NCBI GenBank assembly: GCA_028711765.1
Contig: JAQTRP010000003.1
Location: forward strand, 1 to 46,604
Length of the DNA: 46,604 nucleotides
Origin: Candidatus Omnitrophota bacterium
GTDB lineage: Bacteria; Omnitrophota; Omnitrophia; Omnitrophales; JAQTRP01
Reading direction: 5' to 3'
The notes under the pieces are model-generated. The model saw nothing but the letters and a program-made list of their open reading frames with translations. It searched no databases and was not told where the DNA came from. A program made the position numbers and the translations under genes. How positions within the stretch are numbered: the stretch's first letter is position 1; every line of letters starts with the position of its first letter. This document shows, piece by piece, positions 1 through 46,604 of this stretch.

Positions 1-2145
1 GTCACGGGACATTCTATCTCGGTCAAAATTGGCTCTTTGACTCGCGAAATCGCGGTCGTGTTCCACATTCCGCCAGCCATCGTTCGTATTTCTCTCCCAA
101 CCGTTTTCCGCGTTGTGGCGATATACACCGCCGTCCTTGCCCGCGAAAACATCATTGCCCCGTATAGACTGAGCTGCTCTGCCGGAATCTCTCAGTTTGT
201 CGGCCCGTTCACCGCTGAAATCATGGTCTTTGACCTTATCCGCAAAATCACTGCCTTTAATCTTATCGCGGGCGGAATAAGGATTAAAGTTTTGTTTGAT
301 ATTCTGGAGTTTTGAGGACTGAGGCTCAAGCCTGTGGTCCGGATTTACGTTCGGATGATTATTTTTCCAATTATCGACTTTGCCTTTCCAGTTGTTATAT
401 ATGTTGTTGTTGTTTACGTTGATGTTAATATTGTTGTCGCCGTGATACCATCCCCACCCATACGGCCCCCACCAAGGATTCCACCAGGCGCCGAACATAG
501 ATCCGGCCGCGAAACCGAACGCGAACCCCTCATCTTCGCCGCACTCGAATCCGGCGTTGAAACCGTAGGTATAAGGATAACCGATCCATTCCTCGCCCAC
601 GTAAGGCGGATAATAATAACCCGTGCCGTAGACGACCGTGTACTCCGGCGTTACGACCGTGCCCATATAGCCTGGCGTGTAGCCAACATAAACCTCATCG
701 GGTGTGGATCCGTAAACGCGCACGTAAGTGACATAGTAAAGCGGCGAGGTGGGAGGAATCGCATAAATCACCTCCGGCACGCTGTCTGCCACAACCCAAG
801 GCCCCGCGGGCGAAGGCGCCTTGAACCATACGCCGTTTTCAACCGCGTAGCATTCGCTTTCGCTTACCTTTATGACCGGCAGGGCGGTATTGGCAACATA
901 CTGCAGAGTCGTGCCTTCGATCGGTTTAAACTGCGGAGCGCCGTCATATTTTACATTGAGCTTCGCCTCGCTGCGTTTCACGGCAGTAGTCTGGGGAATA
1001 GAGTTTGCGATGACCGCCTCTTTTGACTGCGGTGTGCCGGGAACGGAAACGAGCGCGTTGGCTTTGGGATGGTCCGCCGGTATCTTCGCGAAATCGGCCG
1101 GAAGCTCTTTTCCCGAAACAAAGGCCCACGGCCCGGAAAGCGATTTCGCCTTGAACCAGCGCCCGGAGATCAGCACATAATAATAATTATCCTCCAGCGT
1201 CATGAAGATGGCGTTGTCGCTGTTTTCAACCTGAAGGAGATTGGTGCCCTCGATAGGCAGAAACTCCGCCTTGCCGTCTGACTGGATCAACTCGGCGGGA
1301 ACGGTGCTGACGTAAATAGCCGGAGGAGTTGCGAGGGGAGCGGCGTCCTTCGCGGGCTCGAGCAAATCCACCTGTTTTGCCGCCACGGCGGCCTGTTTAA
1401 CCTCATCGAGCGATGCCGGCGGATTCGCCGAAACCGCCCAGGGCCCTTCAACAGCTGCCGCTTCATACCAGTTTCCCATCGCCTGAAGGTAAAACTTGTT
1501 ACCCGTCTTGACAATTAAGGCGGTGGTATTGATAACACGCTCGAGGCCCGCAGCCGACACTGGCCGCAGCACCGGCTCGCCGTCTATAAGAACAAGTATC
1601 GCCGGTAGCTCGCTATATATGATGCGCGGCGGCTCATTCTTTACGTTTACCGTATATGTTTTCTCGACCGACTGCGACATGGCAAAGTTTGCCTCAAGGT
1701 GGTCAAGCGCGATTTCCTTGGTCCTTTGCGGGAGCTCGCTCTGGAGCAGTTCACGGTATTGTTTTTCCCTGTCGGGCACCGTCGGAAACTGGACCTTCAC
1801 GATTTTAAGGTCCCGCAAGGTAATGATCCTCGCTTCCTTATCCACATCCGCCTTTCCGTCAATCCATATCACCCCGAACACCTCTTTTGACGTCTCTTTC
1901 GTCTGGGCGGAGACGGCGGCGCGGGCCTCCAGCTTAACGCCGTCCCATTTTTCAACCTGCGGTTGATACATAGAAAAGACGGTGCTGCCCTCATCAAATA
2001 CACGGGGCCACGCCAAGGCGGACGGCGCCTGGCCTACGCTTCCCGCCATTTCATCAACGGCAACAGAACACGGAATAAATAATAAATTTACCGCGGCAAT
2101 AACAATTAATGCCACAATCTTTCGCATGCTTACGCTGCCTTTCAT
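1..2145 (-). CDS. Large secreted protein with Trp-rich WF-x-A..GPW modules (3' end outside window)
   Basis: This reading frame is open for 715 codons and leaves the window without a stop, so the C-terminus is missing. Residues 1-29 look like a signal peptide (basic start, then ALIVIAAVNLLFIPCSVA). Around residues 225-480 there are three copies of a module with W-F/Y-x-A, a short linker and GPW. After them comes a Tyr/Gly-rich stretch (IPPTSPLYYVTYV, then GYTPGYMG and a W/G/Y run) and an Asn-rich segment near residue 590. The C-terminal part is charged and Arg/Asp-rich. The layout resembles proteins sometimes labelled 'carbohydrate-binding family V/XII', but I know no proven function for them. 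An AAAGGA ribosome binding site lies 8 bases before the chosen ATG; a second ATG six codons later is possible. Export from the cytoplasm is likely. Confidence 0.75.
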   Translation of the reverse strand, partial: MKGSVSMRKIVALIVIAAVNLLFIPCSVAVDEMAGSVGQAPSALAWPRVFDEGSTVFSMYQPQVEKWDGVKLEARAAVSAQTKETSKEVFGVIWIDGKADVDKEARIITLRDLKIVKVQFPTVPDREKQYRELLQSELPQRTKEIALDHLEANFAMSQSVEKTYTVNVKNEPPRIIYSELPAILVLIDGEPVLRPVSAAGLERVINTTALIVKTGNKFYLQAMGNWYEAAAVEGPWAVSANPPASLDEVKQAAVAAKQVDLLEPAKDAAPLATPPAIYVSTVPAELIQSDGKAEFLPIEGTNLLQVENSDNAIFMTLEDNYYYVLISGRWFKAKSLSGPWAFVSGKELPADFAKIPADHPKANALVSVPGTPQSKEAVIANSIPQTTAVKRSEAKLNVKYDGAPQFKPIEGTTLQYVANTALPVIKVSESECYAVENGVWFKAPSPAGPWVVADSVPEVIYAIPPTSPLYYVTYVRVYGSTPDEVYVGYTPGYMGTVVTPEYTVVYGTGYYYPPYVGEEWIGYPYTYGFNAGFECGEDEGFAFGFAAGSMFGAWWNPWWGPYGWGWYHGDNNININVNNNNIYNNWKGKVDNWKNNHPNVNPDHRLEPQSSKLQNIKQNFNPYSARDKIKGSDFADKVKDHDFSGERADKLRDSGRAAQSIRGNDVFAGKDGGVYRHNAENGWERNTNDGWRNVEHDRDFASQRANFDRDRMSRD

Positions 2146-2207
2146 CGGATATTCCTTTCTAGTTAAGGACTGGTTTCGTAAGTCTTTGCAAACCTTTATG
2201 TACCTCA

Positions 2208-2259
2208 CAATAATGTACCTGGTACCGGACCCGTGAATCCGGTACCAGGTACATTATTG
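2208..2259. repeat. GTACCTGGTACC-type palindrome, copy 1
   Basis: Two 22-base arms (2208-2229 and 2238-2259) are perfect reverse complements around an 8-base loop. This is one of at least eight copies of the family in the window. It lies between the secreted-protein gene and the gene upstream of it and could fold as a hairpin in RNA from either strand. Confidence 0.9.
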
Positions 2260-2270
2260 TATTTACGTCT

Positions 2271-2966
2271 TTACCGGCTCCAGCTGACCTTGCCGTCCTT
2301 ATCAACAAAACTTATCCCGGGATTTCCGTCGTCTTTGAGCCCAAGTTTGATACGGGCGTCTCCATTATTATCCAGTACATAAAACATCGGACTCTCGCCG
2401 CGATCCAAGGCAAGACGGAAACCGCGATTTCCGTCTTCGCCGAAAATTTCAAGATATGGCCCCCGCTCACCGGCAAGAGTCAATCTCGCCCTTGATCCGC
2501 CTCTCTCATCGTAAAAGACAAGCCCCAGATACTGCAGCTCGTCGCTGTAGTGCCAGGAACCTATATCGATCGCTCCGCGCTTGTCTCGCACCGTCAGATT
2601 CGCCTCGCCCGCGTAATGCCCCACTCTAAGGCTTACCGAGGCCGCGTTATCCGAATCATAAAGGTCCAACGTGGAGCCGATGGCCGATGAGCCGAGCTTC
2701 GCGCGCACGTTACCCTCCCCGTCCATAAGAGTCAAGACTGGATTCGGGCTGATTGACGATGCATCCTGCGGCTCCATACCAAGTCTAGCATATGTCTTTC
2801 CGTCCTTACCAACAAGAACAAACTCTTCCGCCGTGACGATCTTTGCGGGAGAGACGGCGGACCGCCCGCACAACAGTTTGCCGGAAAGAAAGTGATTTGC
2901 CACGATACCTGCCGCTACTCCGACGGCTAAAGCTATTACGAACAAAAATATATAACGTCCTTTCAT
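2271..2966 (-). CDS. Membrane-anchored protein with repeated D-x-x-G-x-x-R-A-x-L-G motifs
   Basis: The 231-residue product starts with one hydrophobic segment (about residues 4-26), a membrane anchor or uncleaved signal. The rest is built from imperfect repeats of the form hydrophobic strand, then D/N-x-x-G-x-x-R-A/F-x-L: for example DGEGNVRAKLG, DERGGSRARLTL, DNNGDARIKLG and DKDGKVSW. Such repeats suggest an extracytoplasmic beta-rich fold. I do not recognise a function. The start codon overlaps the stop of the preceding gene (ATGA), with CGGAG 8 bases upstream, so the two genes are probably translated together. Confidence 0.7.
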   Translation of the reverse strand: MKGRYIFLFVIALAVGVAAGIVANHFLSGKLLCGRSAVSPAKIVTAEEFVLVGKDGKTYARLGMEPQDASSISPNPVLTLMDGEGNVRAKLGSSAIGSTLDLYDSDNAASVSLRVGHYAGEANLTVRDKRGAIDIGSWHYSDELQYLGLVFYDERGGSRARLTLAGERGPYLEIFGEDGNRGFRLALDRGESPMFYVLDNNGDARIKLGLKDDGNPGISFVDKDGKVSWSR

Positions 2967-3784
2967 GCGCGACTCCGTTCTTTCAATGGTTCAAAAGTAT
3001 CTAACACGTGCTGAAAGACAGGGCGATAATGCTTAAAGAGCGATTTGGGAGCGGAATAAACAAACACGAAAAAGCCCTTTTTACCCGTGAGGACAACGTA
3101 TTCCTCGCGGACTCTGATCTCTTTTGTGTCCATCGAATGCGGGGGGATATAATCGAAGGTGCCTCTTATGAAGCGGGAACCCGATAGTCCACCCACGGTT
3201 ACGGGTTTGACGTCTGTAGTTTTCTCTCCAACCAAAGGTACAGGTCCCGGCTCGAGCTGCCGCGCGAGATATGACTTGGCGTCCGGAAATAAAGGGTCGG
3301 TGCCGGAGTGATATCTCAGGTAGATTGTCGGCGGACGGTTTTCCCTGTTCCGCGGCCCCTTAAGGAATATACCGTGGAGCCCCGCGGCTTCACAGCTGCG
3401 GCCCATTGATTTACTACGCTCCGCGGGGCGGAACCGCTCCGAAGCAATGACTCTGCTTCGCTCAAAAGCTTCCGCTTTGAGCTTCGCAGCAGTACCCTCC
3501 TTCGTATTTATCCCCGCCACAGTTCTTGACGGGGCTTTCTGCGAAGGAGGGTAAACTTTGGCCTCTTCCGATTCCCTATCGGTATCGCGCCAGGCCGCCC
3601 AGTTTGCCGGAACCTCGCACCTAAAGAACCCGTCCGCGCTCTCGGCCTTCCAGGACAAGCCACTATTACAACCTTCGGCTGAAGCGGCGCTCTTCACGCC
3701 TCCAAGAAGTGCTCCCTGACTCAAATACCCAGCGAGCAAAAAACATAAAACAACCGATGCCTTTTCGCCGACTCTCAATGCCAT
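2963..3784 (-). CDS. Secreted protein of unknown function, possibly PsbP-like fold
   Basis: The 273-residue product has a signal peptide (about residues 1-36, core VVLCFLLAGYLS). After it comes a domain beginning GFFRCEVPANWAAWRD and ending FVFVYSAPKSLFKHYRPVF followed by VLDTFEP. This pattern of a short amphipathic strand and Trp at the start and a 'F..L..F' helix at the end resembles PsbP/DUF1795-like domains, but the match is weak. The gene starts 23 bases after purL and overlaps the next gene by 4 bases, so it may be read through from the pur genes although its product is extracytoplasmic. The function is unknown. Confidence 0.65.
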   Translation of the reverse strand: MALRVGEKASVVLCFLLAGYLSQGALLGGVKSAASAEGCNSGLSWKAESADGFFRCEVPANWAAWRDTDRESEEAKVYPPSQKAPSRTVAGINTKEGTAAKLKAEAFERSRVIASERFRPAERSKSMGRSCEAAGLHGIFLKGPRNRENRPPTIYLRYHSGTDPLFPDAKSYLARQLEPGPVPLVGEKTTDVKPVTVGGLSGSRFIRGTFDYIPPHSMDTKEIRVREEYVVLTGKKGFFVFVYSAPKSLFKHYRPVFQHVLDTFEPLKERSRA

Positions 3785-3807
3785 GCGATCTTTCTATAAG
3801 GGATGTT

Positions 3808-6006
3808 TTATTTTGCCGGCAACGAGCCGCGCCACTCCTTTGATAAATTTTCTAAGCGCAGGTTGATTAATTCTTTCTTGCCGGACAATATTCTGAACTC
3901 TATTCCTCCGGTCAGTCCGATTATACGATAAGGTGCTTTATTTCTCTTAGCGATTTTATCAATTTCTTTTACAGACCGGCTATTACAGGAGAGGATGATC
4001 CTTGACTGCGATTCTCCAAAAAGCAGCGCGTCTTCCCGTATATCGTAATTTAAATTATTTATGACGGCCCCCACCATATTAGCTTCGTTTGAAATACAGC
4101 ATTCGGCCAGGGCCACCGCTAATCCGCCTTCGGAGCAATCGTGGGCCGAATTTACCAAACCTTTCTCTATCGCCTCGAGAGTCGTATCCTGAACCGCTTT
4201 TTCCAGTTTCAAATCCAATTTTGGCGCGTCGCCTCTTGTTAAATGATGAATCTCTTTTAGATACTCGCTCGCGCCCAGCTCTTCCCCGCAGCGGCCCAAA
4301 AGAATTATAACGTCACCGTCTTGCTTAAAATTCTGCGAACAGGCTTTGTTCGCATCATTGAGAATGCCTATCATACCTATAGCAGGAGTAGGATTAATAG
4401 CAGACTTGGGACTTTCATTATAGAAAGAGACGTTTCCGCTCACTACGGCTACTTTAAACGATTTGCACGCATCCCGGATTCCTTCCACGCAATTCTTGAA
4501 ATACCAGAAACTTTCCGGCTTCTCCGGGTTCCCGAAATTAAGACAATCCGTAACCGCCGCCGGCCGCCCTCCCGAACAGACAAGATTCCTTGCCGCTTCC
4601 GCTACCGCGATCTCGGCGCCTCTGTAAGGATTGAGAAAACAATAACGGCTATTGCAATCGGTGGTAGCGGCTATCGCTTTATTTGTCCCCTTTAACCTTA
4701 TCACCGCCGCGTCTGAGCCGGGCAATACAACGGTATTTGTCTGAACCATATGGTCATACTGCTCATATACCCAGGCCTTATTGGCAATAGACGGCGCCCT
4801 CAAAAGCTTAAGCAAAACTTCGTTATAATCCGCCGGTTTGGGAATCCTGCCGAGTCTAAGCTTGTTCAATTCCTTTAGGCGTTTCGGCTTCGCAGAGGGC
4901 ATGTCATAGATCGGCGCCTTAGTCAGAGAATGCGCCTTTATACTGGCTACCACCTTACCGTTATCTCTGATGGTTACCAACCCATCATCGGTAACATGCC
5001 CGATAACAGAGGCGTTAAGGCCCCATTTCAAAAATATTTCCCTTACTTGCCTTTCTTTTCCATTCTTCACGCAGACGAGCATCCTCTCCTGAGACTCGGA
5101 CATCATAACTTCCCAGGGCTCCATATTCTCCTCTCTCCTGGGAACAGCCTGTATTTCCACATCCATGCCGGAATTGCCAGCCGATGCCATCTCGCTTGTG
5201 CAACAAGTAAGGCCCGCCGCTCCCATGTCTTTAATGCCGACGACATATCCTGTGTTGATAGCCTCTAAGGTTGCCTCTATCAGGCATTTCTCTGTAAAAG
5301 GGTCTCCTATCTGAACTGTCGGCCTTTTTTCTTCGCCTTCTTTAAATTCATTTGAAGCGAGAATGCTGCATCCTCCGATCCCGTCCCTTCCCGTGCTTGA
5401 CCCGACGTACATGATCGAATTTCCGATGCCGAAGGCGCGCGCCTGCGATAACTCATTCTTCTTGGCTATGCCGATACACATGGCATTAACCAAACAGTTT
5501 CCACTGTAACTTTCGTCAAAGTATATTTCGCCGCCCACCGTGGGTACTCCGACGCAATTTCCGTAGAACTGGATCCCGTCCACAACACCGGCGAGCAGAT
5601 ACCTATTATAAGCCTGACTAAGCGGCCCAAAACGCAGAGAATCCAATAACGCTATGGGCCTGGCCCCCGCAGTAAATATGTCTCTTATAATCCCGCCCAC
5701 TCCCGTAGCAGCTCCCTGCTTTGGTTCGACCTGTGAGGGATGGTTATGGCTCTCCATTTTAAAGACTATGGCCAAATCATCGATAATAATCCCGCCCGAA
5801 TCTTCTCCTATCAGTGTTTTATATTTACCTGTCTTGGGCAGGAGTTTAAGCCATTTGCGGGAACAAAGGTATCCGCAATGCTCAGACCACTCTACCGAAA
5901 ACATCGCCAACTCGGTCGGCGTAGGCTCCCTTTTTAGAATCCTTAGGATATTTTTATATTCTTCATCGCTTAACCCAAGCGAATGATATACGTCGGGTTT
6001 TATCAT
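3808..6006 (-). CDS. purL: Phosphoribosylformylglycinamidine synthase subunit PurL
   Basis: The product makes FGAM from FGAR, ATP and ammonia in step 4 of purine synthesis. It is the 732-residue small form that works with PurS and PurQ, not the 1,300-residue fused form. EWSEHCGY (His43) and the ATP-site motif [20 protein letters not shown] (from residue 85) are intact, as are GIKDMGAAG in the first half and [16 protein letters not shown] in the second. The start overlaps the purQ stop by 4 bases (ATGA). All three subunit genes are adjacent in the order purS-purQ-purL. Confidence 0.97.
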
Positions 6007-6704
6007 AATCTTTTCGTCTCTAACCAGTTAACCATGGATTTAAATATAAGATGACCGTCGCGGGAGCCGAGCGAGTCTTCGGAGCTGCGCTCGGGATGCG
6101 GCATAATGCCTAAGACGTTTCCTTTTTTGTTTATAATGCCGGCGATATTATCCAGCGCACCGTTGGGATTATAGCGATCACTGATCTCTCCTCGGGCTGA
6201 ACAATAACGGAATACCACTTGCTCATTATCTCTTAATTCCTCAAGGCCGGCGGGGTCGATATAATAATTGCCCTCGTTGTGGGCGATGGGAATTTTTAAA
6301 ATCTGGCCCGCATTACACAAGCTTGTGAATCTTGTGCGATTGTTATCCGTCTTTACATAAACGTGCTTACATATAAAGTGAAGGCCCCTGTTTCTCAACA
6401 TAACACCGGGTAAAAGCCCGGCCTCAAGAAGTATCTGAAAGCCGTTGCAGATTCCTATTACAGTGCCGCCTTTTCCGGCGAAATCGGCGATATGCTTCAT
6501 CACGGGCGAAAATCTTGCTACGGCGCCTGTCCTTAAGTAATCTCCATAACTAAATCCCCCGGGCAGAATGACACAATCAAGACCGCTAAGATTGGCGTCC
6601 TTATGCCAGACATACTTGACGGGCTTCTTTAAAACATCTTTTACTACATAAAAACAGTCTTGGTCGCAATTAGACCCGGGAAAGACTACGACTCCGAATT
6701 TCAT
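6003..6704 (-). CDS. purQ: Phosphoribosylformylglycinamidine synthase subunit PurQ (glutaminase)
   Basis: This 233-residue class I amidotransferase releases ammonia from glutamine and passes it to PurL. The N-terminus [15 protein letters not shown] and the motif [12 protein letters not shown] are typical of PurQ. The catalytic Cys is in GICNGFQ, and the His/Glu pair is in MPHPER. Its ATG directly follows the purS stop and its end overlaps purL, which points to translational coupling and fixed subunit ratios. Confidence 0.97.
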
Positions 6705-6950
6705 CTATTCCCCGCTTAATTTGAAACGATAGTCTTCTATTATAGGGTTTGACAAAAGCTTCTTGCACATCTCGTTGACTTCTCTCTCCGCTCTTTTCTT
6801 GTCTTTATAATTTAGCTTGATAACTACTAATTTTCCCATACGGACATCCGCTAAGTCTTTGTAACCCAATGATTCCAGGGCGTGCTTAACGGTTAAACCC
6901 TGCGGATCGGCAACACCCTTTTTAAGGGCGATATAAATCTCGACGATCAT
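6705..6950 (-). CDS. purS: Phosphoribosylformylglycinamidine synthase subunit PurS
   Basis: The 81-residue protein bridges PurL and PurQ in the FGAM synthase complex. It has the family pattern: a beta strand start VEIYIALKKGVADPQG, then HALESLGY, VRMGKLVVIKL and a C-terminal NPIIEDYRF. The length matches the family. It is the first gene of the purSQL unit. The 249 bases between it and carB hold a GTACC palindrome. Confidence 0.95.
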   Translation of the reverse strand: MIVEIYIALKKGVADPQGLTVKHALESLGYKDLADVRMGKLVVIKLNYKDKKRAEREVNEMCKKLLSNPIIEDYRFKLSGE

Positions 6951-7013
6951 TTTTAATCTCCATTTTTTAATTACTGTACTAGAGTTTGCTGTTTGCTTAA
7001 CACGCTAACGCTG

Positions 7014-7070
7014 TCCCTTTACGTACCCGGTACCGGATCAATCGAACGCGGTACCGGATACGTAAAGGGA
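7014..7070. repeat. GTACC-type palindrome, copy 2
   Basis: The 21-base arms 7014-7034 and 7050-7070 are inverted copies with one mismatch (core TTTACGTACCCGGTACC). The repeat sits between carB and purS, where it might end carB transcripts or separate the car and pur units. The remaining bases of 6951-7199 show nothing else I can support. Confidence 0.85.
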
Positions 7071-7199
7071 CCTATTCTCTCCCAAGAGGGGATGAAATTC
7101 AAGGGGGTTAATACGAATTACGCGACATTCTACAACAACATAATCTGGTATTGCTAGTGTATTAAACGAGTAGAAAATCCGTCAAACTTAAGCATTGTA

Positions 7200-10100
7200 T
7201 TAATGTTTGGCATGATATTCCTGAATAGATTTTACCTCTAAACCGCCTTTTGATGCTGCCTCCATTCCGTTCACCGCCGCCTGCGCCCCCTGAAGGGTGG
7301 TTATGCATGGTATACCGTGCATAACCGCAAGGTTCCTAATGGGCTTCATATCAGAATGACTTCCCTCGCCAGAGGGCGTGTTAATTATGAGACTTATACC
7401 ACCTTTTTTAATAAGTTCCAATATTTCTTTACTGCCCTCGCCGATTTTACCTACCTCTTTAACTTTGATATTGTTGGACCATAAAACCTTATAAGTTCCC
7501 CTGGTGGAAATTATCCTGTAGCCCATGTCGCTCAATTTCTTCGCGATAAAAACTATATCCCGCTTATCGTCGTTTTTAACGCTTACGAAAACGCTGCCAC
7601 GCACCGGCAAAATCTGGCCGGCCGCGACCTGGGATTTATAGAAAGCCATTCCGAAAGATGAGTCGACGCCCATTACCTCGCCGGTCGATTTCATTTCGGG
7701 TCCGAGCAATATATCCACTCCGGAAAATCTTGAGAAAGGAAGCACCGACTCCTTTACCGACACATGGGAAACGCGCTTCTCTTTTGTGAAACCGAGCTCG
7801 CGCAGTTTTTTTCCGACCATTACCTTCGCCGCAATCTTCGCGAGCGGCACTCCTGTCGCCTTACTCACAAAAGGCACGGTACGGGATGCTCTTGGATTAA
7901 CCTCGAGAACATACACGGTATCACCCTTCACGGCAAACTGGATATTCATCAGGCCTTTGACCTTAAGTTCCTTCGAGAGGGCATGGGTGTATTTCCGGAT
8001 TTTGTCGATAATATCATCGCTTAAAGTATGCGGCGGAAGGACGCACGCGGAATCTCCGGAATGTACCCCGGCCTCTTCTATGTGCTCCATAATGCCGCCT
8101 ATAACGGTAAGCGTGCCGTCTGATACGGCATCAACGTCGACCTCAACCGCGTCCTCAAGAAACTTGTCGACAAGGATAGGTTCGTCCTTTGATACCTCCT
8201 TGGCTTCCTTCATGAATTCATTAAGAGATTTTTCATCATAGACAATTCTCATTGCCCTGCCACCCAAAACATATGACGGTCTCACCAGCACGGGATAACC
8301 AATCCTCGAAGCGATCTTCTTTGCCTCTCCCTTGGAGTAGGCGGAGCCGTTCGGCGGCTGGTTAATCTTAAGTTTAGTAATCAATTTTGAAAATTTATCC
8401 CTATTTTCGGCGGCGTCAATTGAGGCGACCGAGGTTCCAATTATGGGGGCGCCTGCTTCCTCAAGACGCCTCGCCAGATTAAGCGGAGTCTGTCCTCCAA
8501 ACTGGACAATAATACCGTCCGGCTTCTCCTTGTCCACTATATTCATCACATCCTCAAATGTAAGAGGCTCGAAATACAATTTATCCGAGGTGTCATAATC
8601 TGTCGAAACAGTCTCGGGGTTTGAATTTACCATGATGGTCTCGTAACCCAAACTCTTGAGCGCAAAGGATGCGTGACAGCAACAATAATCGAATTCTATT
8701 CCCTGCCCGATCCTGTTGGGGCCGCCGCCCAGAATCATTATCTTTTTCTTTTTTGATTTCCTCGTCTCATCCTCAACATCATAGGTGGAATAGTAGTATG
8801 GCGTATACGCCTCAAACTCCGCGGCGCAGGTATCCACTAACTTAAAAGTCGCTTCGATTCTTTGTTTTTTCCTTTCTTTTCTAACCTGCAATTCTTCAAC
8901 GCCGGTTAAATCCGCTATCTGCCTATCGCTGAAACCGTATTTCTTTGCCTCGCCCAGCGTCTCGGCGCTGAGCCCCTTCTTCTTAAGACGCTCGATTCTG
9001 ATAAGCTTCTCAAACTCGACGATCTCTTTGATATTGTTTATAAACCAAGGGTCGATACCGGTAATACGAACGATATTATTAATGGTATAGCCTTTCTGCA
9101 AAGCATATTTTATGTAGAATATCCGCGAGGCGTTCGGCTTCGTTAATCTTTGTTTAATCTTACTGTCAGAAATCTTCCGAAAGTCCTTTTTGTTATCCAA
9201 GCCGTCATGCCCGATCTCGAGGCCCCGCAGCCCCTTTTGCAATGCCTCCTTAAAGGTCCTGCCAATTGCCATTGTTTCACCAACCGATTTCATGGATATG
9301 CCGAGCACATCTTCCGCCTCAGGGAACTTCTCAAAAGTGAATCTTGGAATCTTTACGACACAGTAATCGATTGTGGGTTCAAACGAAGCGGGTGTCTTCT
9401 TTGTGATATCGTTCCTTATTTCATCAAGTGTATAACCCACCGCGAGCTTTGCCGCGATCTTCGCGATCGGGAAACCCGTCGCCTTGCTCGCCAAGGCTGA
9501 GCTCCTCGATACGCTCGGGTTCATTTCAATCGCGACCATCCTGCCGTCCTTTGGATTGACGGCAAACTGAATATTGGAGCCGCCGGTCTCGACACCGATT
9601 TCCCTGATTATCGCAATCGCGGCGTCCCTCATCTTCTGATATTCTTTGTCCGTCAGGGTCTGGGCGGGCGCAACGGTAATAGAATCGCCGGTATGAATTC
9701 CCATGGGATCGAAATTTTCGATCGAACAGATTATAACCACGTTGTCTTTCCTATCCCTCATAACCTCGAGCTCATATTCCTTCCAGCCGACAACCGACTC
9801 CTCAATTAAAACCTCGCCTATCATGCTGTTTTTAAGCCCGAGGTTAACGATGCGTTCGAACCCCTCTTTTGTCGCCGCAATTCCGCCACCTGTGCCGCCG
9901 AGCGTGAAGCTGGGCCTTATAATAAGAGGGAGCCCGAGTTTATTCATGGCGGCTTTTGCCTCTTTCATATTGTAGGCAAGGATACTTTTTGGAATATCAA
10001 GGCCGATTTCGAGCATCGCTCGCTTGAAATATTCTCTGTCCTCCGCTTTCTTAATAGCGTCGTAGTCGGCGCCTATCATCTTGACGTTGTACTTTTTAAG

Positions 10101-10421
10101 AATTCCCGCCTCGGCTACTTTCATCGCCGTATTAAGCCCCGTCTGGCCGCCAAGCGTGGGGAGAAGCGCGTCGGGTCTCTCCTTCGCGATAATCTTTTCA
10201 ACGACCTCGGGCGTTATCGGCTCAATGTAGGTAACGTCGGCTGTTTCAGGGTCAGTCATTATAGTGGCAGGATTCGAGTTTATGAGAATCACCTTAAAGC
10301 CTTCTTCGCGAAGGGCCTTGCAGGCCTGGGTGCCGGAATAATCGAATTCACACGCCTGGCTTATGATGATGGGGCCTGAACCTATAATCAGTATTTTTTT
10401 AATATCTTTACGTTTTGGCAT
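7200..10421 (-). CDS. carB: Carbamoyl-phosphate synthase large subunit CarB
   Basis: The product makes carbamoyl phosphate from bicarbonate, two ATP and ammonia for pyrimidines and arginine. At 1,073 residues it is full length. The two homologous halves each start with a nucleotide-binding motif ([21 protein letters not shown] near residue 10 and [19 protein letters not shown] near 565). Each half contains an ATP-grasp domain ([12 protein letters not shown] and [11 protein letters not shown]). The C-terminal 130 residues form the MGS-like allosteric domain. There is no clear ribosome binding site before the ATG, and a repeat element fills the gap to carA. Confidence 0.97.
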
Positions 10422-10432
10422 AAATAAAATTT

Positions 10433-10550
10433 AAAATGTGAAGTGCAAAGCGTAAAACCACAGTCCAAAATTCAAAGTTACAAAGGAATTAAAACTTTAA
10501 ACTTTTAATTTTGGCTTTGCGCTTTTCATTTTTCACTTTGCACTTTTCAT
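10433..10550. repeat. AAGTGCAAAG-type inverted repeat between carA and carB
   Basis: Imperfect arms built from AAGTGCAAAG, AAAATGAAAAG and CCAAAATT face each other around a central AT-rich part. The right end overlaps the last codons and stop of carA, so the carA tail KSAK is encoded by the repeat. It resembles the low-complexity word repeats common in some uncultivated phyla. Confidence 0.7.
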
Positions 10551-11612
10551 CATTTCCACAAATTCGCCGAACAAATATCGCGCATCGTGGGGGCCGGCTG
10601 AGGCCTCAGGATGGAACTGAACCGCGAACGCGCGGAGTTTTCTCACCTTTATCCCTTCCAGAGTGCCATCGTTAAGATTAATATGGGTTACTTCGATACC
10701 TTTCCTCTTTAAAGACTTGGCATCGACATTAAATCCGTGATTCTGGACCGTAATGTAAATCCTCCCCGTCCTCAAATCTTTTGTGGGCTGATTGGCGCCA
10801 TGATGGCCGAACTTGAGCTTGTATGTCCTTCCGCCGAGCGCGAGTCCCAACATTTGTTGCCCAAGGCAAATCCCAAAGATCGGCACTTTTCCCAATAACT
10901 GCCTCGCGGTCTCTACCACATAGGGAACCGCGGCGGGATCTCCCGGGCCGTTTGAAAGGAGCACGCCATCCGGCTTCATCTTTAAAATTTCGCGCGCATC
11001 CGTATAGGCCGAAACAATTGTTACCCTGCACCCGCAATTAACAAGCTCCCGCAAAATGTTGTACTTAACACCGCAATCGACAACCACCACCTTACGCTTG
11101 CCCCGCTTATTCCATTCCTGTTTGCCGCTTACAGTAACATCTTTAACCAAATCGATACCGACAAGGCCGCGAGATGATTTGGCCTTCTTGACCAGTCTTT
11201 TTTCATTCAAGTCCTCGGTGGAAATAACCGCCTTCATAGCGCCCCGCAGTCTTATATGCCGTGTGAGGGCGCGGGTGTCCACACCCTCTATACCGGGGAT
11301 GTCATTCCTTCTCAAATATTCATCGAGGCCTTCGTCCGCCCGCCAGTTGCTCACGATACGGCTCCGCTCCTTAACGATGAAACCTTCGAGGAAAATACCC
11401 CGCGATTCTATGTCTTCTTTATTTACGCCATAGTTGCCTATAAGGGGATAGGTCATCGCGACAATCTGACCTTTATAAGAAGGGTCGGTAAGAATCTCCT
11501 GATAACCGGTGAGACTGGTATTGAAAACAACTTCGCCGTGTCTTTCGCCGCTCGCGCCGAAAGACCGCCCTCTGAAAATCTTTCCGCTCTCCAAAGCTAG
11601 TATCGCTTCCAT
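10533..11612 (-). CDS. carA: Carbamoyl-phosphate synthase small subunit CarA
   Basis: This glutaminase subunit feeds ammonia to CarB. The true start is the ATG giving MEAILALESGKIFRGRSFG, because this is the family N-terminus and AAAGGA lies just before it. The open frame extends 91 codons further upstream but is antisense-like sequence inside pyrG. The product has 359 residues, with the CarA N-terminal domain (GEVVFNTSLTGYQEILTDPSY) followed by a class I amidotransferase domain with Cys in GICLGQQMLG and His/Glu in FHPEAS. Its ribosome binding site overlaps the pyrG stop. Confidence 0.96.
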   Translation of the reverse strand: MEAILALESGKIFRGRSFGASGERHGEVVFNTSLTGYQEILTDPSYKGQIVAMTYPLIGNYGVNKEDIESRGIFLEGFIVKERSRIVSNWRADEGLDEYLRRNDIPGIEGVDTRALTRHIRLRGAMKAVISTEDLNEKRLVKKAKSSRGLVGIDLVKDVTVSGKQEWNKRGKRKVVVVDCGVKYNILRELVNCGCRVTIVSAYTDAREILKMKPDGVLLSNGPGDPAAVPYVVETARQLLGKVPIFGICLGQQMLGLALGGRTYKLKFGHHGANQPTKDLRTGRIYITVQNHGFNVDAKSLKRKGIEVTHINLNDGTLEGIKVRKLRAFAVQFHPEASAGPHDARYLFGEFVEMMKSAK

Positions 11613-11616
11613 TCCT

Positions 11617-15799
<4,183 letters not shown>

Positions 15800-15835
15800 T
15801 TTGATGATCCTTTACTGTTTGACGGGCTCAGAGTT

Positions 15836-17230
15836 TCAAATAAACGGCAGGCTGCTTTCGCCCATCAGGTATTTATCGATATAATATGCCGAGCGCCTGC
15901 CTTCCGAAATAGCCCATACCACCAATGATTGGCCGCGCCTCATATCGCCCGCGGAAAACACCTTCTTAACCGAAGTCATAAATTCCGGGTCCGTCTTTAT
16001 GCTGCCGCGTTCGTCAAATTCAATACCAAGATCGTTGAGCAAACCAGAATGTTCCGGATGTAAAAACCCTATGGCAAGAATGACTAAATCCGCCTCGATT
16101 TCCAGATCGTTCCCCGCCTTGACGCAAGAAAGCTTTTTTACGGCGGCCTTTTCCCCGATAAAGCGCTTTGTTGTTACTTCCCAATGGCGGATACATCCTT
16201 CTTCGTGGCTTGACGTCGTCTTTAACAATGAAGGGTATGCCGGCCAAGGACAGCCGATGCCGCGGCACGCCGGCGGTTTGGGTAGAACTTCAATCTGCAC
16301 GACACAAACCGCTCCCTGGCGATGAGCCATGCCCACACAGTCGGCCCCGGTATCTCCTCCGCCAATCACTACCACCTTTTTAGCTTTGGCGTCTATTAAT
16401 CTGTCCTTCGGAATATTCTCGCCGGCTACGCGCTTGTTTGACTGCGTCAAATAATCCATCGCAAAATATATACCCTTAAACTCTCTTCCTTCTATTTTAA
16501 GATCTCTCGGAACGCGGGCGCCGCCGGCCAGTAAAACCGCGTCAAACTCCGCTAAAAGCTTCTTTGCGGGATAATCTATGCCGACGTCCACGTTAGTTCT
16601 AAAAACAAGGCCTTCCTTCTCCCATATGCTAATCCGTTTATCTATGATGTGTTTCTCGAGCTTAAAATCAGGGATGCCATAACGCAGCATACCTCCGGGC
16701 TTATCATCCCGCTCGAAGACAACCACGCTATGGCCCGCTCTATTAAGGATGCTTGCGCAAGACAAGCCGGCCGGACCCGAGCCGATAACAGCTATTTTCT
16801 TGCCTGTCCTCATTTTTATGCGGCTTGGCTTAATCAATCCGTTCTTGAAACCAAATTCTATTAGGGCAAGCTCATTTTCGCGTATGGTAACGGCATCGTC
16901 ATTTAAACCCAGCACGCACGCGTATTCGCACAACGCCGGACAAATCCTTCCCGTTATCTCCGGTAGGCTGTTTGTGGCTTCCAGCAAAGTAAGCGCCGCC
17001 TCCCACTTGCCGCGGAACATATAATCATTCCATTCGGGGATATAGTTTCCTATCGGGCAGCCCCAATGGCAAAACGGTGTCGCGCAGTCCATGCAGCGCG
17101 ATGCCTGCTCCTCTGACTGCTTCTCGGAACGTAATTTAAAAACATGCTTGAAGTCCAGGACGCGCTCGCAGACCGGTCTATACTGTCCGTCTTGCCTTGC
17201 GACTTTTAAGAAACCTTTCACATCACCCAT
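15836..17230 (-). CDS. gltD: Glutamate synthase small subunit (NADPH) GltD
   Basis: This FAD/NAD(P)H subunit sends electrons to GltB for glutamate formation. The 464-residue product has two N-terminal cysteine groups for 4Fe-4S clusters (CMDCATPFCHWGCPIG and CPALCEYAC). They are followed by an FAD motif (IAVIGSGPAGLSCA), a nucleotide motif (VVVIGGGDTGADC) and a C-terminal FAD contact (FSAGDMRRGQSLVVWA). Its start overlaps the gltB end by 8 bases, as expected for co-translated subunits. Confidence 0.96.
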   Translation of the reverse strand: MGDVKGFLKVARQDGQYRPVCERVLDFKHVFKLRSEKQSEEQASRCMDCATPFCHWGCPIGNYIPEWNDYMFRGKWEAALTLLEATNSLPEITGRICPALCEYACVLGLNDDAVTIRENELALIEFGFKNGLIKPSRIKMRTGKKIAVIGSGPAGLSCASILNRAGHSVVVFERDDKPGGMLRYGIPDFKLEKHIIDKRISIWEKEGLVFRTNVDVGIDYPAKKLLAEFDAVLLAGGARVPRDLKIEGREFKGIYFAMDYLTQSNKRVAGENIPKDRLIDAKAKKVVVIGGGDTGADCVGMAHRQGAVCVVQIEVLPKPPACRGIGCPWPAYPSLLKTTSSHEEGCIRHWEVTTKRFIGEKAAVKKLSCVKAGNDLEIEADLVILAIGFLHPEHSGLLNDLGIEFDERGSIKTDPEFMTSVKKVFSAGDMRRGQSLVVWAISEGRRSAYYIDKYLMGESSLPFI

Positions 17231-20200
17231 CTGACGCCTCCGTTAAATCGAGTTTTTCTTCTATCTTTATCCCTTCTAAGATACGCTTATACTCTATGGG
17301 CACGACTTTAATGAACTTTTTCATTTCTCCGGACATGTTATCGATGATTTTCTTCGCCTTTTCGCTTTTCGTATACTTGAAGTGATTGTGAAGCAAGTTG
17401 TATATCGTATCTTTGTCTTCCTCCTTAACAACCCACAATTCAATCATATCCATATTGCATCTGTCTTTGAATACCTTATCCTCGTCGTACACATATGCTA
17501 TTCCGCCCGACATGCCGGCGGCGAAGTTCCTGCCGGTACGTCCTAAGATAATCACTCTTCCGCCCGTCATATATTCACAACCGTGGTCGCCGACACCCTC
17601 TATAACAGCATGCAGCCCTGAGTTTCTCACGCAAAACCTCTCTCCCGCGACGCCGCATATATACGCCTCGCCCGATATCGCTCCATAGAAAGCGGTATTA
17701 CCTATAATTATGTTTTCGCCGGACTTATAACGCGCCCGCTTATCCGGGTAAATAATAATCTTCCCGCCTGAGATACCCTTTCCCACATAGTCGTTGGCCA
17801 TCCCTTCCAATTCAAGTGTGATACCCTTCGCGAGAAACGCGCCGAAGCTCTGTCCGGCGGTGCCTCTGAACTTACATGTAATGGTATCTTCCAAAAAGAC
17901 ACCGTCGCCGCACCTTCTCAATGCTTCACCGCTCAACATCGCGCCTGTCGTTCTATTTGTGTTATCGATTTCAAGTGAAATTTTCACCGGTTTATTTCCA
18001 TCGAGGGCATCTTTACACATATCTATAAGTGTCTTATCGAGAACGGAATCGAGGCCGCTCTCCTGCTTGGACGTGCAATACCGTCCTACGCCGTCGGGAA
18101 GGTCCGGCCGATAAAGAATTCTGGAATAGTCCATTCCCTGCGCTTTTAAAGGAACTATGTCTTTATTCACTTCGAGCAAATCCGTTCTTCCTATCATCCC
18201 ATCCACCGTTCTTATGCCCAGCCCCGCCATTATTCCGCGGAGTTCCTCGGCCACAAAACGGAAGTAATTCACTATATACTCCGGCCTTCCCTTGAAACGC
18301 TTTTGTAAAATGTCATCCTGCGTAGCCACGCCGACGGAACAGTTATTGAGATGGCAGTGCCTCAACATAACGCAGCCGATTGCAACAAGGACGGCCGTGC
18401 AAAAACCATATTCTTCCGCTCCCAACAAAGCCGCGATCGCGACGTCGCGGCCCGTGCGCATTTGCCCATCGGTTTGTATGCGGACTCTCGAACGCAGATT
18501 ATTAAGCATGAGCGTCTGGTGCGTCTCGGAAAGGCCCAGTTCCCACGGAAGCCCGGCGTATCTTATCGAGCTCTGCGGAGAGGCACCTGTCCCTCCGTCT
18601 CCTCCGGAGATGAGGATCGTATCGGCTCGGCCTTTTGCAACACCCGCCGCGACTGTTCCAACTCCTATCTCCGACACAAGTTTCACGCTTATACGCGCTT
18701 TAGGGTTGGCGTTTTTCAAATCAAATATAAGCTGCGCGAGATCTTCGATGGAATATATGTCGTGATGCGGCGGCGGCGATATTAAAGTAACTCCGGGGGT
18801 CGTATATCTGGTTCGCGCTATCACTTCGTTGACTTTGTGCCCAGGCAATTGGCCGCCCTCGCCCGGCTTCGCCCCCTGCGCGATCTTTATCTGTATCTCA
18901 TCCGCGTTAACAAGGTAATTTATGGTAACCCCGAATCTTCCGGAGGCAACCTGCTTTATCGCGCTTCTCCTTGAGTCCCCGTTAGGCAGAGTTATAAACC
19001 TATTCGGATCCTCGCCGCCCTCGCCGGTATTAGACTTGCCGCCTATCCTGTTCATGGCGATAGCGATTGTCTCGTGCGCGAGCCTCGAGATTGAACCGAA
19101 ACTCATGGCCCCCGTGGCGAAACGTTTCATAATATCCGCGATGCCCTCGACCTCATCGATAGAAACCGGTTCTACTTTTTTGAACTTCAACAGGCTCCTT
19201 AGGGTCGTCGGATTGTCCGACTGGTTGTTTATCATTCCGGCAAATTCCTTATATCTGCCGCAGTCGTTGCCGCGCGCGGCATCCTGTAAAGCCGCTATGC
19301 TTTCGGGATTCCAAAGATGAAATTCTCCGTCTCTTTTCCACTGGTAGATTCCGCCGCTCGTTAAATAGGGCTTCTCGATGTCTCTCTGAAAATAAGCCTC
19401 TTTATGCCTGGCTGTGGCCTCATCCGCTATTTCTTTAAGGCCGGCCCCGCCGATTCGGGATACTGTGCCGGTAAAATATTTTTCTATAAACTCCCGGCTT
19501 AAACCCAGCGCCTCAAATATCTGCGCGCCGCGGTAACTTCTAAGAGTGGATATTCCCATCTTTGACAGTATTTTTAAGATGCCGTCGGTTAACGCCTTGT
19601 TATAGTTTTTCAGCGCGTTTTTAAGATCCGGACGAATCTCGTTTTCTTTTATAAGATATTCGATTGTTTCATAGGCAAGATACGGATTTACGCAATCCGC
19701 GCCGTAACCAAAAAGTAAAGCAAAATGATGCACTTCCCTGGGCTCCGCGCTTTCAACTATTATCGCGACCTGTGAACGTATGGTCTTTTTCACAAGATAA
19801 TGATGAACGGCGCTTGCGGCCAACAGCGACGGCAGGGCGATATTATCTTTATCAACGCCGCGGTCGCTCAATATTATAAAAGAGTACCCCTTCTCAATGG
19901 CGTACTCCGCCTCGAAACAGATCCTCTCCAACGCGCGCAGGAAACCCTCTTCGCCGCTACCCGCGTCAAAAAAAGTGTATATCGTCTTCGCTTTAAAACC
20001 GTTTATCCTGATATCGCATAAGTTCTGGAGCTCTTCATCCGTAAGAATAGGATTTCTTACCCTTAGTTTATGGCTATGCCCGGGGGTCTCCTCTAAAATA
20101 TTCTTTTCGGGGCCTATAAAACTCTCCAGGCTCATAACGAGTTTTTCCCTTATGGAATCTATGGGCGGATTGGTCACCTGCGCAAACAGTTGTTTGAAAT

Positions 20201-21755
20201 AACTATACAGAAGCTGGGGTTTCTTAGACAAAAACGCGTGAGGGGTATCGTTACCCATAGAGCCTATGGGTTCTTTACCTTCTTCCGCCATAGGTTTTAT
20301 GATCGTCTTAAGGTCTTCCCGCGAGTAACCAAAGGCCTTGAGTTGAGATATTATATCCTCGGATCTTTGGCTCTTCACGCCGCCGCCGGTAAGCTTACCG
20401 AGATCTATCATACTCTCGGCATTCCACTTTCCATACGGACGGCTACCGGACACGTTTTTCTTTATCTCAGAATCATGCACTATGCGTCCTAATTCGGTAT
20501 CGATAAAAAAGATCTTGCCCGGCTCAAGCCTGCCGGAAATCTTAATATCCGCCGGGTCTATATCGAGAACCCCAACCTCAGACGCCATCACCACAAAGTT
20601 GTTTCTTGTCACAATGTAACGGGCAGGCCGAAGGCCGTTTCTGTCCAGTACCGCTCCGATACGTCTTCCGTCCGTGAAGGCTATCGCGGCCGGGCCATCC
20701 CATGGTTCCATGAAACAGGCGTGATATTCATAAAAATCCTTAAGCTCCTTGTTCATAAAGTCATTATGCTCCCAGGCTTCCGGAATAAGCATCATCATGG
20801 CGTGCTCAAGAGACCTGCCCGCTAACACTAAAAGCTCAAAGAAGTTATCGATTGTGGCCGAATCGCTTCCTCCTTCGACAATAACCGGTTTCAGTTTCTC
20901 TATATCCGCGCCAAAAAGTTCGCTTGCAAGCAACCGTTCGCGCGCGCTTACCCAATTCACGTTGCCGCGTAAGGTATTTATCTCGCCGTTATGGGCTAAA
21001 AATCTAAAAGGTTGGGCCAGGTCCCAAGTGGGAAAAGTGTTGGTGCTGTAACGCGAATGCACTAAACATAAAGCGCTCGATATGCTTTCGTCCTTAAGAT
21101 CGAGGAAGAAATTCTCCAGTTGATCGGGCATAAGCAGTCCTTTGTAAGAAAATGTGCGGGCAGAGATATTGGTTATATAAAACGATTTCTTTTGTTTTAA
21201 ACCAGACGCGCGGACAGCGCTCTCTACCTGTTTTCTGATAACATAAAGTTTTCTTTCAAAACTCAATTCATCGTTAAGGTCTTTGTTCCTTCCGATAAAA
21301 ATCTGTTCAAAAACAGGCTCGGTGCTTTTAGCGCCTTCGCCGATACCGGAATCATCTATCGGAACGACGCGCCATCCCAGCGTCTTCTGGCCATGTTCGT
21401 TTACAACCTTCTCGAACACTTCTTTGCAAAAGGCGCGCTCTTTGCTGTCTTGGGGCAGAAATATTAGGCCCGTACCGTATGATCCCGGCCGTGGCAGATC
21501 AATTCCGCTGTCCGCGGCCTTTCTCTTTAAAAACTCGTGCGGGGTCTGAATCAAGATCCCCGCGCCGTCGCCAGTTTTAGGATCCGCACCGACTGCTCCG
21601 CGGTGGGCCAAACGATTCAAGACATTGATTCCCTGTTTTACAATAAGATTGGATTTCTCGCCGCTAATATTACAGACAAATCCCACCCCGCAGGAATCGT
21701 GTTCGAATCCCGGATCGTAAAGCCCTCGTTTTGGCGGGAAATGATAATATTTCAT
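17223..21755 (-). CDS. gltB: Glutamate synthase large subunit GltB
   Basis: The product makes two glutamates from glutamine and 2-oxoglutarate. It is about 1,510 residues, the normal size. Domains in order are the class II amidotransferase (nucleophile in HDSCGVGFV after a short propeptide), a central domain, and the FMN synthase domain with IKIAQGAKPGEGGQLPGHKV and the 3Fe-4S site CVMLRHCHLNNCSVG. The C-terminal GXGXG domain follows. I chose the ATG at 21755 because GGAAG precedes it and it shares a base with the TAA of the Fis-like gene; an ATG four codons earlier has a crowded binding site. Confidence 0.96.
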   Translation of the reverse strand: MKYYHFPPKRGLYDPGFEHDSCGVGFVCNISGEKSNLIVKQGINVLNRLAHRGAVGADPKTGDGAGILIQTPHEFLKRKAADSGIDLPRPGSYGTGLIFLPQDSKERAFCKEVFEKVVNEHGQKTLGWRVVPIDDSGIGEGAKSTEPVFEQIFIGRNKDLNDELSFERKLYVIRKQVESAVRASGLKQKKSFYITNISARTFSYKGLLMPDQLENFFLDLKDESISSALCLVHSRYSTNTFPTWDLAQPFRFLAHNGEINTLRGNVNWVSARERLLASELFGADIEKLKPVIVEGGSDSATIDNFFELLVLAGRSLEHAMMMLIPEAWEHNDFMNKELKDFYEYHACFMEPWDGPAAIAFTDGRRIGAVLDRNGLRPARYIVTRNNFVVMASEVGVLDIDPADIKISGRLEPGKIFFIDTELGRIVHDSEIKKNVSGSRPYGKWNAESMIDLGKLTGGGVKSQRSEDIISQLKAFGYSREDLKTIIKPMAEEGKEPIGSMGNDTPHAFLSKKPQLLYSYFKQLFAQVTNPPIDSIREKLVMSLESFIGPEKNILEETPGHSHKLRVRNPILTDEELQNLCDIRINGFKAKTIYTFFDAGSGEEGFLRALERICFEAEYAIEKGYSFIILSDRGVDKDNIALPSLLAASAVHHYLVKKTIRSQVAIIVESAEPREVHHFALLFGYGADCVNPYLAYETIEYLIKENEIRPDLKNALKNYNKALTDGILKILSKMGISTLRSYRGAQIFEALGLSREFIEKYFTGTVSRIGGAGLKEIADEATARHKEAYFQRDIEKPYLTSGGIYQWKRDGEFHLWNPESIAALQDAARGNDCGRYKEFAGMINNQSDNPTTLRSLLKFKKVEPVSIDEVEGIADIMKRFATGAMSFGSISRLAHETIAIAMNRIGGKSNTGEGGEDPNRFITLPNGDSRRSAIKQVASGRFGVTINYLVNADEIQIKIAQGAKPGEGGQLPGHKVNEVIARTRYTTPGVTLISPPPHHDIYSIEDLAQLIFDLKNANPKARISVKLVSEIGVGTVAAGVAKGRADTILISGGDGGTGASPQSSIRYAGLPWELGLSETHQTLMLNNLRSRVRIQTDGQMRTGRDVAIAALLGAEEYGFCTAVLVAIGCVMLRHCHLNNCSVGVATQDDILQKRFKGRPEYIVNYFRFVAEELRGIMAGLGIRTVDGMIGRTDLLEVNKDIVPLKAQGMDYSRILYRPDLPDGVGRYCTSKQESGLDSVLDKTLIDMCKDALDGNKPVKISLEIDNTNRTTGAMLSGEALRRCGDGVFLEDTITCKFRGTAGQSFGAFLAKGITLELEGMANDYVGKGISGGKIIIYPDKRARYKSGENIIIGNTAFYGAISGEAYICGVAGERFCVRNSGLHAVIEGVGDHGCEYMTGGRVIILGRTGRNFAAGMSGGIAYVYDEDKVFKDRCNMDMIELWVVKEEDKDTIYNLLHNHFKYTKSEKAKKIIDNMSGEMKKFIKVVPIEYKRILEGIKIEEKLDLTEASDG

Positions 21756-22009
21756 TAAATCTTCCATTTCTCCGGCCTAATACCGAATTTACTGATTTTC
21801 GCCTTCAAGGTATTGCGATGAATGCCCAAGATTTTCGCCGCCTTCAGCTGATTGCCGAAAGTCCTTTCAAGGGCCTTTTCAATTAGCGGCCTCTCAACAG
21901 CCTCAACAACAGTCTTATATATAACGCTCCTCTCGGCGCTTGCAAACATGTTATCCAGTTCCGTAAACGATACCTCTAAGCGGCTTTTGCTTTTAGCACT
22001 GTCTTTCAC
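21755..22009 (-). CDS. Stand-alone Fis-type helix-turn-helix protein 1
   Basis: The 84-residue protein consists almost entirely of the C-terminal DNA-binding helix-turn-helix found in NtrC-like activators and Fis: PLIEKALERTFGNQLKAAKI followed by LGIHRNTLKAKISKFGI. There is no receiver or AAA+ domain. Its stop overlaps the gltB start, so it is translated with glutamate synthase and is likely a local regulator of nitrogen genes. A paralogue lies upstream of glnA and shares the C-terminal ending pattern (K-W/F-K-I). Confidence 0.85.
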   Translation of the reverse strand: MKDSAKSKSRLEVSFTELDNMFASAERSVIYKTVVEAVERPLIEKALERTFGNQLKAAKILGIHRNTLKAKISKFGIRPEKWKI

Positions 22010-22048
22010 GCTTTTATGCCTGAATTTTGTGCACCCAGTTATAAAAAA

Positions 22049-22774
22049 TTATTTTCCCGCGTTAAAAACTGCAGGCTTCTCTCTTTTATGTCTCGAGTTC
22101 CCAATCATTAATTTGGTCTTTTCTAATATCCCTCTTTTAACCTTATGCTCTCTTTTCTCTTCAATCGCCTTCAGGCACCTATCAAGGTCTTTGTAGCGTA
22201 TTCCGATTTCGCCTTCGTCGGTCTGGCCATCCCAAAGCCCCGCCGTAGGAGGCCTTTTTATTATTTCCTTGGGTATTCCCAACTCTTCTGCTAATTTTCT
22301 TACCTCTGTCTTAAACAATCCTCCCAAAGGCAGAATGTCGCAGCCCCCATCCCCGTGTTTTGTAAAATAACCGATCATGAGCTCGCTTTTATTTCCGGTG
22401 CCGGCGACCAAATAATTCAACGAATTCGCGAAATAATATAAAACCAGCATCCTCAGCCTGGGTTTCAAGTTGGCCCTCGCGAGGTCGTTCGCCTCAGGAT
22501 ATAGACCGCTTAATTTATTAAACGTGCCGGTCAAGTCCACCTTTCTAAGTTTTATATTGAATCTCGCCGCAAATTTCCTTGCCAGCTCCTCGTCTCTGCC
22601 GGAACTTTTGCAGGGAAGGATTAAGCCGAGGACATTATCCCTCAACGTTAACTTCGACAATGCCGCCACTACCGAAGAATCAATCCCTCCGCTTAATCCT
22701 ACGACAACACCTTTCTTGCCGGCGCCCCTAACCTGTCTTTTTATCCAGCCTCCGATATCCTGCGATAAACTCAT
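22049..22774 (-). CDS. nadE: Ammonia-dependent NAD synthetase NadE
   Basis: The product converts nicotinate adenine dinucleotide to NAD using ATP and ammonia. The 241-residue protein has the PP-loop SGGIDSS (residues 28-34) and GTGNKSELMIGYFTKHGDGG. There is no N-terminal glutaminase domain, so it must use free ammonia, which fits its position next to glutamine synthetase. Its ATG overlaps the glnA TGA by 4 bases. Confidence 0.93.
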   Translation of the reverse strand: MSLSQDIGGWIKRQVRGAGKKGVVVGLSGGIDSSVVAALSKLTLRDNVLGLILPCKSSGRDEELARKFAARFNIKLRKVDLTGTFNKLSGLYPEANDLARANLKPRLRMLVLYYFANSLNYLVAGTGNKSELMIGYFTKHGDGGCDILPLGGLFKTEVRKLAEELGIPKEIIKRPPTAGLWDGQTDEGEIGIRYKDLDRCLKAIEEKREHKVKRGILEKTKLMIGNSRHKREKPAVFNAGK

Positions 22775-24102
22775 AAAATAGAAAGATATTTCTCGAGCTC
22801 ATATTGCGGGACCTGAATCCTGTAGTTATCCCACTCCTTCTTCTTCAGCTCAACGAATCTCGGAAATATATGATTTCCGAGTATCCTTCTTACAAGCTCG
22901 CTGTCTTCGGCTATCGAAATCGCGTGCCCCAGGCTGTCCGGAAGCGTTTCGATGCCTTTTTGTTTCCTTTCCGCATCGGTTAAATGATACAGGTTCGTAT
23001 CCATGGGCTTAGGCGCCTTATACTTCTTCTCTATGCCATCTAATCCGGCATGAAGCATGGCTGCAAAGGTGAGATACGGATTGCACGCCGGATCACACGC
23101 CCTGAATTCGCATCTCGTCGCCTTTTCTTTGCCGGGATAATAAAGCGGCACCCTGACAAGCGCACTCCTATTCCGGCGGCTCCACGCCACATATACCGGC
23201 GCTTCGTAGCCGGGCACTAACCTTTTGTACGAGTTTGTTGTCTGCGCGAATATAGCGCATATCTCTCGCGCGTGCTTTAGAAGACCCGCTATATAGCTGT
23301 GCGCGACGTCCGAGAGATAGTCTTCGCTCTTCGCGTCATAGAAAGCATTTTTGCTTCCTTTAAACAGCGATTGATGCGTATGCATGCCCGAGCCGTTTTC
23401 GCCGAAAATAGGCTTCGGCATAAATGTGGCGTACACGCCGAATTTGTTCGCGATCTCTTTTACAACTACCCTGTAGGTTATCACGCTGTCTGCCATCTCT
23501 AACGCGTCTTTGTAGCGCATGTCGACTTCATGCTGGGATGGGGCTACCTCGTGATGGGAATATTCAACGTCTATACCCATCTTTTCAAGGGCTAACACGG
23601 TTTCTCTTCTCAGGTCGCTCGCGACGTCAAGCGTCGTAAGGTCGAAATATCCTCCCTTATCCAGTATCTCCGTGGCTGAATCTCCCTTGAAATAGAAATA
23701 CTCCAACTCGGGCCCTAAATAAAAATGGTCAAATCCCATTTTGCTCGCCCTTTGGAGCGCCTTCTTAAGCACATAGCGCGGGTCGCCTTCATACTGCGTC
23801 TTGTCGGGATTCAATACATCGCATATCATCCTTGCGACCGCCTTCTCGGACGGCCTCCATGGGAGTATCGCAAACGTATCCGGATCGGGCATCGCAATCA
23901 TATCGGATTCCTCTATGTCCTGATATCCGGTGATAGAAGAACCGTCAAACCCCATGCCGTTTTCCAAAGCCCCTTCCAGTTCCTTGTCCGTAATCGCGAA
24001 GCTCTTAACCTGACCTAATATGTCAGTAAACCATAGGCGTATGAATTTTACGTCATTCTCCTTCGCTAATTTTAAAATATCCTGTTTTGTCCTTTTCGCC
24101 AT
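22771..24102 (-). CDS. glnA: Glutamine synthetase type I
   Basis: The product makes glutamine from glutamate, ammonia and ATP. At 443 residues it is the short (alpha) GSI form. Key motifs are GFDGSSITGYQDIEESDM, HHEVAPSQHEVDMRY, the ATP-site PKPIFGENGSGMHTHQSLF and RVPLYYPGKEKATRCEFRAC. The window's copy has NLYHLT near residue 375, where the adenylylated Tyr of enteric enzymes would be, but without the surrounding GSI-beta insertion, so adenylylation is doubtful. A strong AAGGAGGAG site precedes the ATG. A long leader with hairpins suggests transcript-level control. Confidence 0.96.
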   Translation of the reverse strand: MAKRTKQDILKLAKENDVKFIRLWFTDILGQVKSFAITDKELEGALENGMGFDGSSITGYQDIEESDMIAMPDPDTFAILPWRPSEKAVARMICDVLNPDKTQYEGDPRYVLKKALQRASKMGFDHFYLGPELEYFYFKGDSATEILDKGGYFDLTTLDVASDLRRETVLALEKMGIDVEYSHHEVAPSQHEVDMRYKDALEMADSVITYRVVVKEIANKFGVYATFMPKPIFGENGSGMHTHQSLFKGSKNAFYDAKSEDYLSDVAHSYIAGLLKHAREICAIFAQTTNSYKRLVPGYEAPVYVAWSRRNRSALVRVPLYYPGKEKATRCEFRACDPACNPYLTFAAMLHAGLDGIEKKYKAPKPMDTNLYHLTDAERKQKGIETLPDSLGHAISIAEDSELVRRILGNHIFPRFVELKKKEWDNYRIQVPQYELEKYLSIL

Positions 24103-24133
24103 TTCACTCCTCCTTTTTTGCTTGTGTTCTGTT

Positions 24134-24158
24134 GAACTGCCGACTCCTTCGGCTGTTC
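24134..24158 (-). promoter_or_regulatory. Hairpin with AGGAG loop upstream of glnA
   Basis: On the minus strand, nine base pairs (with one A-A mismatch) close a loop that contains AGGAG. The hairpin sits about 32 bases before the glnA start. Its loop copies a ribosome binding site, so it may take part in translation control; this is inference. Confidence 0.4.
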
Positions 24159-24190
24159 GGGGTTAAAACAGACCTAATTGCCCCATTAAA

Positions 24191-24236
24191 GATAAAAAGG
24201 GTGTTTTAGCCATCTAAGGCCTTAAAACACCCTTGT
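24191..24236 (-). terminator. Terminator-like hairpin in the glnA leader
   Basis: The 12-base arms 24197-24208 and 24223-24234 pair perfectly and are followed on the minus strand by TTTTTATC. It lies about 90 bases before the glnA ATG, after the 24299-24337 box. It could end transcripts from the upstream gene or act as an attenuator for glnA. Confidence 0.65.
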
Positions 24237-24298
24237 TTTAATATGCCCTTGCACAAACGCTGTGCTTTTATGCTTAGACTTCCAGATTCACTTAAGAT

Positions 24299-24337
24299 AA
24301 GTAAAAAAAACAGCATTTTGGTAACCTGTTTTTTAAT
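24299..24337 (-). promoter_or_regulatory. AGGTTACC box, copy A (upstream of glnA)
   Basis: On the minus strand the site reads A-tract, AGGTTACCAAA, 7-8 variable bases, T-tract and TTACTT. The distance from the TTACTT end to GGTTACC is the same (21 positions) in all three copies. In this copy the flanks AAAAAACAG and CTGTTTTTT form a 9-bp stem. See the linked finding for the alternatives. Confidence 0.55.
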
Positions 24338-24374
24338 AATTAAAGTCCCTGTTTCTCCGGAACATAATCCAATT

Positions 24375-24608
24375 TCATATTTTAAACTTGTCCATATTTA
24401 TATTAAGCTTCTTAATCTTCGCCCTCAGTGTATTTCTGTTAAGCCCCAGAATTCTTGCCGCCGTAATCTGATTTCCCCAGGTACGCTCAAGTGTCTTTTC
24501 AATAAGCAACCGCTCCAAACTCCATATAGCAAGATGATAGAGCTCGCCGTCTTTCAAGGTCAAGAAATATTCCTGCATTTTGTTGACATCAAACATATCT
24601 TTCTCCAT
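24375..24608 (-). CDS. Stand-alone Fis-type helix-turn-helix protein 2
   Basis: From the chosen ATG at 24608, which has AGGAG 8 bases upstream, the product is 77 residues; the open frame allows 23 more. It contains the Fis/NtrC-type DNA-binding domain LLIEKTLERTWGNQITAARI followed by LGLNRNTLRAKIKKLNI. It has no ATPase or receiver domain. It is a paralogue of the protein encoded just before gltB. Its position directly upstream of glnA suggests a nitrogen regulator. Confidence 0.82.
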   Translation of the reverse strand: MEKDMFDVNKMQEYFLTLKDGELYHLAIWSLERLLIEKTLERTWGNQITAARILGLNRNTLRAKIKKLNINMDKFKI

Positions 24609-24775
24609 AACCCCGGCTCCTCTTAACATAAGCGGTTGCCTTTTTCTCGTTCCCATTGAGACCTCTGACTGTCGCATTTATCTGCCCCGCGGCTGTTCTC
24701 ATTAATGACTTCATCCGATACCACTACCCCCCCGCCCATTTTTCACGCATCCTTGTTCAAAAAAAATCCAAAGTT

Positions 24776-25537
24776 TTACACCTGCTGATTTGCAGTGAAA
24801 TGGCATCTCCCGCTCCGTTTCGCTTCCGAGGCTTTTATCATCTTGGCGAAGTTCAGAAAAATCCTATCCGCCCTATCGTTAAACTCCCTCTCAATTTTAT
24901 AATAATTGAGCAACATAGACTTTCCGCTAAGTTCCAAAAACGGATCGTCATTCTCGAAATACTTTTTCGTCCAATCTTCAATCATTGAATCATCGACTTC
25001 AATATGAAACTGCAGGCCGTAAGCGTTCTCGCCAAAGCTGAAGGCCTGATTCCTGCAGGAAGCCGAAAAAGCAATGAGCTGACCCTTGTCGGGAATGTCA
25101 AAAGTATCCTGGTGCCATTGGAAAACATCAAATTCCCTCGGCAAAGCGTCAAACAAGGGGTCTACCATTCCATGCCCCGTAAGTGATGCTTTATACCAGC
25201 CGATTTCTTGCTCTTTGGCTCGTCTTACTTCAGCGCCGCACGCCTTGGCTATAAGTTGAGACCCGAGACAGATTCCAAGGAGGGGAATTTGATTTCTTAT
25301 CGCCTTCTTTATGAAAACATCCTCGGCCTTAAGAAAAGGGAAGCTGTCCTCCTCATAAACATTCATGGGGCCGCCTAGAATTATCACGGCATCAATTCGA
25401 GACATATCTTCAGGCAGCCTTCCGCCGCTGTCCAAATTGATAGTCTCAATGCGCCAACTGGTATTTTCAAAGAACCGTCCTATTTTTCCCGGTCCCTCTA
25501 TAGTAACATGTTTGATAATTAATATCATGCGTTTCAC
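24776..25537 (-). CDS. Class I glutamine amidotransferase (GMP-synthase-like)
   Basis: The 253-residue product has a complete class I amidotransferase domain: oxyanion region IILGGPMNVYEED, nucleophile in GICLGSQLIAKACG, and His/Glu in YGLQFHIEVDD. No synthetase domain is attached. Relatives act on small metabolites, for example in gamma-glutamyl turnover, but the substrate cannot be read here. The start is a GTG overlapping the TGA of a possible 35-residue gene, or the ATG at 25528; neither has a good ribosome binding site of its own. It sits between glnK and the second Fis-like gene. Confidence 0.82.
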   Translation of the reverse strand: MKRMILIIKHVTIEGPGKIGRFFENTSWRIETINLDSGGRLPEDMSRIDAVIILGGPMNVYEEDSFPFLKAEDVFIKKAIRNQIPLLGICLGSQLIAKACGAEVRRAKEQEIGWYKASLTGHGMVDPLFDALPREFDVFQWHQDTFDIPDKGQLIAFSASCRNQAFSFGENAYGLQFHIEVDDSMIEDWTKKYFENDDPFLELSGKSMLLNYYKIEREFNDRADRIFLNFAKMIKASEAKRSGRCHFTANQQV

Positions 25538-25641
25538 AAATAATCAGATAAGACGGGGGCAACGAACAGAGCAATAACAAAAAGGACGATTTTGGTAAAT
25601 CTGCGTTCAATCCACATCTCAATTACATTCTCGGCAAACAC
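25534..25641 (-). CDS. Possible 35-residue single-pass membrane protein
   Basis: A short frame starts with GTG after AAAAGG and ends in a TGA that overlaps the GTG start of the amidotransferase. The product has a charged N-terminal half (WIERRFTK) and one hydrophobic segment (IVLFVIALFVAPVL). The stop/start overlap and the lack of another binding site for the next gene argue for coding. The size and the absence of a recognised family argue for caution. Confidence 0.3.
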   Translation of the reverse strand: MFAENVIEMWIERRFTKIVLFVIALFVAPVLSDYL

Positions 25642-25657
25642 ATCGCCTTTTGTAGGT

Positions 25658-25694
25658 AAGTAAAAAATCGGGGGCTTTGGTAACCTAATTTTTA
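25658..25694 (-). promoter_or_regulatory. AGGTTACC box, copy B (between glnK and amidotransferase)
   Basis: This copy has the same elements as the one before glnA: A-tract, AGGTTACCAAA, variable GCCCCCG, T-tract, TTACTT, with identical spacing. It lies 10-46 bases after the glnK stop and before the possible small membrane protein. The A- and T-tracts can pair as a 6-bp stem. Confidence 0.55.
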
Positions 25695-25703
25695 AACTCT
25701 CTT

Positions 25704-26045
25704 TTAGCCGATCGCCTCATTGCCTCTTTCGCCGGTCCTTATTCTTACACACTGATTAAGGTCTATTACAAATATCTTGCCGTCGCCGATTTTGCCTGTT
25801 TTGGCTCCTTTCACGATTGCTGAAATCGTAGGTTCGACAAAGGCTTCGTTGACCGCAATCTCGAGCCGAACTTTCTTGAGCAAATTTCCTGTTTCCTTTC
25901 TCCCACGGTATACTTCTGTAGCCCCCTTTTGCCTTCCGCAACCAAGCACGTTGCTCACCGTTTTTAAATAAATCTCCTTTTTATCAAGCTCCTGCAGAAC
26001 GTCCTCAAGCTTGTGCGGTTGAATTATTGCTACGATAAGTTTCAT
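25704..26045 (-). CDS. glnK: Nitrogen regulatory protein PII, lacking Tyr51
   Basis: The 113-residue protein is a PII signal protein that binds ATP/ADP and 2-oxoglutarate and typically gates AmtB. It has the family ends ([16 protein letters not shown] and [20 protein letters not shown]). The T-loop contains [14 protein letters not shown] with Tyr46, but residue 51 is Glu, so the uridylylation Tyr51 of enteric PII is missing. Control is thus probably by ligand binding only, or by a different modification. It follows amtB, the classic pairing, and has a good GGAGGG binding site. Confidence 0.95.
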
Positions 26046-26061
26046 ACCACCCTCCGTCGTT

Positions 26062-26085
26062 TACCGCATGCTGGAGCATGCGGTA
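26062..26085. repeat. GCATGC palindrome before glnK
   Basis: TACCGCATGC and GCATGCGGTA form 10-bp arms around TGGA. The hairpin lies about 17 bases before the glnK start in the amtB-glnK gap and could adjust expression of the second gene. Confidence 0.6.
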
Positions 26086-26096
26086 TCTTCCATTGC

Positions 26097-26163
26097 CCAC
26101 ACGCCTGCCCGCCAAAGCCATGCCTGCCACGAGACAAGTTTAGCGTAGGCGGGGAAGTGTGGG
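26097..26163. repeat. GCGTAGGCGG-type imperfect palindrome between amtB and glnK
   Basis: CCCACAC plus GCCTGCCCGCC face GGCGGGG plus GTGTGGG around a short unpaired centre. It shares the word GCGTAGGCGG with the element at 44793-44840. It is a palindromic intergenic repeat of unknown origin. Confidence 0.55.
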
Positions 26164-26174
26164 GTATTTCACTC

Positions 26175-27410
26175 TTAGTCCAATAACGTGTACGCGCTTT
26201 CTTCATGCTGCGTAATATCAAGGCCCACTACTTCTTCTTCATCTTTGACCCTGAGACCCATTATCAAGTCCAGCACCTTCAGTAAAATAAAGGTAACGAT
26301 AATCGAATAAGCTATCGTGGCCGCTACACCTAATGCCTGCGTCCCCAACTGAGCCGGGTTTCCGAAGAAAAGACCGTTCGCCCCGGCCGGATTTATTATC
26401 TTCTGGGCAAATAGCCCCGTTGCCAAAGCACCGACGGTTCCTCCGACACCATGCACACCAAAGGCATCCAGGCTGTCATCGTACGCAAGTTTCAGCTTTA
26501 TAACCGCAACGGCCGTGTAGCAAACCACAGCCACAATAATGCCTATAAATATCGCGGATATGGGCGAAACAAATCCTGCGGCGGGCGTTATTGCCACAAG
26601 ACCGGCAACTGCACCGGTCGCGCCGCCGAGAATCGTCGGTTTTCCGACAGCTTTCCACTCAACGAACATCCACGTAAGCGCGGCGCTTGCGGCCGCGGTA
26701 TTGGTTGCAATGAAAGCCGACACGGCAAGTTCATTCGCCCCAAGCGCGCTGCCGGCGTTAAATCCAAACCACCCAAACCACAAAAGCGACGCTCCCAATA
26801 TAGTTAAAGGAAGATTATGGGGCGGCATCGGTTCTCTTCCGTAACCGCGTCTCTTGCCAAGCACCAGCGCGCATACCAAAGCGGCGATACCCGAAGATAT
26901 GTGAACCACCGTCCCTCCCGCGAAATCAAGCGCACCTTCAGCCCTAAGCCAGCCGCCGGCACCCCAAACCCAGTGGCAGACAGGATCATAGACGAGAGTC
27001 GCCCAAAGGAGCGTAAAAACAACATAGGTCGAGAATTTCATTCTTTCCGCGAAGGCACCGGTTATCAAAGCGGGCGTAATAACCGCAAACATCATCTGAT
27101 AGACGGCAAAAAGCAGGTGCGGAATCGTAGCCGCGTAATCGGGATTAGGAGCCATCCCGACGCCGTTTAATCCAAACCACGCGAGACTCCCTATAAGGTG
27201 GCCGACATCGGGACCAAAAGACAGGCTGTATCCCCACAGAACCCATTGGATACTCAAAAGGCACAACATAAAGAAAGACTGCATCATTGTAGCAAGAACA
27301 TTCTTTCTTCGCACAAGCCCTCCGTAAAAGAACGCGAGCCCCGGAGCCGTCATTAACATAACGAGCGCCGTCGACATCAGAACCCACGCCGTATCGCCTG
27401 AATTAATCAT
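26175..27410 (-). CDS. amtB: Ammonium transporter AmtB
   Basis: The 411-residue inner-membrane channel takes up ammonium. It has about 11 hydrophobic segments. The Amt signature is present (YDPVCHWVWG, LDFAGGTVVHISSG), as are the pore histidines in VVHISSG and DAFGVHGVGG. I placed the start at the ATG after AAAGGAG and 8 bases, six codons inside the longest frame. Its partner glnK follows, and a TorF-like porin gene precedes it, so the unit may cover both outer- and inner-membrane entry. Confidence 0.96.
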   Translation of the reverse strand: MINSGDTAWVLMSTALVMLMTAPGLAFFYGGLVRRKNVLATMMQSFFMLCLLSIQWVLWGYSLSFGPDVGHLIGSLAWFGLNGVGMAPNPDYAATIPHLLFAVYQMMFAVITPALITGAFAERMKFSTYVVFTLLWATLVYDPVCHWVWGAGGWLRAEGALDFAGGTVVHISSGIAALVCALVLGKRRGYGREPMPPHNLPLTILGASLLWFGWFGFNAGSALGANELAVSAFIATNTAAASAALTWMFVEWKAVGKPTILGGATGAVAGLVAITPAAGFVSPISAIFIGIIVAVVCYTAVAVIKLKLAYDDSLDAFGVHGVGGTVGALATGLFAQKIINPAGANGLFFGNPAQLGTQALGVAATIAYSIIVTFILLKVLDLIMGLRVKDEEEVVGLDITQHEESAYTLLD

Positions 27411-27434
27411 TTTGGTCGCTCCTTTCAACTACAA

Positions 27435-27464
27435 TGTAGGGATGGGACATGTCTCATTCCTACA
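27435..27464. repeat. Palindrome before amtB
   Basis: TGTAGGGATGGGACA and TGTCTCATTCCTACA are inverted with two mismatches. It fills most of the gap between the porin stop and the amtB binding site, so it may be a transcript-processing hairpin or an operator. Confidence 0.5.
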
Positions 27465-27467
27465 TAA

Positions 27468-28424
27468 TTAAAAATTTATGCTATAACTGAATCCACCGTA
27501 TAATTCATCGTGAGTTATGACATCCTCACTGCCTTCGGGATATGTACGGTGTAACCTTTTCGAATATGACAGAAAAGGTCTGATTGCCATATGCTTGCCG
27601 ATTGGGAAAGGAATCGATCCGCCAAAATCCAACGTCTGTAAAGCTGACCCAGAGATCCACTGGTTTTTGTTGTACCCTAGCTTTGCGTAAGCGCATACCT
27701 TGACTATATTAAAGTCAAGTTCCTCGCAGATACCCCACTCGTACCAGATACCGCGGCCCGCATCGATATCGTTAATTATTGACACATAAGGATGCAAGGG
27801 CCAGTTATACCTTATTGTCCAATAAACTTCCTTGGTGTCGGTATGATATGGCGGGAAATAATAATAAATGTAGCCGGTACTGAAATTAATATCGATCGCC
27901 TTCTTTATAAGATACGGCATCTTCTCTTGCTCGACACCCAAGAGCCCGGCTGCTTTAAGAATATCGAGATTATAATCGAATACAAAATCATACTCGGAAT
28001 TGTCCTTTCCGTTTCCACCCTTGTAATCGTTGGTGATATTGACCCAATAAGTAAAACTGGGATTGCCGAGAGGGCCGAAATCGTGGCCTGACTTAACGTA
28101 GGGTTGCCAAGAAACATTATTGCCTAAGTCCTGGCCTCTCCATATGTACTTATTCGCCAGCGTAAACCCAAGCTCGAAATAAAGGGGCGAGACTTTGCCG
28201 AATTTATCAAGGGTTGTATCCCAATAGGGAATTTCAGGAATACCGAGTTTAATATTTCCCGTGCATTTGCCCATTGTCTTGCCTACGCAGTTGTAACATG
28301 CGCTGTCCACTATTTCAGGATCGAGAAACCTTGGTTTGACAGACTTTGCCTCATCAGCCATAAGCTTTCCCGGAAAACTTAATAGTGACAAAACCAGCAG
28401 TCCTGTTAAACTCCACCTCGGCAT
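27468..28424 (-). CDS. TorF-like outer-membrane porin
   Basis: From the chosen ATG the product has 318 residues, with a signal peptide (LLVLSLLSFPGKLMA). A Cys-containing segment follows (CYNCVGKTMGKC), then beta-barrel-like sequence. YFELGFTLANKYIWRGQDL is the entry motif of the TorF/Gcw_chp putative porin family, and the chain ends in aromatic FSYSINF as outer-membrane barrels do. Its position directly before amtB and glnK suggests it lets ammonium or another nitrogen compound cross the outer membrane; this is inference. The longer frame starting at 28517 covers the terminator and is unlikely. Confidence 0.8.
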   Translation of the reverse strand: MPRWSLTGLLVLSLLSFPGKLMADEAKSVKPRFLDPEIVDSACYNCVGKTMGKCTGNIKLGIPEIPYWDTTLDKFGKVSPLYFELGFTLANKYIWRGQDLGNNVSWQPYVKSGHDFGPLGNPSFTYWVNITNDYKGGNGKDNSEYDFVFDYNLDILKAAGLLGVEQEKMPYLIKKAIDINFSTGYIYYYFPPYHTDTKEVYWTIRYNWPLHPYVSIINDIDAGRGIWYEWGICEELDFNIVKVCAYAKLGYNKNQWISGSALQTLDFGGSIPFPIGKHMAIRPFLSYSKRLHRTYPEGSEDVITHDELYGGFSYSINF

Positions 28425-28450
28425 TTTCCTCATCCTTTCCCTAAAAAACA

Positions 28451-28500
28451 AAAAAAGGCGTCTCCCCCAGAATACCAAAACCAAACCGGGGAGAACGCCC
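28451..28500 (-). terminator. Terminator-like hairpin before the porin gene
   Basis: On the minus strand GGCGTTCTCCCC pairs, with a bulge, with GGGGGAGACGCC, followed by TTTTTTTG. It is preceded by ACAAGG, like the hairpins in front of glnA and the sigma-like gene. It could end sigma-like gene transcripts or attenuate the porin-amtB-glnK unit. Confidence 0.6.
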
Positions 28501-28515
28501 TTGTTCAAATAAGAC

Positions 28516-28552
28516 AAGTAAAAAATCTATGCTTTTGGTAACCTCTTTTTAC
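28516..28552 (-). promoter_or_regulatory. AGGTTACC box, copy C (end of sigma-like gene)
   Basis: The third copy has the same spacing as the other two. It overlaps the final codons of the sigma-like gene (encoding R-L-P-K-A, stop) and precedes the porin gene. GTAAAAA and TTTTTAC can pair as a 7-bp stem. Confidence 0.55.
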
Positions 28553-29042
28553 GCCATTTCTTTATTATCTCCTTCTTGTGCTTTAGGACCATGACATGCG
28601 AAATCCCCAGTTGGCTTGCGGCTTCGCGGACCGTATACCCTTTTAACAGACAAGAAAGCACCGATCTTTCTTTGTCGGTTAGGCCCATGGTTTTTATTTC
28701 ATCAATGGTGATCCTGTTTGCCATGCTCAAACCAGAATCCCCCTTCTTGTCTTCTAAGACATCGCCTAACGTCGGCCCTTCGGGAGTTATGAGTTCATCA
28801 AGACTCGAGAGTATTACCCTCGGCCTTCCTTTTCTTAAGAAATTCTGTATATGGAACTCGCATCCTTTGATCACATAGGATTCGTTTATACCTATCGGAA
28901 GGCCATGCCCATAATGCTGCCACAGATAGAGGCACATCTCCTGATAAAGGTCCTCCTCGTCATAGAGGCTCGTGAGCAAGTGCTTCCGTGCAATGTATTT
29001 AAGCGCCGGCGTTACCTTTTGGAGCAATATTCTAAAATCCAT
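28527..29042 (-). CDS. Small sigma-70-like factor
   Basis: The 171-residue protein resembles the minimal sigma layout. An N-terminal region-2-like segment includes YDEEDLYQEMCLYLWQHY and is followed by a linker. The C-terminal region-4 helix-turn-helix is LTDKERSVLSCLLKGYTVRE followed by AASQLGISHVMVLKHKKEI. It is shorter than group 1-3 sigma factors and resembles ECF or phage-type factors. A GGTGAG site precedes its ATG. It lies upstream of the porin-amtB-glnK genes and behind a consensus promoter with two hairpins in its leader, so it is probably the regulator of this module. Its targets are unknown. Confidence 0.75.
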   Translation of the reverse strand: MDFRILLQKVTPALKYIARKHLLTSLYDEEDLYQEMCLYLWQHYGHGLPIGINESYVIKGCEFHIQNFLRKGRPRVILSSLDELITPEGPTLGDVLEDKKGDSGLSMANRITIDEIKTMGLTDKERSVLSCLLKGYTVREAASQLGISHVMVLKHKKEIIKKWRKKRLPKA

Positions 29043-29058
29043 ATCTCACCGCCGTTTT

Positions 29059-29106
29059 CCTTTATGCACCTAGTACCGCATCCAAGCGGTACCAGGTACA
29101 TAAAGG
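29059..29106. repeat. GTACCTGGTACC-type palindrome, copy 3
   Basis: The 21-base arms are inverted with two mismatches (CCTTTATGCACCTAGTACCGC facing its partner). It lies within 20 bases of the sigma-like start, inside its transcribed leader. Confidence 0.85.
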
Positions 29107-29111
29107 CCGTC

Positions 29112-29166
29112 CTAAAATAAAAAGGGCGTTCGTCCGCCATTACCCCTCGGCGTAGAACGTCCTTGT
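29112..29166 (-). terminator. Second leader hairpin before the sigma-like gene
   Basis: On the minus strand GGACGTTC pairs with GAACGCCC (one mismatch) around a GC-rich inner arm, followed by TTTTTATTTT. It is preceded by ACAAGG and lies downstream of the promoter at 29241-29268. Confidence 0.5.
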
Positions 29167-29170
29167 CCTT

Positions 29171-29199
29171 AAATAAAAAAGGCGTTCTTTCGAACGCCT
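29171..29199 (-). terminator. Intrinsic terminator with GAAA loop
   Basis: On the minus strand AGGCGTTC, GAAA and GAACGCCT form a perfect 8-bp stem followed by TTTTTTATTT. It can end transcripts of glpK and the lipoprotein gene. Because the promoter at 29241-29268 lies upstream of it, it may also attenuate the sigma-like gene. Confidence 0.8.
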
Positions 29200-29240
29200 C
29201 GCTGTTCCTTTTCCTAAGCGCTGCTTTGCACTCATTGATA

Positions 29241-29268
29241 AGTATACCACAAAAAAACTATTCGTCAA
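29241..29268 (-). promoter_or_regulatory. Consensus-like promoter of the sigma-like gene
   Basis: On the minus strand TTGACG and TATACT are separated by 16 bases. The predicted transcript starts near 29234 and runs through two terminator-like hairpins before the sigma-like start at 29042. Confidence 0.65.
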
Positions 29269-29318
29269 TAAAGCACGGGGCACAAAATTTACGGAAAAAT
29301 GCGGTCGGTCTCGTGCGG

Positions 29319-29957
29319 TTACTTTTTATCGGCGGGCGGGATTATGCCGTCTTTTACCATCCGGTCGACAAGTACATTAATCAAGTCATTAAGAACCGTG
29401 GCGGGCGCGGCCTCGTCAACCCATGTATTGGAAAGCGCCGACCATATAAGTTCTTCGGTCTTCATATCGTAGATATTCGTCTCAAGCTTGGCGACTTCTT
29501 CCCTCTTGGTATAACCCGGGCTTACCATATAAGGATAGGCCATCCCGTAATAGCCGCCCCACCTGTAATAAGCGCCTGTGGGGACATAGTCGTAAGCCGG
29601 CGGATAATAGGTCTCCACAGTCTTTTTATCAATGAGACGCGTCGCCAACACCGCGTCCACACCCATATCCCCTATCTTTACTTTAGCAGCTCTGGTATCC
29701 TTTAGCTCCTCAAGTGATATAACCTCGTAGCTTTTGACAACTTCTATGCCGTGTTCGGCGAGTCGCTTCGCGAATTCATCCTCAAAAATGCGCTGCCTGG
29801 CAGGTTCCTTCGCGATGCCGACTACCATTATTTTCCTGATTGAAAGAGGCGCGAAATTTTTGTTATTCCAGACCTGGGTTATCGACGTCGTAACGCACGA
29901 AGTAAGCGCAAATACTATAACCGTTAAAACCGCGATTGAGATTCTTTTTGTATTCAT
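29319..29957 (-). CDS. Lipoprotein of unknown function
   Basis: The 212-residue product starts after AAGGGGA with MNTKRISIAVLTVIVFALTSC, a lipoprotein signal whose lipobox is ALTSC. The mature part begins with WNNKNFAPLSIRKIMVVGI and continues with an alpha/beta pattern (FEDEFAKRLAEHGIEVVKSY), which recalls DUF4136-like lipoproteins. A Tyr/Gly-rich segment lies near residue 140. It follows glpK by 25 bases and probably shares its transcript. The longer open frame into glpK is not coding. Confidence 0.75.
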   Translation of the reverse strand: MNTKRISIAVLTVIVFALTSCVTTSITQVWNNKNFAPLSIRKIMVVGIAKEPARQRIFEDEFAKRLAEHGIEVVKSYEVISLEELKDTRAAKVKIGDMGVDAVLATRLIDKKTVETYYPPAYDYVPTGAYYRWGGYYGMAYPYMVSPGYTKREEVAKLETNIYDMKTEELIWSALSNTWVDEAAPATVLNDLINVLVDRMVKDGIIPPADKK

Positions 29958-29982
29958 AGTTCCCCTTCCTTTTTTAGCGTAA

Positions 29983-31473
29983 TCACTCGCCGCACGAGAA
30001 GTGCCGGGCGGCCTCGACGGCGCGCTTCCAGTCCCCGAGCAACCTCCGGCGTTTTTCGCGCCCCATACGCGGGGAGAATTTCGCGCGCATCCGCCAGTTA
30101 TCCCGTATCTCTTCCTTGTTTTTCCAATAACCGCACTGGAGACCCGCCAGATACGCCGCGCCAAGCGCTGTTGTCTCGGGGATCGCGGAACAGATAACCG
30201 GTATGCCCAAAATATCCGCCTGAAACTGCATCAGAAACCTGTTAACGGTCGCCCCGCCGTCAACCTTAAGAGTTTTCACCTTATGCCCTACGTCTTCCTC
30301 CACAGCCGCGATTAAATCCCTCGACTGAAACGCGACGCTCTCTAAGGCGGCGCGTACGATGTGCGCCGACGACGAACCGCGCGTGAGTCCTACAATCGTT
30401 CCCCGCACGCTAGAATCCCAATAGGGCGCCCCCAACCCGACAAAAGCGGGAACGAAATAGACACCGCCCGTATCCGGCACCGAGAGCGCGAGGCTCTCGG
30501 AATCGCCGGCTATCTTCAGCATTTTCTGCTGATCCCTCAGCCATTTCACCACGGCGCCGCCGATAAAGACGGAACCCTCAAGGGCGTATTCGATGCCGTC
30601 TCCGAGATCCCACGCAATGGTCGTCAGAAGCCTGTGCTTTGAGAGGACGAATTTCTTTCCGATATTTACCAGCGCGAAACATCCCGTGCCGTAAGTGTTC
30701 TTGGCGCTCCCCACGCTGAAACAAGCCTGCCCGAAAAGAGAGGCCTGCTGGTCGCCCGCGACGCCGCCGACAGCGATATCCTTCCCGAATATTTCGCTTT
30801 TCGTCATACCGAAAAAACCACACGACGGCCTTACGGCCGGCAGGATTTCTTCCGGAATTCCGAAGATATCAAGCAGTTCCTTATCCCACGCCCCTTTTCT
30901 GATATTCAATAACAATGTTCGCGATGCGTTGGTGACGTCGGTCAGGTGCTCACCCGTCAGGTTATATAAAAGCCACGAATCTACTGTGCCGAAACAAATC
31001 TCTCCCCTCTCTGCCCTTTTGCGCAGGCCCCGCACATTGTCCAAGAGCCACTTTACCTTGGTGCCCGAAAAATACGCGTCCAGCAAAAGCCCCGTTTTCC
31101 TGCGGATGATTTCGCCGTAACCCTTTTTCTCAAGCTTCCTGCATATATCCGCTGTCCGCCGGCATTGCCAGACAATCGCGTTATATACCGGCCTGCCTGT
31201 CCTTCTCTCCCACAGGATTGTCGTCTCCCGCTGGTTCGTAATGCCGACAGAGGCGATCTCTTCCGGCCTTACCGACGCCTTTCTCATGGCCGCAACGGCC
31301 ACATCCTTTTGCGTCTTCCATATTTCAAGAGGATTGTGTTCGACCCAGCCGGGTTTTGGGAATATCTGCGTAAATTCTTTTTGGCAGTTGGAAATAACTT
31401 TCCCTTTTTTGTCGAACACAATAGCGCGCGAACTCGTCGTCCCCTGATCGAGCGCCAATATATATTTTTTCAT
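29983..31473 (-). CDS. glpK: Glycerol kinase
   Basis: The product phosphorylates glycerol to sn-glycerol 3-phosphate. The 496-residue FGGY-family protein has the N-terminal phosphate motif ALDQGTTSSRAIVFD, glycerol contacts in TNQRETTILWER, and EGSVFIGGAVVKWLRD. VDGGATVNRFLMQFQADI and GAAYLAGLQCGYW follow. An AGGGA site precedes the ATG. It diverges from the glpA-like operon. Confidence 0.97.
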   Translation of the reverse strand: MKKYILALDQGTTSSRAIVFDKKGKVISNCQKEFTQIFPKPGWVEHNPLEIWKTQKDVAVAAMRKASVRPEEIASVGITNQRETTILWERRTGRPVYNAIVWQCRRTADICRKLEKKGYGEIIRRKTGLLLDAYFSGTKVKWLLDNVRGLRKRAERGEICFGTVDSWLLYNLTGEHLTDVTNASRTLLLNIRKGAWDKELLDIFGIPEEILPAVRPSCGFFGMTKSEIFGKDIAVGGVAGDQQASLFGQACFSVGSAKNTYGTGCFALVNIGKKFVLSKHRLLTTIAWDLGDGIEYALEGSVFIGGAVVKWLRDQQKMLKIAGDSESLALSVPDTGGVYFVPAFVGLGAPYWDSSVRGTIVGLTRGSSSAHIVRAALESVAFQSRDLIAAVEEDVGHKVKTLKVDGGATVNRFLMQFQADILGIPVICSAIPETTALGAAYLAGLQCGYWKNKEEIRDNWRMRAKFSPRMGREKRRRLLGDWKRAVEAARHFSCGE

Positions 31474-31520
31474 GCGCGTTTTCCCTACTTTTGCTTTTCG
31501 CCTTTATGCAACCTTTGTTA

Positions 31521-31574
31521 GTTTTTATGTACCTGGTACCGGATTAATTGGTTCGGTACCAGGTACATAAAAAC
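31521..31574. repeat. GTACCTGGTACC-type palindrome, copy 4
   Basis: Perfect 20-base arms (31521-31540 and 31555-31574) surround a 14-base loop. It lies in the probable 5' leader of glpK. Confidence 0.9.
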
Positions 31575-31596
31575 TGCTTAATGTTTGAAACGGTTT

Positions 31597-31602
31597 ATTA
31601 TA
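31597..31602 (-). promoter_or_regulatory. Possible -10 box of glpK
   Basis: A perfect TATAAT on the minus strand lies about 125 bases before the glpK start. No good -35 box is visible at 16-18 bases, so an activator may be needed. Copy 4 of the palindrome would be in the leader. Confidence 0.35.
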
Positions 31603-31643
31603 ATTCATTCAAGCCGAAGTTTGTATATCTTTCGTAAAGTAAC

Positions 31644-31691
31644 CGATCGTGTACCTGGTACCGTATCCAAGCAGTACCAGGTACACGATCG
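31644..31691. repeat. GTACCTGGTACC-type palindrome, copy 5
   Basis: Perfect 18-base arms (31644-31661 and 31674-31691, outer ends CGATCGTG and CACGATCG) surround a 12-base centre. It lies in the glpK/glpA divergent region. Confidence 0.88.
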
Positions 31692-31711
31692 CAATCTTAC
31701 ACAACACAAAC

Positions 31712-31890
31712 AGCCATGCAGGGCTTCTTTGAAGCAGCTCTCGCAGAGCTTCGGAGCTTGGTTTCCTCCGCCAATAATTGTGGCGGAGGAGTCCGAAGCT
31801 CGAGAGGCAGCCACTCGTCGGCCGCTGGAGCCGACGAAGCCTGCCTCGCCGGCAGGCAGGTGGCGGTGCTGAAAAGAAGCCCTGCGTGGC
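31712..31890. repeat. Nested 180-base palindromic element between glpK and glpA
   Basis: The outer ends GCCATGCAGGGCTTCTTT and AAAGAAGCCCTGCGTGGC are inverted with few mismatches. Inside are AGCTTCGGA/TCCGAAGCT and CCTCCGCC/GGCGGAGG arms and the word GCCGGCAGGCAGG, also seen at 39008. The element is open in several frames on both strands, which explains apparent ORFs there. The rest of 31474-31966 holds two palindromes and the promoters; I see no gene in it. Confidence 0.65.
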
Positions 31891-31904
31891 CACCATTCAA
31901 ATGC

Positions 31905-31932
31905 TTGACTCACGCTTTTTTTCGTTTAGAAT
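31905..31932 (+). promoter_or_regulatory. Promoter of the glpA-like operon
   Basis: TTGACT and TAGAAT are separated by 16 bases, with the predicted start near 31939, about 28 bases before the ATG. It directly follows the nested palindromic element. Confidence 0.6.
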
Positions 31933-31966
31933 TGAGCAAAGAAGCTTTGCCACAAAAGCAGGCCGT

Positions 31967-33430
31967 ATGAATAATGAATATGATGTCTTGATTATCGGGG
32001 GCGGCGTCATCGGCGCGGCCGTCGCCCGGGAATTGTCGCACTACAAAATACGGATCGCCCTCCTCGAAAAAGAATTTGACGTCTCGTTCGGCACCAGCAA
32101 ATCCAACTCAGGCATCGTCCACGCCGGTTTCCATTCCATGCCGGGCACGCTCCAGGCAGAGCTCTGCGTAGAAGGCAACCGGGCGTTCGACCGACTGTCA
32201 GAAGAACTGGAATTTCCCTTCGAGCGCCGAGGCTCGCTAATGGCCGCCTTCTCGGAAGAAGAGATACAAATTCTTCATATGTACTACGAGCGCGGCAGGA
32301 AAAATAACGTGCCGTACATGGAGTTCCTCAGCCAGGACAAAACTCTGGAAATGGAGCCGAATCTCAATCCGGATGTCCTCGGCTCGCTTTTCGCCCCAAG
32401 TACTGGAATTGTATGCCCCTATGAATTCTGCTACGCGCTCGTCGAGGACGCCCTGCAGAACGGCCTCGATCTTTTCACGCAGGAAAAAGTCGTTGGAGTC
32501 AGACGCGGCAGTGCGCGTTCAGTCGAGGTCGAGACGGAAAAAGGGTTAAGGCTTTCGGGATGGTTTGTCATAAACGCCGCCGGCTTATACGCCGATGAGG
32601 TCGCCAAGGCGGCGGGCGTCGGCGACTTCGAGATCACCCCGCGCAAGGGCGAGGAATACCTTCTGGATCGGCGGGTTAGCAATCTCGTGAGACGGGTCAT
32701 CTACCCCGTCCCCACACCGACATCAAAAGGCCTCCTTGTTATCCCCACCGTCGACGGGCCGGTCATGGTCGGGCCTTCCGCCGTCGACGTGGAAAGCAAG
32801 ACCGACCTCGGCACAACGTCTCAGGGCCTCAAAATGATTTTTGAACACGCGCAGAAAATGGTGCCGTCCATACGGACGTCCGACATCATCACCTCTTTCG
32901 CCGGCCTCAGGCCGGTCGCGACCGGCGATGATTTCATTATCGGGCCTACAAAGATGAAAGGGTTCATAAACGCCGCGGGCATACAATCCCCCGGCCTGAC
33001 GTCGGCGCCCGCCATAGCGGAAACGATACGGGGCATACTTCTCAAAGAGGGGCTGAAGCTCGAAATAAAACCGGATTTCATCGCGCGCCGTAGAGGAATA
33101 CTCCATATACGAAAGGCCGTCGAAGACAGGGATTTCGATAAAGTCGAAGACGCGATACACATAGACTCCGGTTACGCGAAACTCGTCTGCAGGTGCGAGA
33201 ACGTCACGGAGGCAGAGATAAGTGAGGCCGTCAAAAGAGGCCATACCTCGATGGACGCCATAAAATTTATGACACGCGCCGGCACGGGGCGCTGTCAGGG
33301 CGGTTTCTGCTCCTCGCGGGTGATGAAGATTATAGAAAAAGAAACCGGCACACCCTTGGAAAAGATCTCGAAGAAAGGGCCGGGGTCGGAGATCCTCCTT
33401 TTGCCGTTTGCCAAGGGGAAACAGGACTGA
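31967..33430 (+). CDS. glpA: FAD-dependent glycerol-3-phosphate dehydrogenase (GlpA-like, with BFD-type Fe-S domain)
   Basis: The product probably oxidises glycerol 3-phosphate to dihydroxyacetone phosphate. From MNNEYDVLIIGGGVIGAAVA the protein has 487 residues: a DAO-type FAD domain (about 1-370) followed by a BFD-like 2Fe-2S domain with CRCENV and GTGRCQGGFC. This layout is found in the Clostridia/Thermotoga cassette in which the same three proteins sit beside glpK and glpF. I rejected the 63 upstream codons because they lie in a repeat. Only a weak binding site precedes the ATG. Confidence 0.88.
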   Translation: MNNEYDVLIIGGGVIGAAVARELSHYKIRIALLEKEFDVSFGTSKSNSGIVHAGFHSMPGTLQAELCVEGNRAFDRLSEELEFPFERRGSLMAAFSEEEIQILHMYYERGRKNNVPYMEFLSQDKTLEMEPNLNPDVLGSLFAPSTGIVCPYEFCYALVEDALQNGLDLFTQEKVVGVRRGSARSVEVETEKGLRLSGWFVINAAGLYADEVAKAAGVGDFEITPRKGEEYLLDRRVSNLVRRVIYPVPTPTSKGLLVIPTVDGPVMVGPSAVDVESKTDLGTTSQGLKMIFEHAQKMVPSIRTSDIITSFAGLRPVATGDDFIIGPTKMKGFINAAGIQSPGLTSAPAIAETIRGILLKEGLKLEIKPDFIARRRGILHIRKAVEDRDFDKVEDAIHIDSGYAKLVCRCENVTEAEISEAVKRGHTSMDAIKFMTRAGTGRCQGGFCSSRVMKIIEKETGTPLEKISKKGPGSEILLLPFAKGKQD

Positions 33431-33450
33431 AGAGGAAACGGGGTTTTGAA

Positions 33451-34707
33451 ATGAAACTAAACTTTGACGCGCTGATAATCGGAGCGGGGCCCGCGGGCCT
33501 CGGTGCCGCGCTGTCGCTTAAGGAAAACGGCATCGACGATATCCTCATCGTGGACAGGGAAGATTCGCCCGGCGGCATCCTCCTGCAATGTATTCATAAT
33601 GGCTTCGGCCTTCATCGCTTCAAAGAAGAGCTCACGGGCCCCGAATACGCCGAGCGGGATATAAATCTTGTCCGGGAAAGAAATATAGATATCCTTCTGA
33701 ATACTTGCGCCCTCGATATTATAAGCGAAGAAAACCATAAAACCGTCGTCCTCCTATCGGAGGACAAAGGGCTCCTCAGGGCTAAGGCAAAAGTCGTTAT
33801 CCTTGCCATGGGATGCCGTGAAAGAAATCGCGGCAATATCGCGATCCCCGGTGCCCGGCCGGCCGGAATCCTGACCGCCGGTTTCGCGCAGAAAATGATG
33901 AATATGCTTGGCCACCCACCCGGCAATGAAATCGTCATTCTCGGCTCCGGCGACATCGGTCTCATTATGGCGCGGCGGCTTAGTTGGGAAGGCGCGCGCG
34001 TCAAGGCCGTTATAGAGGCACAAGCGTATCCGGGAGGGCTTAATCGCAACATAGTCCAGTGCCTGCATGATTTTGATATCCCTCTTTACCTTTCCCATAC
34101 GATATCGAATATTTTGGGGGCGAAGCGCATCGAATCGGTGGAGGTAGCGCCCCTTGACCACGGCGTCCCCGCGAAACCGGAAGGCCGCTTCAGTCTTGCA
34201 TGCGACACACTGCTCCTTTCCGTCGGGTTGATACCGGAAAATGAACTGTCCCTTAAAGCCGGCGTCATTCTCGATCCGGCAACCCGCGGGGCGGTCGTCG
34301 ACGCGAATTTGATGACATCCGTCGAGGGCATTTTCGCCTGCGGCAACGTCCTGCAGGTGCACGACCTGGCAGACAACGTCTCTGAGGAAGCCGCCTGCTG
34401 CGGAAAATCCGCCGCCCGCTACCTCGTGGGTGAAAGGGTAAAAAAACGCGAGATACCGCTCAAGACCGGTAACCTCGTCAGGTACGTTCTCCCCGCGTGC
34501 GCCGAAGTGGGAAAAGAAGTAATCGTATCGTTCAGGCCCATATCCCCCGCCCAAAACGTTACCCTCGTCATTAAAACGGACACGGAAGAGCTTTTACGCA
34601 AGAAAGAGAGAAAGATTTTTCCGAGTATCATGCACCGGATTAATTTAAAACAGATACCCGAGAACGCGGCGTATCTGGAGGTATCGTTCGTGAGTGAGGA
34701 AAAATGA
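33451..34707 (+). CDS. NAD(P)/FAD-dependent oxidoreductase of the glycerol-3-phosphate dehydrogenase cassette
   Basis: The 418-residue protein has an FAD motif (ALIIGAGPAGLGAA), redox-region GGILLQCIHNGFG and an NAD motif (IVILGSGDIGLIMARRL). FACGNVLQVHDLADNVSEE is the C-terminal FAD contact. In the known cassette this protein passes electrons from the GlpA-like subunit to an acceptor, probably in a complex with the DUF1667 protein. It starts 20 bases after glpA and overlaps the next gene by 4 bases. Confidence 0.88.
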   Translation: MKLNFDALIIGAGPAGLGAALSLKENGIDDILIVDREDSPGGILLQCIHNGFGLHRFKEELTGPEYAERDINLVRERNIDILLNTCALDIISEENHKTVVLLSEDKGLLRAKAKVVILAMGCRERNRGNIAIPGARPAGILTAGFAQKMMNMLGHPPGNEIVILGSGDIGLIMARRLSWEGARVKAVIEAQAYPGGLNRNIVQCLHDFDIPLYLSHTISNILGAKRIESVEVAPLDHGVPAKPEGRFSLACDTLLLSVGLIPENELSLKAGVILDPATRGAVVDANLMTSVEGIFACGNVLQVHDLADNVSEEAACCGKSAARYLVGERVKKREIPLKTGNLVRYVLPACAEVGKEVIVSFRPISPAQNVTLVIKTDTEELLRKKERKIFPSIMHRINLKQIPENAAYLEVSFVSEEK

Positions 34708-35066
34708 AAAAGGAGCTCATCTGTATAAACTGCCCTATGGGCTGCTCGCTTGAGGTAACGTACGACGCCGAGAAGATCATCGAGGTCAAGGGAAACGACT
34801 GCGCGCGCGGCAAAGACTATGCGGCAAAAGAGATATTTCATCCGGAAAGAATCGTGACGACGACTGTCTGCGTTAAAGGCGCGCCCATCGTTGTGCTACC
34901 TGTAAAAACTGAAAAATCGGTCCCAAAAGGCCTCGCCTTCAAAATCGTCCAGGCGGCGTCAAAAATAACCGTCAACGCCCCCGTCAAGGCAGGCGATGTC
35001 ATAATCCGTAACGTCCTCGGAACTGGAGTTAACCTGATTGCCTCAAGAACCGTAGAAAGGGACTGA
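34704..35066 (+). CDS. DUF1667 protein, third subunit of the dehydrogenase cassette
   Basis: The 120-residue protein has an N-terminal Cys cluster (CINCPMGCSLEV) and a later Cys in GNDCARGKDYA, a pattern suited to an Fe-S cluster as in the start of molybdopterin-type oxidoreductases. It belongs to DUF1667, which accompanies the GlpA-like and FAD oxidoreductase genes. Its ATG overlaps the preceding stop. It is probably an electron-transfer subunit. Confidence 0.88.
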   Translation: MKKELICINCPMGCSLEVTYDAEKIIEVKGNDCARGKDYAAKEIFHPERIVTTTVCVKGAPIVVLPVKTEKSVPKGLAFKIVQAASKITVNAPVKAGDVIIRNVLGTGVNLIASRTVERD

Positions 35067-35068
35067 CC

Positions 35069-35779
35069 ATGCACAATTTTATGGGAGAACTTTTCGGCAC
35101 GATGATACTCGTACTGCTCGGCGATGGGGTGGTCGCCAATGTCCTCTTGAAGAAAAGCAAGGGCGAGAACTCCGGATGGATGGTAATTTCAAGCGGATGG
35201 GGTTTCGCCGTGGCCGTCGCAGTCTACGTCGCCGGGTGGGTCAGCGGCGCCCATATTAATCCTGCCGTCACGTTCGGCTTCCTGATTATCGGAAAAATCG
35301 GCCTGATGGACGTGCCATATTATCTGGCGGGACAGTTAATAGGCGGCTTTCTCGGGGCGATGATTGTCTGGCTCGCCTACCTCCCCCACTGGAAAATAAC
35401 GGAAGACCCCGACAAAAAACTGTCCGTTTTTTGCACCATGCCGGCGGTCCGCAATTTCGGGGCGAACCTGCTTACCGAGATTATCGGAACCGCGATGCTA
35501 CTTGTCGGAGTGCTCGGCATATTTAACGTCCATAATTCCATCGGCAGCGGCGTCGGGCCATATCTGGTGGGAATACTCGTCTTCAGCATCGGCCTCTCTC
35601 TCGGAGGGCCGACGGGCTACGCCATCAATCCGGCGCGGGACTTGATGCCGAGGATCGCGCATGCCCTGCTCCCCATACCGGGAAAACGGGATTCCGACTG
35701 GTCTTACGCGTGGATACCGGTCGTCGGCCCATTAATAGGCAGCGTCTTCGGCGCGGGCCTCTACCACATCATATTTTAA
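35069..35779 (+). CDS. glpF: Aquaglyceroporin GlpF
   Basis: The 236-residue inner-membrane channel lets glycerol enter the cell. Both NPA motifs are present (HINPAVT at 62-68, AINPARD at 185-191). The Asp after NPAR is typical of glycerol-conducting members. There are six hydrophobic segments. It begins two bases after the DUF1667 stop and completes a glycerol uptake, phosphorylation and oxidation set with glpK and glpA. Confidence 0.95.
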   Translation: MHNFMGELFGTMILVLLGDGVVANVLLKKSKGENSGWMVISSGWGFAVAVAVYVAGWVSGAHINPAVTFGFLIIGKIGLMDVPYYLAGQLIGGFLGAMIVWLAYLPHWKITEDPDKKLSVFCTMPAVRNFGANLLTEIIGTAMLLVGVLGIFNVHNSIGSGVGPYLVGILVFSIGLSLGGPTGYAINPARDLMPRIAHALLPIPGKRDSDWSYAWIPVVGPLIGSVFGAGLYHIIF

Positions 35780-35787
35780 GATTTTTA

Positions 35788-35838
35788 CTTTACGTACCTG
35801 GTACCGCATTCAGTTAATCCGGTACCAGGTACGTAAAG
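35788..35838. repeat. GTACCTGGTACC-type palindrome, copy 6
   Basis: Perfect 18-base arms (35788-35805, 35821-35838) surround a 15-base centre. It lies just after glpF and may work as the operon's terminator-like hairpin. Bases 35839-35948 hold decayed half-copies (for example CAGTACATAAAGG). Confidence 0.9.
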
Positions 35839-35952
35839 GTGCGCCCACAGGTACTTATGAAACCAGTTCCTGGTGCTTCTTGGATACAGCACAAAGTACG
35901 TAAAGGAGATCTTGACTTATAAAACCAGCCCCCAGTACATAAAGGCGATTTC

Positions 35953-36522
35953 TTAGATTTCGGTTTCGAGAATTTCTTTCTTTCCGCTGTCTATGTTCAC
36001 CAAAGTAACCCTAACCTTGCAGCCTCTTTCACCAACGTCGGCCGCGAGACCGCTGTCTAACTTAAAAACACATTTAAGGCCGGTCAACTGTCCCGTCGCC
36101 GCCAAGCTCATGACCCCAAGTCCCGCCGCCATCCCCACCCTGTCTATTCCCATAGCAATACCGCTATCATATAGTTTGCTCCGCGCGCCTGTATAGCCGA
36201 AGAGGGCCGCGCCCGCCCATTTGAGAAAAGTTTCCTTTGTACTATAAAAATAATCGCTTTTGGACGGCCCTATTATCTTGCCGTTAATACTGAGGTTTAT
36301 CTTTGAAACCTCCCACATGCGAAAATTGCTGCCCCTGCCGGTCCCTATGGCCGCTACTTCAGCATCCATGCCTTCCGTCGTCTTCTCAAAAAGCGCTTTG
36401 ATAACACAACTGACATCGTCCCCCTTGATATTTTTATACTGCATCTCCTTCCCTATCTCGGCGAAACAACGTGAGACGGAGAAGAGCGCGAAAAAAGCGA
36501 TAAGAATCGGAATTTTCTTCAC
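35953..36522 (-). CDS. Secreted protein of unknown function
   Basis: The product has a signal peptide (KKIPILIAFFALFSVSRCFA) and a mature part of about 165 residues. No known motif was found; the segment WAGAALFGYTGARSKLYDSG is hydrophobic and Gly-rich. I prefer the GTG at 36522. The frame also has a TTG at 36552, but that codon lies in the T-tract of the terminator of the gene upstream. The binding site is weak for either start. Confidence 0.55.
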   Translation of the reverse strand: MKKIPILIAFFALFSVSRCFAEIGKEMQYKNIKGDDVSCVIKALFEKTTEGMDAEVAAIGTGRGSNFRMWEVSKINLSINGKIIGPSKSDYFYSTKETFLKWAGAALFGYTGARSKLYDSGIAMGIDRVGMAAGLGVMSLAATGQLTGLKCVFKLDSGLAADVGERGCKVRVTLVNIDSGKKEILETEI

Positions 36523-36550
36523 GGTGTTTGCTATCGCCTGTTTAACAAAC

Positions 36551-36584
36551 AAAAAAAGGAGGGCTAATACGGCCCTCCTTTTTT
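36551..36584. terminator. Bidirectional intrinsic terminator
   Basis: AAGGAGGGC and GCCCTCCTT form a 9-bp stem with a 7-base loop, flanked by an A-tract on one side and a T-tract on the other. It ends the small Ser-rich gene on the minus strand. Confidence 0.8.
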
Positions 36585-36604
36585 ATGAAAACTGCCGTTG
36601 CTGA

Positions 36605-36844
36605 CTATTCTTCTTGGCTAGCCATGCTCGGCGAGTAAACCACATCGCTCGTCTTATCACTCAAATCAACGACGCTTGTGTCCTGATTCGAGCTTGAGCT
36701 CTGATCGGAACTCGAGCTCGAACTTGAGCTTTGATCCGAGCTTGAAGATTTATTCTTATCCAAGTTCAAAACCAGGGGAGCGTAGGCGGTGCCGGCAACC
36801 ATAACGACCGCGACCACCACGAAAAGAAACGCTATTCCTTTCAT
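36605..36844 (-). CDS. Small secreted Ser-rich protein
   Basis: The 79-residue product has a signal peptide (AFLFVVVAVVMVAGTAYA). A low-complexity segment of Ser runs broken by Asp-Gln (SSSSDQSSSSSSSSDQSSSS) follows, then an acidic tail. A GGAGG site lies 8 bases before the ATG. It is followed by its own terminator. It may be a surface or linker-like protein; the function is unknown. Confidence 0.65.
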   Translation of the reverse strand: MKGIAFLFVVVAVVMVAGTAYAPLVLNLDKNKSSSSDQSSSSSSSSDQSSSSNQDTSVVDLSDKTSDVVYSPSMASQEE

Positions 36845-36917
36845 TCTAATATCCTCCGTTTTGTATTTAAACGATTGAACGATGTTTACTTGAAAGGTTC
36901 TAAATCTTCGCGCGGCC

Positions 36918-38393
36918 CTAAAACGCCAGCGACTTCAGCATTTTACGGAAATGATAGCCGTACATCGAAAGGCTTATCGCGTGGCCGAAGCTTAGGGGAT
37001 GGCGGATGAGGCTGCCGATAAATAGCTTCCAGTAGTGAGCCCGATCCTTATCGACTATGCCGAGCAGCCATAGGGAGTTGAAAAAGCCGATTATGTGAAC
37101 ATTTGTAAGCCGCATACTGCGTCTCCGCTTACACTGTCTGAGAAACATCCAGACCCGCTTATAATAGTTATTCGGCGCGTAGATCGTCTTGATGACACGA
37201 CGGTAACCCTCAAGTAGGGTCTCGCGCTTTAAGATGGGCTGGAAATTGAGCGATCCGTCGGTGTTATCGCCGGAAGATTCCTCTAAAATGCGGCCTTCTT
37301 TTACAAGCCTATGATACAATTTAGTATTGGGTATCGCAACAAGAAGTCCGACCATCGCGGTCGCTATACCGCTGCGCTGAATAAACTGGATTTGCTTCTC
37401 GAAAATAGACACCGGGTCGCTATCGAAACCGATTATAAAGCCGGCCATGACCTCGATACCGGCGGCCTGAATATTCCGCACCGCCTTTATCATATCGATG
37501 CGCTTATTCTGGAACTTGCGGCATTCCTCAAGGCTTTTTTCGTGAGGTGTTTCTATGCCGACAAACACCTTTTCAAAACCGCAGCGCGCCATCATATCGA
37601 GCATCTCTTTGTCTTCGGATAAATTGATGGACGCCTCCGTCAAGAAAGCAAACGGGCGCTTCTTCTTGCACATCCAGCGCTCAAGCGCGGGCAGAAGGGC
37701 TTTGATCTTCACCTTGTTACCTATAAAGTTATCGTCCACGATAAAAACGGAGCCGCGCCATCCCGCCTTATGCAGAGACTCGAGTTCTCCCATAAATTGC
37801 TTCGTTGTCTTACAGCGCGGAACTCTGCCGTTCAGCACCACAATGTCGCAGAACTCGCAATCAAAAGGACAGCCGCGGGAGAACTGCACCGCCATCGAAA
37901 CATAATGTTTGAAATTTAAAAGATCCCACCTCGGTTGAGGAATGTGCTCTATGGAAGGAAAATCACCCGCCTGATAAACTTTCTTCAGCTGGCCGCCCTC
38001 GAGGTCCCTCACAAATTCACCGATTATGGACTCCGCCTCGTCAAGAACAACATGATCCAGCTCCGGGAAATCGTCTTTGGCTATAGAAAAGAGGGGGCCG
38101 CCCCCGACCACCTTGACCCCTTTTCCCTTACATCGCCGGATGACCTCTCTTGTCCCTTCCTTCTGGACAACCATAGCACTCACGAACACATAATCCGCCC
38201 ACTCGATATCTCTATCCCTGAGACGTTCCGCATTCATATCAATGAGGCGTTGTTTCCAAGTGCGCGGCAGCATCGCCGCCACGGTAACTACGCCAAGCGG
38301 AGGAAACGCCGCCTTCTTAGAGATAAAGCGCATCACATGCTTAAAACTCCAGAAAGTATCCGGATATTTAGGGTAAACCCAGAGTATGTTCAT
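36918..38393 (-). CDS. B12-binding radical SAM protein
   Basis: The 491-residue product begins with a cobalamin-binding Rossmann-like domain (about residues 1-140). A radical SAM domain follows, with the 4Fe-4S motif CPFDCEFC (Cys175, 179, 182). A C-terminal region of the DUF4070 type comes last. The N-terminal pattern NILWVYPKYPDTFWSFKHV is shared with the group that contains the hopanoid methylase HpnP, but many members act on other lipids or natural products. No hopanoid genes lie nearby, so the substrate is open. It stands alone on the minus strand between repeats. Confidence 0.85.
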   Translation of the reverse strand: MNILWVYPKYPDTFWSFKHVMRFISKKAAFPPLGVVTVAAMLPRTWKQRLIDMNAERLRDRDIEWADYVFVSAMVVQKEGTREVIRRCKGKGVKVVGGGPLFSIAKDDFPELDHVVLDEAESIIGEFVRDLEGGQLKKVYQAGDFPSIEHIPQPRWDLLNFKHYVSMAVQFSRGCPFDCEFCDIVVLNGRVPRCKTTKQFMGELESLHKAGWRGSVFIVDDNFIGNKVKIKALLPALERWMCKKKRPFAFLTEASINLSEDKEMLDMMARCGFEKVFVGIETPHEKSLEECRKFQNKRIDMIKAVRNIQAAGIEVMAGFIIGFDSDPVSIFEKQIQFIQRSGIATAMVGLLVAIPNTKLYHRLVKEGRILEESSGDNTDGSLNFQPILKRETLLEGYRRVIKTIYAPNNYYKRVWMFLRQCKRRRSMRLTNVHIIGFFNSLWLLGIVDKDRAHYWKLFIGSLIRHPLSFGHAISLSMYGYHFRKMLKSLAF

Positions 38394-38406
38394 CTATTCC
38401 TCATTT

Positions 38407-38495
38407 TTCAGCTATAAGCTATAAGTTTTAAGCTTTAAGCTACAAGTTATAAGAAAATTCCCTTAGGGTTCTGCCTCGCTTACAGCTTAAAGCTA
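38407..38495. repeat. ATAAGCTTTAAGCT-type word repeat
   Basis: Tandem and inverted words of the form AGCTATAAG, TTTAAGCTT and CTACAAG fill the gap between the VOC gene and the radical SAM gene. The element overlaps the VOC stop codon. A second copy lies at 38917-38990. Confidence 0.65.
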
Positions 38496-38861
38496 TTCTT
38501 TCACTTCAAACAAATTGCCTGAGAAATCGCGGATAAAAATAAGCTCTTTGCCTTCCTTCGGCAAGCGAGTAAGGCTGATGCCGCTTGCCTCGCAGGTTTT
38601 GATTAGTTCCGCGCGGTTTGTAACATTAAGGCAGACGTGGGAATAGGGAACAATTTTCCTTCTGCCCGTTACAAATATTTCAAAGGTGACGCCCCCGCCT
38701 GAAAAAACTATGACGGGGACATCATCCGCTATGCCAAAAACCCTTTCGCCAATCTCACGGGAAACAACAAACTCTCTTTCTTTCCTGAGCCCGAGTATTG
38801 ATGAATAGAAGACTTCGGCTTGGCGCTTCTTGCTTACCTCGAGGGCTATGTGATTAAGCAT
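38493..38861 (-). CDS. VOC (glyoxalase-like) family protein
   Basis: The 122-residue protein has a paired beta-alpha-beta-beta-beta layout of the vicinal oxygen chelate fold. It starts LNHIALEVSKKRQAEVFYSSILG and ends IFIRDFSGNLFEVKE. Candidate metal ligands are His3, Glu60-region FEIF, His74 in YSHVCLNV and Glu near the end. The reaction cannot be told from sequence. Its stop codon is part of a repeat. Confidence 0.75.
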   Translation of the reverse strand: MLNHIALEVSKKRQAEVFYSSILGLRKEREFVVSREIGERVFGIADDVPVIVFSGGGVTFEIFVTGRRKIVPYSHVCLNVTNRAELIKTCEASGISLTRLPKEGKELIFIRDFSGNLFEVKE

Positions 38862-38916
38862 TAAAATGTGAAAAACATTGTAACACTCATCTTACGAAAG
38901 CACAAGGAAATACCGA

Positions 38917-38990
38917 GCTGTAAGCTATAAGCTTTAAGCTGTAAGTTACAAACCGGGACAGTTTGGATTGTTTTTTGAACTTACAACTTA
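38917..38990. repeat. ATAAGCTTTAAGCT-type word repeat, second copy
   Basis: GCTGTAAGCTATAAGCTTTA on the left faces GAACTTACAACTTATAGC on the right. It belongs to the same family as 38407-38495. Together with the palindromes that follow it fills the 304-base gap 38862-39166, in which I see no gene. Confidence 0.65.
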
Positions 38991-38991
38991 T

Positions 38992-39029
38992 AGCCATAAG
39001 CCTGCCTGCCGGCAGGCAGGCTTATGGCT
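38992..39029. repeat. Perfect 38-base palindrome without loop
   Basis: Two 19-base arms meet at GCC|GGC (outer AGCCATAAG, inner CCTGCCTGCC). The inner word GCCGGCAGGCAGG also occurs in the nested element at 31712-31890. A loop-free perfect palindrome is unusual to keep by chance. Confidence 0.9.
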
Positions 39030-39101
39030 TGATTTGCTTCTAACACTATGTCGCATATGAATTTACTTGAAATCCGTTCCGGCTTCTTCTAACATGAGAT
39101 T

Positions 39102-39158
39102 GGGTACCAGGTACCGGATGCTAGGGTTCGGTACCTGGTACCCGAACGTGGTACCTGG
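39102..39158. repeat. GTACCTGGTACC-type palindrome, copy 7, with an extra half-site
   Basis: Perfect 15-base arms (39102-39116, 39129-39143) are followed by a third half-site TGGTACCTGG at 39149-39158. The last half-site ends 8 bases before the nuclease ATG and supplies its GGA binding site. Confidence 0.85.
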
Positions 39159-39166
39159 ACATACAT

Positions 39167-40579
39167 ATGACTGTTACTATTGAATTCTTGGGCGGCGTAG
39201 GGAACGTCACCGGCTCGATGCATCTTCTCACCGTTGGCCGCCATCGTGTGCTGATTGACTGCGGCCTCTTCCAGGGCCGACGCGACGAATCCTACGAGGT
39301 AAACTCAGAGTTCGCTTTTGAGCCATCGGGTCTGACTGCCTGTATCATTTCACACGCCCACATAGACCACTGCGGAAATTTCCCCACCTTGGTAAGGAAA
39401 GGCTTTCGCAATAACGCTTATGTCACGCCCTCCACGCTGGAATTGTGTAACTACATGCTTCCAGACAGCGGCCATATACAAGAAGAAGATGTAAAATACG
39501 TCAATAAGATTAACCGCCGGCGCGGCATGCCCGCGCGCTGGCCGCTCTATACACAACACGACGCCGAAAGATCGCTCCACTACCTAAAGAAAATCGAATA
39601 CCACCGGCCTAAGGAGATAGCGCCCGGTGTTGTGCTGACTTTCTTCGACGCGGGCCACATCCTCGGCTCATCCATTCCCACGATAGACATCACGACGAAA
39701 ACAGGACCGATAAGGATCGCCTACGCCGTCGACCTCGGCCGCCCCGACCTACCCTACCTGAGAGATCCCCAAACCCCGAAAGACATAGACTACCTTCTAA
39801 TCGAAAGTACCTATGGCGCGACGCGTCATCCGCCGATAGAAAACATCGAAAAGGAACTCGCTGATGTTGTAAATAGGACTGTGAGACGAAGCGGAAAGAT
39901 AATAATCCCCTCTTTCGCGCTTGAGCGCACGCAGGAGGTGCTATATTTCCTCGGCCGGCTTCTCAAAAAGAAAAAGATACGCGAGGTACCTGTTTATGTG
40001 GACAGCCCTCTCGCCTGCAACGTTACGAGCGTATTCAGGGAGAACTGGCAATACTTCGACGAAGACATGAGAGACGCCTTCCGAAGAGGCGAAGATCCGC
40101 TACGCTACAAAAACATAACCTACATAAGAGACGTTGAACAGTCAAAAAGACTGCACGACAAGACCGGTCCCATGATTATCATTTCCGCCTCAGGGATGTG
40201 CGAGTCCGGCCGCATACTCCACCACCTTAAGAATAATATTGAGAATCCAAATAATACGATTGTGGTCGTCGGCTTCATGGCAAAAGACACCCTTGGTAGA
40301 AAAATCGTGGAGCGTAAGGCAACGGTGAATATTTTCGGAAGACCTTATCAGCTTAAGGCGGAGGTAGTGAGCATCAAGGCATTCAGCGCCCATGCCGATA
40401 TGGATTTCCTAATAAACTACGCGAAGGAATGCGGAAAACATCTCAAGAAAGTTTTTGTCGTCCACGGTGAAATATCTCAATCCGAAGAGCTCAGGAAAAA
40501 TCTAAGGGCTGCCAAGATCAAAGCCCTCATCCCGAAGAAAGGGCAAGTGGTGGAGCTAATACACGGAGGACAAACATGA
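39167..40579 (+). CDS. Beta-CASP metallo-beta-lactamase RNA nuclease
   Basis: The 470-residue product is a zinc RNA-cleaving enzyme of the CPSF/YSH1-like bacterial family. Motifs in order are SHAHIDHCG (metal site), FDAGHILGSS, AVDLGRPDLPYLRDP, IPSFALERTQEVLYFL, DSPLA, ISASGMCESGRILHHLKNN and FSAHADMDFL, ending in VHGE. All catalytic groups look intact. Its end overlaps the HPF/RaiA-like gene. An RNA-turnover role together with ribosome control is likely. Confidence 0.93.
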   Translation: MTVTIEFLGGVGNVTGSMHLLTVGRHRVLIDCGLFQGRRDESYEVNSEFAFEPSGLTACIISHAHIDHCGNFPTLVRKGFRNNAYVTPSTLELCNYMLPDSGHIQEEDVKYVNKINRRRGMPARWPLYTQHDAERSLHYLKKIEYHRPKEIAPGVVLTFFDAGHILGSSIPTIDITTKTGPIRIAYAVDLGRPDLPYLRDPQTPKDIDYLLIESTYGATRHPPIENIEKELADVVNRTVRRSGKIIIPSFALERTQEVLYFLGRLLKKKKIREVPVYVDSPLACNVTSVFRENWQYFDEDMRDAFRRGEDPLRYKNITYIRDVEQSKRLHDKTGPMIIISASGMCESGRILHHLKNNIENPNNTIVVVGFMAKDTLGRKIVERKATVNIFGRPYQLKAEVVSIKAFSAHADMDFLINYAKECGKHLKKVFVVHGEISQSEELRKNLRAAKIKALIPKKGQVVELIHGGQT

Positions 40580-40920
40580 GATTGATTCTCAACGCACGGA
40601 AAGTGGAAGACGTTGATAAAGCGGAGGCCGAAATCGCACTCGAAAAAGTAGCGGCTAAGCTGGGCCAGTCTTTTGCCGGATTTTTCGGCGAGGACGCGAT
40701 ATTGAGGGCTCATCTTACGCAGGAAAGCGACTATTTGTACCGGCTAACGCTCGAGGCACACCTGCCTGGCAGGACGGTTGCCGTTCATAGAAGCGGAAAA
40801 TCCCTGCCAAAATTGATAATCGAAGCGGAACACGCCCTCGTAAAGGAAATGAACAAAGATATAACTTTTATAAGGGGAGAAAGCCTGAAACATCCGCACA
40901 AGAGAGAACCTTCGGAATAA
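40576..40920 (+). CDS. HPF/RaiA-like ribosome-associated protein
   Basis: The 114-residue protein fits the short ribosome hibernation factor family. It has an N-terminal segment with paired helices and strands (AEAEIALEKVAAKLGQSFAG), RLTLEAHLPGRTVAVHRSGK and a helix with basic ends (IIEAEHALVKEMNKDI). No C-terminal dimerisation domain is present. The ATG overlaps the nuclease stop, so the two proteins are made together. Confidence 0.75.
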   Translation: MRLILNARKVEDVDKAEAEIALEKVAAKLGQSFAGFFGEDAILRAHLTQESDYLYRLTLEAHLPGRTVAVHRSGKSLPKLIIEAEHALVKEMNKDITFIRGESLKHPHKREPSE

Positions 40921-40941
40921 CACCGGCCTTTACGGCCTACC

Positions 40942-41589
40942 CTAACCGATCCATAACCCTTCGATGCGTACCCGGAGCCCATCCTTAGTCTTGCCTATCG
41001 AGTTTACCAGACCGCAGTGCCTCCACTGAAGCATGCAGTATCTCGGCTGAAAATAGTACCGCCTTCCGATCTGGAGCTCTGTCCGTGTGAACTTTACTAA
41101 ACCCTCATACGCCGTGGTATTATAGTAACCGATGTTAATGCCTTTCTCGCGCGCCAGCATCGGGCCCACTATGCACCAGATGACGGTGCCGTTGAAATAA
41201 TCCGGATCCTCCATTATCATCCCGACGTGCGTTACCGGACAGCCGCAGGAAATCCACGCCGGACGACCGTATATAATATCACCTTTCTTAAGGGCGAGCT
41301 TCTCCACGTTCGTGGGATTAAACAATATTATGGTCTCCCTCGGCCCCGGTTCTCCCGGAAATTTATCCAGAACAAAATCATAGTCCCGCTCAAGCATATC
41401 CTTCCAGGTGATATCCTTCTCCTTAAATTCCGGGCTCATCGGACATGACTTCTTCTCTTCCAGAAAAACGCACCTCGAAAGCTGAGCGGCGTCCTTCTCC
41501 GCGACCTCGGCAAACTCTTCGCAGGTCTTAAAGCCGCATGAGCCACAATTTTTCTTGGGCAACTTTTCCATCAATCCCCTAGCGCTCAT
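40942..41589 (-). CDS. 4Fe-4S domain protein of the Rrf2 unit
   Basis: From the ATG at 41589 (GGAGAG six bases upstream) the product has 215 residues. Residues 11-45 form a 4Fe-4S domain of the PF04060 type (CGSCGFKTC with Cys15, 18, 23, then Cys40), as found in corrinoid Fe-S proteins and Rnf/CODH partners. The remaining 165 residues are rich in Cys and aromatic residues (ISCGCPVTHVGM, YYFQPRYCMLQWRHCG) and are not recognised. The gene starts 2 bases after the GTPase stop. It could be the client or scaffold of a metal-cofactor assembly system. Confidence 0.75.
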   Translation of the reverse strand: MSARGLMEKLPKKNCGSCGFKTCEEFAEVAEKDAAQLSRCVFLEEKKSCPMSPEFKEKDITWKDMLERDYDFVLDKFPGEPGPRETIILFNPTNVEKLALKKGDIIYGRPAWISCGCPVTHVGMIMEDPDYFNGTVIWCIVGPMLAREKGINIGYYNTTAYEGLVKFTRTELQIGRRYYFQPRYCMLQWRHCGLVNSIGKTKDGLRVRIEGLWIG

Positions 41590-41591
41590 CT

Positions 41592-42293
41592 TCACTCTCC
41601 CCTGTAAAATATGTCTGATTCCAAAGTCCTCAATACGCCGAAATGCGCTTCCTTGCCGATTTCCTTTTTGCCCACGCAAATAGTACAGGTCCCGACGGGA
41701 GGATTGCCCCTGAGCAATAAGGGCTCCTTTGCTTCCTGCATATTCTCGATTCTTCTAACGATGTGTTCTATATTTATGCCGTGCAATGCGTCGGTTTCTA
41801 TGACAACCACTTTCGGCGCCGCTTCGTTAACGTTGGCGCGGAATACTTCCCTCTCGGCCTGCGAGATGAGATCTATTTTTGTGACAACCGCTATGTCGGC
41901 CAGCGTAAGCATCGGCCCGATCTTGCGCGGCAGGTTCATCCCGCTCGTCGCCTCCAGTGTCACTATGCCTAACGAGCTTTCGATATAAGGCGAACATCTC
42001 AGGCACAATCCCGCCGTCTCGACAAAAAGCGTGTCGGCCCTCTCTTCTTCCGCAAATTTTATGGCATCTCCGAGTACAACCACATTGCAGTGATCGGGAC
42101 ACAGATCGCCCGAATAAACCTTCTTTGTGGGTATCCCAAATTCCTTCTTAAAGATCTCGTCTTCGTCGGCATATTGAACGTCTATTTTTAAATACGCGAC
42201 GCGGTAACCCCTTCCTATGAGCTTCTTAATAACCTGTTTTAATACCGTGGTCTTTCCGCTGGTCGGCGGCCCCGCGCATATCACAACTTTCAT
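41592..42293 (-). CDS. Cys-rich HypB/CobW-like GTPase
   Basis: The 233-residue SIMIBI-class NTPase has a Walker A (GPPTSGKTT, residues 8-16), VETAGL and a TKID specificity motif (138-141). It adds three Cys pairs: CPDHC (65/69), CLRC (97/100) and CTIC (203/206). Relatives HypB, CooC and CobW load nickel, other metals or cobalamin. The Cys pairs suggest metal or Fe-S binding. It is followed by the 4Fe-4S protein and preceded by a stand-alone ABC ATPase. The target is unknown. Confidence 0.8.
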   Translation of the reverse strand: MKVVICAGPPTSGKTTVLKQVIKKLIGRGYRVAYLKIDVQYADEDEIFKKEFGIPTKKVYSGDLCPDHCNVVVLGDAIKFAEEERADTLFVETAGLCLRCSPYIESSLGIVTLEATSGMNLPRKIGPMLTLADIAVVTKIDLISQAEREVFRANVNEAAPKVVVIETDALHGINIEHIVRRIENMQEAKEPLLLRGNPPVGTCTICVGKKEIGKEAHFGVLRTLESDIFYRGE

Positions 42294-42309
42294 GTTTTTC
42301 TCCTCAAGC

Positions 42310-43113
42310 TTAGATATATTCCAACGCCTTCAATCTGTCTTCCAAGTGCTCTTCGCTGACACGCTCGCCGTCCCTTATGGAAGTCCTGAAATGCGACAGG
42401 ATATCGTCTAACTTCTTAATCTCTTCCGCCACCCGTTTTTCTTCCTCGTCGGCCACAATCACCTTTTGCATCGCCCCGTTTTTCATGACTATTCTGAAAT
42501 CCGAGAAAAGCGCAATTCTCGGATCGTGCGTGACAAAAATAAAAATCTTCTCATAGTGTTTCAGGAGCTCTATGGCCCTTGTGCGATGAATGCCCGCGTT
42601 CTCAATTTCATCAAGCAGGATAATCGGGGAGTTTCCTATCACGACGGCATCCGCTATCAAAAGCGCTCTTGTCTGCCCTCCCGAGAGATCGGTCATGGCG
42701 CTGCTTAAAATCACAGGCTCTCCCGTCAGCTGGTTCGCGAAGCTTAAAGTCTCTTCCACCACGGCTTTGTTTTTATCCATCCCGCGCACCTTAGCGTGGA
42801 TATTCAGGAATTTATCAACCGGCAAATCCGACAAAAAGTTGGTGTGTTGGGTAATCAACGCGATGGGATTTTTAGAGGGATCGTTTATAAACTCCCCGTC
42901 CACAACGGCTCCGTTAAATAAAATTTTCCTGCAGGACGGGGTATTTTCGTTCGCGGAGAGCTCTATATCGTTGATTAACTCCGTCTTGCCGGAGCCCGTC
43001 GGCCCGACAATGCTCACCACGTTTCCCATCTTTAAATTTACTTCGGTTACCGGCTCCTTTGCCCCTGTCCTTCCGCGGCCGCCGATTATCGTTATCTGCT
43101 CTACTTTTTTCAT
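42310..43113 (-). CDS. Stand-alone ABC ATPase
   Basis: The 267-residue protein has a complete ABC domain: Walker A GPTGSGKTE (37-45), Q-loop region ITQHTNFLSD, signature LSGGQTR (143-149), Walker B IILLDEIE (164-171) and switch His in THDPR. A C-terminal helical tail (about 225-267) may be a partner-binding segment. No permease gene is nearby, so it is more likely a soluble assembly or activation ATPase (as SufC or AtwA are) than a transporter part. It lies between the outer-membrane protein and the GTPase gene. Confidence 0.85.
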   Translation of the reverse strand: MKKVEQITIIGGRGRTGAKEPVTEVNLKMGNVVSIVGPTGSGKTELINDIELSANENTPSCRKILFNGAVVDGEFINDPSKNPIALITQHTNFLSDLPVDKFLNIHAKVRGMDKNKAVVEETLSFANQLTGEPVILSSAMTDLSGGQTRALLIADAVVIGNSPIILLDEIENAGIHRTRAIELLKHYEKIFIFVTHDPRIALFSDFRIVMKNGAMQKVIVADEEEKRVAEEIKKLDDILSHFRTSIRDGERVSEEHLEDRLKALEYI

Positions 43114-43134
43114 AATGAATCTCCTCCGGTATTT

Positions 43135-43809
43135 TTATCCGAAATTAAAACCCAGTTTGGTGCCTAAAACGTTATACGTATTCCAGATATTCCCCTTGCG
43201 CTTTGAGTCAAACATAATATAGAGGTCGAGCCGCACATTTTTAATAATCTTCTTACTTACACCCACCTGTGCCCTGTTTTCGTTAACCTGATGCACGTCG
43301 TTGCTGTAGAAAAATTCATCCGCGCCATAAGGCGCGACCTCAAAACCGAAAACTTTAATGACGCGCTCTATGCCAAACTTGTTCCTGAAACGCCAGTAAC
43401 CGCCCTTATGCTCTACCATCCTGTATTCCATCCTGAATCTGTAAGAAAGCCCGAAATCAAACATCGTGTGCTTCAGGCCGGATTCAAGCGTCATCCGGTT
43501 TTCGTTACGCTTCTTGTTGTTCGAGTCCTCCGCTATCATGTAGCGGTAGCAGGGCTTTACGTAAAAGAAACTAAACGGTTTCCACTTAAGCCCGACCTCC
43601 GGGAAGAATTGATAAAGCTTGGACATCCCATCCCGCAGGCGGAGATTGGTCGAAGTAGTGAGATCGAACTGTTTATGCAGGGCAAAATCCGCGTCTATCT
43701 GATTCCACGACTGCCACGGCTTATCCCCGGCGTAAGAAAAAGTGGCGGTGCCTAAAAAGGCGGCCCCGGCGAATAAAATAGCGGTAAATCTCAGGAATGC
43801 TTTGCGCAA
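43135..43809 (-). CDS. DUF2490-like outer-membrane beta-barrel protein
   Basis: I place the start at TTG 43809, because GAGGAG lies 8 bases upstream and it yields a standard signal peptide (AFLRFTAILFAGAAFLGT). A longer start at 43839 is possible. The mature 190 residues show alternating strands with aromatic girdle residues, for example WQSWNQIDADFALHK, YVKPCYRYM, YRFRMEYRM and the end GTKLGFNFG. This fits DUF2490, a predicted outer-membrane barrel. It overlaps the end of the Rrf2 gene by about 19 bases, which ties it to the cytoplasmic cassette that follows. Confidence 0.75.
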   Translation of the reverse strand: MRKAFLRFTAILFAGAAFLGTATFSYAGDKPWQSWNQIDADFALHKQFDLTTSTNLRLRDGMSKLYQFFPEVGLKWKPFSFFYVKPCYRYMIAEDSNNKKRNENRMTLESGLKHTMFDFGLSYRFRMEYRMVEHKGGYWRFRNKFGIERVIKVFGFEVAPYGADEFFYSNDVHQVNENRAQVGVSKKIIKNVRLDLYIMFDSKRKGNIWNTYNVLGTKLGFNFG

Positions 43810-44234
43810 AGCGGCTGCTCCTCTTTTGTCCTCTTGCAAACATCCGCGAAACTGATCCCTTCAAGTATCTTCGCGATCGCGTTCCTAACATCCAACATTA
43901 CGTTATAAAGGCCGCATTTTCTCTCTCTCGGGCAGGTAACGTGCGCCATTTTGCTGACACAGCTCAAGGGGGCAAGCGGGCCGTCGATTATCCTTATCAC
44001 CTCGGCAAGGGTAATTTCCTGTGGCGGCTTGATCAAACTATAACCGCCGCCTATGCCGCGCTTCGACTGAAGCAGGCCTGCTTTCCTTAAAGAAAGCAGG
44101 ATTTGTTCCAGAAATTTCTCGGGGAGCTTTTCTTTTTTGGATATATCGTGGATCGGGACGGCACCTTTTCCGTAGTTCATGGAAAGGTGTATCATCGCCC
44201 TTAAGGCGTATTCCCCTCTTTTTGAAACCTTCAT
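43791..44234 (-). CDS. Rrf2-family Fe-S transcription regulator
   Basis: The 147-residue protein has the winged helix of Rrf2 regulators (VSKRGEYALRAMIHLSMNYG, FLEQILLSLRKAGLLQSKRG, IGGGYSLIKPPQEITLAEVI). Three Cys (92, 101, 107) lie in the spacing that binds an Fe-S cluster in IscR/NsrR-type members. It probably senses iron, NO, redox or cysteine state. It is the first gene of the five-gene unit and has an operator-like palindrome in its own promoter, so self-control is likely. Confidence 0.9.
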   Translation of the reverse strand: MKVSKRGEYALRAMIHLSMNYGKGAVPIHDISKKEKLPEKFLEQILLSLRKAGLLQSKRGIGGGYSLIKPPQEITLAEVIRIIDGPLAPLSCVSKMAHVTCPRERKCGLYNVMLDVRNAIAKILEGISFADVCKRTKEEQPLCAKHS

Positions 44235-44257
44235 AATGGTAACTCCCTTGAAAGTCT

Positions 44258-44268
44258 ACTAACTTAGT
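44258..44268. promoter_or_regulatory. Operator-like palindrome for the Rrf2 regulator
   Basis: ACTAACTTAGT (minus strand ACTAAGTTAGT) is a perfect odd palindrome inside a direct repeat of AGTAGACT. It lies just downstream of the -10 box and resembles Rrf2-type sites such as ACTAAATTAGT. A protein bound here would block transcription. Confidence 0.6.
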
Positions 44269-44281
44269 CTACTTTGTAGGG

Positions 44282-44310
44282 AATATATCAAAAACTGCGG
44301 ATATTATCAA
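44282..44310 (-). promoter_or_regulatory. Promoter of the Rrf2 unit
   Basis: On the minus strand TTGATA (44305-44310) and TATATT (44282-44287) are separated by 17 bases. The transcript should start near 44275 and cross the operator-like palindrome before the Rrf2 start at 44234. Confidence 0.7.
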
Positions 44311-44333
44311 GCGCTTTTTTTATCCGCGCCCAA

Positions 44334-44386
44334 AAAAATTAGGGACACATCCCAATTTCTAAAACAAGGATGTGTCCCTAATTTTT
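44334..44386. repeat. Perfect 19-bp inverted repeat with GGGACACATCC core
   Basis: Arms 44334-44352 and 44368-44386 pair fully around a 15-base loop, flanked by A- and T-tracts. It can serve as a two-way terminator between the Rrf2 unit and the small secreted protein. The core resembles palindromes linked to Y1-type transposases elsewhere. Confidence 0.85.
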
Positions 44387-44412
44387 AATAACAAACTATG
44401 ATTTCGGACCGA

Positions 44413-44721
44413 TTACTCGGAAGAAGCGGTCTTAACGGAAACCGCCTTCAAGGCGCCTGTCGCATCCTGCTCGGCATCAACCAACACTTCATCGCCCGCT
44501 TTAAGATCGGTGACGGCCGCGACGCCCAACATTGTGGTTGTTGTATCGACCGTGACATTCGATATCTTCTCTATCTCCGAGGACTTATCGGTTTCGCTGA
44601 TTGTCAGGGAATTGGTGGTAACGCTCACCACCTTGCCGCGGATTAGCGCCGCAAAGGCCGTGCCCTGAAAAACAACAAACGCGGCTAATAAAATAACCAA
44701 TACCATCTGAAGCTTCTTCAT
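44413..44721 (-). CDS. Small secreted protein (DUF5666-like)
   Basis: The 102-residue product has a signal peptide (MVLVILLAAFVVFQGTAFA). A single small beta-rich domain follows, starting LIRGKVVSVTTNSLTIS and ending with GDEVLVDAEQDATGALKAV. This is the pattern of DUF5666 or OB-like periplasmic domains. A strong GGGAGGTGA site lies 7 bases before the ATG. The function is unknown. Confidence 0.7.
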   Translation of the reverse strand: MKKLQMVLVILLAAFVVFQGTAFAALIRGKVVSVTTNSLTISETDKSSEIEKISNVTVDTTTTMLGVAAVTDLKAGDEVLVDAEQDATGALKAVSVKTASSE

Positions 44722-44792
44722 CCTTACTCACCTCCCTTTAATGAGGCCGCAATTTACGGAATGAAATGACATAAATTGCATGGCCGAATTGA

Positions 44793-44840
44793 TCCGCCGA
44801 AGCCAGCTGCGAAGGACTGCTTACATTAGGCGTAGGCGGA
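44793..44840. repeat. GCGTAGGCGG-type imperfect palindrome
   Basis: TCCGCC faces GGCGGA, with CGAAGCC and GGCGTAGG inside. It shares the word GCGTAGGCGG with the element before glnK. Confidence 0.45.
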
Positions 44841-44855
44841 TACGAGTTAGCCCTT

Positions 44856-44893
44856 ATGTACCTGGTACCGCGTCCAAGCAGTACCAGATACAT
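44856..44893. repeat. GTACCTGGTACC-type palindrome, copy 8
   Basis: The 13-base arms (44856-44868, 44881-44893) are inverted with one mismatch; the centre CGCGTCCAAGCA matches that of copies 3 and 5. It lies downstream of glgC. Confidence 0.85.
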
Positions 44894-44920
44894 TATTTGA
44901 GAACCGTCCCTGAGGAAATC

Positions 44921-46153
44921 TCAGAAACTCAGGACGTGACGCGGGGCACGCTTGACGATGACTATACCGGACTCGTCGAGAAAGTACTTCTTCTTATCTT
45001 CCTTCGGCCTGAAACCGATCTCCGTGCCGGGCTCGAACACATTGAAACGGTCAATGATAGCTTTCCTTATCCTGCTCCCGTGCTTGATGTGGCAGAAATC
45101 CATAATTATGGAGCCTTCGATCTCGGCACCGCTTTCGACGGTAACCCCCCTGCCGAGTATCGAATTCTTTATCTTCGCGTGCTCGAGCCTGCAGCCTTCG
45201 CAAATTATGGAATTTGCGATCCCGCAACCGTTGATTTTAGTAGGCGGCCTGTCAAAACTCGAGGCGTGGATAGGCCAGTCCCTGTTATCAAGATCGAGCT
45301 TCGGGTGCTTGCCTAGAATATCCATGTTCGCGTCATAGAAAGACTGTATTGTGCCCACGTCCCTCCAGTAATCTCTCTCCTCATGCCTCTTCAGGGACGG
45401 TATACGGTTTTTGGAAAAGTCATAGGCGAACACCTTCGCGCCTGACTTAATAAAGGAAGGGATCACGTCGTTCCCGAAATCATGGGAAGAGGCCTCCTTT
45501 TTATGATCCTTCTCAAGCGCCTCAACAAGCGCATCCGCGTTAAATATGTAATTGCCCATCGAGCCTAGGCACATACCCGTCTTATACTGGAGGCCGGATG
45601 GGCTTCTCGGTTTCTCGGAAAACCTCAGCACCCTCATATCCCTGTTTACTTTAAGGACACCAAGCCTCGAGATCTCGCTCGAGGGCACGGGTATAGTCGC
45701 TATGGTCAGGTCGGCTTTTTTCCTTACGTGAAAGTCTATCATTTCCCTGACGTTCATCCTGTAAACGTGGTCCGCGCCGAATACGGCGACAAGCCGCGGG
45801 TTAAAATCATAAATGAGGTTAATATTCTGGTAAGCGGAATCGGCGGTACCCCTGTACCATTCCTTCGATTCGGTCCTCATCTGAGGCGGTACCACCGTTA
45901 TAAAATGCCTCGATGTCATCCCTTGCCGGCGCCAACTCGTCCTGATATGCTCGATTAGCGACTGTGATTTATACTGAACAAGCACATATATCGAGTATAT
46001 CCCCGAATTCACAAAGTTGCTCAGGACAAAATCAATCAGCCTGTATTTCCCGCCGAAGCAGACCGACGGCTTCGTCCTCTCAAGCGTGAGGGGATGAAGC
46101 CTTTCGCCCCTTCCTCCTGCCATCACAATAGCCAAGACCTCGCGTTTACTCAT
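44921..46153 (-). CDS. glgC: Glucose-1-phosphate adenylyltransferase
   Basis: The product makes ADP-glucose for glycogen. The 410-residue protein has the nucleotidyltransferase start (AIVMAGGRGERLHPLTLERT KPS region), GTADSAYQN, FGADHVYRMNV, FSEKP and DYWRDVGTI. A left-handed beta-helix with hexapeptide repeats completes the C-terminus (about 290-390). A GGAGGG site precedes the ATG. It starts 5 bases after the PAS-protein stop. Confidence 0.93.
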   Translation of the reverse strand: MSKREVLAIVMAGGRGERLHPLTLERTKPSVCFGGKYRLIDFVLSNFVNSGIYSIYVLVQYKSQSLIEHIRTSWRRQGMTSRHFITVVPPQMRTESKEWYRGTADSAYQNINLIYDFNPRLVAVFGADHVYRMNVREMIDFHVRKKADLTIATIPVPSSEISRLGVLKVNRDMRVLRFSEKPRSPSGLQYKTGMCLGSMGNYIFNADALVEALEKDHKKEASSHDFGNDVIPSFIKSGAKVFAYDFSKNRIPSLKRHEERDYWRDVGTIQSFYDANMDILGKHPKLDLDNRDWPIHASSFDRPPTKINGCGIANSIICEGCRLEHAKIKNSILGRGVTVESGAEIEGSIIMDFCHIKHGSRIRKAIIDRFNVFEPGTEIGFRPKEDKKKYFLDESGIVIVKRAPRHVLSF

Positions 46154-46158
46154 CGCTA

Positions 46159-46604
46159 TTAACCCTCCGTCTGCGGACTAGCACCTTTCTCAAGTTCTTC
46201 TTTAAGTTTCTTAACCTGCTGTTTAAGCTCGATGATTCTCTTTTCTCTGTCGGCGGTAACCCTGTAAAAACGCTCGAGTTCTTTTAGTCTCTTCTCTAAC
46301 TCTTCCTCTTCCTTCTTATATTCGGTGACGTCGGTAATGGTTCCTACGTATCCGACTATTTCACTCTTCTCGTTCATCTCGGGTAGGGCTTGCCCAGGCA
46401 CCCAGACGATACCGCCGTCCGGTTTTTGAAAACAAAACTCGAGGTCAAAAGGCTTCCCATGCCGCACGCACTGATACCATTTTGCGGCAACCTGCTCGCG
46501 CTCGTCCGGATGAATCGCCCGCTTCCAGCCTTCGCTAAGCGCCTCGTTCTGCACGCAGCCTGTAACTTTGCACCACCGGTTGTTCACGTAAATAAGCATT
46601 CCGC
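46159..46604 (-). CDS. PAS-domain protein with C-terminal coiled coil (5' end outside window)
   Basis: At least 148 residues are visible and the frame continues off the right edge. The first 95 residues are a PAS/PAC domain of the PAS_3 type (YVNNRWCKVTGC, AIHPDER, GGIVWVPGQALPE, GYVGTITDVTEYKK). They are followed by a charged coiled coil of about 45 residues. No kinase or output domain follows, so any output domain must lie upstream. It is immediately before glgC. Confidence 0.8.
   Translation of the reverse strand, partial: GMLIYVNNRWCKVTGCVQNEALSEGWKRAIHPDEREQVAAKWYQCVRHGKPFDLEFCFQKPDGGIVWVPGQALPEMNEKSEIVGYVGTITDVTEYKKEEEELEKRLKELERFYRVTADREKRIIELKQQVKKLKEELEKGASPQTEG

Follow-up and report, generated by a model that had tools for sequence, protein, structure and literature searches.

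The window analysed here, a stretch of 46,604 nts, is one contig (C34) of a Candidatus Omnitrophota MAG of 1.9 Mb, which is distributed over 145 contigs and is 91.64% complete. On the minus strand, a lipoprotein gene is followed by a leader (leader A), the gene of the sigma-like protein P0001, a gene of unknown function, amtB, the P-II gene, an amidotransferase gene, glnA, and the NAD synthase, gltB and gltD-like genes (Table 1). A preliminary description, made from sequence alone, had proposed that a consensus promoter runs into two terminators ahead of the sigma-like gene, in the layout of ANTAR-type attenuation of a nitrogen operon. The promoter and both terminators held and were confirmed by conservation. 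The nitrogen link held as well, the genes behind being those of P-II, amtB, glnA and glutamate synthase, and attenuation of the ANTAR type is supported at the level of sequence, without transcript or binding data.

Table 1. Features of the nitrogen operon and of its leaders (window coordinates).
Feature	Position	Strand	Basis or remark
DUF4136-like lipoprotein gene	ends 29319	minus	directly upstream of the sigma-gene leader, same strand
Sigma70-type promoter TTGACG-N16-TATACT, extended -10	29241..29268	minus	pattern; conserved before the gene in relatives
P1 hairpin TGAGTGC[AAAGCA]GCGCTTA	29215..29234	minus	hexaloop with A1 and G4; covariation, RNAalifold
P2-like hairpin GAAC[AGCGAGGC]GTTC	29192..29207	minus	overlaps T1 5′ arm
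Terminator T1, 9 bp, GAAA loop, T-run	29170..29200	minus	
Hexaloop hairpin AGGAC[AAGGAC]GTTCT	29154..29169	minus	overlaps T2 5′ arm
Terminator T2 with T-run	29112..29164	minus	
ECF-like sigma factor gene (probable), P0001, 171 aa	28527..29042	minus	TIGR02937, Pfam, structure model
Two-box promoter (putative), leader B	28516..28543	minus	before unknown gene/amtB
Leader B attenuator GAAC[AAGGGC]GTTC overlapping terminator	28454..28506	minus	hairpin at 28502
Gene of unknown function	27468..28424	minus	without Pfam or NCBIfam match
Ammonium transporter gene amtB	26175..27428	minus	profile match
P-II gene (glnB/glnK)	25704..26045	minus	profile match
Two-box promoter (putative), amidotransferase gene	25658..25685	minus	without convincing attenuator
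Class-I glutamine amidotransferase gene	24776..25537	minus	profile match
Two-box promoter (putative), glnA leader C	24299..24326	minus	
glnA (leader C) attenuator: P1 GCAC[AGCGTTT]GTGC, P2 TTAAAAC[AAGGGT]GTTTTAA overlapping terminator	24197..24265	minus	
Glutamine synthetase gene glnA	22771..24102	minus	
NAD synthase, glutamate synthase large subunit (gltB) and gltD-like genes	15836..22774	minus	

Beyond the lipoprotein gene, the plus strand holds FAD oxidoreductase, pyridine-nucleotide oxidoreductase, DUF1667 and aquaporin-type genes (31778-35779), and opposite this cluster an FGGY-type carbohydrate kinase gene (29983-31473, minus strand) was taken by eye as glycerol kinase. Subject to that identification by eye, the genes from 29983 to 35779 may resemble a glycerol uptake and oxidation cluster adjoining the nitrogen operon. 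A REP-like palindrome with a variable centre, TACCTGGTACCG-N12-CGGTACCAGGTA, accounts for 103 pattern matches in forward and 107 in reverse orientation (~105 places) in the 1.9-Mb MAG, with copies at 2216-2251, 29065-29100, 31530-31565, 31650-31685 and 35795-35831. The copy at 29065-29100 lies within the sigma-gene leader, directly before the start codon, and none was seen in those sigma-gene leaders of relatives that were inspected.

The promoter of leader A agrees with the consensus at 10 of 12 positions and has a TG before the -10 box, with transcription expected to start at ~29234. Promoter-like sites number 15 in 10 kb, compared with 10.4 +/- 3.3 in shuffled sequence; hence the match taken alone is not beyond chance, and it is conservation in relatives that settles its reality. 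T1 and T2 correspond to the GAAA-loop terminator and the second hairpin of the preliminary description and held as described: T1 consists of GAGGCGTTC-GAAA-GAACGCCTT at 29200-29179, then TTTTATTT, while the T2 hairpin spans 29164-29122, with TTTATTTT. That description had missed P1 (29234-29215), the A1/G4-loop hairpins that overlap T1 and T2, and the attenuators at 28502 and 24234; the two-box promoter and the sigma cascade discussed below lay outside its reading. In ANTAR targets, loop positions 1 and 4 matter (PMC3369931). The features of a two-hairpin target are met in leader A by P1 (29227) together with the hairpins at 29203 and 29164. P1 and the hairpin at T2 have six-nucleotide loops. 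At T1 the loop of the hairpin is 8 nts long, not a hexaloop, and keeps A1 and G4; a 7-nt P1 loop is found in many relatives. For the 196-nt leader, the folding energy is -81.6 kcal/mol (z -6.8), a value that none of 200 shuffles equalled and that is partly owed to the repeated palindrome at 29065-29100. At gathering thresholds, Rfam found no match in the window.

For comparison, a profile built from P0001 and its ortholog in genome G021 was run against GTDB genomes, the family of P0001 holding no other genome and the G021 ortholog coming from a search of the class. It retrieved 28 loci, of which 27, being 44-77% identical, match over nearly the whole protein; the other (L080) matches over a short stretch only and was excluded. 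These relatives, mostly labelled Candidatus Omnitrophota, have upstream of the gene a sigma70 promoter, P1, a hairpin overlapping T1 and then up to two further attenuators. A sigma70-like promoter found by pattern and followed by one to three terminators is present in 24 of 28 leaders (the window and 27 relatives; L060, L064, L068 and L070 stand outside this tally). Seven of the 24 have one terminator, 11 have two and six have three, and an A1/G4 (AxxG) loop hairpin overlaps the 5′ arm at 37 of their 47 terminators. The compared genomes are related and the counts are not independent.

The P1 helix was aligned in 23 of the 28 leaders (alignment A4). Over six pairs, 94.2% of cells are paired and five pairs show double changes (21 such cells), giving a covariation score of 0.532, compared with 0.298 after shuffling (0/500) and at most 0.241 for slid versions. 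The G4 of the loop and the closing C-G pair are invariant in all 23 rows, and loop position 1 is A in 21, with G in L055 and L079. A4 omits L053, L066 and L067, whose AATGAA hairpins have short or bulged stems, L068, in which no P1 was found, and L070, whose contig begins 71 nts ahead. Its rows were picked partly by pairing, and alignment A3 (20 of 28 leaders) was cut around them; a further alignment, A5, holds 18 of 28. RNAalifold, applied to a MAFFT alignment of 20 leaders, recovered P1 and T1 unprompted.

The preliminary description had also called for a search of the leader with the two-hairpin ANTAR target model. P1 and the hairpins at T1 and T2 are present, and model R2, built from the leaders of 18 relatives with the window left out, ranks leader A first, both in the window (63.5 bits, E 6.2e-17) and over the whole genome (E 2.6e-15). 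Second in the genome is the glnA leader (24194-24270, E 0.0029); weaker matches elsewhere (L113, L115, L116) looked like chance. Model R1, built from seven dual hairpins at ANTAR loci of relatives, has its best window matches at 28502 (E 0.0044), 24234 (E 0.017) and 29164 (E 0.021), the next match having an E value of 1.5. At these matches only one hairpin per pair fits well. Over 49 genomes of the class, R1 has matches at E <= 0.1 in 13, the strongest being its own seeds, and because several of the weak ones fall in genomes where no ANTAR gene was detected, no claim of co-occurrence is drawn from R1.

A search for ANTAR-domain genes in the genome had been proposed as well. PF03861 is above cut-off in 25 of the 27 relatives' genomes carrying the sigma-like gene (the exceptions being G066 and G071), while the MAG itself was negative, neither PF03861 nor a 60-aa ANTAR stretch revealing an ANTAR gene in this 91.64% complete assembly (best E 0.335). 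With ~8% of the genome missing, the absence is left undecided, and the neighbours of the ANTAR gene are too variable across relatives to place the missing gene. The 60-aa query found ANTAR genes in 16 of 47 genomes of the class without the sigma gene; since the two sets were searched with different queries, the rates are not strictly comparable. A single ANTAR protein per genome was found in 17 of 49 class genomes. In the relatives the protein is a GAF-ANTAR protein, and in three of them (G021, L062, L069) its gene lies directly upstream of the sigma-gene leader.

Two further sets of ANTAR loci were observed. In G074 and G075, GAF-ANTAR genes (L155, with an ANTAR domain confirmed by Pfam, and L156) are preceded by a two-box promoter together with a dual-hairpin attenuator; from these upstream elements it can be inferred, tentatively, that the regulator belongs to its own regulon there. 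At nine loci of Omnitrophota without the sigma gene (L031, L034-L037 and L039-L042), a dual-hairpin attenuator follows the ANTAR gene, and at several the next gene is nirB-like, its translation having been judged by eye. On that judgement, these loci could be read as a plain ANTAR nitrite-assimilation unit.

The nature of P0001 was inferred from profiles and from a predicted fold. The NCBIfam sigma70-ECF profile TIGR02937 covers residues 3-166 (E 4e-11) at 42.8 bits for a cut-off of 42.9, and orthologs of P0001 fall above it (45.6 bits, L053) and below it (38.7 bits, L062). In Pfam, GerE gives the strongest match and is above cut-off, sigma regions 2 and 4 being below theirs. An AlphaFold2 model made with 28 sequences is of moderate confidence (pLDDT 70.3) and predicts a three-helix N-domain and a C-terminal HTH domain, with helices at 3-71 and 113-167 and a linker (75-111) of low confidence; the layout of sigma2 and sigma4 joined by a short linker is thus met in the model. 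Foldseek and VIA-align matched this model mainly to sigma factors (best E 3.8e-4), with Z 9.5 for the sigma-H C-domain and Z 7.4 for the SigE N-domain, which are modest if taken alone. Matches of the sequence profile in the PDB concern the C-domain only and mix sigma factors with LuxR-type regulators. Taken together, profile and fold make it probable, in the absence of biochemistry, that P0001 is an ECF-like sigma factor. Promoters of ECF factors usually have the boxes AAC (-35) and CGT (-10), as derived from a small subset of studied ECFs (PMC8103513). These boxes were not seen in the two-box motif described below, the putative target of P0001, hence the label ECF-like rather than canonical ECF member. 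The gene next to P0001 is the one of unknown function, amtB coming after it; no anti-sigma gene was recognised, no dedicated search having been made, and some ECF factors are reported to be controlled solely through their production (PMC8103513).

The putative target is the motif GGTTACC-N15-TTACTT, with the wider consensus GGTTACCAAAA-N8-TTTTTACTTat. The spacing is 15 at all 39 sites found in the window and the 27 loci, although 8 to 26 nts were allowed, and a reversed-sequence control at those loci gave no match. Genome-wide, 27 of the 28 genomes that carry the sigma gene contain the motif, compared with 3 of 47 that lack the gene. The genes that it precedes include those of glnA, amtB, P-II, glutamine amidotransferases and ANTAR proteins. 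In the sole exception, G051, the sigma-gene copy sits at a contig end; one locus, L068 (G064), is a record identical to G021:C209 and was counted once. The reversed pattern also matches in 3 of the 47 genomes without the gene, which therefore represents background, and the three sites in those genomes have neither a T-run nor an attenuator. In the MAG itself there are three sites (28543, 25685 and 24326), all within this operon.

The 39 sites were drawn from sigma-gene loci and their gene content was partly preset, a bias of which 13 sites of relatives away from the sigma gene are free. These lie before glnA (four), another glutamine synthetase (one), amtB (one), class-II amidotransferase (two), ANTAR (two) and Gcw_chp-type membrane protein genes (two), and one (L158) is chance-like; families were assigned for seven of the proteins and the others were identified by eye. 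The two sites at Gcw_chp-type genes (L151, L153) have attenuator-like hairpins besides the two-box promoter, and the unknown gene of the window may possibly be the counterpart of the gene they precede. The T-run of the motif was considered as an RNA feature and rejected: it lies from 38 nts before to 61 nts after the upstream stop codon, and this variable position indicates a feature of the DNA rather than of the RNA. By protein or by two-box pattern, no relatives were found among viral contigs, and none were found among plasmids.

Attenuators recur behind the two-box promoters. A terminator of >=10 bp lies within 260 nts downstream of 36 of the 39 sites, compared with 196 of 2000 random windows, and an A1/G4 hairpin is associated with the terminator at 21 of 39, compared with 44 of 2000. 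Within the window, a hairpin overlaps the terminator at 29164, 28502 and 24234. In the glnA leader, the loops of P1, which has 7 nts, and of P2 meet the A1/G4 rule for a dual hairpin; in leader B only P2 is present and no P1 hairpin was found. When the window was scanned for terminators overlapped by an A1/G4 hexaloop hairpin, four places were returned, including these three, and shuffled windows reached 0-5, so that position and conservation, rather than the number of hairpins, carry the argument. The site at 25685 was rejected as an attenuated promoter, no good terminator being found there; possibly the gene behind it depends on the sigma factor alone.

Architecture, conservation, covariation, co-occurrence and motif spacing are shown by the sequences. 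They probably reflect a tandem ANTAR-type attenuator that gates a sigma factor of ECF-like type, with the two-box promoter marking its targets and, at most of them, further attenuators behind that promoter, a reading without transcript or binding data. ANTAR binding, antitermination, recognition of the two boxes by P0001 and a signal of nitrogen shortage are inferred. Transcription from the sigma70 promoter (29268-29241) would as a rule stop within the leader, at T1 or T2. When active, an ANTAR protein of the GAF-ANTAR type known from the relatives would bind the AxxG-loop hairpins successively during transcription, in the order P1, the T1-breaking hairpin and the T2-breaking hairpin, and RNA polymerase would then reach the sigma gene (28527-29042). 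In the structural work on EutV and RNA, the smallest ANTAR target is one hexaloop, and hexaloops are bound successively (PMC8934654), which suits the row of hairpins in leader A. The ECF-like product would direct transcription at GGTTACC-N15-TTACTT before the unknown gene and amtB, the amidotransferase gene and glnA, and two of these three transcripts are predicted to begin with further ANTAR-type attenuators. Since two of three would be attenuated again, expression of the nitrogen genes would depend on the sigma factor and the ANTAR signal together, as in a coherent feed-forward AND-gate. Against this proposal stand the lack of an ANTAR gene in the assembly, the 8-nt loop at T1, the absence of P1 from leader B, the site at 25685 without a convincing attenuator, the A1/G4 hairpin rule being met at only 21 of 39 two-box sites, the scores of P0001 below the cut-offs of TIGR02937 and of Pfam sigma regions 2 and 4, the moderate confidence of the structure model, the absence of AAC/CGT boxes from the motif and the relatedness of the compared genomes.

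One alternative, in which T1 and T2 are ordinary terminators of the upstream lipoprotein-like gene and the promoter is a chance match, can draw on the end of that gene at 29319 on the same strand and on promoter-like sites being barely commoner than in shuffles. It appears very unlikely, as the upstream genes vary in relatives (ANTAR, glutamate dehydrogenase and others), yet the promoter, P1 and the terminators are kept, P1 covaries, and T1 and T2 overlap A1/G4 hairpins. It is less readily dismissed, though still unlikely, that the attenuators are real and are run by another RNA-binding factor, or that the ANTAR gene was lost and the leader is a relic. A MAG that is 92% complete and has no ANTAR gene, a leader B without P1 and some deviating loops speak for this view; against it, 25 of the 27 relatives that carry the sigma gene keep ANTAR, which adjoins that gene in G021, L062 and L069, the MAG is in 145 contigs, and the leader is well kept (R2 63.5 bits).

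The two boxes could also be bound by some other regulator, or P0001 could be an activator at a sigma70-like promoter: GGTTACC is nearly palindromic, and the top Pfam match of P0001, GerE, is a LuxR-type HTH. This too seems unlikely in view of the exact spacing, the asymmetric second box, the sigma2 and sigma4 layout of P0001 and the tight co-occurrence of the motif with P0001. A sigma70 -10 box needs an A at position 2, and the second box has no such A, which also speaks against this alternative.

The sigma-cascade reading can be extended into a bolder one, towards which the balance tilts only slightly: a clade-wide nitrogen circuit of Omnitrophota that rests on mutual gating between an ECF-like sigma factor and a GAF-ANTAR protein. 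ANTAR would open the tandem terminators of the sigma gene, and the sigma factor would read the two-box promoters, a new and strictly spaced class, before nitrogen genes; in G074 and G075 it would also drive the ANTAR gene itself. Most sigma-driven transcripts would again need opening by ANTAR, and the tandem hairpins, as successive checkpoints, would give the sigma gene a steeper response. If this is true, an uncultured phylum runs ammonium assimilation through two controls in series, a sigma factor and a gate at the RNA level, instead of the textbook sigma54/NtrC system. It would also provide a predicted sigma-promoter pair that can be tested in vitro without culturing and, in the tandem ANTAR attenuators, a natural set on which the model of successive hexaloop binding can be probed. 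Nitrogen regulons in MAGs could then be annotated by sequence rules that combine GGTTACC-N15-TTACTT, an AxxG hairpin and a terminator. In the literature searched, most subscription journals being outside its scope, no paper joins ANTAR with Omnitrophota, ECF sigma factor, ANTAR and nitrogen together retrieve only the unrelated PMC10149814, and GGTTACC with sigma factor promoter returned nothing relevant by title.

With the known ANTAR attenuators (EutV/eut, NasR/nasF, AmiR/ami, and the nitrogen regulons of Desulfotomaculum and Pelobacter, PMC3369931), the system shares dual A1/G4 hairpins, a second hairpin over an intrinsic terminator, a position before nitrogen genes and several elements per regulon; in D. 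acetoxidans, at least 13 ANTAR elements in six units were described by Ramesh et al. (PMC3369931). Unlike those systems, it is found in Omnitrophota, has tandem terminators behind one P1, has a P2 with an 8-nt loop at T1 in most leaders, and the first gene that would be gated is that of a sigma factor. Similar to ECF sigma factors of the TIGR02937 superfamily, P0001 has ~170 aa and only sigma2 and sigma4, with a linker of <50 residues. It differs from them in having no recognised anti-sigma neighbour, in a sigma70 promoter with attenuators that replaces autoregulation, in a putative promoter, GGTTACC-N15-TTACTT, other than AAC/CGT, and in nitrogen assimilation genes as its presumed targets. 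Classical nitrogen control, by sigma54/NtrC, GlnR or NtcA, governs glnA, amtB and P-II genes, as would be the case here, but the present system would rely on a different sigma class and on a gate at the level of elongation. Hence each part is of a known kind, while the combination, the promoter and the clade seem to be new.
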